A DNA stretch of 48,752 bases from Candidatus Borkfalkia faecavium. Its GTDB lineage: Bacteria > Bacillota > Clostridia > Christensenellales > Borkfalkiaceae. The stretch spans positions 1 through 48,752 of the forward strand of contig DXEW01000034.1 of NCBI GenBank assembly GCA_019114755.1. The letters are read 5' to 3'. Under the pieces are notes generated by a model that worked only from the letters and a program-made list of their open reading frames with translations, did no database searches and was not told the origin of the DNA. Position numbers and translations under genes: made by a program. Position 1 is the stretch's first letter; every line of letters starts with the position of its first letter. Below, piece after piece: positions 1-48,752 of the stretch.

Positions 1-431
1 GGATCGCGTCGCTCGAAAATATCGCGGGCGTCAAAGAGGCATGCGGCAATATGGAACAGATCTGCGAAACGGCCCGCCGCATCCGCGGCAAGTGCGACCT
101 GTATTCGGGCGACGACAACCTCAACCTTCCCATCCTCGCCATCGGCGGGGCGGGCCTCATCTCCGTGTCCTCCAACATCCTCCCCAAAGAGACCAAGCAG
201 ATGTATCTGCTCGTCGAGGCGGGCAGGCTGCGGGAGGCGAACGAGCTGCAGGACGCGATGCTGCCCGTCATCGACCAGCTGTTTACCGAAGTCAACCCCA
301 TCCCCGCCAAAGCTGCCGCCAATATGCTCGGCCTGGATGCCGGGCTCCCGCGCGGCCCGCTGACCGAACTCGAACCCGCCCACAAGGAGTCGCTGCGCGC
401 CGCGCTGCGCACCTTCGGGCTCGACGTATAA
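1..431 (+). CDS. dapA: 4-hydroxy-tetrahydrodipicolinate synthase, C-terminal part (5' truncated by window edge)
   Basis: C-terminal ~143 residues of DapA, which condenses pyruvate with aspartate semialdehyde in the lysine/diaminopimelate pathway. The open frame enters at base 3 without a start. The segment begins IASLENIAGVKEA, where the lysine of GVKEA (codon 33-35) matches the family's Schiff-base lysine. YSGDDNLNLPILAIGGAGLISV follows, split here as YSGDDNLNLP and ILAIGGAGLISV, the usual DHDPS segment around the GDD and GxxGxIS motifs. NPIPAKAAANMLGL near the end is the conserved NPxPxK motif. dapB follows after 9 bases in the same direction, which supports the call. Confidence 0.95.
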   Translation, partial: IASLENIAGVKEACGNMEQICETARRIRGKCDLYSGDDNLNLPILAIGGAGLISVSSNILPKETKQMYLLVEAGRLREANELQDAMLPVIDQLFTEVNPIPAKAAANMLGLDAGLPRGPLTELEPAHKESLRAALRTFGLDV

Positions 432-440
432 GGAGCCGTT

Positions 441-1193
441 ATGACCGATATCCTCATCAGCGGCATCTGCGGCCATATGGGCCGCAACGTGCTCGAACTC
501 GCCCTCGCGGACGCGGAGATCCACTGCGTCGGCGGCGTCGACCTCACGGCGGGCGAATTGCAGGGCGTGCCCGTCTTTGACAGCTTCGCCGACGCCCCCG
601 CCGCGGACGCAGTGATCGACTTTTCCTGCGCGGACAACCTCGAAAACGTCCTCGCCTATGCCGAGCGCACGGGCGCGGCCGCCATCCTCGCCGCGACCGG
701 CTATACGCAGGAGCAGCTCGCGCGGATCGAGGATGCCGCCAAGCGCATCCCCCTCTTCAAGACGGCGAACCTGTCCGTCGGCATCAACCTGCTGCAAAAG
801 CTGGTCCGCGAAGCGGCGGCGTTCCTCGGCGAGAACTTCGACATCGAGATCGTGGAGCGGCATCATAACCTGAAAAAGGATGCCCCTTCCGGCACCGCCT
901 ATATGCTGGCGGAGAGCGCCAACGCCGCCTTTGACGGCGGCAAGGAATATGTGTACGGCCGCGAAGGGATGGTCGGCGCGCGCAGAAAGGCGGAGATCGG
1001 CATCCACGCGGTGCGCGGCGGCACCATCGTCGGCGAACACGAGGTGATGTTCGCGGGCGACGACGAGATCGTTACCCTCGCCCACAGCGCGCGCAGCAAG
1101 CGCGTGTTTGCGGCCGGCGCCGTCCGGGCTGCCAAGTTCATGCAGGGCAAGCCCGCCGGACGCTACGATATGCAGGACGTCCTCCGCGGCTGA
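441..1193 (+). CDS. dapB: 4-hydroxy-tetrahydrodipicolinate reductase
   Basis: 250 residues, full length for DapB, which reduces tetrahydrodipicolinate precursor with NAD(P)H in the cytoplasm. The N-terminal dinucleotide motif reads SGICGHMGRNV (residues 6-16). The catalytic and substrate-binding signature HHNLKKDAPSGTA lies near residues 142-154. The ATG is preceded by AAGGAG with 5-base spacing. It sits 9 bases after dapA, so the two form an operon, closed by a strong terminator at 1238-1279. Confidence 0.97.
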   Translation: MTDILISGICGHMGRNVLELALADAEIHCVGGVDLTAGELQGVPVFDSFADAPAADAVIDFSCADNLENVLAYAERTGAAAILAATGYTQEQLARIEDAAKRIPLFKTANLSVGINLLQKLVREAAAFLGENFDIEIVERHHNLKKDAPSGTAYMLAESANAAFDGGKEYVYGREGMVGARRKAEIGIHAVRGGTIVGEHEVMFAGDDEIVTLAHSARSKRVFAAGAVRAAKFMQGKPAGRYDMQDVLRG

Positions 1194-1237
1194 CACGCCT
1201 GCCGAAGGATAAAAAGCCGATCCGATTTGCAAAGACC

Positions 1238-1279
1238 GGGGCGGCGCCGCAGCTTTCGCTGCGGCGCCGCCCCTTTTTT
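1238..1279 (+). terminator. intrinsic terminator after dapAB
   Basis: A perfect 16-bp G+C stem (1238-1253 with 1258-1273) with a 4-base loop is followed by six T residues (1274-1279), 45 bases after the dapB stop. Confidence 0.95.
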
Positions 1280-1306
1280 CGCAAAAACGCACGCGGACTT
1301 TGCGCT

Positions 1307-1482
1307 TACAAATGTAAGAGATGATAGAGAAAACCGATTTGCGCGCGCTCTTTCATGCGGCGGGCCACGCCCCGATGTTTATAAATTCAAAAGATCATAG
1401 AGAAAGCCTATCTCTGCGCTCTTTCATGCGGCGGGCCGCGCCCCTGTGTTTATAAATTCAGAAGATAATAGAGAAAGCCGAC
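1307..1482 (-). repeat. tandem copies of the spoVAC 3' end
   Basis: Three imperfect tandem units with a 71-73 base period. On the plus strand each carries an AGA-N-ATAGAGAAA block, and the first two also carry a GCGCTCTTTCATGCGGCGGG block. The rightmost unit is the authentic last codons of spoVAC (ending ...YYLLNL-stop at 1450). The two units at about 1313-1377 and 1378-1448 are non-coding duplicates lying downstream of the gene. The middle copy would still encode GFLYDLLNL-stop. Confidence 0.8.
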
Positions 1483-2058
1483 CGCCGCGCCCGAGAGAAC
1501 GCCGAAGACGATGATCGGCCCCGCGACGACGAACATCTTCGCCGCCATACCCGTGATCATCCCCTCCGCCTTGAATTCGAGCGCGGGGGAGGCGACGCTG
1601 TTGGCAAAGCCGGTGATCGGCACGATGGAACCCGCCCCCGCCGCCTTGCCGATGCGGTCGTACACGCCCAGACCCGTGAGCAGGCAGCCGAGGAAGATGA
1701 GCGCGACCGAGACGGCCGCCGCGAGCTCGTCCCCCGCCAGCCCGAAGATCGCCTCGAACTCGTAACGGAAAAATTGGCCGACGCAGCAGATCAGCCCGCC
1801 GACGATGAACGCGCGCAGACAGTTGTGAAAATGTTTGGTCGGCGGCGCGAGCGAGCGGACATACGCGAGATAATTTTCGTTGACGTGCGGCTGCGCGGCG
1901 TCCGCGCCGGCTCCCGAACTTCCACCCCGCGCGCCTCCGCCGCCCGAGCCGCCGCCCTGCGCGCTCCCGCTTTTGCCGCCCTGCGCGCCCCCGAAGAAAG
2001 CGGACTTTCCCATCCGCGCCTGCGCCGGGGTCTGCATCCGCCCGCCCTTACCGGTCAT
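1450..2058 (-). CDS. spoVAC: stage V sporulation protein AC
   Basis: 202 residues; the last ~140 match SpoVAC, an inner-membrane part of the SpoVA channel that moves dipicolinic acid into the forespore and out on [11 protein letters not shown]. Visible family segments are LRAFIVGGLICCVGQ, LLTGLGVYDRIGKAAGAGS and VPITGFANSVASPALEFK, with a final hydrophobic segment (KMFVVAGPIIVFGVLSGAA). About four membrane segments are apparent. Unusual: a ~60-residue Gly/Ser/Ala-rich N-terminal extension not typical of the ~150-residue family. The start is supported by GGAGG 7 bases upstream. No spoVAD or spoVAE adjoins it here, so the usual spoVA cluster is split. The 3' end is tandemly duplicated downstream. 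Confidence 0.93.
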   Translation of the reverse strand: MTGKGGRMQTPAQARMGKSAFFGGAQGGKSGSAQGGGSGGGGARGGSSGAGADAAQPHVNENYLAYVRSLAPPTKHFHNCLRAFIVGGLICCVGQFFRYEFEAIFGLAGDELAAAVSVALIFLGCLLTGLGVYDRIGKAAGAGSIVPITGFANSVASPALEFKAEGMITGMAAKMFVVAGPIIVFGVLSGAAVGFLYYLLNL

Positions 2059-2134
2059 ATCGTTCCTCCGCGGGGGCGAACGCGGGGATACAGCTCTCGC
2101 GCTCGTCGCGCGACTTGACTTCGTCCTGCGGCAT
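2048..2134 (-). CDS. possible 28-residue upstream ORF overlapping the spoVAC start
   Basis: A short hydrophilic ORF (starts MPQDEVKSRDER, ends EERYDR) whose stop lies 11 bases inside spoVAC, an arrangement that allows translational coupling. AGAGGAAG precedes its ATG; an alternative ATG lies at 2149 (33 residues) without a good ribosome site. No family recognised. It could be a leader ORF, the remnant of an upstream gene, or chance. Confidence 0.3.
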   Translation of the reverse strand: MPQDEVKSRDERESCIPAFAPAEERYDR

Positions 2135-2190
2135 GATCTTCCTCTTCATGCCAAAAGTATGCGCAGGATCGTGCAAATCATACGGCAGGA

Positions 2191-2222
2191 GGCCCGCCAT
2201 GCGGCGGACCTCCCTCTTTTTT
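2191..2222 (+). other. hairpin with T-tract between lipoprotein gene and spoVAC
   Basis: An 11-bp inverted repeat (about 2191-2201 with 2206-2216) is followed on the plus strand by TCTTTTTT. Read on the minus strand, the direction of the flanking genes, the stem is complete through a G-U pair but no U-tract follows. Its use as a terminator for the lipoprotein gene is therefore doubtful. Confidence 0.4.
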
Positions 2223-2245
2223 GCAGATTTTGGCAGGCAACGGCC

Positions 2246-4927
2246 TTACCGGATCGTCACCGTTCCGTCGGCGGCGTAATCGAAGGAGCCGATCGAACAC
2301 TCATTCCCGAAAAGATAGGCGGAGCCGTCCTCGCCGACCTCGGCAAAGGAGAATGAGAGGAACACATTCCGCATATCGAACCCCTCCCCCGGAAGAGAGC
2401 CGCCGTCCTGCGCGAACCCTTCCAACAGAGCATCGATACAGGCGGAAACGGAACCGCGATAGCCGTCCTCGCCCGCTTCCAGCGACACGGCGATGGAGCC
2501 GCCCTCGGCGGGATCGAACCAATAACTACGGTATCCCTCCCAATTTTCACCGCCCGGTACGAATTGCGTGCCGGTAAGCGTCGCGCCACCCGCTCGCAGC
2601 AGCAGGACCAACTCCCCCGGCCGGGCATCGTTCCATTCCACCGGGATGAAGATGCTGCCGTCCTCCGAAAACTGCGCCTCATTTCCGACTAACGTCGGCA
2701 AAATGCTGCCGTCTGCCTTCAGATCCAGATCATAGGTGTCTTCATAGATCTTGATCGTTTCCCAATAATCTTCCCCTTCCTCGTACGCTCTGGCGAAAAA
2801 ATCGATCTCGAAGTCGTACCATGTCGCCTGCTCCGACAAGGAAGGGTCGATGTCGATATAGGAAGCCGGATCCTCCAAAAGCGGCCGAATATCCAGCCGA
2901 TAGCCATCCTCCGTTTGCTCCACGGGATCCAGCCCAGACACATACACATTGGAATCGATCAGATCCCCGTTTTCGTCATAGACGTCGGCATGAATATTGC
3001 GGCCGACGTCAAAATCTTCGGAGCTGTATCCGTTCCACTCGACGGGAAGCAGCAAAACACCCTCCTCCACTTCGGTGATCTCCCCGAATTGCGGCTGCGC
3101 GGAGCCGTCCGCCTCAATGCTTACAGCATCAAAATACCAGCCATCTAAATACAAACCATCGTCCCCGACGGTTAAATAGGCATACATATCGAAAGAAAGT
3201 TCGTAGAATGCGGCCCATTTGAGCTCGCCGGGGGAGAACTCGCAGAGCGCGACCATCGCGTCCAGATGATCGACAAGGTCGATGGAGAAGCCATCCTCCT
3301 CCGCCGTCCATTGCAGGCCCGGCGATCCGATATCATAGAGCCAATCTCCGCCCATTGCATATCCGGAATCGCTGTACGCACGCAAATCAATATTATAAAT
3401 CTGCAGCGAGATCTCCTCGGGCGAAGCGCAGTTCCACTCGACGGGAAGAAAGATCTTCGAGCCGTCGACCTGCACCTCGCCGACGGAGGGCAGGAGCTGC
3501 TCCTTCGTGGGAGCGCGCAGCGCAAATTCTTCGTACGAAAGGCGGCACGAACTGTCGATCTGCAGCTGATAGCGGCTGATCCTGCCGTCCGGCTCCTCGA
3601 ACGTCCCATAGATATCCGCCTTCAGCGCGGCGCGCGTCAGCAAACCGCCCGTAAACGTGCTCTCGATCACGACCTCGCTGTCCCCGAGATCGAGCATGGC
3701 GATCGTCTCCAACAAGGTATAGTCGTCATGCGTATATTCGTGCCAGAGCATATCCAAGAGGTCGAGCGCCGTGTATTGCTCTTCCGCCCACCATGCGGCT
3801 TCTTCGCGGATCTGCCCGAAAAGGTCTGCCCCGTATCCCTCTCTGCCGTACCACCGGTCGAGGAGATCGGCCGCTGCATACGAGCCGAAGTTGCGGAGCA
3901 AATAATCCAGGAGGCCCTCTCCCGCTTGCGGCTCGTCGACGATGGACGCAAAGGCGCGCGACTGCGAGAGACCCTCGTACAGATACCCCACGGGGTCGCG
4001 CAGGGCGGCGATCGTCTCCTCGATATCATGATTCGCTTCCGCGAAAAACAAGACGCTCGAAAGGATGGTATCGCTGCAGAGCGCCTCGAGATCGATATCC
4101 AAAGACGTCAACATTTTGTCCAATTGCCCGACGAAGTCGGCAAAGAGGATATCCTCGGCGAACAAGGCGTCCAGATCCGCCTTCCACAAGGAGAGCGGCA
4201 GGCCGTCCAGCCGATGGAAGATCTCTTCCGCCCAATCGAGAAAAGCCTCGGCGCCGATCGTGATCGTCTGCTCCGTCACGCCGCCTTCGGTCTCCTCTTC
4301 ATATGTAATGAAGGGAAGCTCCTCTTCCGGGAAAACCGCCATGACCGCGTCGGGCAGGACCGCCGCCGTCTCCGCCATGAGGAAACAAGCCTCGATCGCG
4401 CCGCCCGACTCCTCGGCGGTCTGCCCCGTAGCGGGCTCGTAATAGAGCGTATCCCCCAGCGTGACGCCGGAATATGCTTCGCCGCCGATATACAATAACC
4501 GATTTGAACGACCATTCTCCGTCGCGACGGCGTCCATATGATAGCCATACTGCTCGTCGCGGTCAAAGCGCGCAAACAGATTGACCGCTGACAAGGGAAA
4601 TACGTAACCGTCCTCGACCGCCTGTCCGCTCCAGGTGAAATCGAGCGTCACATATTCCTGCTCGTCCAGCGCCAGGACGCCGTCTTCCCAGATCTGCCAA
4701 AAGGGTATCGGCGAACCGTCGGACGGTTCGCCCGTGCCGGGATCGTCCGTGCCGGGCTCGTCCGTACCCGGTTCGTCCGTGCCGGGATCGTCCGGCGTCG
4801 GGGTCACGATGCCCGTTCCGCCATCCGTGCCGTCCGTCGGTCCGTCCTGCGCGGGCGCGCACGCGACCGAAAGGACGAGCGCAAACGCCAGCAAAACCAT
4901 GCCCACAAATTTACACATTCTTTTCAT
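2246..4927 (-). CDS. large predicted lipoprotein with three C-terminal repeats
   Basis: 893 residues, family not recognised. A lipoprotein signal peptide ends LSVAC with the lipidated cysteine at residue 23, so the protein should be anchored outside the membrane. It is followed by a low-complexity linker of DEPGT/DDPGT pentapeptides (residues ~40-70). The rest is acidic and aromatic-rich. Three homologous modules of about 132 residues start near residues 480, 615 and 748; each carries a PVEWN motif (FLPVEWN, LLPVEWN, FIPVEWN) preceded by an acidic DGS or EEG turn, probably beta-rich. RBS AGGGAGA lies upstream and a consensus promoter at 4977-5006. lgt and lspA in this window would process such a protein. 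Function unknown; surface binding or an envelope role is only a guess. Confidence 0.85.
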   Translation of the reverse strand: MKRMCKFVGMVLLAFALVLSVACAPAQDGPTDGTDGGTGIVTPTPDDPGTDEPGTDEPGTDDPGTGEPSDGSPIPFWQIWEDGVLALDEQEYVTLDFTWSGQAVEDGYVFPLSAVNLFARFDRDEQYGYHMDAVATENGRSNRLLYIGGEAYSGVTLGDTLYYEPATGQTAEESGGAIEACFLMAETAAVLPDAVMAVFPEEELPFITYEEETEGGVTEQTITIGAEAFLDWAEEIFHRLDGLPLSLWKADLDALFAEDILFADFVGQLDKMLTSLDIDLEALCSDTILSSVLFFAEANHDIEETIAALRDPVGYLYEGLSQSRAFASIVDEPQAGEGLLDYLLRNFGSYAAADLLDRWYGREGYGADLFGQIREEAAWWAEEQYTALDLLDMLWHEYTHDDYTLLETIAMLDLGDSEVVIESTFTGGLLTRAALKADIYGTFEEPDGRISRYQLQIDSSCRLSYEEFALRAPTKEQLLPSVGEVQVDGSKIFLPVEWNCASPEEISLQIYNIDLRAYSDSGYAMGGDWLYDIGSPGLQWTAEEDGFSIDLVDHLDAMVALCEFSPGELKWAAFYELSFDMYAYLTVGDDGLYLDGWYFDAVSIEADGSAQPQFGEITEVEEGVLLLPVEWNGYSSEDFDVGRNIHADVYDENGDLIDSNVYVSGLDPVEQTEDGYRLDIRPLLEDPASYIDIDPSLSEQATWYDFEIDFFARAYEEGEDYWETIKIYEDTYDLDLKADGSILPTLVGNEAQFSEDGSIFIPVEWNDARPGELVLLLRAGGATLTGTQFVPGGENWEGYRSYWFDPAEGGSIAVSLEAGEDGYRGSVSACIDALLEGFAQDGGSLPGEGFDMRNVFLSFSFAEVGEDGSAYLFGNECSIGSFDYAADGTVTIR

Positions 4928-4976
4928 ACCGTAAATTCTCCCTCTAAATATTATGACATCTCCCTGTCACGCCTAT

Positions 4977-5006
4977 AATATACAATAGGTGCCATGCAGT
5001 CGTCAA
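4977..5006 (-). promoter_or_regulatory. sigma-A promoter of the lipoprotein gene
   Basis: On the minus strand: TTGACG (5001-5006), 18-base spacer, TATATT (4977-4982). The predicted start lies about 40 bases upstream of the lipoprotein ATG. Confidence 0.75.
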
Positions 5007-5061
5007 GCCGCTTTGCGCGTAAATATTACAAGATCCCCGTATATCCTGCGTACACCCGATC

Positions 5062-5090
5062 TACGTCACGCATAGTACTATGCAAACATA
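5062..5090. repeat. CATAGTA-type intergenic repeat, single copy
   Basis: Contains CACGCATAGTACTATGCAAAC. The same block recurs at 45779-45799 with one difference and, degenerate, at the end of the tandem array at 44834-45011. It sits just downstream of the Nudix gene. Confidence 0.7.
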
Positions 5091-5094
5091 CCTT

Positions 5095-5538
5095 TTAGCG
5101 GGTTTCGCCGCCATGACAGCCTGCATCGCGCGATTTTTCGGCAACGGGCGTGTCCCGCAGCTTTTGGACGACGGGCGCGTCGGCGGGCGCCCACGCCGCT
5201 GGATCGAGGGCAGCAAGCGGCATCCATTCGAGCGCTTCGTGCTCGGTATTGCAGAAATCGGATAAAAATTCACAGCGATAGGTATGGAGGGTCACGATGA
5301 AGTCGGGATATTCGTGCGTGACGCATGCGAAGGGCGCGAGCACGCGCGCCTGCACGCGCAGCTCCTCGCGCAGTTCGCGCAGCAGCGCCTCTTCCTCCGT
5401 CTCCCCCGCCTCGACCTTGCCGCCCACAAATTCGTACTTGTGCGCGACGTACGGATAGCGGCTCTCCCCGCGCCTAGCGGCGAGCACCTTCCCCTCCCGC
5501 ACGACGACGGCGCCGACGACCTGCAGATGCTTTTTCAT
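5095..5538 (-). CDS. Nudix hydrolase, MutT-like (8-oxo-dGTP diphosphatase or CTP pyrophosphohydrolase type)
   Basis: 147 residues from the ATG at 5538, chosen because GGGAGG sits 7 bases upstream; an ATG at 5598 would add 20 residues lying in repeats. The Nudix box is complete: GGKVEAGETEEEALLREL then REEL (about residues 37-59), with the metal-binding REEL glutamates. The N-terminus (KKHLQVVGAVVVREGKVLAARR) is typical of the MutT/YvcI-type sanitation enzymes that hydrolyse damaged or excess nucleotides. The C-terminal ~25 residues are low complexity. It lies downstream of rpoC but beyond a terminator. Confidence 0.88.
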   Translation of the reverse strand: MKKHLQVVGAVVVREGKVLAARRGESRYPYVAHKYEFVGGKVEAGETEEEALLRELREELRVQARVLAPFACVTHEYPDFIVTLHTYRCEFLSDFCNTEHEALEWMPLAALDPAAWAPADAPVVQKLRDTPVAEKSRDAGCHGGETR

Positions 5539-5554
5539 ACAAACCTCCCGCGAA

Positions 5555-5610
5555 ATTCTCCGCAAAGACATTTCCGCTAAAATTTCCCGCAGAAACATTT
5601 CCGCTAAATT
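5555..5610. repeat. short tandem repeat upstream of the Nudix gene
   Basis: Two imperfect units of about 28 bases, each with GACATTTCCGCTAAA or AACATTTCCGCTAAA followed by TTCCC, lie between the rpoC terminator and the Nudix ribosome-binding site. No function seen. Confidence 0.55.
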
Positions 5611-5618
5611 CCCCGCGG

Positions 5619-5648
5619 AAAAAGCCTGCCGCGCGGGCAGGCTTTTTT
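5619..5648 (-). terminator. intrinsic terminator after rpoC
   Basis: Stem AGCCTGCC/GGCAGGCT with A5 on one side and T6 on the other, so it can work in both directions. It lies 10 bases past the rpoC stop and should end the rpoBC transcript. Confidence 0.9.
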
Positions 5649-5657
5649 GGATCTTGC

Positions 5658-9440
<3,783 letters not shown>

Positions 9441-9459
9441 ATTTACCCTCCCGATCTAC

Positions 9460-9681
9460 TTATTTGTCTTCGTCTTCGTCGTCGAACAGGGAGCTTGCGT
9501 CCTTGTCCTCGTCCTCTTCCTCTTCGTCCGCCTCGTCCACCTCGTCGTCTTCGTCGTCATAGGCGTCGAGGTCGTCCAGTTCGTCGTCATCGTCAAACAG
9601 GTCGGCGGAGCTGAAATCTTCGTCGTCGATCTCATCGTCGTCGTCTTCGAAGATGGAGTCGACTTCGTCTTCCTCCTCCTC
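9460..9681 (-). pseudogene. in-frame acidic extension of rpoB beyond its TAA stop
   Basis: From the rpoB stop (9682-9684) the same frame stays open for 73 further codons and ends in TAA at 9460-9462. The sequence is almost only Asp and Glu with three related short motifs (DSIFEDDDD, ADLFDDDDE, SSLFDDEDE). It has no internal ATG and no ribosome-binding site of its own, so it is not a separate gene. It looks like the original RpoB C-terminus: the 3'-terminal residues before the stop (NIDDDED) and after it (EEEEDEV) are continuous in character, and TAA is one base from GAA. A nonsense mutation, an assembly error or genuine readthrough would all explain it. Confidence 0.8.
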
Positions 9682-13545
<3,864 letters not shown>

Positions 13546-13573
13546 CAAACACACGCTCCTTCAAAAATTTCGT

Positions 13574-13636
13574 TCACATGGTACGCGCAATACCGCGATG
13601 TGCCGCCGGCAGACGCGAAAAAAATTTTTCGCTCAT
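13574..13636 (-). CDS. possible 20-residue leader peptide in the rpoB 5' UTR
   Basis: ATG at 13636 preceded by GGAGG with 4-base spacing, encoding MSEKFFSRLPAAHRGIARTM and stopping 28 bases before the rpoB ATG. The strong ribosome site in an otherwise non-coding leader suggests translation. Function, for example coupling or attenuation, is unknown. Confidence 0.45.
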   Translation of the reverse strand: MSEKFFSRLPAAHRGIARTM

Positions 13637-13650
13637 TTATCCTCCGCCTC

Positions 13651-13679
13651 TTTACAACTTCGGAATTTTGCTGTATAAT
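13651..13679 (+). promoter_or_regulatory. plus-strand sigma-A promoter inside the rpoB leader
   Basis: TTTACA (13651-13656), exact 17-base spacer, TATAAT (13674-13679). It points away from rpoB, towards rqcP. A small hairpin followed by six T residues lies at 13691-13724, so many transcripts may stop after about 40 bases. Confidence 0.6.
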
Positions 13680-13690
13680 GGTACTTGCAG

Positions 13691-13724
13691 CGGGGAATAA
13701 GGCGCTGCAGACGCCCCGTTTTTT
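13691..13724 (+). terminator. possible attenuator downstream of the plus-strand promoter
   Basis: CGGGG pairs with CCCCG (13714-13718), with an alternative inner GGCG/CGCC stem, then T6 (13719-13724). The stem is short, so strength is uncertain. Confidence 0.4.
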
Positions 13725-13776
13725 GAACAAAACGAACAAACGCCTGCCGCGGACCCGTGCCCGCGCTCCCCTTTTT

Positions 13777-13806
13777 TTGACCGCGAAATCGCCAAAAGGG
13801 TAAAAT
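13777..13806 (+). promoter_or_regulatory. candidate promoter for rqcP-ispDF
   Basis: TTGACC (13777-13782), 18-base spacer, TAAAAT (13801-13806). It reads towards rqcP, 174 bases upstream of its ATG. The spacing is less ideal than in the neighbouring promoters. Confidence 0.4.
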
Positions 13807-13839
13807 GCACATTATACTCCATAATAGATACAGTTCTAT

Positions 13840-13868
13840 ATTATATAAAATCCGGGAAATTTTGTCAA
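13840..13868 (-). promoter_or_regulatory. consensus sigma-A promoter of rpoBC
   Basis: On the minus strand TTGACA (13863-13868), exact 17-base spacer, TATAAT (13840-13845): a perfect match to consensus. It implies a start near 13833 and a leader of about 290 bases that holds the 20-codon ORF. Confidence 0.9.
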
Positions 13869-13979
13869 TCGATTTCGACAGATGTCCCGTATTTTTTACG
13901 AAAATTTTTGCATGCCCCCTATTGCTGCAAAAATCGGCAAATTTCGTCAAAAACGGCGGGGCGAAGGCAGGAAATATAT

Positions 13980-14240
13980 ATGCGCATCGATAAATTTTTG
14001 AAGGTATCGCGCATCCTCAAGCGCCGCACGGTGGCAGGCGACGCGTGCAAGGCGGGCAAGGTGAGCGTGAACGGAAAAGAGGTGAAGCCCTCCTACCAAC
14101 TGAAGGTAGGCGACGTGGTGGAACTCGCCTTTGCGGCGGGGAGCCTCAAGTTCCGCGTATTGCAGCTGAAAGAGACGGTGAAAAAGGACGAGGCGCCCTC
14201 GCTGTACGAGATCGTCTCCTCCCCTGCGGGGCAGGCATGA
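13980..14240 (+). CDS. rqcP: RqcP, S4-domain ribosome-associated quality-control factor
   Basis: 86 residues, start MRIDKFLKVSRILKRRT at 13980; an upstream in-frame ATG would add unrelated residues. The sequence is a single S4 RNA-binding domain closely resembling B. subtilis YabO/RqcP (RxDKFLKVSR...KRRT, GKVSVNG, LKVGDVVEL). RqcP binds stalled 50S-peptidyl-tRNA complexes and helps RqcH add alanine tails. The stop overlaps the ATG of the next ORF (ATGA). Its usual neighbours (mazG, HU, divIC) are not here. Confidence 0.92.
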   Translation: MRIDKFLKVSRILKRRTVAGDACKAGKVSVNGKEVKPSYQLKVGDVVELAFAAGSLKFRVLQLKETVKKDEAPSLYEIVSSPAGQA

Positions 14241-14452
14241 ACGGCGCGGGCGCAAAGGGTCTGCGCGTGAACGGCGCGGGCGCGGGCCTGCGCGTGAGCG
14301 GCGCGGAGGCCGCCGCGCGAGGTACCGAAGTAAAGCGCGCGGGCGCAAAGGGCCTGCGCGTAAGCGGCGCGGAGTCCACCACGCGGGGTACCGAAATAAA
14401 GCGCGCGGGCGCGAAGGGTCTGCGCGTAAGCGGCGCGGAGGTATCGGCATGA
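14237..14452 (+). CDS. 71-residue basic repeat ORF between rqcP and ispDF
   Basis: The frame starts in ATGA overlap with rqcP and ends in ATGA overlap with ispDF, so it would be translationally coupled on both sides. It is built from 22-codon (66-base) units of the form RAGAKGLRVSGAE, three variable residues, RGTE, then VK or IK, with about two and a half copies. Composition is Gly, Ala, Arg, Lys and Val. No family recognised. It may be a young gene from repeat expansion or a translated linker that keeps coupling between its neighbours; the ispDF ribosome site GGAGG lies inside it. Confidence 0.5.
   Translation: MNGAGAKGLRVNGAGAGLRVSGAEAAARGTEVKRAGAKGLRVSGAESTTRGTEIKRAGAKGLRVSGAEVSA
14265..14445 (+). 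repeat. 66-base tandem repeat within the small ORF
   Basis: GCGCGGGCGCAAAGGG-type blocks recur at about 14337 and 14403, with a shorter related block at 14253-14300. The period is a multiple of three, so the reading frame is kept. Confidence 0.75.
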
Positions 14453-15582
14453 ACATCGCGGCGATCATCCCTGCGGCGGGCTCGGGCAGCCGCGCGGGGT
14501 TTGCGGAAAACAAGATATTCCAAAAGATCGGCGGCGTGCCGGTGCTGCTGCGCTCGGTGCGCGCCTTTACGCGCCGCGAGGATATCGGCGCCGTCGCCGT
14601 ATGCGCGGCGGAAGGCGAGCTGGCGCGGGTGCGGGAGCTGTTGGCGGGCGAGCCGAAGGCGGCCGTGGTCGCGGGCGGAGATACCCGCACGGCTTCGGTG
14701 CGCGCCGCCCTCGAATACTTTGCCGCCCTCCCCTGCCCGCCCGACTATGTACTGGTGCACGACGCGGCGCGGCCGTTCGTGTCGCAGGAGGTCATCGGCG
14801 GCTGCATCGCCTGCACGCGCTCGCACGGCAGCGGCGTCTGCGCCCTGCCCTGCACCGACACGCTGGCGAAGGGGCAGTTCGGCATGATCGCCTCTTTTTA
14901 CGAGCGCGGTTCGGCGTACGCCGTACAGACGCCGCAGGGCTTCGGCTTTGCCGAGCTGCTGCGCGCCTACCGCAGCATCGGCGCCGATGAAAACTTCACC
15001 GACGATTCGGGCGTGTACGCCAGGTATATCGCCCCGCCCTTTTTGTGCGGCGGCGAGGCGAAGAACAGAAAACTCACCTTTGCGGAGGACTTTATGGAGA
15101 TCAAGCTGCGCACGGGCGTCGGCGTCGATACCCACAAATTCGGCGCGGATGCAGACCATATCGTGCTGGGCGGGGCACGCATCCCCGCAGAGAGCGGCCT
15201 TGTCGCCCACAGCGACGGCGACGTGCTCTGCCACGCGCTCATGGACGCGCTGCTCTCGGCGGCGGGCCTGCCCGACATCGGGCAGCAGTTTCCCGATACC
15301 GACCCGCAGTACGCGGGCGCGGACAGCCTGCGCCTGTTGGAACGGGTACGGGAGGCGATCGAAGGGGCGGGGTTTGCGGCGGAAAACGTCTCCGCAAGCA
15401 TACTGGCGGAGCAGCCAAAGCTTGCCCCCTATATCCCGCAAATGAAGGAGAACATCGCCCGCGCCCTGGGCATCGGCGAGGACGCCGTCGGCATTGCGGC
15501 GGGCACGAACGAGGGTCTGGGATATATCGGCCGCGGCGAGGGCATCACCGTCGTCGCCAACGTACTGCTGCGCGGCATCTGA
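14449..15582 (+). CDS. ispDF: bifunctional IspD/IspF (MEP pathway of isoprenoid synthesis)
   Basis: 377 residues joining two enzymes. Residues 1 to ~215 are IspD, 2-C-methyl-D-erythritol 4-phosphate cytidylyltransferase, with the CTP-binding IIPAAGSGSRAG and the VLVHDAARPFV and QTPQGF segments. Residues ~220-377 are IspF, 2-C-methyl-D-erythritol 2,4-cyclodiphosphate synthase, with the metal ligands in GVDTHKF and AHSDGDVLCHALMDALL and the C-terminal GLGYIGRGEGI. Start by GGAGG 7 bases upstream. The fusion is best known from alpha- and epsilon-proteobacteria; in a clostridial context it is less usual. Confidence 0.95.
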   Translation: MNIAAIIPAAGSGSRAGFAENKIFQKIGGVPVLLRSVRAFTRREDIGAVAVCAAEGELARVRELLAGEPKAAVVAGGDTRTASVRAALEYFAALPCPPDYVLVHDAARPFVSQEVIGGCIACTRSHGSGVCALPCTDTLAKGQFGMIASFYERGSAYAVQTPQGFGFAELLRAYRSIGADENFTDDSGVYARYIAPPFLCGGEAKNRKLTFAEDFMEIKLRTGVGVDTHKFGADADHIVLGGARIPAESGLVAHSDGDVLCHALMDALLSAAGLPDIGQQFPDTDPQYAGADSLRLLERVREAIEGAGFAAENVSASILAEQPKLAPYIPQMKENIARALGIGEDAVGIAAGTNEGLGYIGRGEGITVVANVLLRGI

Positions 15583-15611
15583 ACGCTGCATCCAAGCGAC
15601 GGGCGCGGCTC

Positions 15612-15681
15612 CCCTTCCTTATTATCATTATAAAGAAGGGCGCGCAGTTCCTTCCTTATTATAGATAAAGAAGGGCGCGTG
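15612..15681. repeat. two tandem AT-rich hairpins upstream of radA
   Basis: CCTTCCTTATTAT...TAAAGAAGGGCGCG occurs twice (about 15613-15642 and 15651-15680). Each copy can fold CCTTC with GAAGG. They lie between ispDF and radA. Confidence 0.6.
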
Positions 15682-15764
15682 AGCCCTTCCCAATGCAGAA
15701 CACAAAAAACACGGGCGCGGACTTTCTTCCTCCAAAGAAAAAACGCGCGCATACGGAGAGAGAC

Positions 15765-17144
15765 ATGGCAAAGAGCAAGAGCGTTTACGTCTGTTCGGAA
15801 TGCGGGGCGCAGACGCCGCAGTGGATGGGGCGCTGCCCCGCCTGCGGTAAGTTCGGCACGCTGGTGGAAGAGATCGCCGAGCCCGCCCCCGCGGCGAAGA
15901 AGGAAAAGCGGGAGCGCTCGGCTGCCGCCGCCCGCCCCGTGCCCCTGTCACAGGTGCGGGAAGAGGCGGTGCGGCGGGTGTCTTCGGGCATCGCGGAGCT
16001 GGACACCGTGCTGGGCGGGGGCATCGTGCCCGGCTCGCTGGTGCTCATCGGCGGCGACCCCGGCATCGGCAAGAGCACCCTCCTCACCGAAGTGGCGGCG
16101 CACCTTTCCGAACACGAAAAGGTGCTGTACGTTTCGGCGGAGGAATCTTGCTCGCAGGTGAAGATGCGCTGCGCGCGGCTGGGGCTGAATTCGAAAGATC
16201 TGCTGCTTTTGAACGAGACGTGCTTGGAAGACATCGAAGAGGCGATCGGGGAAGAAAAATTTGTGGTCATCGACTCCATCCAGGCGGTGTACACCAGCCA
16301 GCTCTCTTCCGCGGCGGGCTCGGTGGGCCAGGTGCGCGAATGCGCGGGCAAATTGCAGCGCATCGCCAAGGGGCGGGGCATCACCTTTTTCATCGTCGGG
16401 CATGTCACCAAAGAGGGGGCGCTGGCAGGGCCGAAGGTCTTAGAGCACATCATGGACACGGTGCTGTACTTTGAGGGGGAGAAGGAAGAAAACTACAAGA
16501 TCCTGCGCTCGTATAAAAACCGCTTCGGCTCGGTGCAGGAGGTGGGCGTGTTCGAGATGACGGGCGAAGGCATCTTCGGCGTATCCGATTACGCGGGCAT
16601 CTTCCTCTCCGAAAGCCGCGGCGAGGCAGCGGGCAGCTGCGTGACCCCTTCGGAGACGGGCAACCGCTGCATGATGGTGGAATTGCAGACGCTGCTTGCC
16701 AAGACGGCGTACGGCCTGCCCCGCCGCATGCCCCTGGGCATCGACTACAACAAGCTGGTGCTGCTCATCGCCGTGCTGGAAAAGCGGTGCGGCATCCCCT
16801 TCTACAACCAGGACGTGTACCTCAACGCCATGGGCGGCATCCGCCTCAACGAGCCGTCCGTCGATTTGGCGGTCTGCGCGGCGCTGGCGGGAGGGTTTAA
16901 GAATATCCCCATCGACAAGTACACCGCCGTGTTCGGCGAGGTGGGGCTGACGGGCGAGGTGCGCGGCGTGACCTTTGCCGAAAAGCGGGTGAGCGAGTGC
17001 ATCAAGATGGGCTTCAAGCGGGTGATATTCCCCGCCAAAAACTTCAAGAGCGTGAAAAAATTCGAGGACAAGATCGAACTCGTCCCCGTGCAGTATGTGT
17101 ACCAGATGATCAAAAAGCTGTTCCCGGCGGAAGATAGGGAGTGA
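15765..17144 (+). CDS. radA: DNA repair protein RadA (Sms), Lon-related branch-migration helicase
   Basis: 459 residues from the ATG at 15765 (GGAGAGAG upstream); an in-frame ATG 24 codons earlier lacks a ribosome site. The N-terminal zinc finger has Cys10, Cys13, Cys24 and Cys27. The RecA-like core has Walker A GGDPGIGKST (residues ~96-105) and the RadA-specific KNRFG motif (SYKNRFGSVQEVGVF). The C-terminal Lon-protease-like domain (LDLAVCAALAGG equivalent: SVDLAVCAALAGG) completes the family architecture. RadA drives branch migration in recombination and repair. Confidence 0.97.
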   Translation: MAKSKSVYVCSECGAQTPQWMGRCPACGKFGTLVEEIAEPAPAAKKEKRERSAAAARPVPLSQVREEAVRRVSSGIAELDTVLGGGIVPGSLVLIGGDPGIGKSTLLTEVAAHLSEHEKVLYVSAEESCSQVKMRCARLGLNSKDLLLLNETCLEDIEEAIGEEKFVVIDSIQAVYTSQLSSAAGSVGQVRECAGKLQRIAKGRGITFFIVGHVTKEGALAGPKVLEHIMDTVLYFEGEKEENYKILRSYKNRFGSVQEVGVFEMTGEGIFGVSDYAGIFLSESRGEAAGSCVTPSETGNRCMMVELQTLLAKTAYGLPRRMPLGIDYNKLVLLIAVLEKRCGIPFYNQDVYLNAMGGIRLNEPSVDLAVCAALAGGFKNIPIDKYTAVFGEVGLTGEVRGVTFAEKRVSECIKMGFKRVIFPAKNFKSVKKFEDKIELVPVQYVYQMIKKLFPAEDRE

Positions 17145-17157
17145 GATAAACAGTATG

Positions 17158-17187
17158 AAAAAGGAGCGCCCGTGGGGCGCTCCTCTG
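17158..17187 (-). terminator. intrinsic terminator after adenine deaminase
   Basis: A 9-bp stem GGAGCGCCC/GGGCGCTCC (17163-17171 with 17175-17183) is followed on the minus strand by T5, 21 bases past the deaminase stop. It also insulates convergent radA. Confidence 0.9.
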
Positions 17188-17207
17188 CGTTTGGTCTGCA
17201 ATTTCAT

Positions 17208-18956
17208 TTATTCCTGCGGCGCCTCCGCTCCTTCCTCGGCGGGCGGGGCGGCGTCGACGGGGCAGAAATCGAACTTCGTCACGTCAAACAGACCCTTGTC
17301 CGTCAGCTTGAGGGCGGGGATGACGGGCAGCGCCAAAAAGGAGAGGCTCATGAACGCTTCATAATCGCGCGAGACGCCCAAGTCGTACGCAGCCTGCAGC
17401 AGCTCTTCCGAGCGGCGGATGTACTCGTCGGCGGGCAGCGAGCTCATCAGCCCGGCGATATCCAGCGGTACCGACTGTACCCTGCCGCGGCCGACCACCG
17501 CCATGCCCCCGCCGATGCGCCGCAGCTCCGCCACGGCGGCGGACATATCCTCGTTATTGTCGCCGAGGACGATGATGTTGTGCGAATCGTGGGCGATGGT
17601 CAGCACCAGCGCGCCCCCCCACAGCCCGTAGCCTTCCAGCAGCCCCAAGCCGATATTGCCCGTGCCGTGGTGGCGCTCGACGACGGCCAGCTTGCAAAGG
17701 TCTGTGCCGCGCAGCTGCACGTCGCCCCCTTCGCTCGGCACCTCGCGCACCACTTTCTGCGTTACCACGCCTCCCTTGACGATGCGGATGACGTTGGCGT
17801 ACTTGCCTTGGAGGGAAAGGCGGAAGCGTTCGGGCGGGACCTGCCCGACGCGCACGGTGTTTTTGACCGCTTCGGGAAGGGCGGGCGCGCCCGTTTCGAA
17901 CAGGGGGATGCCGTCCATTGCCGCCGCCTTGCCGCCGATGACGGTCAGCGTGCAGCGGAAATGCTCTAAATCGTCGAACACGGCGATGTCTGCGTCGTAA
18001 CCGGGTGCGATGGCTCCCTTCCCCTTCAAACCATAGCATTCCGCGGCGTTGAGGGTGGCGGCGATGACCGCCCAGACAGGGTTCATGCCCGCCCGCACGG
18101 CGACGCGCAGGGCGTTATCGAGGTGGCCGTTCGCCTTCAGGTCGGCGGCGTGGCGGTCGTCGGTGCAGAAGAGGAAGCGGCGCAGGTTGGCCGCCGTGAC
18201 CGCGCGGCAGTTTTCCGCCACGTTGCGGGTGGCGGAGCCCTCGCGCAGGTGGACGTACATGCCCTTGGATACCTTTTCTTCCGCCTCGTCGGCGCAGGCG
18301 CACTCGTGGTCGGTGGTGATGCCCGCGGCGATGTAGGCGTTCAGCCCTTCGCCGCTCGTTTCGGGGGCGTGGCCGTCGACGATCTTGCCCAAAGCGCGCG
18401 CCGCCTCTAATTTTTTGATCACTTCGGGATCTTTGCCGATGACACCGGGGTAGTTCATGAACTCGCCCAGCCCGAAGATGAAGTCTTCCTGCAGATATTT
18501 TTGCGTATCGTCGCCGCCGATGACGGCGCCGCTGGTCTCAAACGCGGTGGCGGGCACGCACGAGGGCAGCATGACCTTGACGTTGAGGGGCGTGTTTTTG
18601 GAAGCCTCGGCGATATAGCGCGCGCCGTCGATGCCGCAGACGTTGGTGATCTCGTGCGGGTCGGCGATGACCGTCGTCGTGCCGCAAGGCACGACCAGCT
18701 TTGCGAACTCTTCGGGGGAGAGCTGCGAGCTTTCGATATGCACGTGCGCGTCAATGAGCCCGGGAACGGCGATCTTGCCGCCGATGTCGTATTCGTGCTC
18801 GCCCTCGTAACTGCCGACGCCGACGATCTTGCCGCCGGCGATGGCGATATCCCCCCGCTGCACTTCGCCCGTGAATACGTTGAGCACCCTGCCGTTCTTT
18901 AACACGACGTCTGCCCGCGTTTTGCCCAATGCCGCATCGATATAGCGCTCGATCAT
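17208..18956 (-). CDS. ade: adenine deaminase
   Basis: 582 residues, full length. It belongs to the amidohydrolase superfamily Ade/AdeC, converting adenine to hypoxanthine and ammonia. Metal-binding motif DAHVHIESS lies near residues 69-77; further family segments are GTTTVIADPHEI, GHAPETSG and DHECA. ATG preceded by AAGGAGG with 9-base spacing. An extended -10 promoter lies at 18986-18994. Next to a purine-type permease in the same direction, it points to purine salvage. Confidence 0.96.
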   Translation of the reverse strand: MIERYIDAALGKTRADVVLKNGRVLNVFTGEVQRGDIAIAGGKIVGVGSYEGEHEYDIGGKIAVPGLIDAHVHIESSQLSPEEFAKLVVPCGTTTVIADPHEITNVCGIDGARYIAEASKNTPLNVKVMLPSCVPATAFETSGAVIGGDDTQKYLQEDFIFGLGEFMNYPGVIGKDPEVIKKLEAARALGKIVDGHAPETSGEGLNAYIAAGITTDHECACADEAEEKVSKGMYVHLREGSATRNVAENCRAVTAANLRRFLFCTDDRHAADLKANGHLDNALRVAVRAGMNPVWAVIAATLNAAECYGLKGKGAIAPGYDADIAVFDDLEHFRCTLTVIGGKAAAMDGIPLFETGAPALPEAVKNTVRVGQVPPERFRLSLQGKYANVIRIVKGGVVTQKVVREVPSEGGDVQLRGTDLCKLAVVERHHGTGNIGLGLLEGYGLWGGALVLTIAHDSHNIIVLGDNNEDMSAAVAELRRIGGGMAVVGRGRVQSVPLDIAGLMSSLPADEYIRRSEELLQAAYDLGVSRDYEAFMSLSFLALPVIPALKLTDKGLFDVTKFDFCPVDAAPPAEEGAEAPQE

Positions 18957-18985
18957 TGCCGAAAAACCTCCTTGGTGTTACGACC

Positions 18986-18994
18986 ATTATACCA
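18986..18994 (-). promoter_or_regulatory. extended -10 promoter of the adenine deaminase gene
   Basis: On the minus strand TGGTATAAT, that is, TG one base before TATAAT. The -35 region is poor. The start would be near 18979. Confidence 0.6.
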
Positions 18995-19104
18995 TATCCG
19001 CTGCAAAAAAGAAAGCGCCGAACGAAAATTGCGAAAATTTTTCTTTGCAGGAAGGAGGAAAAGGCGGAGGCGGGCAAGACCATTTGCGCCCGACCGCGCG
19101 GCGC

Positions 19105-19160
19105 GAATGGAGAGTGTAGAATGTAAAATGTAGAATGTAAAATTGAGGATGATTTAAAAC
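19105..19160. repeat. TGTARAA heptamer repeat (family F1)
   Basis: An array of AATGTAGAATGTAAAAT-type heptamers followed by TTGAGG. The same family occurs at 28113-28209, 29930-30028, 30278-30318 and 48340-48514. Confidence 0.75.
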
Positions 19161-19161
19161 G

Positions 19162-19487
19162 ATACTCGAAAAAGGCAAAATCACACTTTTGCCTTTTTCA
19201 CCCTACAGCGAGGAGCTGCACGGGGAAAGGTGAAGCCGCGGCATTTTGATAAAGGTGTGCCCTGAAAACAAACAGGGTTCCCGAAAATCGCAGCGGAGCG
19301 AGATTTTTGGGAAGAAGAGCGGCAGGCGCTGCGGGCAAGGCGGCAAGCATAGCGCGCCGTCTGCCACGGCGCCTTGCCAGCGACGAGGCGGCGAGGAAAA
19401 CCCCGCGGCTAGCCGAACGGCGCCCCGCGGGGTTGTCTTCTGATCACGAAATTTTGTTTCATCAGCTTGAAACAAAATTTGTGAACC
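19162..19487 (-). ncRNA. candidate structured RNA element, copy A (interrupted by an insertion)
   Basis: Third member of a family also at 30332-30549 and 31500-31722, read here on the minus strand from 19487 downwards. Helix P1 has the invariant TCAC/GTGA base with a bulged C and a 13-bp arm, AAATTTTGTTTCA with its complement. Helix P2 pairs GAAGACAACCCCGCGG with CCGCGGGGTTTTCCTC. A P4 helix closes TTCACC with GGGTGAA, and P5 pairs AAAAAGGCAAAA with TTTTGCCTTTTT. About 125 bases (19269-19393) of another repeat family are inserted at the place of P3. It starts 2 bases after the permease stop, between permease and adenine deaminase. Not recognised as a known RNA. Confidence 0.6.
19269..19393. 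repeat. family F3 repeat inserted in structured element A
   Basis: Begins AACAGGGTTCCCGAAAATCG and continues with GCGAGATTTTTGGGAA and GGCGGCAAGCATAGCGC. It matches 48541-48660 over nearly its whole length, and the first third matches 30063-30110. CCCGAAAATC and GATTTTTGGG form a hairpin. Confidence 0.8.
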
Positions 19488-19489
19488 TT

Positions 19490-20998
19490 TTAGTGCGTAA
19501 ACAAGAACGTAAACAGGAACACGAGCGTGAGGATGGCGGTGACGGGGCTGATGTCTTTGACTTTGCCCGTGCACAGCTTGATGATCGTGTAGGAGATGAA
19601 GCCCGCCGCGATGCCGTAAGAGATGGAATAGGTGAAGCTCATGACGGCGATGGTGAGGAAGGCGGGAACGGCGGCTGCGGGGTCTTTCCAGTCGATATTG
19701 ACCACGTTGCCCATCATCAATACGCCCACGTAGATGAGCGCGCCCGCCGTGGCGCACTGCGGGATGAGCGCGGCGATGGGGCTTAAGAACATGGCGATGA
19801 TGAACAGCACGCCCACCACGAAGGCGGTGAAGCCCGTCCTGCCGCCCTCGGCGACGCCCGAAGAGGACTCGACAAAGGTGGTGACGGTGGAAGTGCCGCA
19901 GATGGCGCCCGTGCAGGTGGCGATGGAGTCACACAGCAGCGCCTTTTGGATGTTTTTGACCTCGCCCGTTTCGTCGAGCAGGCCGCTCTCTTTGCCCGCC
20001 GCCTGGCAGGTGCCCATCAGCGTGCCGATGGTATCGAACATATCGACCATGGCGAAGGCGACGAGGGTGGCGATGAAGTCGAAGATCTGGCTCGCTTCGA
20101 TGTTCTGCCAGCCTTCGGTGAACGCCTTGCCGAAAGAGACGGTGCCGAAATCGACGAACGCCTGCAGGGGGTTGTTGAATTCGATCTCGTCGAACACGGC
20201 CTTGCAGGAGTCGGAACCCGCCGCCAGGCCGATGCCGAGGAAGGCGTAGTACAGGAGCGCGCTGCCGATGATGCCGAACACCATGGCGCCCTTGACTTTG
20301 AGCTTGGCGAGGATGGCGATGATGAGCAGCGACACGATCGCCATGGCGGCTTTGATCATGGCTGCGCCGGAAACAGTGAAGTTCAAGAGGTTGAAGGAAA
20401 TGAGCGTGACCTTGGTGCTCGCATCCAGCGCCACGATGCCGGCATTCTGCAAGCCGACAAAGGCGATGAACAGGCCGATGCCCGCGGGGATGGCGATGCG
20501 GATGGCCTCCGGCACCGCGCGCACGATCATTTTACGCGCGCCGACGATGGTCAGGATGAGGAACAGCACGCCCGAGCACAGCACGATGAGCAGAGCGTTG
20601 GCATAGGTATAGCCCAGCCCGAAGCAGACCGTGTACACGAAGAAGGCGTTGAGCCCCATGCCCGGCGCCTGCGCGAAGGGGAGCTTGGCCAAAAACGCCA
20701 TCAGCATGGTGCCGATGATGGCGCCGATCGCCGTGAAGATGTACGCCGCGCCGAACGTGACGCCGTACGCCGGCTCTAACGCGGAGAACATGTCGGCATT
20801 GACGATGAGGATGTACACCATCGTCATGAAGGTGGTCAGGCCTGCGAGCATCTCCGTCTTGAAGGAAGACTTCATCTTCGTGATGCCGAAGTAGTTGTCC
20901 ACCGCCCCGAGGAAGCCCTTGTTGTTCACGGTGACGACCGCTTCGCCGCCTGCCGGCTCTTCGACCTGCGGCTGTTCGGTGTTTTGATTTTCAGTCAT
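19490..20998 (-). CDS. NCS2-family purine permease (AzgA/PbuG-like)
   Basis: 502 residues from the ATG at 20998, chosen for GGAGG 8 bases upstream; the longer frame runs into leader hairpins. About a dozen membrane segments. The family landmarks are visible: MLAGLTTFMTMVYI, NAFFVYTV, AIPAGIGLFIAFVGLQNAGI and the loop MVDMFDTIGTLMGTC. This subgroup imports adenine, guanine or hypoxanthine by proton symport. The adjacent adenine deaminase suggests adenine or hypoxanthine as substrate (inference). The last codons abut the structured element copy A. Exact purine specificity cannot be read from sequence alone. Confidence 0.92.
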   Translation of the reverse strand: MTENQNTEQPQVEEPAGGEAVVTVNNKGFLGAVDNYFGITKMKSSFKTEMLAGLTTFMTMVYILIVNADMFSALEPAYGVTFGAAYIFTAIGAIIGTMLMAFLAKLPFAQAPGMGLNAFFVYTVCFGLGYTYANALLIVLCSGVLFLILTIVGARKMIVRAVPEAIRIAIPAGIGLFIAFVGLQNAGIVALDASTKVTLISFNLLNFTVSGAAMIKAAMAIVSLLIIAILAKLKVKGAMVFGIIGSALLYYAFLGIGLAAGSDSCKAVFDEIEFNNPLQAFVDFGTVSFGKAFTEGWQNIEASQIFDFIATLVAFAMVDMFDTIGTLMGTCQAAGKESGLLDETGEVKNIQKALLCDSIATCTGAICGTSTVTTFVESSSGVAEGGRTGFTAFVVGVLFIIAMFLSPIAALIPQCATAGALIYVGVLMMGNVVNIDWKDPAAAVPAFLTIAVMSFTYSISYGIAAGFISYTIIKLCTGKVKDISPVTAILTLVFLFTFLFTH

Positions 20999-21037
20999 CA
21001 GAAAACCTCCGGTAAGTGTAATATCTATTCCCCGCAC

Positions 21038-21088
21038 AAACGGCGGGCAATATCCCCTGTTCTTTCCCGCACGAGCGGCGGGCAACGA
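21038..21088 (-). repeat. tandem hairpins in the permease leader
   Basis: Two near-identical units, TTGCCCGCCG-N6-GCGGG on the minus strand, each folding CCCGC with GCGGG, lie between promoter and ribosome site. They do not resemble a purine riboswitch: the conserved loop-loop sequences of that class are absent. Confidence 0.6.
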
Positions 21089-21153
21089 TTTATTTTGCCG
21101 CGGCGGACGCCGCGAACGGGCAGCGAAACGCTCTCCGCCACCGCTTCTACTCT

Positions 21154-21182
21154 ATTTTATCACAAGTTTTTAACAAAGGCAA
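21154..21182 (-). promoter_or_regulatory. promoter of the purine permease gene
   Basis: On the minus strand TTGCCT (21177-21182), 17-base spacer, TAAAAT (21154-21159). Leader of about 150 bases. Confidence 0.65.
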
Positions 21183-21238
21183 CCGCTTGCGGAAAATTCT
21201 TACACTTTTTGACAAATTCCGCACATTTTGCGGGCGGC

Positions 21239-21266
21239 AAAAGCGGCTCCCCCGCAGGGAAGCCGC
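21239..21266 (-). terminator. intrinsic terminator after the TIM-barrel gene
   Basis: Stem GCGGCT/AGCCGC (21243-21248 with 21261-21266) followed by TTTT on the minus strand, 6 bases past the stop. Confidence 0.7.
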
Positions 21267-21271
21267 ACGTT

Positions 21272-22063
21272 TCAGCCGATCTTATAGATGAGCTCGTCCA
21301 AATAGTCGCAGGAGCGCTTGAGCTCTGTATAATCGCCGTAGTCTTTGGGATACACCTCGATGAGGGCGGCGCCGTCAAAGCCGGCGTCTTTCAGCCGCCG
21401 CAGGCACTCTTCGAAGTCGAAGGTGCCCTGCCCCGGCAGGCAGATATTGCCGCGCTCGTCAACGTCGGAGAGGTGGACGTGCGAGATGCAGCCTTCCATA
21501 TCCTTGATGTACATTTGATAGGGCCAGCAGGAGAGGCGCGCCTGCTTGACGTCTAAAACGCCCAAAAGGTCGGGGCAGAGGCGGCGCAGGGGCGCAAACA
21601 GCCCCGGGCGGTTGTACAGCGCCCAGTGCACGTTTTCCAGGCACAGGCGCACGCCGTGCTCGGCGCAGGCCGCCATGATCTCGGCAAAGGCGGGGGCGAG
21701 CTTTTCAGGGTCCGCGGGGGCGGCGTTGCGCTTGAGGCGCGTGGTGCCGTGGAAGGTGTAGCGCCCCGCCCCGAAGATGTGCGCCGAACGCATCGCCCCG
21801 TGCAGCAGGCGGAAGGCGTCCGCCTTGGCGCGCGGGTGCTGCCCGAACAGCTGCGGCTCGAACTCGGTATTTAAGATGTGCACGGAATTGACGAACAAAT
21901 TCCCCTTCCGCTCGGCGAGCAGGCGGGCAAATTCTTCGGTATATTCGGAAAAGGTGGTGAGGAAGACCTCGGTGGCGCGCACGCCCAGCCCGCTGAGGAC
22001 GGAGAGCGCGTCTTCGTTCATTTCCCGCAAAAACAGAGAGGAGGTGGAAACGCCTGTGATCAT
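21272..22063 (-). CDS. sugar phosphate isomerase/epimerase-like TIM-barrel protein
   Basis: 263 residues of the xylose-isomerase-like / AP-endonuclease-2 superfamily. Recognisable positions are GVRATEVFL, NSVHI, TFHGTT, CLENVHWA, LGVLDVKQA, SHVHLSDVD and ALIEVYPKDY; the glutamates, histidines and aspartate in these segments match the family's metal site. The substrate is not identifiable. Its ATG is 8 bases after the stop of the glycerol-1-phosphate dehydrogenase gene (TGAGGT serves as ribosome site), so the pair form an operon, and a role near phosphorylated polyols or sugars is a reasonable inference. Confidence 0.85.
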   Translation of the reverse strand: MITGVSTSSLFLREMNEDALSVLSGLGVRATEVFLTTFSEYTEEFARLLAERKGNLFVNSVHILNTEFEPQLFGQHPRAKADAFRLLHGAMRSAHIFGAGRYTFHGTTRLKRNAAPADPEKLAPAFAEIMAACAEHGVRLCLENVHWALYNRPGLFAPLRRLCPDLLGVLDVKQARLSCWPYQMYIKDMEGCISHVHLSDVDERGNICLPGQGTFDFEECLRRLKDAGFDGAALIEVYPKDYGDYTELKRSCDYLDELIYKIG

Positions 22064-22071
22064 GCTGTACC

Positions 22072-23211
22072 TCAGTAGAAGAGCGACATGAGCTCGTCCG
22101 CCGCCCCTGCCATCAGCCCGTACTTGTTGTATAAGGTCATGACGGTGAAGCGGTCACGGATCTTATAGCAGTTGAAGAGCATATCGCGCACGGTATCCGC
22201 CGAAACGCCGATCTGCGAAAAGCGGGTGGGGCAGCCGAGGGAAGAGAGCACCTCCCCCACCCACGCGGAGTCGGGGAGCGCTTCGGCAAGCGAGACGGCC
22301 GCCTCTTTGCCGGGGAACGCCTGCGGGATCGTTTGCAGGCGGTGGTACATGTGCAGCGACACCATCGTGCCCAGCCCCACCTTGACCCCGTGCAGGGGGA
22401 TGGGCTGGCCGCGGCGCAGAAAGTCCATCTCTAAAAAGTGCGACATGTGGTGCTCCGCGCCGCTGGCGGGGCGGGAATTGCCGGCGATGACCATGGCGTA
22501 GCCGGAGATGAGCAGGGCGCGCATCAGGCTGTCGATCCCCTCTCTTCCGCAGGCGGTGATGCTGCCGATGTTGTCGACGCAGGCGGAGAGCGCCGTGCGC
22601 ATGAGCGAAGCGGCCTCTTCGTCATACTCCTCGCCCGTCAGAAGGTGCGAAAGTTTCCAGTCGGTGAGGCAGCAGAACTTGGCGAGGATGTCGCCGATGC
22701 CCGCGCCCGTCATGATGCGGGGCGCGGCGCAGAGGATATCGAAGTCGATGAGGATATCCGACACCGTTTGGGCGTTTTCGGTGATCTTGAACCCCTTTTT
22801 GATGAGCGGGGTGACGCCCGAGGTGAAGCCGTCCATACTGGCGGCGGTGGCGAGCACGCCGCACTTCTTCCCCAAATGGAAGGTGGTGTATTTGGCGATG
22901 TCGTTGAGGGTGCCGGCGCCCACGGCGAGCACATAATCGCTGCCACCGATGGCGGAGGAGACGCGGGCGCACGTCTTTTCGTCGGCGACGGGTTCGCGCT
23001 CTTCCAGCACAAACAGGCGCGCCTTGACGCCCGCGGCGCGAAGGGAGCCGAGCATGGGCTGCGCGTAGATTTGCGTGTTCAAGTCGCACAGCACCATCAC
23101 ATCTTTGCCCTGCATGCGGGAAAGAAAGGAGGGAAAGCCCCCTTCCTGCTTATACTCGGCATGAATGCCGAACTTTTCAGACAATTTGCAGATATCTGTC
23201 ACGTTTTCCAT
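22072..23211 (-). CDS. egsA: sn-glycerol-1-phosphate dehydrogenase (EgsA/AraM family)
   Basis: 379 residues from the ATG at 23211; the frame stays open far upstream but that part is antisense to other genes. It resembles B. subtilis AraM/EgsA, an NAD(P)-dependent enzyme reducing dihydroxyacetone phosphate to sn-glycerol-1-phosphate. Motifs: VGAGTLNDIAKYTTF, TAASMDGFTSGVTPL, GAGIGDILAKFCCLTDW, then SRPASGAEHHMSHFLEM and LHGVKVGLG carrying the metal-binding His residues. In Bacillus the gene lies inside the arabinose operon; here arabinose genes lie 5-10 kb away. The promoter places the transcript start at the ATG itself, suggesting a leaderless mRNA. Confidence 0.9.
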   Translation of the reverse strand: MENVTDICKLSEKFGIHAEYKQEGGFPSFLSRMQGKDVMVLCDLNTQIYAQPMLGSLRAAGVKARLFVLEEREPVADEKTCARVSSAIGGSDYVLAVGAGTLNDIAKYTTFHLGKKCGVLATAASMDGFTSGVTPLIKKGFKITENAQTVSDILIDFDILCAAPRIMTGAGIGDILAKFCCLTDWKLSHLLTGEEYDEEAASLMRTALSACVDNIGSITACGREGIDSLMRALLISGYAMVIAGNSRPASGAEHHMSHFLEMDFLRRGQPIPLHGVKVGLGTMVSLHMYHRLQTIPQAFPGKEAAVSLAEALPDSAWVGEVLSSLGCPTRFSQIGVSADTVRDMLFNCYKIRDRFTVMTLYNKYGLMAGAADELMSLFY

Positions 23212-23218
23212 ACTTAAA

Positions 23219-23247
23219 ATTGTAGCACAACCGCGGGGCAAGGTCAA
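23219..23247 (-). promoter_or_regulatory. promoter of egsA, start site at or next to the ATG
   Basis: On the minus strand TTGACC (23242-23247), 17-base spacer, TACAAT (23219-23224), then seven bases and ATG (23211). No Shine-Dalgarno sequence fits in between. Confidence 0.75.
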
Positions 23248-23268
23248 CCGAAATGCGAAAATTTTGCA

Positions 23269-23297
23269 TTGACAGAAAAATTTTCGGGTGGTATAAT
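23269..23297 (+). promoter_or_regulatory. consensus promoter of the thioesterase gene
   Basis: TTGACA (23269-23274), exact 17-base spacer, TATAAT (23292-23297): a perfect match to the sigma-A consensus, back to back with the egsA promoter 21 bases away. Confidence 0.85.
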
Positions 23298-23376
23298 GGC
23301 AGAAGAGACATAACCAAGCCAAAAGGGCGCATGGTGCTTCCAAAAAATAAAGAGCCGCCGCCCGAAGGAGGAATGA

Positions 23377-23814
23377 ATGAACTTTTTGCCCTACCGCCAC
23401 AAGGCGCAGTATTACGAGACGGATACCATGAAGATCGTGCACCACTCCAACTACATCCGCTGGATGGAAGAGGCGCGGGTGGATATGCTGGAGCAGATGG
23501 GGCTCGGCTACGACGCCATGGAAAGAGAGGGCGTTTTGAGCCCCGTGCTGTCGGTGGAGTGCGAATACAAGTCGATGACGCGCTTCCCCGAAACGGTGGA
23601 GATAACCGTGCGGCTTACCCGCTATACGGGGGTGAAGTTCGAGCTGGAATACGAGATGCGGGATGCCGCCTCCGGCACCCTGCGCGCAAAGGGCAAAAGC
23701 GCCCACTGCTTTATCGACCAGAGCGGCAGGCCCGTCTCGCTGCGGCGCAAGTTCCCAGCCTGGGATGCGCTGTTCAAGTCGTATGCGGAAAATCAGGCTC
23801 CCCCTGTTCAATGA
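23377..23814 (+). CDS. acyl-CoA thioesterase, YbgC/4HBT hot-dog family
   Basis: 145 residues, one hot-dog domain. The motif YYETDTMKIVHHSNYIRWMEEAR (as YYETDTMKIVHHSNY, IRWMEEAR; residues 12-34) contains the catalytic-site Asp and the HxNY signature of YbgC/4-hydroxybenzoyl-CoA thioesterases, which cleave short acyl-CoA or acyl-ACP. Start from GGAGG five bases before the second of two overlapping ATG codons. Strong own promoter and terminator: a single-gene unit. Physiological substrate unknown. Confidence 0.88.
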   Translation: MNFLPYRHKAQYYETDTMKIVHHSNYIRWMEEARVDMLEQMGLGYDAMEREGVLSPVLSVECEYKSMTRFPETVEITVRLTRYTGVKFELEYEMRDAASGTLRAKGKSAHCFIDQSGRPVSLRRKFPAWDALFKSYAENQAPPVQ

Positions 23815-23841
23815 GCGCACTTTCGGGGCACCGACGTCCGA

Positions 23842-23878
23842 GCGGGCGCCCTTCCGCAAGGGAGGGCGCCCGCTTTTT
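23842..23878 (+). terminator. terminator cassette copy 1 (after thioesterase)
   Basis: Stem GCGGGCGCCCT/AGGGCGCCCGC around a small inner hairpin TTCCGCAAGGG, then TTTTT. Nearly identical to 25544-25579. Confidence 0.92.
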
Positions 23879-24017
23879 GTTTTGCCCGAACGGACGTTTT
23901 TTGAAGAGAGACCCGGACGGGCGGCCTTGCCCGCTTTGCGGCGCCCTTTTTGGGCGGCTTTTGCCCGATTTTCAGAGAGATTCCTAAAACTTGGGAGCAA
24001 AATACGCCCCTTCTGCC

Positions 24018-24046
24018 TTGAAAACATATCCCGCATATGGTAAAAT
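24018..24046 (+). promoter_or_regulatory. promoter of the HTH membrane regulator
   Basis: TTGAAA (24018-24023), 17-base spacer, TAAAAT (24041-24046), 33 bases upstream of the ATG. Confidence 0.75.
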
Positions 24047-24079
24047 GTTCGGCGAAGAACGACAAGAGGTGAACAGACA

Positions 24080-25495
24080 ATGACGAAGACGGATGTGGGC
24101 GGGTTCCTTGCCGCCCTGAGAAAAGCAAAGGGATATACGCAGGCGGAAGCGGCGGAGCTTTTGGGCGTTTCCAACAAGACGGTGAGCAACTGGGAGACGG
24201 GCGTGAGCAGCCCCGACATCTCTATGCTGCCCGCCCTCGCCGAGCTGTACGGCGTGACCTGCGACGAGATCGCCCGCGGGCAGCGCATCGCCCCCGCGGA
24301 GAGCGAAAGAGCGACGAGCGCCAAGCGCGAAAAGGCGATGGCGCGGCTGCTGGAAAAACAGCGCGCCGACCTGTTTGCCGCCTGCTGCATCTGCGGCGGG
24401 CTGACGGTGCTGGGCATCATCCTCGCCCTCGCCGTCGGCTGCGGGGCGCTGGAAAGCCTGATCGGCTTTTTTGTGGGGCTGATCCCCATCGCCGCCTCGG
24501 CGGTAACGGCGGCGGTGATGGTGCGGCGCATCCGCTTTGCCGCCGGCGGCGAGGCGGAGAGCGCGGGGCAGGCGAAGCTGCTGCGCGCGGCGGACAGTTC
24601 GCTGTTCTGGCTGCTGCTGGCGGACATCGCCGCCTTCGGCTTCATCTTTCCGCACGCCTTCGCGCCCGTGCATACGGGGCTGAACTTGGAAGACGCCCTG
24701 CTCGCGGGAACGGCCGCGGCGCTGCTGTTTGCGGCTGCGGCAGCCGTCATCTATGCCGTCGCCCGCGCCGCGCGCAAAAATAAGGCGGTGCAGGCGGCGG
24801 TGGCGGCGGGATCGGTGCCGCCCGAACGGGCAAAGGCGATGCGGCGCCGCTCGCTCCTGCCCGTGTGGCTGTTTGCCCTGCCTTCGACAGCGGCCATCCT
24901 GCTATGCCCCTTCCTTTTCGTACTCGCCGCCAACGTGACCGTCTATATAGAAGGCGACAAGACGAACACGTTCGATACCGTGCAGGAGATGGAAGCCTTT
25001 GCCGAAGAGAGCGAACTGTTTGCAGACTTTGCCCACGAGCTCGTCTCCGAAGAGGAGCCGCAAGAAGGCGAGGCTGACCGCTGCGCCCTCGTGTACCGCT
25101 TTGCGGAAGCGCCCGCAGAGCTGCTCGCTTACTACAACTATGAAGAGCGGGAGGACGGCCTCTATGTGACCGTCTACGAATACAGTTACGAGGCGGTGAC
25201 AGAAGAAGGAACAAAGACGCATGAGCTTTTGGCCCGCAACCCTAAGCTGCAGGGCGGCGTGGAACAGATCGAAGCCGACGAAGCATGGGGCGTATGCTCT
25301 ATCCGCTATGCGCCCGACCTGCAGACCTCCGCCACCGTCCGCCTGCGGAGCATGCTGCAAAGCGGGCTGTACGCGGGCGCCATAGGCTTCGGCTGCCTGT
25401 ACCTTATTTACCTCGCCGTGAGCATCCCCCTCTACGCCCGCAAGAAAAAGCAGTGGCTCCGCGAGGAAGATGCGAAGAAAAATGCGGCAAACTGA
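24080..25495 (+). CDS. XRE-type helix-turn-helix protein with membrane domain
   Basis: 471 residues. The N-terminal ~60 residues are an HTH_3 domain: FLAALRKAKGYTQAEAAELL followed by GVSNKTVSNWETGVSSPD and LPALAELYGVTCDEI. Then come hydrophobic segments near residues 100-150 (two), 175-195, 210-235 and 260-285, an extracytoplasmic acidic domain of about 150 residues, and a last membrane segment near 435-460 (YAGAIGFGCLYLIYLAV). The protein could sense an envelope or external signal and bind DNA from the membrane; targets are unknown. RBS AGAGGTGA. It is flanked by promoter and terminator as a single unit. Confidence 0.85.
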   Translation: MTKTDVGGFLAALRKAKGYTQAEAAELLGVSNKTVSNWETGVSSPDISMLPALAELYGVTCDEIARGQRIAPAESERATSAKREKAMARLLEKQRADLFAACCICGGLTVLGIILALAVGCGALESLIGFFVGLIPIAASAVTAAVMVRRIRFAAGGEAESAGQAKLLRAADSSLFWLLLADIAAFGFIFPHAFAPVHTGLNLEDALLAGTAAALLFAAAAAVIYAVARAARKNKAVQAAVAAGSVPPERAKAMRRRSLLPVWLFALPSTAAILLCPFLFVLAANVTVYIEGDKTNTFDTVQEMEAFAEESELFADFAHELVSEEEPQEGEADRCALVYRFAEAPAELLAYYNYEEREDGLYVTVYEYSYEAVTEEGTKTHELLARNPKLQGGVEQIEADEAWGVCSIRYAPDLQTSATVRLRSMLQSGLYAGAIGFGCLYLIYLAVSIPLYARKKKQWLREEDAKKNAAN

Positions 25496-25543
25496 GCACC
25501 TGCGGCAAGGCAGTTGCGCGCAAAAAGACAGGAAAACGCAGCG

Positions 25544-25579
25544 GCGGGCGCCCTTCCGCAAGGGAGGGCGCCCGCTTTT
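25544..25579 (+). terminator. terminator cassette copy 2 (after the HTH gene)
   Basis: Same stem GCGGGCGCCCT/AGGGCGCCCGC and same inner sequence as 23842-23878, followed by TTTT and a TTTTGCTTTG-type run. Confidence 0.9.
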
Positions 25580-25627
25580 GTTTTGCTTTGTTCTGCTTTG
25601 TTTTGCCCGCGCCGCACTTTTGCGCGC

Positions 25628-25960
25628 TTACAGGCTGTTCATGGCGCCGACGATGGTCGACAAAAAGTTCTCTTCGCCGACGGTGTTGACCTTGAAAAAG
25701 GTCGCTTGGCTGCCTCCCGCCGTGATGGCGGAAATTTTATATACGCCGTTGGAACCCGCCACCGTGACCGCCATGCTGACGCGGTTAGATCCAAACCAAC
25801 TGTAGCGCTCGTACACGCGCACCACGCACTCGTATCCCTCGCCCGAAAGGACGCTCTCTTCTTCAAACGAGGCGGACATGCTGCCGTTCATCACGGCGTC
25901 GTGCAAGGTCTTTACAATAGTTTGGAAGTCGCCTTTGACCGTGCGCTCCGCTCTTGCCAT
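25628..25960 (-). CDS. small conserved protein, DUF6054-like
   Basis: 110 residues, no signal peptide or membrane segment. Contains VVRVYERYSWFGSNRVSM, ISAITAGGSQATFFKVNT and GEENFL, a pattern I associate with the uncharacterised DUF6054 family of Firmicutes; that family link is from memory and tentative. ATG preceded by GGAGG with 8-base spacing. Lies 35 bases downstream of the alpha-galactosidase-like gene, so probably co-transcribed. Confidence 0.75.
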   Translation of the reverse strand: MARAERTVKGDFQTIVKTLHDAVMNGSMSASFEEESVLSGEGYECVVRVYERYSWFGSNRVSMAVTVAGSNGVYKISAITAGGSQATFFKVNTVGEENFLSTIVGAMNSL

Positions 25961-25995
25961 ATCCCCTTCCTCCTCAAATCGATATGCGCGCCGCC

Positions 25996-28053
25996 CTATT
26001 CGCTCTTTTCAAACAAAAAGGCGCCCGCCGTGTATTCGGACTTGGGCGAAAAGCGCAGAGCGCCCCCCTGCAGCGAAAAGTCAAGCGTGGTATATGCCCC
26101 CGCCAGGCGCCAGCCGGAAACGTCTGCCTCCGCCCGCGCGTAGGGGCGGCGGAAAAAGTGCGCCAGCAGCAGCATGCGCCTGCCGTCCGCCGATACCTTT
26201 TTGTACAGCTGGCAGCCGCGCGGGTCGCGGTAGTACTTGACGTCGCAGTATATTTCGGCGATGCTGCCCGTGCGGACGACCTCTTTGACGGCGTTGTAGA
26301 ATTCGATGCCCTCGCGGATCTTCGCCTTTTGCGCCGCGCCGATCTTATGCACATCGCCCGAGACGCAGATGCGGCCGAACATCGCCGCCGTCATCGACCA
26401 GACGATGCGGTCGATGGAGTCGCCCTCGCGGATGACCGCCCAGATCTGGCTCTGCCGCGCGGGGACGACGCGGGAGACGTTGGCGGCGACCAGCGGGATC
26501 TCGTTGCATTCGTGCGCGTCGGAAAAGCTGCACATCGACACCTTGCTCATGCGCAGCGGCTCGATGCGGGAGCCCCCCGAAGAGCAGTTTTCAATGACGA
26601 TGCCCGGCACCGCCGCTTCCAGCCTGTCAAGCCACGAAAGGCTCTCTTCTGCCACCTGCCGCCCCGCCTCGCCGAGGCTTTCCGCCCCGTCGCAGCCCAT
26701 GCCGTAGTTGTCGTTGTAGTCGATCTTGATATAGCCGAAGCCGTTTTCGCGCAGAAAATCGCACATCTTTTCCTGTATGTACGCCTGCACGGCGGGCTTG
26801 CGCAGGTCGAAAAAGCGCCTGTTTTTGCTGGTGAGGGTGACGCCGTCGCGCGAGAGGAGCATTTCCGGTTTGCGGAATGCCTTGCTGTCTCGCCCCGCCA
26901 CCTCGAACTCGAACCACAACCCCGGCAGCATGCCGCGGCTTCGGATCATTTGGGCGACGGCGCCGATGCCGCGGGGGAACAGCTCTTTGTTCTGCTCCCA
27001 ATCGCCCGTGGCGTTGCACCAGCCGCAGTCGTCCGGCTTGTACCAGCCGCAGTCGATGACGAAATAGTCGAAGGGGATGCCCTCGACGGCGCGGAGGATG
27101 GAAGCGATGTTCTCTTCGCTCGGCACCCCCCAGGTGGTACAGTATTCGTTGAAGAGGACGGGCATGTTCTCTTCGCTTGCGGGAAGGCACAGGCGGGCGT
27201 CCTGATAGCGCAGAAGGTCGTTGCAGGCGTCTTCGAGGGAGCCGAAGCGGACGCGCACAAAGGCGCGGTGGGTGCAAAAGCTTTCCCCCGCCCCGATGCG
27301 CTTGTACCAATGGCCGAACTCGCGGTCGGCGAGCCCGCCCGAGAGGGCGCAGGTCTCCTTCTCCTTATACACCTCCATCTGCCAGCTGTACGGCGCTTCG
27401 ATGGCGGCGGCGAGGATGAAGCCGCTCCCCTCGTCGCAGAGGGCGGCGAAGGGATACCAGCCGCGGTTCGGCATGCTGCCCACCTGGCCGAAGCGCTCGG
27501 CCTTGACGCCGTAGCGCCCCCAGCTCATGTCTAAGCCGAGGTCGCAGAACTCGTCTTCCTTGAGGCGGCATTCGCGGCTCCAGGCGCTGGTCATGCGGAC
27601 GAGCTTGAGGCCTTCGTCCGTTATCCTGCCCGCGGAGGGGGCGAAGATGCCGCTGAGGGAAAAGCTCTGCAGGCTTTCCAGCACCTGCTCTTTGCCCGTG
27701 TGGTTTTGGTATTCGACGAAGATGCAGAATACCCCCGTAGCGGCGTCGTAAGCGAGGGTGTGGATATATTCGTTGCCCTGCCCGTCGGCAAGGCGGGTGA
27801 CGACGGTATCCCCTTCCCGCCGCTGCTCCGCGATCGTGAGCAGCACGGACGACATGTTGCGCATGGTGACGCCCTGCGTGTAGTCGACGAGGTTATACGC
27901 CCCGCGCAGGGAGACCTGCACCATGCTGTCGCAGGAGAGCTCGTCGGGGTCGGCGGAAACGGAGACAGGCAGCAGGCACAGCCCCGTGCCGAAGCCCTGC
28001 ATCTGTACATAATAAGCGGCGGTATCGCCGAAGATGTATTTACGGTATAACAT
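25996..28053 (-). CDS. GH36-family alpha-galactosidase-like glycoside hydrolase
   Basis: 685 residues from the ATG at 28053; a TTG at 28071 would add six residues, and neither has a clear ribosome site. Beta-sandwich N-terminal region, then a TIM barrel with family segments YFVIDCGWY, GLWFEFEV, GYIKIDYNDNYG (nucleophile Asp in KIDYN, residue ~454), ENCSSGGSRIEP and CSFSDAHE (acid/base region). GH36 enzymes release alpha-linked galactose or N-acetylgalactosamine. No signal peptide, so it acts on imported oligosaccharide. Downstream of araBDA in the same direction, suggesting plant-polysaccharide use. Linkage specificity not deducible. Confidence 0.87.
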   Translation of the reverse strand: MLYRKYIFGDTAAYYVQMQGFGTGLCLLPVSVSADPDELSCDSMVQVSLRGAYNLVDYTQGVTMRNMSSVLLTIAEQRREGDTVVTRLADGQGNEYIHTLAYDAATGVFCIFVEYQNHTGKEQVLESLQSFSLSGIFAPSAGRITDEGLKLVRMTSAWSRECRLKEDEFCDLGLDMSWGRYGVKAERFGQVGSMPNRGWYPFAALCDEGSGFILAAAIEAPYSWQMEVYKEKETCALSGGLADREFGHWYKRIGAGESFCTHRAFVRVRFGSLEDACNDLLRYQDARLCLPASEENMPVLFNEYCTTWGVPSEENIASILRAVEGIPFDYFVIDCGWYKPDDCGWCNATGDWEQNKELFPRGIGAVAQMIRSRGMLPGLWFEFEVAGRDSKAFRKPEMLLSRDGVTLTSKNRRFFDLRKPAVQAYIQEKMCDFLRENGFGYIKIDYNDNYGMGCDGAESLGEAGRQVAEESLSWLDRLEAAVPGIVIENCSSGGSRIEPLRMSKVSMCSFSDAHECNEIPLVAANVSRVVPARQSQIWAVIREGDSIDRIVWSMTAAMFGRICVSGDVHKIGAAQKAKIREGIEFYNAVKEVVRTGSIAEIYCDVKYYRDPRGCQLYKKVSADGRRMLLLAHFFRRPYARAEADVSGWRLAGAYTTLDFSLQGGALRFSPKSEYTAGAFLFEKSE

Positions 28054-28112
28054 AGGCTTGTAAATCTTCAAATGATATGACTTTGAATTGGTGTTTGAAA
28101 AAACCGCATCAA

Positions 28113-28209
28113 GAAAAAATGTAAAATGTAGAATGTAAAATGTAGAATTGAGGATGGTTAAAAAAGTATTTTATTTTCTTTCCATAATTTACCATTCTAC
28201 ATTTTTTGC
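28113..28209. repeat. F1 heptamer repeats in inverted arrangement
   Basis: Left arm AAAAAATGTAAAATGTAGAA and right arm CATTCTACATTTTTT enclose about 50 AT-rich bases, so the unit can form a long hairpin. It lies between araA and the GH36 gene. Confidence 0.7.
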
Positions 28210-28240
28210 CGTGTTCGGAACGGCTTTAACGTTCCAGACA

Positions 28241-28352
28241 AGATCCCTCGACTGGCGCTTAGGATGACAAGGTGGGTATTCGTTTTCAGAGATCCTTCGG
28301 CTTGCTTCGCTCGCTCAGGATGACAGGAAAGGCGCTCCTTAGGATGACAGGA
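28241..28352. repeat. F2 repeats (GATCC-TTCG...CTCAGGATGACA)
   Basis: Two to three degenerate copies of GATCCTTCGGCTTGCTTCGC followed by TCGCTCAGGATGACAGG. Related copies: 30030-30248, 31340-31375 and, inverted, 48384-48419. Confidence 0.75.
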
Positions 28353-28413
28353 TAAACAGCCTCGCGAACGAAGAAAGGGGCAGCGGCGCCGCCCCCTTCC
28401 GGATCATAGCAAA

Positions 28414-29871
28414 TTATTTGCGCTTCCAGACGATATCCGACCACTGCAGGTCTTTTTTGAACTGCTCGATCTTGGTGTTTTCGTCGATGAGGACGACCTC
28501 GATTCCCCACATGTTGCCGAGGTCTACCATTTCCTGCGCGGTGATCTGCGACGAGACGACGGTGTGGTGCGCGCCGCCCGCATAGATCCATGCTGCCACG
28601 CCCTCTTTGAAGTTGGGCTGATATTTCCACATCAGGCCGCCGACGGGCAGGTTGGGCATCTTGTGCGGGTACTTGACCAGCTCGATCTTCTGCACGATGA
28701 GGCGCAGGCGATCGCCCATGTCGATCATGGATACGGCGATGGCTTCGGGCGCGGAGATGCCTTCGAACACGAGGCGGGCGGGGTCAGACTTGCCGCCGAT
28801 GCCGAGCGGGTGCACCTGGATCTCGGGCTTGGTGGCGGCGAACTGCGGGGATACTTCCAGCATGTGCGCGCCCAGGCAGAGGCCGTCGGCGAGGTCGTAG
28901 GTGTAGTCTTCCATCAGGCCCGTGCCCTTCTGCCCTGCCATATACTGCATGGTGGCGCCCAGCGCCGCGATCTTCCAGTCGCCTTCGGCGCCGAAGCCGT
29001 AGCCCTTGCCCTGCAGGTCCTGAATGGCGAGGCCGGGCAGCTGGTTCATGCCGTGCAGCGAGCCGAAGTGATCGACGATGCCGATATAGCCGCCCTTGTC
29101 TTTGCAGAATTTATCGATGGCGATCTCGTACTTCGCCTGTTCGCGCACGACGTCGATGCGGTCGGTGGCCATGGTGTACTTTTGGGCATATTCCGCCATC
29201 AAAGCGTCCACCTCGGCGTCGGTGACGACGTCGATATAGTCGACAAGATCGCCCACGGGATAGTAATCGACCTGCCAGCCGAGGTCGATGTGCGCTTCCA
29301 CCTTGTCGCCCTCGGTGACGGCGACGTCGCGCATGTTGTCGGAGAAGCGGCAGACCTTGAGCTCTTTGGAGAAGGCGTAGCCGGCGGCGACTTTGCACCA
29401 GGAAGCCAGCTCTTTGAGGGCCTGTTCGTCCTTATAATAGCCGACGATCACCTTATTGTCCATGCGCAGGCGCGCCACGATGTAGCCGAATTCGCGGTCG
29501 CCGTGAGCCGCCTGGTTCTCGTTCATGAAGTCCATGTCGATGGTGTCGTACGGCAGCTTTTCGTTGTACTGGGTGGCGAAGTGGCACATGGGCTTTTGCA
29601 GCTTGGAAAGGCCGCGGATCCACATCTTCGCCGGGGAGAAGGTGTGGCACCAGGTGATGATGCCGATGCAGTCGTCGTCGGCGTTGACCTGTTTGACCGC
29701 CGCTTCGATCTCGTCGGAGCTCTTGCAGGTGGTCAGGTACTTGACGGTGACGGGCATATGCTCGTTGACGTAGTTTGCCATCTCTTCGGAGTGCTGCGCG
29801 ACGTGCTCCAACACGTCGGCGCCGTACAGCGTCTGAGAGCCTGTGATCCAGTAGACGATTTTTTCTTTCAT
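28414..29871 (-). CDS. araA: L-arabinose isomerase
   Basis: 485 residues, near the usual ~500, converting L-arabinose to L-ribulose with Mn2+. The N-terminus carries WITGSQTLYGADVL; family segments include TWCHTFSPAKMWI, HFATQYNEKLP, GAEGDWKIAALG, DYTYDL, HMLEVSP and the C-terminal AAWIYAGGAHHTVVSS with metal-ligand histidines. GAGGT lies 9 bases before the ATG. Third in the order araB, araD, araA, all minus strand, but separated from araD by 660 bases of repeats. Confidence 0.97.
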   Translation of the reverse strand: MKEKIVYWITGSQTLYGADVLEHVAQHSEEMANYVNEHMPVTVKYLTTCKSSDEIEAAVKQVNADDDCIGIITWCHTFSPAKMWIRGLSKLQKPMCHFATQYNEKLPYDTIDMDFMNENQAAHGDREFGYIVARLRMDNKVIVGYYKDEQALKELASWCKVAAGYAFSKELKVCRFSDNMRDVAVTEGDKVEAHIDLGWQVDYYPVGDLVDYIDVVTDAEVDALMAEYAQKYTMATDRIDVVREQAKYEIAIDKFCKDKGGYIGIVDHFGSLHGMNQLPGLAIQDLQGKGYGFGAEGDWKIAALGATMQYMAGQKGTGLMEDYTYDLADGLCLGAHMLEVSPQFAATKPEIQVHPLGIGGKSDPARLVFEGISAPEAIAVSMIDMGDRLRLIVQKIELVKYPHKMPNLPVGGLMWKYQPNFKEGVAAWIYAGGAHHTVVSSQITAQEMVDLGNMWGIEVVLIDENTKIEQFKKDLQWSDIVWKRK

Positions 29872-29929
29872 TTTATTTACCTCGAAAAATTTTTTTAATT
29901 TGAATGTGCCGTTGGGCGGAGCCGCCGAT

Positions 29930-30028
29930 ATAAAATTTAAAATGTAAAATTTAGAATGTAAAATTGCGGAGAGATAAAAGGATCATTTTTAAACGCATCC
30001 AAAATTCTACATTTTACACTTTTCATTT
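29930..30028. repeat. F1 heptamer repeats in inverted arrangement
   Basis: TTTAAAATGTAAAATTTAGA on the left and AAAATTCTACATTTTACAC on the right, about 40 bases apart. Lies upstream of araA. Confidence 0.7.
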
Positions 30029-30029
30029 A

Positions 30030-30331
30030 AACATGAGATCCTTCGACTGCGCATTTTTAGGCCTCCCGAAAATCGCAGCGCAGCGAGATTTTTGGGAAGA
30101 GGAGCGGCAGGCGCGGCTTGCGGATGCGCTTGCGCGCAAGATTTCTCCACTCGGTCACTCTCTACGTTCGTTCCCTCGGTCGAAATGACAAGGGTGGTAT
30201 TTTTTTCAGAGACCCGTTCGACTCGCTTCGCTCGCTCAGGGTGACAGGGGCGCACCCGCGTGCTCGCCGCGCGGGAATATAAAATGTAGAATGTAGAATG
30301 TAGAATGTAAAATTGAGGTCGCTTCAAAACA
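30030..30331. repeat. mosaic of F2, F3 and F1 repeats between araD and araA
   Basis: In order: F2 fragment (30035-30052), F3 fragment with CCCGAAAATCGCAGCG (30063-30110), GCTTGCGGATGCGCTTGCGC (30116-30135, shared with 31313-31332), two F2 copies (30141-30193 and 30208-30248) and an F1 array (30278-30318). No gene seen. Confidence 0.75.
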
Positions 30332-30549
30332 AGACTCGCGCAAGCAAAATCACATTTTTGCGCCAGCGCACCCAATTTGCCGTAAGGCTTTCGCAGGAAA
30401 GGTGAAGGCTGTGCGCATTTTATAATGGCGTGCCCCTAAAAGCGCACAGCCGAGGAAAACTCCGATTGCGCCGCCCAAAGGGCGGTCAATGGGGTTTTCT
30501 TCAAATCACGACAAATAATTTTGTCAGCTCAAAATTATTTGTGTGAACC
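30332..30549 (-). ncRNA. candidate structured RNA element, copy B (between araD and araA)
   Basis: Minus-strand reading starts GGTTCAC at 30549. P1: TCAC base, arm ACAAATAATTTTG with its exact complement, bulged C, GTGA. P2: GAAGAAAACCCCATTG with CAATCGGAGTTTTCCTC. P3: GGCTGTGCGC with GCGCACAGCC, loop with TTTTAGGGGC and TTATAAA. P4/P5 resemble those of the other copies but are less regular. The first 15 bases are coding: they supply the last four residues and stop of araD. Intact compared with copy A. Family not recognised. Confidence 0.65.
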
Positions 30550-31239
30550 CTGCCCATAGTAGGCGTTTTTGCCGTGCTTGCGCAGGTAATGCTTATCCAT
30601 CATGAATTTATCGGCACGCTGCACTTTGGGATTGACCTGCTCGGTGATGAAGGCCATTTTGGCGACTTCTTCGATGACGGTGGCGTTGTAGACGGAGCCG
30701 TCGGCATCTTTGCCGAAGGCAAACACGCCGTGGCTTTTGATGAGCACGCCGGGCACTTCGATGGGATCGAGGCCGTCCTTTTTGAAGCGCTCGATGATGA
30801 CAAGGCCGGTATTCTTTTCATACTCCCCTTCGATCTCGGCCTGCGTCAGCGAGCGGGCGCAGGGGATATCGCCGTAGAAATAGTCGGCATGGGTGGTGCC
30901 GTAGAAAGGGATATCCCTGCCCGCCTGCGCCCAGGCGGTGGCAAAGGTGGAATGGGTATGGGTGACGCCGCCCACGTTGGGGAACGCCTTGTAGAACTCG
31001 ATATGGGTGGGCGTATCGCTGGAAGGGCGCAGCTTGCCGTCTACGACCTTGCCGTCTAAATCGACGACGACCATATCGTCGGCGGTCATGTCGTCATACG
31101 AAACGCCGCTGGGCTTGATGACGACGAGGCCGCTGGCGCGGTCGATCTGGCTGACGTTGCCCCAGGTAAACAGCACCAGATGATGCTTGACCAGATCGAG
31201 GTTTGCCTGTAATACCTTTTGCTTCAATTCTTCTAACAT
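30535..31239 (-). CDS. araD: L-ribulose-5-phosphate 4-epimerase
   Basis: 234 residues from the ATG at 31239 (AGGAG spacing 9; the ATG at 31245 would be only 3 bases from it). Class II aldolase-like epimerase producing D-xylulose 5-phosphate. Motifs: [26 protein letters not shown] and the zinc ligands in [17 protein letters not shown] and HADYF. It matches E. coli AraD up to [14 protein letters not shown], where the E. coli protein ends. Here four extra residues GSHK follow, encoded by the repeated structured element (copy B). Confidence 0.97.
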
Positions 31240-31309
31240 ATACATGATCTCCTATATGTTTGTTTTTTTGTTGCTGAAAACTGCTTTGGCGCCCGGATAC
31301 GGCAAAAGC

Positions 31310-31499
31310 GCCGCTTGCGGATGCGCTTGCGCACAAGACCCGTTCGACTCGCTGCGCTCGCTCAGGGTGACAGGGGCGGACGCCCCTCATCCGTCATTCG
31401 TTCCGAATGACACCTTCCCCCTAGGGGGAAGGCAAGGATGGGGCGGGTACCCGCGCGCTTGCCGCGCGGGACTGTCCGCAACTCTCTGTCGCTTCATCA
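31310..31499. repeat. mosaic of F2 and F5 repeats between araB and araD
   Basis: Contains the GCTTGCGGATGCGCTTGCGC block (31313-31332), an F2 copy (31340-31375), F5 with CCGTCATTCGTTCCGAATGA and the perfect 20-base palindrome at 31413-31432, and a CCGCGCGCTTGCCGCGCGG hairpin (31451-31469). F5 parts recur near 48315-48332 and at the window end. Confidence 0.75.
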
Positions 31500-31722
31500 A
31501 TACTCGAAAAAGGCAAAACCACGCTTTTGCCTTTTTCACCCTACAGCGGGGAGCTGCACGCGGAAAGAGTGAAGGCGACGCGCGTTTATAAACCGTGAGC
31601 CCCTAAAGGCGCGACGCCGAGAGAAAACCGGACGCAGAGCCGCTTTTCAAGCGGCGAACGTCGGGTTGTCTCTCCAATCACGAAAAACCGCAGCCGCCAA
31701 CGCGGCGAGGTTTTTGTGAACC
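31500..31722 (-). ncRNA. candidate structured RNA element, copy C (between araB and araD)
   Basis: Minus-strand reading starts GGTTCAC at 31722. P1: TCAC base, AAAAACC and GCCGC arms with complements, bulged C, GTGA; arms wholly different from copies A and B. P2: GAGAGACAACCCGACG with CGTCCGGTTTTCTCTC. P3: GGCGTCGCGC with GCGCGTCGCC (one U-U mismatch), loop TTTAGGGGC...TTTATAAA. P4: TTCAC with GGGTGAA. P5: AAAAAGGCAAAA with TTTTGCCTTTTT. It lies 151 bases after araB. The best-preserved copy together with B. Confidence 0.65.
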
Positions 31723-31873
31723 CCTTTTACCCCTCCCCGCTGCCCAAAGTAAAACCGTGGAGAGCGGTGCAGATTTCTGATTTATGAGCCAAGCGCAAAG
31801 GAGTGTATACAGAAATACATGACCGCCGCGCGCAGGCGATAGAAAGCGGAAAGATGCGCCGCTATACGCGGTT
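31723..31873. other. 151-base spacer between araB and element copy C
   Basis: No gene, clear hairpin or T-tract seen; the sequence looks like unremarkable spacer. Confidence 0.5.
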
Positions 31874-33469
31874 TTACATGTCTTTGACCGCTTCGCGCAC
31901 GATGGGCAGACCCTTCACATACCTCTTTGCAAACTCTTCAAACCCTGCAACGTCGGCGGGGTCGGGGGCGAGGGTGACGCCCTCCTGCCCGGCGAAGACT
32001 TTGTTGTTGAGGTAATCTTGCAGCGACTCGCCCGGTTCTTTGGTGACGACGTAGTTGGCGAGGATGGCGATGCCCCAGGCGCCGCCTTCCCCTGCCGTCT
32101 TCATGACGGTGACGGGCGCGTTGATGGCGGCGGCGAGATAGCTTTGGCCGACGCGTTCGGTCTTGAACAGGCCGCCGTGCCCGGTGATGGCATCCAGGCG
32201 GACGCCCTCTTCTTTGAGCATGATGTCGCACCCGACTTTCAGAACGCCCAGCGACGCGAACAGGTGGGCGCGCATGAAGTTGGCGAGGCTGAAGTTGCTT
32301 TCGGACGTGCGCACGAACATCGGCCTGCCGGCATCTACCTTGGTGATGTGCTCGTTGGAGACGTAGTTATAGGCGAGCAGCCCGCCGCAGTCTTTATCCC
32401 CCTTTTCGGAGCAGAAATAGAGCATATTGTACAGATCGGGCTTAGCGATCTCGACGCCCGCCAGCTTTGCGAACTCGTCGAACAAGTTCACCCAGCCGTT
32501 GAGGTCGGAAGTGCAGTTGTTGCAGTGCACCATGCCCACGGGGTCGCCCACGGGGGTGGTGACGAGGTCGATCTCGTCATACGGCCTGGAAAGTTCCTTT
32601 TCCAAAACGATCATCGCAAACACGGACGTGCCCGCGGAGACGTTGCCGGTGCGCGGCGCCACGGAATTGGTGGCCACCATGCCCGTGCCCGCATCGCCTT
32701 CGGGCGGGCAGAAGGGAATGCCCGGCTGCAAATTGCCGGAAGGATCGAGCAGTTTTGCCCCCTCTTCGGTCAGCCTGCCCGCCTCTTCGCCTGCGACCAA
32801 AATTTCGGGCAAAATATCTTCCACCTTGAAAGGAAGCCCGTACGGGGCGATGAGCTCGTCAAACTGTTTGAGCATGGCGGGGTTATAGCAGCGGGTGCCG
32901 GCGGCGATGGGGAACATGCCCGACGCCTCGCCGATGCCGATGACCTTGCGGCCGGTCAGCTTCCAGTGCACATACCCTTCGAGGGTGGTCTGGAAGTCGA
33001 TATCCTTGACGTGCTCTTCGCCGTTGAGGATGGCCTGATACAGGTGCGCCACCGACCAGCGGGCGGGGATATGATAGTTGAACAGCTGCGTCAGCTGTTC
33101 CGCCGCGGGGGCAGCGTTGTTGTTGCGCCAGGTGCGGAAGGGAACGAGCAGCTCGCCCGCCTTGTCGAACACCATATAGCCGTGCATCATGGCCGAAAAG
33201 CCGATGGCGCCCAGCGTCTTGACGGTGACGCCGTACTTGGCGCGCACGTCCTCCGCCATCTTGACGTAGCAGTCCTGCACGCCCGTCCAGATGTCTTCGA
33301 GGGTGTACGTCCAGATGCCGTTTTCCAGGCGGTTTTCCCAGTCGTGGCTGCCCGAGGCGATGGGGACGTTGTCCTCGTCCACGAGCACAGCCTTGATGCG
33401 CGTAGAGCCGAACTCGATGCCGAGCGCGGTCTTGCCGTTTTCAATGATCTGCCGATAATTTTTTTCCAT
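31874..33469 (-). CDS. araB: FGGY-family sugar kinase, probable ribulokinase
   Basis: 531 residues of the FGGY/hexokinase-actin fold. N-terminal phosphate-binding loop [18 protein letters not shown] (residues 17-34); then [28 protein letters not shown], the [12 protein letters not shown] hinge and the C-terminal [14 protein letters not shown] and [14 protein letters not shown] adenosine-binding segments. The class phosphorylates ketoses or polyols; its position before araD and araA makes L-ribulose the likely substrate, so the symbol rests on context. Weak ribosome site AGGGGTC. A promoter with a palindrome lies upstream. Confidence 0.88.
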
Positions 33470-33561
33470 GATAGACCCCTACTCTTGCCGCGCGCTGTCG
33501 CCGCGGCCGTACTTTTGCCGAACCGAAGCGCACGCTTGTCCGCTTCCGTCCGGTTACATCT

Positions 33562-33590
33562 ATTATAAAGAAAAACGGCGGAAAAATCAA
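33562..33590 (-). promoter_or_regulatory. promoter of the arabinose genes
   Basis: On the minus strand TTGATT (33585-33590), 17-base spacer, TATAAT (33562-33567). Leader of about 85 bases to the araB ATG. Confidence 0.75.
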
Positions 33591-33596
33591 TAGTTG

Positions 33597-33613
33597 TACG
33601 AAAATTTATCGTA
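33597..33613. promoter_or_regulatory. candidate operator upstream of the araB promoter
   Basis: Inverted repeat TACGA-N7-TCGTA in an AT-rich context, 6 bases upstream of the -35. It resembles sites of GntR/AraR-type regulators only loosely; no regulator gene is in the window. Confidence 0.35.
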
Positions 33614-33725
33614 ATTTTTTTCAGAAATTGAGCGAAAGGTTCACCGCAGCGGCCCTTTTTTGTGCAAAACGACGGGCGGCATTCCTTTGACGGCGAACGG
33701 CGAACACAACAAACGGCAACGCAAA

Positions 33726-33754
33726 GCGGCGGGCACTTTGCCCGCCGCGTTTTT
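33726..33754 (+). terminator. hairpin with T-tract, left border of the AT-rich patch
   Basis: 10-bp stem GCGGCGGGCA/TGCCCGCCGC, 3-base loop, then G and T5 on the plus strand. The same hairpin recurs at 34590-34620. On the minus strand it lies 40 bases after the 54-residue gene and is followed by TTT only. Confidence 0.6.
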
Positions 33755-33794
33755 GTGTTCTGTACTTTGCATTTTCCGTCCGTACGCCTGCCCG

Positions 33795-33959
33795 CTATTT
33801 ATGGGGCAAAAACAGCCCGACGAGCAGCAAAATAATGCCGCCGACCAGTCCGATCCCCCACAGCACATATCCGAACACCGCCCCGTTTACCGCGGCGATC
33901 ACCCCCATCACGCCGATGAGCAGCAGCGCTATAGACGACAACAACAGTTTTGTACTCAT
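33795..33959 (-). CDS. 54-residue membrane protein with two predicted segments
   Basis: ATG at 33959 with CAGGAGGG five bases upstream, a strong ribosome site. Starts MSTKLLLSSIALLLIGVMGV; the second hydrophobic segment is GYVLWGIGLVGGIILLLVGL, ending FLPHK. Two transmembrane helices with a short polar turn. No family recognised. It follows the broken AT-rich gene by 15 bases and has higher G+C content than it. Confidence 0.7.
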   Translation of the reverse strand: MSTKLLLSSIALLLIGVMGVIAAVNGAVFGYVLWGIGLVGGIILLLVGLFLPHK

Positions 33960-33974
33960 ATACCCTCCTGAATT

Positions 33975-34481
33975 TTAATCATAGTAATAGAAATTTACCG
34001 TATCACTTGCTGTATCGTTCAAAGCCGGTGCGTTGATAGTAACGCCAAACCCACTGATTTGAAACGAAATTGATCCAAAAAGTGGAGTTCTATCGTGTGT
34101 ATAATTCATATTGATAGCCGTGACCTTATGATCTCTTTCGCTATCAACATAAATCGTATCTTTGGGTAAGAGATCAAAATGAGCAGACCCTCTAAAATAT
34201 GTTATATATTCATATGTATATTGCATTAAACTGACGCTATAACCCAAGCCCCCTTGTTCAACCAAATCAGGACGATCCAATCTATAATACGTATACCATT
34301 GTGCCGTTACGCTATCCAAATCATCCGTGGCTTGACAAGCCGAATTAAAGCTATCGTCTTCATAAGCAAAAAGCGATTCATCCCGGTTCATAGCAACGCC
34401 GTCCGTTTTCTGTATAATCGGCACTTGTTCCCATCGCTATAACCATAGATAAAACTACATACATAATTTTTTCATAGCCAT
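33975..34481 (-). pseudogene. broken AT-rich gene for a small exported protein
   Basis: An open frame of 149 codons (33975-34424, first possible start GTG) encodes a Tyr/Asp-rich, probably secreted domain (for example TAQWYTYYRLDRPDLVEQGG, ISFQISGFGV). A promoter, the ribosome site AGAGGAC and ATG start lie 51-60 bases further upstream, but that frame stops after MKKLCM. Shifting one base at the A6 run gives MKKIMYVVLSMVIAMGTSA, a convincing signal peptide, which then runs out of frame with the main domain. At least two frameshifts are needed, so the gene appears decayed, or the sequence has errors. Much lower G+C content than surroundings suggests foreign origin. Confidence 0.6.
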
Positions 34482-34505
34482 GTCCTCTTTTTTATCTCTA
34501 CCTTT

Positions 34506-34533
34506 ATTTTACCACAGAAATCTTGTTTGTCAA
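34506..34533 (-). promoter_or_regulatory. promoter of the AT-rich gene
   Basis: On the minus strand TTGACA (34528-34533), 16-base spacer, TAAAAT (34506-34511), 25 bases before the first ATG. Confidence 0.7.
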
Positions 34534-34589
34534 TAGGAAATCTAAAAATATTTTGTTGAAAACGGAAATTTTTTCATGCGACAGGCAAA

Positions 34590-34620
34590 GCGGCGGGCAA
34601 AGTGCCCGCCGCGTTCTTTT
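34590..34620. terminator. hairpin with T-rich flank, right border of the AT-rich patch
   Basis: Same 10-bp stem GCGGCGGGCA/TGCCCGCCGC as 33726-33748, within a ~30-base direct repeat; followed by GTTCTTTT on the plus strand. Confidence 0.55.
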
Positions 34621-34684
34621 GTTATATAAAATGCAAATTTCTGCGCCCGCGTTTTGCGGGCAGGTCTTATTTTCAGACGTAAAC

Positions 34685-34809
34685 GGAACTTCAAAAGCCC
34701 GAAACGGCAAATTTTACTCCCGGCGCAAATAGAACTTCAAAAAAAGCCAAAACGGCGGCGTTTGCCGGAAGCGCACTGCGGCGACTTCGGCAGCGGCAAA
34801 TTTTACTCC
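34685..34809. repeat. duplicated 3' end of the hydrogenase gene
   Basis: CGGCAAATTTTACTCC spans the hydrogenase stop region (34794-34809) and recurs downstream at 34705-34720; GAACTTCAAAA occurs at 34685 and 34732. Comparable to the duplicated tail of spoVAC. Confidence 0.65.
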
Positions 34810-36314
34810 AACCGCACTTCGGCAAGTTCTTTGGGCGGCAGCTGTTCGCTGGAAGAGGCGACCGTCTTTTTCACCAGCGCCGCCGCCTTGCCGACGGCGA
34901 TGTTGGTGCCCGCGCCCGCCACGCAGCCGCCCGGGCAGCCCATCCCCTCGATGAGGGAACCGTTCAGCTTGCCCAATTTTGCCAACAGCAGGATCTTGCG
35001 GCAATCTTCCAGCCCCTCTACATGCTGGATATTGACCTGCGTGCCGGGGTAATAGGCGTCGATACACTTTTGGATGGCGCCCGCGACGCCGCCCGCCACC
35101 GCATAGCCGCGGCCTGCGCCCGTGGCGTCGTGCATGCCCTTGTGCGCTTCCACCGCTTCGGGGTCGATGCCCTTGGCCTCGAACATGGCGGACAGCTCTT
35201 CAAAGGTGATGACGAAGTCTACGTCACTGCGGACGGTGCGGCGGGAAGCTTCCAGCTTTTTCGCCGCGCAGGGGCCGATGAACACCACCCGACAGTCGGG
35301 ATATTTTTGCTTGATGGAGCGGGCGGTGGCGACCATGGGCGTGAGGGTGCGGGAAATTTTATCCGCCGATTCGGGGAAATAGCGCTTGACGAGCATCGCC
35401 CAGGCGGGGCAGCAGGAGGTGAGCATGAAGGGCTGCTGACCCGTCGCCACCCGTTCGGCGTAGTGCTCCGCCTCGATGGCGGCGCCCATGTCTGCACCCA
35501 GCGCCACTTCAAACACCTCGGCAAAGCCGAGTTCGAGCAGCGCCGCCTTGATCTTGCCGGGGGTCGCCTTGTCGCCGAACTGCCCCACATAGGCGGGCGC
35601 AACGGCGGCGACGACCTTATCTCCCCTGCGGATGGCGCGAATGAGCTGGAAGAACTGCGATTTATCGGCGATAGCGCCGAAGGGGCAGCTGACCATGCAC
35701 ATGCCGCAGGAGACGCATTTATCGGGGTTGATCTTCGCCCTGCCCAGTTCGTCAGACTCGATGGCCTTGACGCCGCACGCCTCCGCGCAGGGGCGGGTGC
35801 GGTGGGCGATGGCGTCGTACGGGCAGGCGGCCTTGCACTTGCCGCACTTGATGCATTTGGACTGGTCGATGACCGACTTTCCGTTCACGATGGACACGGC
35901 GCCCTTGGGGCAGACGGTGGTGCACGGGTGCGCCACGCAGCCGCGGCAGTTGTCCGTCACCTTGTACATGTTCGGCTCGCAGGCGGCGCAGGCGGAGGGA
36001 ATGACCTGGATGAGGGGCGGCTCGTAGTATTTATCGGCGATGTCGCTGGCGCGAAGGCCTGCGGTGACGTGCACGGGCTTGTCTTCGGGGCGGAGAGAAA
36101 GCCCCATCGCCAGGCGCACGCGCTCGGAACAGATGGCGCGCTCGCGCCAGATGCTCTCGCGGTAGAGCGGCTTGTCGCCGGGGGTGATCTTGTACGGGAT
36201 CGCCTCGACGGCGTCTTGCAGTTCCGCCTTGTCCGTTTCAAAGGCGACGCGCGCCATCTCTACAAACACCTGACGGCGCAGTTTTTTTAAGGGAGTCAAG
36301 AGGCCTCTTTCCAT
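34803..36314 (-). CDS. [FeFe] hydrogenase, monomeric ferredoxin-type (group B-like)
   Basis: 503 residues from the ATG at 36314 (GGAG spacing 10); the frame could extend to a TTG at 36329. N-terminal region, then 4Fe-4S motifs: CAACEPNMYKVTDNCRGC, CTTVCPKG, CIKCGKCKAACPYDAI and CVSCGMCMVSCPFGAI. The H-cluster domain has all three signatures: L1 LTSCCPAW, L2 FIGPCAAKKLE and L3 EGMGCPGGCVAGAG. It catalyses reversible proton reduction with ferredoxin. No HydE, HydF or HydG maturase nor electron-transfer partner adjoins. The arrangement of Cys motifs resembles group B enzymes of anaerobic Firmicutes (from memory). Confidence 0.93.
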   Translation of the reverse strand: MERGLLTPLKKLRRQVFVEMARVAFETDKAELQDAVEAIPYKITPGDKPLYRESIWRERAICSERVRLAMGLSLRPEDKPVHVTAGLRASDIADKYYEPPLIQVIPSACAACEPNMYKVTDNCRGCVAHPCTTVCPKGAVSIVNGKSVIDQSKCIKCGKCKAACPYDAIAHRTRPCAEACGVKAIESDELGRAKINPDKCVSCGMCMVSCPFGAIADKSQFFQLIRAIRRGDKVVAAVAPAYVGQFGDKATPGKIKAALLELGFAEVFEVALGADMGAAIEAEHYAERVATGQQPFMLTSCCPAWAMLVKRYFPESADKISRTLTPMVATARSIKQKYPDCRVVFIGPCAAKKLEASRRTVRSDVDFVITFEELSAMFEAKGIDPEAVEAHKGMHDATGAGRGYAVAGGVAGAIQKCIDAYYPGTQVNIQHVEGLEDCRKILLLAKLGKLNGSLIEGMGCPGGCVAGAGTNIAVGKAAALVKKTVASSSEQLPPKELAEVRLE

Positions 36315-36412
36315 GATGATATTCTCCAACGATCGTTATAGTTGTATGTATAATATGCAAGAGCCGCCGTGGCTAACTACACAAGAGCCGCCGCCGCTCC
36401 GATGGTTCCCCT

Positions 36413-36949
36413 TCAATTTTTATCGTAAATATACACGGCGTCTTCGCCGTCAGTCTCCAAAAAGCGGACGGCGATGCCCTCCCTGCGGGAGGTGGGCACG
36501 TTTTTGCCCGTGTAGTCGGCGTGGAAGGGAAGCTCGCGGTGGCCGCGGTCGATGAGCACCAAAAACTGGATGGAGCGCGGGCGGCCCAGCTGCATCACCT
36601 CGGAGATGGCGGCGCGCACCGTGCGGCCGGTGTAGAACACGTCGTCGCAGATGAGCACGTCTTTGCCGTCGACGCCGAAGCCGATCTCGCTGCCCAAAAA
36701 GGCGATGTCGGCATTTTCGCCCAAATCGTCGCGGTAGAGGGCGATATCGAACTCGCCCATGGGCACGGGCGAACCCTCGATCTGCTGCAAAAACGCGCGC
36801 ATGCGCTGCGCCACCACCACGCCGCGCGTCTTGATGCCGATGAGGGCGAGGTTGGCGGTGCCGTCGTTGCCTTCGATGACCTGATGCGCCAGGCGGCGGA
36901 AGGTATTTTCCATGCCGGCGGCGTCCATCAGCTGACCTTTCAGTTCCAT
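36413..36949 (-). CDS. pyrR: PyrR bifunctional pyrimidine regulator / uracil phosphoribosyltransferase
   Basis: 178 residues. The PRPP-binding motif DVLICDDVFYTGRTVRAAI (residues ~96-114) and the RNA-binding region around GIKTRGVVVAQR and RREGIAVRF match PyrR, which binds pyr mRNA attenuators with UMP or UTP and has weak uracil phosphoribosyltransferase activity. Its ATG overlaps the end of the upstream pseudouridine synthase gene by 10 bases, with GGAGG inside that gene. No pyr biosynthetic gene or PyrR attenuator is visible nearby, so it must act in trans. Confidence 0.95.
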   Translation of the reverse strand: MELKGQLMDAAGMENTFRRLAHQVIEGNDGTANLALIGIKTRGVVVAQRMRAFLQQIEGSPVPMGEFDIALYRDDLGENADIAFLGSEIGFGVDGKDVLICDDVFYTGRTVRAAISEVMQLGRPRSIQFLVLIDRGHRELPFHADYTGKNVPTSRREGIAVRFLETDGEDAVYIYDKN

Positions 36950-37884
36950 GGCTGTTCCTCCTGCGGGGGTGCTTCCCGCTTTTCCAATAGATCGAGCACC
37001 CGCGTAAAGTGCGGGGGGAGCGGGGCTTCAAAGCACATGCGCTCGCCCGTGCGGGGATGGGTGAGCGAAAGGCGGCAGGCGTGCAGCAGCTGCCCTTCGA
37101 GGTTGAATTTCTGTTTTTTGCTGCCGTAGACGGGGTCGCCCACGATGGGGTGGCCGATGTGGCGGCAATGCACGCGGATCTGATGGGTGCGGCCGGTCTC
37201 CAGCCGGAAGTGCACGAGGGTGTACCCCGCGGCGTAGCGGCGGACGACGTCGAAATTGGTGACGGCGAGCTTGCCCTTTTCGGCGGGCACGACCGCCATT
37301 TTGACGCGATCGGTAGGACTGCGGCCGATATACGTTTGGATGCGCCCCTCGTCCTGCCCGAAAATGCCCTCGCACAAAGCGAGATACTCGCGGGCGCACG
37401 TCTTTTGGGCGATCTGTTCGGAAAGGGAGAGGTGGGCGGCGTCGTTTTTGGCGACGACCAAAAGCCCGGACGTATCTTTATCGATGCGGTGGACGATGCC
37501 CGGGCGCACCACGCCGTTGATGGAGCTGAGGCTTTTGAGGCGGTACAGCAGGGCGTTGACCAGCGTGCCCGAGAGGTTGCCGCTGCCCGCGTGCACGGTG
37601 AGCCCCTGCGGCTTATCGATGACGGCGATGTCGTCGTCTTCATAGACGATGCGGATGGGGATATCCTGCGGGGTGAGATCGAGCTGCTGCGGGGGCGGGA
37701 TATCGGCCGTGACCCTCTCCCCCGCCGCTACGGCGTGCGACGCCTTGGCGGGCGCGCCGTTGACGGACACATGCCCCTCGTCGATGAGTTTTTTTGCCGC
37801 CGAGCGGGTGAGGGAGAGCTGCTGCGACAGGAACACGTCCAGCCGCATCCCCCCTTCCGCCGCCCGCAGTTCATGCGTTTCCAT
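36940..37884 (-). CDS. rluD: RluD-type ribosomal pseudouridine synthase
   Basis: 314 residues from ATG at 37884; the longer frame is antisense-like lspA tail. N-terminal S4 domain (MRLDVFLSQQLSLTRSAAKKLI, as MRLDVFLSQQ and LTRSAAKKLI) then the RsuA/RluD catalytic domain with GIVHRIDKDTSGLLVVAK, where the Asp of HRIDKDTSG is the catalytic residue, and RLETGRTHQIRVH. It isomerises uridines, most likely in 23S rRNA. It overlaps lspA by 14 bases and pyrR by 10, so translation is coupled. The exact target site cannot be told from sequence. Confidence 0.92.
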   Translation of the reverse strand: METHELRAAEGGMRLDVFLSQQLSLTRSAAKKLIDEGHVSVNGAPAKASHAVAAGERVTADIPPPQQLDLTPQDIPIRIVYEDDDIAVIDKPQGLTVHAGSGNLSGTLVNALLYRLKSLSSINGVVRPGIVHRIDKDTSGLLVVAKNDAAHLSLSEQIAQKTCAREYLALCEGIFGQDEGRIQTYIGRSPTDRVKMAVVPAEKGKLAVTNFDVVRRYAAGYTLVHFRLETGRTHQIRVHCRHIGHPIVGDPVYGSKKQKFNLEGQLLHACRLSLTHPRTGERMCFEAPLPPHFTRVLDLLEKREAPPQEEQPWN

Positions 37885-38746
37885 GCCCTGCCTGCGGAGC
37901 CCGGGGCTCCCCTTTCCCTTCTTTCGTATCCGCCGCAGAAGAGGCGGCTTCTTTTCCGCAAGCGCCGTCTGCGCCTTCCCCGGAAGAGGCGGCTTCTGCG
38001 GAGGCAGGCTCTTCTTCCGTTTCAGAAGAAACATCCTCCGCGAATTTTTCTTCTGTTTGGGAAGAAGCGTTCTCCGTCGGCCCTTCTTCCGTTTCAGAAG
38101 AAGAATTTTCTGCGGGCAGCGTTTTTGTTCCCGCTGCGGCTTCGCCCTGCCCGTACACTTCCCCGCCCTCTGCGGGGAGCTCTTCTTCCTTCAATCCCCC
38201 TGCGGGGGGCTCTTCGCCCTTCATTTCCTGCGCGGGGGACTCTTTGGGGGCGGGGCGGAAGATGGCCTCTTCATCCACGAACAACAAGCAGATGATCAGC
38301 ATCACCGCGCCCACGGTGATCTCGAGGTCGGCGACGTTGTTGCTGAAATCGACGAAGCCGAAATTCATATAGATGAAATCGCGCACGGCCTGCATGGCGA
38401 TGCGGTCGATGAGGTTGCCCACCGCCCCCGCCAAGATGAGCACCAGCGCGTAGCGCAGCAGCAGGCGGCGCTTGGGGATCTTGAAGATGAGCACGGCGAT
38501 GACGATGCTCGCGACCGCCGTGATGGCGATGACGATGGGCTGCGTCCATTCGCCGCCCTCGCCGATACTGAAGGAGATGCCCTCGTTCAAGACGGTGTTG
38601 AACCCCAAAAAGCCGGGGATGACCATGGTGACAGGCGCGTTTTCGCCCATGACGGCGAAGGCAATCGCCTTGGTGATCTGGTCTGCCGCCAGCAGCACCA
38701 AAAACACGATGCCGAGCAGCAGCAGGTCCTTTTTTGTTACTTTCAT
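37871..38746 (-). CDS. lspA: lipoprotein signal peptidase II with long acidic C-terminal tail
   Basis: 291 residues; the first ~165 are LspA, the membrane aspartyl protease that cleaves prolipoproteins. Four membrane segments; catalytic Asp residues in GNLIDRI and NNVADLEI. Odd: about 125 further residues, rich in Glu, Ser and Ala with repeats (ENSSSETEEGPTEN, ENASSQTEEKFAED, DVSSETEEEPASAE), predicted disordered, and not part of the usual 150-170-residue family. The tail should face the cytoplasm if topology is normal. AAGGAC upstream; starts 10 bases after the divIVA-like stop. Lgt is encoded in the same operon. Confidence 0.93.
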   Translation of the reverse strand: MKVTKKDLLLLGIVFLVLLAADQITKAIAFAVMGENAPVTMVIPGFLGFNTVLNEGISFSIGEGGEWTQPIVIAITAVASIVIAVLIFKIPKRRLLLRYALVLILAGAVGNLIDRIAMQAVRDFIYMNFGFVDFSNNVADLEITVGAVMLIICLLFVDEEAIFRPAPKESPAQEMKGEEPPAGGLKEEELPAEGGEVYGQGEAAAGTKTLPAENSSSETEEGPTENASSQTEEKFAEDVSSETEEEPASAEAASSGEGADGACGKEAASSAADTKEGKGEPRAPQAGHGNA

Positions 38747-38756
38747 AGAACTGTCC

Positions 38757-39368
38757 TTATGCGTTGTCTTCGTCCATCAGCCCCAGATTGCGGCACAGCT
38801 TTTCCAGATCGAGCTTGCCCTTGGGGTTGATGACGTCGCTGAGGTTGAAGCCGGAATCTTCTTCCCCTTCGACGTATTTCTGGATGACCGCCTTCGGGTC
38901 GAAGGGTTCGGCGGGCCGTTCTTCCGCCTCCGCCGCGGGGGCGGGGGCTTCGGGCGGCTGCGCCGCGAACTCTTCCGCCGCCGCAAAGGGAGCTTCCTTC
39001 CCCAAAAGCGCCGATAAATTTTCGGCATAGCGGGCGTATTTTTCCGACTCGTCCTGCGGGAGGATCCCCTCCGTCTGCGCGGCGAGCGCCTTCCACTTAT
39101 CCGCGAACAGGCGCAGCGTCTGCCACTCCGTCTGCGCGGACATGCGGTAAAATTCTTTGATCTCTTCGCCCTTTTCTTCGGCGGCGACGATCGCCTTGCC
39201 CACCTTGCCCTCGCGGTCTTTATACTCGGCGAGGCTGGCGCGCAGGCTGCGGTTTTCGCCCGTCAATCCCTCTAAGCGGTAATTGAGCTGGCGGATCTTG
39301 ATCTCGTACGCTTCGCGGATGCCCGCGATGAGCTGCTCTACTTCGCGCTGGGTAAACTTTTTAGCCAT
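38757..39368 (-). CDS. DivIVA-like coiled-coil protein
   Basis: 203 residues. Residues ~25-75 form a coiled coil, with LAEYKDREGKVGKAIVAAEE resembling the middle of DivIVA/GpsB proteins; the N-terminal lipid-binding motif of true DivIVA is not evident. A Pro/Ala/Glu-rich linker follows and a short C-terminal conserved block (GFNLSDVINPKGKLDLEKLC). Position before lspA and rluD matches the classical clostridial divIVA location, supporting a division or pole-related role. Its ATG overlaps the stop of the preceding gene (ATGGCTAA). Confidence 0.7.
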   Translation of the reverse strand: MAKKFTQREVEQLIAGIREAYEIKIRQLNYRLEGLTGENRSLRASLAEYKDREGKVGKAIVAAEEKGEEIKEFYRMSAQTEWQTLRLFADKWKALAAQTEGILPQDESEKYARYAENLSALLGKEAPFAAAEEFAAQPPEAPAPAAEAEERPAEPFDPKAVIQKYVEGEEDSGFNLSDVINPKGKLDLEKLCRNLGLMDEDNA

Positions 39369-40803
39369 GGCTCCCCCGTATACTCTCGATGAGTTGATTT
39401 TTGATATCGAACAGCCGCTGCGACAGGTCTACCTTGTACACATGCGGGTTGTCGTTGCGCTTATATTCGTCCCAGAAACTCTCCTTTTCGCGCGCGGCGT
39501 AGGCGCAGATGTCGGCCAAGGAAGGCAGCGGCATGGCGAGCTCTCCCCCGCGGATGACCTGCACGGTGAGCGGGCGGACGGTGTAATCGGTAAAGGTGGT
39601 GCGCTTCCACGTCTCTTTGGGGTGGAAGATGGTGAGGGGCTTGCTCTCGTCGGGCACTTCGCCGCGCACGACGATGAGGTCCGCCTCCGCCTTGCCCGTC
39701 TTTTTATCGTAGATGCGCCACACGTCTTTGAAGGCGGGGTTGGTGATCTTGTCGGAATTGTCGGAAAGTTTGATCTTGGGAACTTCGCCGCCGCCCGCGG
39801 GATACAGGCAGGAGAGCTTGTACACCCCGCCCAGAGAGGGCATATCGGCGCTGGTGATGAGCTTGGTGCCCACCCCCCACAGGTCGATCTTTGCGCCCTG
39901 GTTTTTGAGGGAGGCGATGAGGTATTCGTCCAGATCGCCCGAGGCGCAGATGACGGTGTTCGGGAAGCCCGCCTCGTCCAGCATCCTGCGGGCGCGCTTG
40001 GAAAGGTAGGCGAGGTCTCCGCTGTCTAAGCGGATGCCGACGGGCTCGTGCCCTTCCGCCCGCAGCTCTTCAAACACGCGGATGGCGTTGGGGACGCCGC
40101 TGCGCAGGGTGTCGTAGGTGTCGACGAGCAGCATGCAGGCGTCGGGGAAGACGGCGGCGTATGCCTTGAAGGCCTCGTATTCGGAGGGGAAGTTCATCAC
40201 CCAGCTGTGCGCGTGCGTGCCCGCCACGGGGATGCCGAACAGCTGCCCCGCCAGCACGTTGGAGGTGGAGGTGCAGCCGCCGATGACGGCGGCGCGCGCC
40301 CCGTACACGCCCGCATCCGGGCCCTGGGCGCGGCGGAGGCCGAACTCCATCACGCTGTCGCCCTGCGCGACATAGGCGATCTTCGCCGATTTGGAGGCGA
40401 TGAGCGTCTGGTGGTTGACGATGTTCAAAAGCGCCGTCTCCACGAACTGCGCCTCCAGTACGGGCGCCTTGACGGTGATGATGGGCTCTTCGGGGAAGAC
40501 GAGCGTGCCTTCTGGCACGGCGTACACGTCGCCCGTGAAGCGGAATCCCTTCAAATACTCTAAAAAGTCTTCGCCGAACAGGTGCAGCGAGCGCAGGTAG
40601 GCGATGTCGTCTTCGGTGAAGCGGATGGAACGGATGTACTCGACCGCCTGTTCCAGCCCCGCCGCCACCGAATAGGTGATGATGTTGTTGCGGCGGAAAA
40701 ACAAATCGAACACGGCGACGTCTTCCGTCTTGCCGCTCTTGAAGTAACCGCTCATCATGGTGAGCTGGTATAAGTCGGTGAGGAGGGTCAAGTTGCGCGC
40801 CAT
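39361..40803 (-). CDS. pncB: nicotinate phosphoribosyltransferase
   Basis: 480 residues from the ATG at 40803 (GGAGG spacing 7); the open frame extends upstream but antisense to lgt tail in another frame. First enzyme of the Preiss-Handler route, making nicotinate mononucleotide for NAD. Segments: LTDLYQLTMMSGYFKSG, SKSAKIAYVAQ, GTHAHSWVMNFPSEYEAF (with the usual catalytic His context), VDTYDTLRSGVPNAI, VGIRLDSGDLAYLS and WGVGTKLITS. Starts 1 base after the lgt stop and overlaps the divIVA-like gene by 8 bases. NAD synthesis inside a lipoprotein/division operon is an uncommon pairing. Confidence 0.94.
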   Translation of the reverse strand: MARNLTLLTDLYQLTMMSGYFKSGKTEDVAVFDLFFRRNNIITYSVAAGLEQAVEYIRSIRFTEDDIAYLRSLHLFGEDFLEYLKGFRFTGDVYAVPEGTLVFPEEPIITVKAPVLEAQFVETALLNIVNHQTLIASKSAKIAYVAQGDSVMEFGLRRAQGPDAGVYGARAAVIGGCTSTSNVLAGQLFGIPVAGTHAHSWVMNFPSEYEAFKAYAAVFPDACMLLVDTYDTLRSGVPNAIRVFEELRAEGHEPVGIRLDSGDLAYLSKRARRMLDEAGFPNTVICASGDLDEYLIASLKNQGAKIDLWGVGTKLITSADMPSLGGVYKLSCLYPAGGGEVPKIKLSDNSDKITNPAFKDVWRIYDKKTGKAEADLIVVRGEVPDESKPLTIFHPKETWKRTTFTDYTVRPLTVQVIRGGELAMPLPSLADICAYAAREKESFWDEYKRNDNPHVYKVDLSQRLFDIKNQLIESIRGSHG

Positions 40804-40804
40804 G

Positions 40805-41899
40805 CTATTGTTCCTCCCCTTTGCCCACCTGCGGGGCGGCGTCTTTTGTCTGAGGCGCGTCCGTTTGATTTGTTTGAGAAGGGGCGTCGGCTTGCGCCTG
40901 CGGGGCGGCTTCCCCGTCTTCCGGCTGCCGGGCGGCGTCGGCCCCGTCCGTGCCGCCTGCCTGCGAAGGTGCGGGCGGACCCTGCTTTTTAACGGCGGCG
41001 CGGGCGGCCTCCCGGCGGCGGCGCTCCTCTTCCGCCTTGCGGCGCTGTTCCGCCGTATAATAGACGGGCAGCACGGCGCTGCCTTCCGCCTCGTCGTCTG
41101 CGCCGAACAGCCTGCCATACTTTTTATAATTCCAAATGAGCAGACAGATGGCGAGGGTGAGGCCGCCGAAGGCCATGACCAGGGCGATCACCTGCGATAT
41201 GGGCATGCTGCTGCCGAGGATGAACTGCGGGTCGCGCAGCGGCTCCATGATGGAGCGCACGGTGCCGTAGCCGAACAGGTAGCCTGCAAGGGCGAGGCCG
41301 CTCGGCTTCTTTTTGAACTTCCACATCAATACAAACAGCAGCGCGAAGATGACGAGGTTGAGCATGCTCTCGTAAAAGAAGAAGGCGTAGTGCCATTCGC
41401 CCGTCTTTTCGATGAACACGGCGAAGGGGAACCACTGCAGCGCCTCGTTGGTGACTTCGGCGCCGTACACTTCCTGGTTGACGAAGTTGCCCCAGCGGCC
41501 GATCGCCTGGGCGAGGATGACGCCCGGCACCAGGCAATCTGCCACGCGGAAGAAATTGATCTTGTGGATGAGGCAGAACAGCACCACGCCCAGCGAACCG
41601 CCGATGACCCCGCCGATGATGGAAAGGCCGCCGTCGCGGAAGGTGGAAAACCACTCTGTAATGTCCGACGAGGGGTCGGTGAGCACGAAGAAGGTGCGCG
41701 CGCCGACGATGCCGAGGGGCAGGATGCATAAAAGGAGATCCAGCACCCACTCGGTGGGGATGTTGCGCCGCTTGAACAGCAGCGCCACCACCACCGTCGC
41801 CAGGATGATGCCGCAGACGATGATGACGGCATAGTAGTAGATGGGATAGCCGAAGATGGTAAAATGCGGGTTGTCCGCTACCAAGGCGGAAAGTTCCAT
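40805..41899 (-). CDS. lgt: prolipoprotein diacylglyceryl transferase with low-complexity C-terminal tail
   Basis: 364 residues from the ATG at 41899 (GGAG spacing 10). The first ~260 are Lgt, a polytopic membrane enzyme that attaches diacylglycerol to the lipobox cysteine. Signature GRWGNFVNQEVYG is intact, as are ARTFFVLTDP and FFYESMLNL. A tail of about 100 residues follows: a charged KAEEERRRREAARAAVKK stretch then Gln/Ala/Asp/Pro-rich sequence. Transcribed from the promoter at 42117-42145 as first gene of the operon lgt, pncB, divIVA-like, lspA, rluD, pyrR. Works with LspA on proteins such as the lipoprotein at 2246-4927. Confidence 0.94.
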   Translation of the reverse strand: MELSALVADNPHFTIFGYPIYYYAVIIVCGIILATVVVALLFKRRNIPTEWVLDLLLCILPLGIVGARTFFVLTDPSSDITEWFSTFRDGGLSIIGGVIGGSLGVVLFCLIHKINFFRVADCLVPGVILAQAIGRWGNFVNQEVYGAEVTNEALQWFPFAVFIEKTGEWHYAFFFYESMLNLVIFALLFVLMWKFKKKPSGLALAGYLFGYGTVRSIMEPLRDPQFILGSSMPISQVIALVMAFGGLTLAICLLIWNYKKYGRLFGADDEAEGSAVLPVYYTAEQRRKAEEERRRREAARAAVKKQGPPAPSQAGGTDGADAARQPEDGEAAPQAQADAPSQTNQTDAPQTKDAAPQVGKGEEQ

Positions 41900-42116
41900 A
41901 AGCGTTTTTCTCCGAATTTTCTCTGATGGGGGTGCGCCGAGGCGCATTTGCAAACCTATATTTTTCGCCGCCCGACCTTTGGTGGGCGGTTTTTGTGCCC
42001 TTTTCTCTTGTGCAGCCTTGCGCAGCCGCACACGGGGGGGCGTTTTGCGCCGCTTGCTCTGCGGGCGGCAGAGTTTTTCTGCTCCCTGTCCTTGCAGGGC
42101 GGCAGAATTTTTACCT

Positions 42117-42145
42117 ATTATAGCACATCGGCGGCAGAAAGGCAA
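42117..42145 (-). promoter_or_regulatory. promoter of the lgt-pyrR operon
   Basis: On the minus strand TTGCCT (42140-42145), 17-base spacer, TATAAT (42117-42122). Leader of about 210 bases to lgt. Confidence 0.8.
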
Positions 42146-42398
42146 AGCTATTTGGCGGCAAAATTTGTTTCGCCCCAAAACGCCCCCTTCCGCACACAAA
42201 ACGCATCCTATTTTTTCACAGAAGGGGGCGCGTTTTATACAGAACGTACAGGCGAAAAATATTTCTGACCCGCCCCGCCCGTCTACGGCGGGCGGGGCGG
42301 GCCATTCTGCCCCATCTACGCTTGTTGTGCCCTGCGCCTGCGCCCTTCGCCGCGGGGTGAGGACTTCGACCTGCTCCGCTTGCAAAATGCGCCTCTTT

Positions 42399-42427
42399 TT
42401 GCATATCTTTCCCATGCAAGGTATAAA
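42399..42427 (+). promoter_or_regulatory. promoter of mazF
   Basis: TTGCAT (42399-42404), 17-base spacer, TATAAA (42422-42427), giving a leader of about 140 bases. Confidence 0.65.
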
Positions 42428-42572
42428 ACTTCCTTCAACGGGGCAAACCATAGGGGAAGACCCGAACGGCTGTGCCGCAGAGTTACATATGATGATATGA
42501 CCGGGTAAAAACGGCGAACCGTTTTAGCTCGGCAAAGGGGCCTTCAAAAGAAACCGAACGAGGGATCAACGT

Positions 42573-42929
42573 ATGGAAATTCACAGAGGGGAACTGTACT
42601 ATGCCGACCTCAGCCCCGTAGTCGGCAGCGAGCAGGGCGGCGTGCGGCCCGTGCTCGTGGTACAAAACGATATCGGCAACAAATATTCGCCGACCGTCAT
42701 CGCAGCGGCCGTGACCAGCCGCATGACCAAGGCGCGGCTGCCCACGCACATCGAGATCGCCGCCCGCAGCTACGGGCTGCAAAAAGATTCGGTGATCTTG
42801 CTCGAGCAGATCCGCACCTTAGATAAGCGCCGCCTGAAAGAGCGCATCGGCACCCTGCCGGAGTCGACCATGCGCAAAGTGGACGGCGCCCTGCTCATCA
42901 GCCTCGGCTGCGCCGCGCGCAGCGGCTAA
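42573..42929 (+). CDS. mazF: MazF/EndoA-type endoribonuclease toxin
   Basis: 118 residues, the usual length. Starts [20 protein letters not shown] with the conserved [15 protein letters not shown] (catalytic Arg region) and [15 protein letters not shown] (catalytic Thr region); close to B. subtilis NdoA, which cuts mRNA at UACAU. GAGGG 8 bases upstream. In Bacillus it follows the antitoxin gene ndoAI and alr; here neither is upstream, so it appears to be a solitary toxin gene or one whose antitoxin lies elsewhere. Confidence 0.94.
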
Positions 42930-42932
42930 AAC

Positions 42933-42967
42933 AAAAAAGCGTTCTCCTCTATCGGGAGAGCGCTTTT
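42933..42967 (+). terminator. terminator after mazF
   Basis: AAAAGCGTTCTCC pairs with GGGAGAGCGCTTTT (one G-T pair), ending in TTTT-C-TTT. It is also the first unit of the tandem array that follows. Confidence 0.85.
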
Positions 42968-43190
42968 CTTTGGTGTTTGCAGGTTTTTTTTGGAAAGACA
43001 AAAGGCGTTTTCTCCGCGGAAAAGTGTCGCTTTATGCCTGACATAGGTCTTTTTTTGAAGGGCAAAAAGGCGTTGCTTCCGGCGAAAGACGCCTTGTTAT
43101 GCGTGACATAGTTTTTTTGAAAGGACAGAAACGCTTCTTTCGGCGAGAAACACTCCTTTATGCCTGACATAGGACTTTCCTTTTTTTCGG
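42936..43190. repeat. four tandem ~63-66-base hairpin repeats after mazF
   Basis: Units begin near 42936, 43001, 43066 and 43129. Each starts with a GCG-containing hairpin and three carry TTATGCCTGACATAG or TTATGCGTGACATAG followed by a T-rich run and GGA/GAAGGGCA. The mazF terminator is unit one. An ORF on the minus strand through the array is a by-product of the triplet-like period. Confidence 0.75.
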
Positions 43191-43267
43191 AAAACCAAGC
43201 GGCGAAGGGATATATCCTTTTCAAAGCCAAAAAACAGACGGGCTTTACGCCTGCAAACAGACGGGCT

Positions 43268-44761
<1,494 letters not shown>

Positions 44762-44833
44762 AGAGATCCCCTTTTTGCCTCGATTTCAGCGATCGGTCAT
44801 TTACCGCTTATCGGAATTCGCTTATCGGTCATA

Positions 44834-45011
44834 CCGCCGCAAAGCGGCGATGTATGCGCGGCATAGTAGTTGTTTTACGCTTTATATTATTGTCTTTTCC
44901 GCCGCAAAAGCGGCGAACTATGCGCGGCATAGTAGTCGTTTTACGCTTTATACTATTGTCTTTTCCGCCGCAAAGCGGCGAAGTATGCGCGGCATAGTAC
45001 TCTGCAAACGT
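44834..45011. repeat. tandem array of CATAGTA repeats between recX and nnr
   Basis: Three units with 65-66-base period, starting CCGCCGCAAAGCGGCGA at 44834, 44899 and 44965, each with TATGCGCGGCATAGTA and the spacer GTTTTACGCTTTATA. The last unit ends CATAGTACTCTGCAAACG like the single copies at 5062 and 45779. GCCGC/GCGGC forms a small hairpin in each unit. Confidence 0.85.
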
Positions 45012-45085
45012 TTTGTTTTTGAAAGATATAGGCGCATTTACAGCCGGCTGCTGCCGTTTTGCACAAGGCCCGCCGCATTCTTTCC

Positions 45086-45754
45086 TTATTCGCCGCCTTC
45101 TCCCCCGCCGCTTTCGCCCTCGCCTTCTTCCGCACCGCCTTCTTCCGCCCCGTCGCGCAAGGCGGCGACGGCTTCCTTCGCCTCGTCGTAGCCGAAGCCG
45201 CGGGATATGAGGTGGCGGTACGCCTTGGCGAAGTTTTCGCGCGTGGGCGGCTTGTGGCGCATGTATTTTTGCAACACCGCCTCGGCGGCGTTTGCTGCGG
45301 GCGGCAGTTCGGAGAGCGCCGCCTCCACCGCCTCTTCGCCCACGCCCTTCTGTTTGAGTTCGAGGGCGATCAGCCGCGCCCCCTTGCCGCGGGCGGCAAA
45401 GCGCGCATACTGGCGGCCGTATTCGGCGTCGTCTACAAAGCCGTAGCCGCGCAGCTTTTCCAACACATGGTCGCACACGGCGGGAACATACCCCTTTTTG
45501 GCGAGGTAGTCGCGCATCTGCTTTTCCGTCTTCATGGAGGCAGAGAGGTGTTTGAGCGCTTTATCCAGCGCCTGCGATTTTTCGCTTTCCAGCTGGATCT
45601 CGTCCAGCTGCGAAAGTTCGATGTGCTGCCCCACGCGCAGGCGGCAGCGCACCGCCGTCTCCAGCCGCAGGCCGCAGTAAAACCTGCCGTCTACATAGAT
45701 GTTGCAGCGCTCCTTGTCTTTCAGCTGCGGGGTGATGGAAGTGATCTCCGCCAT
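45086..45754 (-). CDS. recX: regulatory protein RecX
   Basis: 222 residues from the ATG at 45754 (GGAGG close upstream). RecX inhibits or modulates RecA filaments. Three-helix repeat segments: ALKHLSASMKTEKQMRDYLAKKGY (as LSASMKTEKQMRDYL), VLEKLRGYGFVDDAEYGRQY and ELKQKGVGEEAVEAAL; C-terminal LISRGFGYDEAKEAV. The last ~22 residues are Gly/Glu only, an acidic tail unlike the usual family end. The ribosome site lies next to a CATAGTA repeat. recA is not in the window. Confidence 0.93.
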   Translation of the reverse strand: MAEITSITPQLKDKERCNIYVDGRFYCGLRLETAVRCRLRVGQHIELSQLDEIQLESEKSQALDKALKHLSASMKTEKQMRDYLAKKGYVPAVCDHVLEKLRGYGFVDDAEYGRQYARFAARGKGARLIALELKQKGVGEEAVEAALSELPPAANAAEAVLQKYMRHKPPTRENFAKAYRHLISRGFGYDEAKEAVAALRDGAEEGGAEEGEGESGGGEGGE

Positions 45755-45769
45755 GTCCGCCTCCTTTGG

Positions 45770-45800
45770 CGATGTATGCCACGCATAGTACTGTGCAAAC
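45770..45800. repeat. CATAGTA-type repeat upstream of recX
   Basis: GATGTATGCCACGCATAGTA followed by CTGTGCAAAC, the same block as at 5068-5088. Confidence 0.75.
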
Positions 45801-45822
45801 CGACAAAATCTGCTTCTATGCG

Positions 45823-45853
45823 AAAAATTCCGCCCCAAGCGGTGCGGAATTTT
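45823..45853 (-). terminator. terminator after the hypothetical gene downstream of ilvE
   Basis: AATTCCGC pairs with GCGGAATT; the minus strand continues with TTT. It begins 5 bases past the stop at 45858. Confidence 0.85.
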
Positions 45854-45857
45854 GTTT

Positions 45858-46199
45858 TCAGGGAACAGCCGTAAAGCCGATGCAGCCTTCCAGCGAAGGC
45901 GGATAATGCGCCTGCAAAAGCGCGGCCACCTGCCGCAGATAGCCGTCTTCCATGTGGTGGAACACCAGGCGGGGCGGGGAGGCTTGCAGGTCGAAGGCGA
46001 AGCGCATGCCCACCTCGGAGTCGAGGCAGCAGAGCTTGAGCGCCTTGCCGACCAGCCCGTTCAGCCAGAGGAAGTCTTCGCTCTCTTCATCCCCTTCCGC
46101 CAAAATATCGGCGTACAATTCGGCGCGGCTTTCAAACTCTTTCCAGAATTTGACGACCGCCTTTTCTTTGGGCTTTTTCGCAAACAGCTTTTCAAACAT
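45858..46199 (-). CDS. hypothetical protein coupled to ilvE
   Basis: 113 residues from the ATG at 46199, which overlaps the ilvE stop by one base (TGATG); the longer frame is antisense-like ilvE tail in another frame. Soluble, starts MFEKLFAKKPKEKAVVKFWK, later LYADILAEGDEESEDFLWLN and LVFHHMEDGYLRQVAALL. No family recognised. Coupling to ilvE implies co-expression, not necessarily related function. Confidence 0.75.
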   Translation of the reverse strand: MFEKLFAKKPKEKAVVKFWKEFESRAELYADILAEGDEESEDFLWLNGLVGKALKLCCLDSEVGMRFAFDLQASPPRLVFHHMEDGYLRQVAALLQAHYPPSLEGCIGFTAVP

Positions 46200-47254
46200 C
46201 ACAGCTTCACGACCCAGCCGAACGGATCGGGCAGGCGGCCCGTCTGGATGCCGGTGATGGTGTCGTACAGCCATTTGGTGATCTCGCCCATCTCGCCGCC
46301 GTTGACCACATAATCGGTGCCCTTATATTCCATCATGCCCACGGGGGAGATGACCGCCGCCGTGCCGGTGCCGAACGCCTCGTTCAGCTTGCCGTTCTTC
46401 TGCGCCTCGATGACCTCGTCGATGGAGACGCGGCGCTCGGAGACCTTGTAGCCGTGCGCGCGCAGCAGCTCGATGCTGCTCTTGCGGGTGATGCCGGGCA
46501 GGATGGAGCCGACGAGCGCGGGGGTGACCACTTCGCCGTCGATGACGAAGAACATATTCATCGAGCCGACCTCTTCGACATACTTCTTTTCGTTGGCGTC
46601 AAGCCACAGCACCTGGTCGAAGCCCTTCTTTTCCGCCTCTTCGCCCGCCTTCAAGGACACGGCGTAGTTGGCGATGCACTTCGCCTCGCCCGTACCGCCG
46701 ACGGTGGCGCGGGTGTAGTAGTCTTCCACCAAAAGGCGGGTGGGAGCCAGGCCGTGCGCGTAGTAGCTGCCCACGGGCGAGAGGATGATGAAGAACAGGT
46801 ATTCGCTGCTCGCGTGCACGCCCAGGGCGACGTTGGTGGCGATGATGGAGGGGCGGATGTACAGCGCGGTGCCGGGCGCGGTGGGGATCCAGTCCTTTTC
46901 CAGCCGCAGCAGCTCAAACATCCCTTCCAAGACCTTCTTTTCGTCGATCTGCGGGATGCACATGCGCTCCGCCGAGCGGTTCATGCGCTTGAAGTTTTCT
47001 TCGGGGCGGAACACGCGCACCTCGCCCGCCTCGTTGCGGAAGGCCTTCAGGCCTTCAAAAATGCCCTGCGCATAGTGAAATACCGTGGTGGCGAGGTCAA
47101 AGGCGACGGGGCCGTACGGCTCGATGCGGGGCTCGTCCCAGGCGCCGTTTTTATAGCGCATGGTCAGCATATAGTCGGTAAAGATCTTGCCGAAGCCGAG
47201 TTTGCTCTGGTCGGCGGGTTTTTCTTTGAGTTTTTCCGCTCTGATGATCTGCAT
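46199..47254 (-). CDS. ilvE: branched-chain amino acid aminotransferase
   Basis: 351 residues from the ATG at 47254; the extra 21 codons upstream run through the promoter leader. Class IV PLP transaminase for Leu, Ile and Val. Segments: FGKIFTDYMLTMRY, FHYAQGIFEGLKAFR, ALYIRPSIIATN, AKCIANYAVSLKAGEEAEKK (PLP lysine should be in KCIANYA context: GEAKCIANYA) and EAFGTGTAAVISPVG. Transcribed from the consensus promoter at 47316-47344. Followed by a coupled hypothetical gene and terminator. Confidence 0.95.
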   Translation of the reverse strand: MQIIRAEKLKEKPADQSKLGFGKIFTDYMLTMRYKNGAWDEPRIEPYGPVAFDLATTVFHYAQGIFEGLKAFRNEAGEVRVFRPEENFKRMNRSAERMCIPQIDEKKVLEGMFELLRLEKDWIPTAPGTALYIRPSIIATNVALGVHASSEYLFFIILSPVGSYYAHGLAPTRLLVEDYYTRATVGGTGEAKCIANYAVSLKAGEEAEKKGFDQVLWLDANEKKYVEEVGSMNMFFVIDGEVVTPALVGSILPGITRKSSIELLRAHGYKVSERRVSIDEVIEAQKNGKLNEAFGTGTAAVISPVGMMEYKGTDYVVNGGEMGEITKWLYDTITGIQTGRLPDPFGWVVKL

Positions 47255-47315
47255 AATACCTATACTTCCTTTATTTTTTGCGGGAAGGCGGCCCTCCCCG
47301 TTTATTTTTGACAAC

Positions 47316-47344
47316 ATTATAGCACACGCGCGCGCGTTTGTAAA
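47316..47344 (-). promoter_or_regulatory. promoter of ilvE
   Basis: On the minus strand TTTACA (47339-47344), 17-base spacer, TATAAT (47316-47321). The spacer is a CG-alternating run. Confidence 0.8.
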
Positions 47345-47651
47345 TTATTTATAAATCGGATAAAACAAATTGCCGCAATCGGTTTTTTCGATTGCCGACA
47401 AGAAGGCTCCGTGTTGCCGGGAGCGGCATTAAGCCGCGGCTTTCGTTTGGCTGCCGCCGTTTGACCCCAGTTGCCGTTCGGCGAGGCCGACGTTTAGTTT
47501 TGACCGGGCTTGCCGCGCGCGTCGCGGCAAGAGGCGCGCGCGGCAAGGCACTTTTCTTCGCCGGCGCACAAGGGGGCGACACTGAAAGACGCGGCGCTAA
47601 AAGATACGGCGCGGCGCTGTTCCTTTCCCAATTATTCCCCAAAAACGCCGC
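47345..47651. other. intergenic region between YigZ-family gene and ilvE
   Basis: No credible gene; an open minus-strand frame here lacks start signals and family features. It holds a strong 13-bp hairpin CTTGCCGCGCGCG/CGCGCGCGGCAAG (47509-47521 with 47535-47547) and a smaller CAATCGG/CGATTG hairpin near 47376-47396. Either could end the YigZ-family transcript, though neither has a minus-strand T-tract. Confidence 0.5.
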
Positions 47652-48287
47652 TCATTCGCCGGGGAGGAAGGGATGCAGAAAACTTTCGCCCGCCGCGACC
47701 TCCACCCTGCCCGCCATAAAGTCGCGGAGGGCGGCGGCAAAGGCGGCCGCCTCCCCTTCCGAAACGAAGACGTGCACGGTGACCTTGTCGGCATAGTCGG
47801 TGGACCCTTCCTCGCAGCGGTTTTGGGCGAGGAATTTTTTCAGGGCGTCGAAATTTTCATACCCCACCGTCAGCGACAGGGCGCGGCAGGGGCGGAATTC
47901 GCGGATCTGCGCCCCCGCCAGCACGTCGGCACAGGCGCCCGCATAGGCGCGCACCAGCCCGCCCGCGCCCAGCTTGATACCGCCGAAATAGCGGGTGACG
48001 ACCACGGCGGTCTGCACCAGTTTTTTGCTCTTGATGACCTCTAACATGGGCATGCCCGCCGTCCCCTGCGGTTCGCCGTCGTCTGAAAAGCGCTGCAGAT
48101 TGCCGGCGTCGTCGGCGATAAAGGCGAAGCAGTTGTGGGTGGCGAGAGAATGGGCGGCGCGGACGCCCGCCACAAAGGCGCGCGCCTGCTCTTCCCCTTC
48201 CGCATGCGCGCACGAGGCGATAAAGCGCGAGCGCTCGATCACCTTTTCGCAGGTATGCGGGGCGACGACGGAGAGATACGGTTTCAT
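47652..48287 (-). CDS. YigZ/IMPACT family protein
   Basis: 211 residues from the ATG at 48287; 17 extra upstream codons come from a repeat. N-terminal UPF0029/IMPACT domain: SRFIASCAHAEGEEQA, AAHSLATHNCFAF, RFSDDGEPQGTAG, VVVTRYFGGIKLGAGGLVRAY; C-terminal ferredoxin-like DUF1949 domain. YigZ relatives are linked to translation, and eukaryotic IMPACT to GCN2 control; the bacterial role is unsettled. AGGTG upstream. Single gene flanked by repeats. Confidence 0.92.
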   Translation of the reverse strand: MKPYLSVVAPHTCEKVIERSRFIASCAHAEGEEQARAFVAGVRAAHSLATHNCFAFIADDAGNLQRFSDDGEPQGTAGMPMLEVIKSKKLVQTAVVVTRYFGGIKLGAGGLVRAYAGACADVLAGAQIREFRPCRALSLTVGYENFDALKKFLAQNRCEEGSTDYADKVTVHVFVSEGEAAAFAAALRDFMAGRVEVAAGESFLHPFLPGE

Positions 48288-48299
48288 GTTCGGCACCTG

Positions 48300-48540
48300 A
48301 TCGTTTGCTGACGGCATTCCCCGAAGGGGGAGGGCCATGTAAAATGTAGAATTGTGTACGATTTGAAGAATATTTTACCCCGCCCTGTCATCCTGAGGAG
48401 CGAAGCGACGAAGGATCTCAAGAGCAAATGTAAAATGTAGAATGTAGAATTTTGGAAGAGATGAAAATATTTTTGCATATATCCTCAATTTTACACTTTA
48501 CACTTTACATTTTAAAGAGACCCGTTCGACTGCGCGAAAA
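48300..48540. repeat. mosaic of F5, F1 and F2 repeats
   Basis: In order: F5-like TTCCCCGAAGGGGGAGG (48318), short F1 (48338-48352), inverted F2 CTGTCATCCTGAGGAGCGAA (48384), an F1 inverted pair (48427-48450 and 48486-48514) and an F2 fragment CCCGTTCGACTGCGC (48521). No gene seen. Confidence 0.75.
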
Positions 48541-48660
48541 AACAGGGCTCCCGAAAATCGCAGCGAAGCGAGATTCTTGGGAAAGAGGAGCGACAGGTGC
48601 AGCGGGCGAGGCGGCAAGCATAGCGCACCGCCTGCCATGGCGCCTTGACGCGACGAGATG
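48541..48660. repeat. family F3 repeat, full-length copy
   Basis: Matches the insert in structured element A (19269-19393) over about 120 bases, from AACAGGGCTCCCGAAAATCG to CGACGAGATG. Confidence 0.8.
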
Positions 48661-48712
48661 AGAGGATACCGTCCTTGTTATAGGCAAAGTAGACAAAATA
48701 AGGATGAGTCAA

Positions 48713-48752
48713 CCCTCATTCGTCACGCGCAGCAAGCAGCGCGTGCCACCTT
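48713..48752. repeat. F5-like repeat cut by the window end
   Basis: CCCTCATTCGTCACGCGCAG...GTGCCACCTT parallels CCCTCATCCGTCATTCGTTC...TGACACCTT at 31384-31415, with a different hairpin in the middle. Confidence 0.5.

Follow-up and report, generated by a model that had tools for sequence, protein, structure and literature searches.

The contig analyzed here (Candidatus Borkfalkia faecavium, DXEW01000034.1, 48,752 nucleotides, which we call the window) carries three copies of a non-coding element of roughly 220-240 nt, each built from five hairpin modules, P1 to P5, and each lying on the minus strand between two genes. A preliminary description had placed these copies at 19162-19487, 30332-30549 and 31500-31722, and the places are confirmed: when the window is searched with a covariance model (R1, built from 47 copies in several genomes and spanning P1-P3 only) at E up to 5, exactly these three are found, with E values of 6e-24, 1e-20 and 1e-12. 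The copies at 30332-30549 and 31500-31722 match R1 partly by construction because both are inside the model; the copy at 19162-19487 is outside the training set. A much simpler pattern for the first arm, GTTCACN{10,40}GTGAT, occurs three times in the window, where chance predicts 0.34, and none of 100 shuffled windows reaches three.

Copy 1 (19162-19487, minus strand) sits between the permease and adenine deaminase genes (Xan_ur_permease and adenine deaminase by Pfam), with its first arm 3 nt past the permease stop. Its P1 (19443-19487, minus) runs GGTTCAC ... C-CGTGAT, with a bulged C at the base. Its length of 326 nt is due to an insert in the third hairpin, a stretch of about 115 nt from a different dispersed repeat (19273-19387, minus; ends approximate, by eye). 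P4 (19197-19234, minus; TTCACC ... GGGTGAA) and P5 with the CGAGT tail (19164-19198, minus; AAAAAGGCAAAA gtgtga TTTTGCCTTTTT) are both assigned by eye. The other two copies lie among genes that Pfam calls FGGY kinase, class II aldolase and L-arabinose isomerase (araA); we read the kinase as araB and the aldolase as araD, so that the neighbors first proposed for all three copies (permease/ade, araB/araD, araD/araA) agree with Pfam. Copy 2 (30332-30549, minus) is between araD and araA, and its first arm overlaps the araD stop codon, which lies inside the arm. It comprises P1 (30505-30549, minus; identical arms stand at the araD end in six further genomes, one per species), a type B P2 (30452-30502, minus), P3 (30407-30451, minus; conserved loop near TTTTAGGGGCACGCCATTATAAA) and, by eye, P4, P5 and the CGAGT tail (30334-30406, minus). 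Copy 3 (31500-31722, minus) is between araB and araD, with its first arm 152 nt past the araB stop; here P1 is of a G+C-rich type (31677-31722, minus), followed by a type C P2 (31619-31674, minus; by eye), P3 (31574-31618, minus) and P4, P5 and the CGAGT tail (31502-31573, minus; by eye).

The repeat family across genomes

The three window copies are members of a dispersed repeat family in Candidatus Borkfalkia, considerably larger than the three-copy element first claimed. The genome from which the window comes (hereafter the own genome) holds at least 82 covariance-model matches at E up to 0.01, some of them weak, among the best 150 of 893 candidates scored; a second scoring, of the best 81 candidates, gives at least 75 matches at E up to 1e-4. 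Across the genus the family is matched in 36 of 40 genomes and the remaining four return no match with the covariance model, so that counts per genome run from 0 to at least 81 (one genome with at least 81, three with 80). Copy number is thus both high and variable, and the family is one that has multiplied in this genus. At orthologous sites in congeners the element is present in some and absent in others. Related copies are present in one sister genus, and the hairpin order P1-P3 is common to the two genera, as is, by eye only, the order P4-P5. In viral contigs, one element pattern matches a single stretch and the other matches none.

The 47 copies behind R1 descend from 70 pattern hits, less L023-L025 (chance matches in coding DNA, by eye) and three duplicate starts, which leaves 64; 54 of these have a P3 end inside the length limit, and seven with inserts or a cut P3 were then removed. 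In a listing of 42 rows, L044, L063, L069 and L081 are taken as chance matches (L044 after reading its sequence, the other three by organism only), and L002 is taken, by eye, as coding.

The preliminary description recognized no known class, and this stands for the stretches scanned: neither the window nor any of six loci matches an Rfam family at gathering score, and a scan of 30000-32000 at E up to 10 returns five rows, the best at E 0.12 and all far below their gathering scores. The HEARO-like element that it also offered finds no such backing, since HEARO and omega RNA give no row at E up to 10 in 30000-32000 and none at gathering score elsewhere in the stretches scanned.

Covariation and the balance of G-T and A-C

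The proposed structure fits the 47 copies closely, with 93.7% of cells paired as against 41-50% when the pairing is slid by 1-3 columns. Both sides have changed in 27 of the 36 pairs, bearing out the claim that the helices covary between copies, and cells with changes on both sides number 375 against a shuffle mean of 119. Two of the five shuffle measures are not extreme: the 27 double-change pairs compare with 23.6 in shuffles (reached by 15 of 500), and further pair types with 59 against 55 (reached by 43 of 500). The one copy folded, 30332-30549, is far more stable than its shuffles, with z -6.3 for the DNA fold and z -5.0 for the RNA fold. The build is modular, in that a P1 of identical sequence is joined to differing P2 and tail types at different places. 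Two further ideas about the architecture found no support. Kissing between the P3 and P5 loops (CACAC with GTGTG), judged by eye, does not hold across the few copies examined, and insertion of one element into the P1 of another, suggested by half-P1 fragments, finds no second half after C17:80919, the only case examined.

Does this complementarity belong to an RNA or to DNA? For a functional RNA, G-U should be clearly commoner than A-C among covarying pairs. Over the 82 own-genome copies we count 6 G-T and 5 A-C in P1 and 13 and 8 in P3 (19 and 13 for these two cleanest helices together), while all helices of the 26 sister-genus copies give 7 and 9, and A2 gives 15 and 7, leaning to G-T (4 to 1 in P3 alone). 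Our yardstick, the RNase P RNA of 28 genomes of the genus (30 loci less L216 and L236, left unaligned), gives 66 and 4 on a structure drawn by RNAalifold, which accepts G-U when choosing pairs; RNase P was used because a tRNA yardstick yielded only 4 tRNAs and no counts. For P5, our script recognizes 35 of the 82 copies, and their pairs divide into 343 Watson-Crick, 3 G-T, 1 A-C and 3 others; these counts are biased because the script required at least 8 of 10 Watson-Crick pairs. Changes that are almost purely Watson-Crick, with G-T about as rare as A-C, argue for complementarity that is kept at the level of DNA. Young copies, with little time to mutate, would likewise show few G-T.

The near absence of both G-T and A-C would also follow if the palindromes were purely mutational, with template switching during replication correcting one arm from the other and producing covariation without function or selection for structure. 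Perfect stems and compensatory changes of several bases at once are reported to arise by template switching (PMC8794818), and unmatched, chimeric P1 arms exist in our set (e.g. C20:7339). Such correction should, however, remove irregularities, and the element keeps them: among the 82 own-genome copies, 78 have a C and 3 a T as the bulged base of P1, on a foot that reads TCAC/GTGA in 61, TCTC/GAGA in 13, TCGC/GCGA in 3 and otherwise in 5, and irregularities of P2 recur among copies, by eye. The hairpin order held over two genera also speaks against this explanation, which we regard as possible but on balance doubtful. Of the two alternatives originally put forward, a functional RNA or a hairpin of single-stranded DNA, the DNA hairpin fits and the RNA is weakened.

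Position at gene ends

P1 is the end of the element that faces the gene, and it often touches the gene end. Among copies with an upstream gene on the same strand, 30 of 58 start between -14 and +8 nt from the stop codon. Where in addition both neighbors are called, 28 of 54 fall at -14 to +10 nt, against 7.0 expected from uniform placement and a maximum of 15 in 10,000 simulations; genes were called here with a home-made program, the null was uniform, and the later copies of tandem arrays are counted in. Six of the 82 copies abut the start of a gene on the opposite strand.

Single sites show how placement varies between relatives. A copy stands directly at the gene end in 8 of 26 readable araD ends (27 loci, less L179, which has no visible gene end; past the end, L156, L170 and L178 reach just 28, 103 and 56 nt), and five other araD ends have a spacer of 69-75 nt and no copy. 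At araD, seven genomes retain one and the same P1 (arms ACAAATAATTTTG/CAAAATTATTTGT) although P2-P5 have changed, a pattern that suits long residence better than a fresh insertion. Downstream of the permease, a copy within the first 130 nt occurs only in the own genome among 24 examined (25 loci less L266, a partial match). Of the 23 congeners that lack the element here, 19 have a terminator-like hairpin in the first 110 nt according to our script, which finds no such hairpin in 530 nt of the own genome. Replacement of terminators by the element is nevertheless a remark about one site, because the own-genome comparison shows no general difference (terminators stand at 9 of the 38 gene ends that carry a copy and at 14 of the 53 that do not).

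Several observations speak for a structured RNA of the 3' UTR that stabilizes, processes or attenuates polycistronic mRNA: this permease site, the marked tendency of copies to begin in the first nucleotides past a stop codon, the strong covariation, the stability of the RNA fold in the single copy folded, and P5 arms that are an A-tract and a T-tract. We nonetheless judge that role unlikely: G-T is hardly commoner than A-C, four genomes of the genus have no match, terminators are about as frequent with the element as without it, and no terminator-like site is reported at P5 of copies 2 and 3. The six copies that lie before an opposite-strand gene, where such a role is inapplicable, weaken it further.

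Possible mobility and comparison with known elements

Mobility was also part of the preliminary description; the general idea fits, and its IS200/IS605 version is not supported. Y1_Tnp has no match in the own genome (89.9% complete), and Y1 genes do not track copy number: of the eight genomes that have at least 75 matches two carry Y1, and so do all four genomes that have none. Reverse transcriptase (PF00078), which a retroelement or a group II intron derivative would call for, was searched in the own genome only at the same completeness and also has no match. In the 15 nt upstream of P1, GTAG occurs in 3 of the 82 copies and CGTC in none, and by eye the listed junctions of the 82 copies share no tetranucleotide before P1. 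No insertion is seen between relatives close enough to show exact ends or a target duplication. A MITE of a DDE transposon would have such a duplication together with terminal inverted repeats, and by eye the two ends of the element are not inverted repeats. A REP-like or IS200/IS605-derived element moved by a Y1 tyrosine transposase would account for hairpins with a conserved bulge, high copy number, nearness to stop codons and the absence, by eye, of terminal inverted repeats (the ends GTTCAC... and ...CGAGTATTATTTT are not inverted repeats of each other), and against the lack of a Y1 match in the own genome, the mismatch with copy number, the rarity of GTAG and the absence of CGTC we consider it very improbable.

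Taken together, we think that the family is probably a proliferating, non-autonomous interspersed repeat that acts as a DNA hairpin, putatively mobile and REP- or BOX-like, although longer and modular. Copies would spread with the help of a putative enzyme, and recognition or copying would act on one folded strand of DNA, which would keep the arms complementary. Two routes are conceivable: a protein that requires an imperfect hairpin may recognize the fold, in which case the bulged base would be kept for that reason, or template switching during replication may recopy one arm from the other. Copies beside a stop codon may be transcribed into the 3' end of the mRNA and thereby have an incidental effect on it. 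More tentatively, and on balance we doubt it, the repeat could be mobile DNA of a new class, recognized only as a folded single strand through its chain of hairpins whatever their sequence, inserting with its P1 end against a gene edge and moved by an enzyme of a kind other than Y1 transposases and reverse transcriptases.

When helices covary, this is commonly accepted as strong proof that an RNA structure is conserved. In Borkfalkia, extreme covariation comes from a DNA element present in many copies, and the simple ratio of G-T to A-C separates it from the RNase P RNA of the same genus, making this ratio a usable check when non-coding RNAs are sought in metagenomes. Should there be an enzyme that reads the folded strand, the genomes of one genus offer dozens of substrates, with relatives that have no match as a natural control. 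The hugging of stop codons makes the effect of the repeats on translation and transcript ends directly testable.

Several known systems share parts of this picture. Integron attC sites act as folded single-stranded DNA with conserved structure, variable sequence and extrahelical bases, and lie just after stop codons; their core is GTTRRRY, whereas the Borkfalkia element starts GTTCAC, has five hairpins and is scattered. The bcr1-type repeats of the Bacillus cereus group are dispersed, structured, intergenic and of about the same size; the comparison is one of description only, and we know of no shared motif. HEARO, or IscB-associated omega RNA, is structured, mobile and often found without its gene; unlike it, the Borkfalkia element has no Rfam match at gathering score in the stretches scanned, as noted above. 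The REP, BIME and REPIN repeats with TnpA-REP (RAYT) are extragenic hairpins in many copies, REPs acting as single-stranded DNA. The REPs of E. coli have a bulge on which activity depends and a different group consists of perfect palindromes (PMC8266576), a share of REPs is found no farther than 15 nt from a stop codon (PMC12306157), and REP/BIME/REPIN repeats are arranged as mosaics (PMC2817692); bulge, stop-codon nearness and mosaic build are all found in the Borkfalkia element. It differs in its size (220-240 nt and five hairpins, against 20-40 nt), in having no GTAG/CGTC foot, in having no Y1 match in the own genome and no Y1 gene that tracks copy number, and in helices nearly all of which vary from copy to copy. 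BOX, RUP and SPRITE, small interspersed repeats with extensive secondary structure, of which BOX is modular (PMC3049150), belong to another host group and are set beside the Borkfalkia element by description, not sequence; the words covariation and compensatory change do not appear in the main text of that report. BOX of Streptococcus pneumoniae supplies a gene's stop codon in 36 cases (PMC3049150), just as copy 2 of the Borkfalkia element supplies the stop codon of araD.

Build and abundance of the repeat

The preliminary description had reported an element of three copies, and all three are present in the window as described (19162-19487, 30332-30549 and 31500-31722, minus strand), but the family is larger: a search of the window's own genome (1.73 Mb, 38 contigs, 89.9% complete) with the pattern of the first hairpin module alone returns 11 rows, which are nine separate copies, one duplicate listing and locus L002, dropped as coding by eye. 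The element is therefore no three-copy curiosity of the window; it is real and multi-copy. From the 5' end, P1 runs from GTTCAC through a long stem and a loop that is often AGCTGA to C-CGTGAT, with the C unpaired; P2, which comes as type A, B or C, has its stem around AACC/GGTT; the stem of P3 carries a conserved loop near TTTAAGGGCACACC...TTATAAA; P4 reads TTCACC...GGGTGAA or shorter variants; and P5 pairs an A-rich with a T-rich arm around a loop resembling GTGTGA or GCGTGG, after which a full copy ends in CGAGTATTATTTT. Tails in the own genome are of three types, and cut or insert-bearing copies are also present. Some copies form tandem arrays (four in contig C11, spaced about 282 nt apart, and three in C20), and locus L012 holds a tail-to-tail pair.

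A covariance model of the P1-P3 region (123 positions, built from 47 copies of several genomes, eight of them from the own genome) has at least 82 own-genome matches at E <= 0.01, with 150 of 893 candidates scored. At E <= 1e-4 it matches 36 of 40 genomes of the genus, the exceptions being G043, G124, G158 and G169, and counts per genome range from 0 to at least 81. Across the order, taking the best ten candidates per genome under stricter filters, matches occur in at least 10 of 297 genomes and 2 of 125 genera, and the sister-genus copies keep the hairpin order with most stems replaced. The P1/P2 pattern in named genomes gives 42 stretches, 11 from Candidatus Borkfalkia, 27 from uncultured Clostridia or Firmicutes and 4 judged to be chance (one of them, L044, by reading its sequence).

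One P1 sequence can be found with differing P2 and tail types at separate places: the P1 beginning TCACAAATTTTGTTTC occurs eight times, combined with all three P2 types and with tails T1 and T2 (tail type assigned in three of the eight). At C20:7339 the two arms derive from different P1 words and are no longer complementary. Modules have thus been exchanged among copies.

Other repeated sequence accompanies the element. A second dispersed repeat, CTCGTCGC...AAAATCTCGC...GGGA.CCCTG (window 19273-19387, minus strand; also L017, L026, L031, L037 and L040), lies within P2 or P3 in several copies; it occurs in the opposite orientation as well, for example 3' of the copy in L001. Fragments of 15-30 nt consisting of a left P1 arm and a few bases (e.g. 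GAATGA, AATGA, AATAA, GTGAA) lie directly 5' of the full copies C3:15864, C12:102817, C15:11764, C20:26496 and C26:31194, and a module CCAAACCAAG.CAAAGCAA...CCCGCCCTGAAAGGCG replaces the usual next hairpins after some P1 or P3 (C1:16500, C26:31194, C20:26496, C20:35182). The spacers between the four tandem copies (C11:640-1604) have the segment GCTACCGCACCCGCAA.CGAA.CAGGTAGCACCC in common, and the spacers after the window copies (19105-19145, 30230-30315 and 31340-31435) contain further repeats, namely runs of TTTACATTCTACATT, the palindrome CCTTCCCCCTAGGGGGAAGG and stretches of CACCCTGAGCGAGCG.AGCGAGTCGAACGGGTC.

Pairing of the arms

Covariation of the helices, first read from the three window copies, is borne out in an alignment of 47 copies (70 pattern matches, reduced to 64, 54 and then 47): 93.7% of cells are paired in the P1-P2-P3 structure, falling to 41-50% once one side is displaced by one to three columns (the slid control), and 27 of 36 pairs show changes on both sides. 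Shuffles, which take the copies as unrelated, average 119 double-change cells against 375 observed. The outcome is less clear-cut for two of the five measures, namely pairs with double changes (27 versus 23.6, reached by 15 of 500 shuffles) and further pair types (59 versus 55, reached by 43 of 500). Because the shuffle control ignores relatedness, the slid control carries most weight.

RNA helices tolerate G-U and exclude A-C. We therefore compare counts of G-T and A-C at covarying pairs, defined as those with at least two Watson-Crick types, with P1 and P3 as the clean test helices because mismatches recur in P2. Among the 82 own-genome copies, G-T and A-C number 6 and 5 in P1, 13 and 8 in P3, and 44 and 40 over all three helices; the 47-copy alignment gives 15 and 7, and 26 sister-genus copies 7 and 9. 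RNase P RNA from 28 genus genomes gives 66 and 4, in a fold from RNAalifold, which picks pairs that tolerate G-U. Counted over all pairs, the ratios are 46/61 (own genome), 20/22 (alignment), 7/11 (sister genus) and 306/7 (RNase P). With G-T about as rare as A-C, wobble pairs are treated nearly as any mismatch, and the earlier suggestion of a functional RNA is weakened by the comparison with RNase P. The counts point to complementarity maintained at the DNA level. Recent multiplication would leave few changes of any sort; even if many copies are young, the diversity of stems had to arise, and by these alignments it did so Watson-Crick. Most likely, then, the element is a DNA-level interspersed repeat family and not a functional RNA.

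What keeps the arms matched could in part be template switching during replication, which, as reported in PMC8794818, can produce perfect stems and compensations of several bases at once. Such switching should, however, remove the bulge at the foot of P1, and the bulged base is kept (a C in 78 of the 82 own-genome copies, a T in 3) in a foot that itself varies (TCAC/GTGA in 61, TCTC/GAGA in 13, TCGC/GCGA in 3, other in 5). An imperfection kept within a changing stem would be a feature used by certain proteins that recognize single-strand DNA in folded form; according to PMC8266576, E. coli TnpA-REP requires its hairpin bulge and other groups do not. Since the bulge is retained in a varying foot, we favor a DNA-hairpin element whose structure matters, in which template switching may assist.

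Placement at gene ends

Using a simple codon-usage gene caller in the own genome, we find that the upstream neighbor of the 82 copies is a same-strand gene in 58, an opposite-strand gene in 17 and uncalled in 7. P1 starts -14 to +8 nt from the stop codon in 30 of those 58. For the 54 of the 58 that have both neighbors called, 28 fall between -14 and +10, where uniform placement in the same spacer predicts 7.0 and reaches at most 15 in 10,000 simulations. At opposite-strand genes, six copies are found -10 to 27 nt from the start, and by eye four of the six have P1 beside a GGAGG-like ribosome binding site, so that P1 faces a gene at either end. Where a copy is no more than 30 nt from a stop and its next gene is called (34 copies), that gene is co-directional in 23 and convergent in 11.

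The same sites can be followed from species to species. Where araD ends (27 loci from 26 genomes; gene end visible in 26, three with just 28-103 nt beyond), seven loci including the window's own have identical P1 arms immediately behind the final codon that they have in common and diverge from P2 onward, L161 has a different P1 after its own araD stop codon, and five congener loci have an element-free araD-araA spacer of 69-75 nt. In the window (30535-30549) araD ends in GSHK, its last residues and stop codon lying inside P1; in the element-free L158 it ends in GSH. After the permease (25 matched, 24 examined, L266 being left out), only the own genome, 1 of 24, has the element within the first 130 nt. 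By script, 19 of the 23 other genomes have a terminator-like hairpin within 110 nt and the own genome has none within 530 nt. Replacement of terminators was rejected as a general role, since gene ends of the own genome have terminators about as often when a copy is present (9/38) as when it is not (14/53).

Spread and relation to known repeats

Copy number and site polymorphism suggest that the element is mobile. Searches of the own genome (89.9% complete) turned up neither a Y1 transposase nor a reverse transcriptase, and across the genus Y1 does not follow copy number, occurring in 2 of 8 genomes with at least 75 matches versus 4 of 4 without a match. Spread driven by an IS200/IS605-type or RAYT enzyme, the former proposed in the preliminary description, is therefore unsupported.

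No Rfam family matches in the stretches scanned, in keeping with the initial impression of no known class, and we find no description among the titles and abstract openings listed from the searchable, mainly non-subscription literature. The name Borkfalkia is absent from the main text of a human-microbiome catalogue of candidate RNAs (PMC8040213), which could hold the element under a number. Among known repeats, pneumococcal BOX is likewise modular and supplies stop codons, in 36 cases according to PMC3049150. REP repeats share with the element high copy number, bulged hairpins and a place near stop codons; for E. coli, PMC12306157 puts 446 of 4,072 predicted REPs near a stop codon by one count and 260 of 496 by another.
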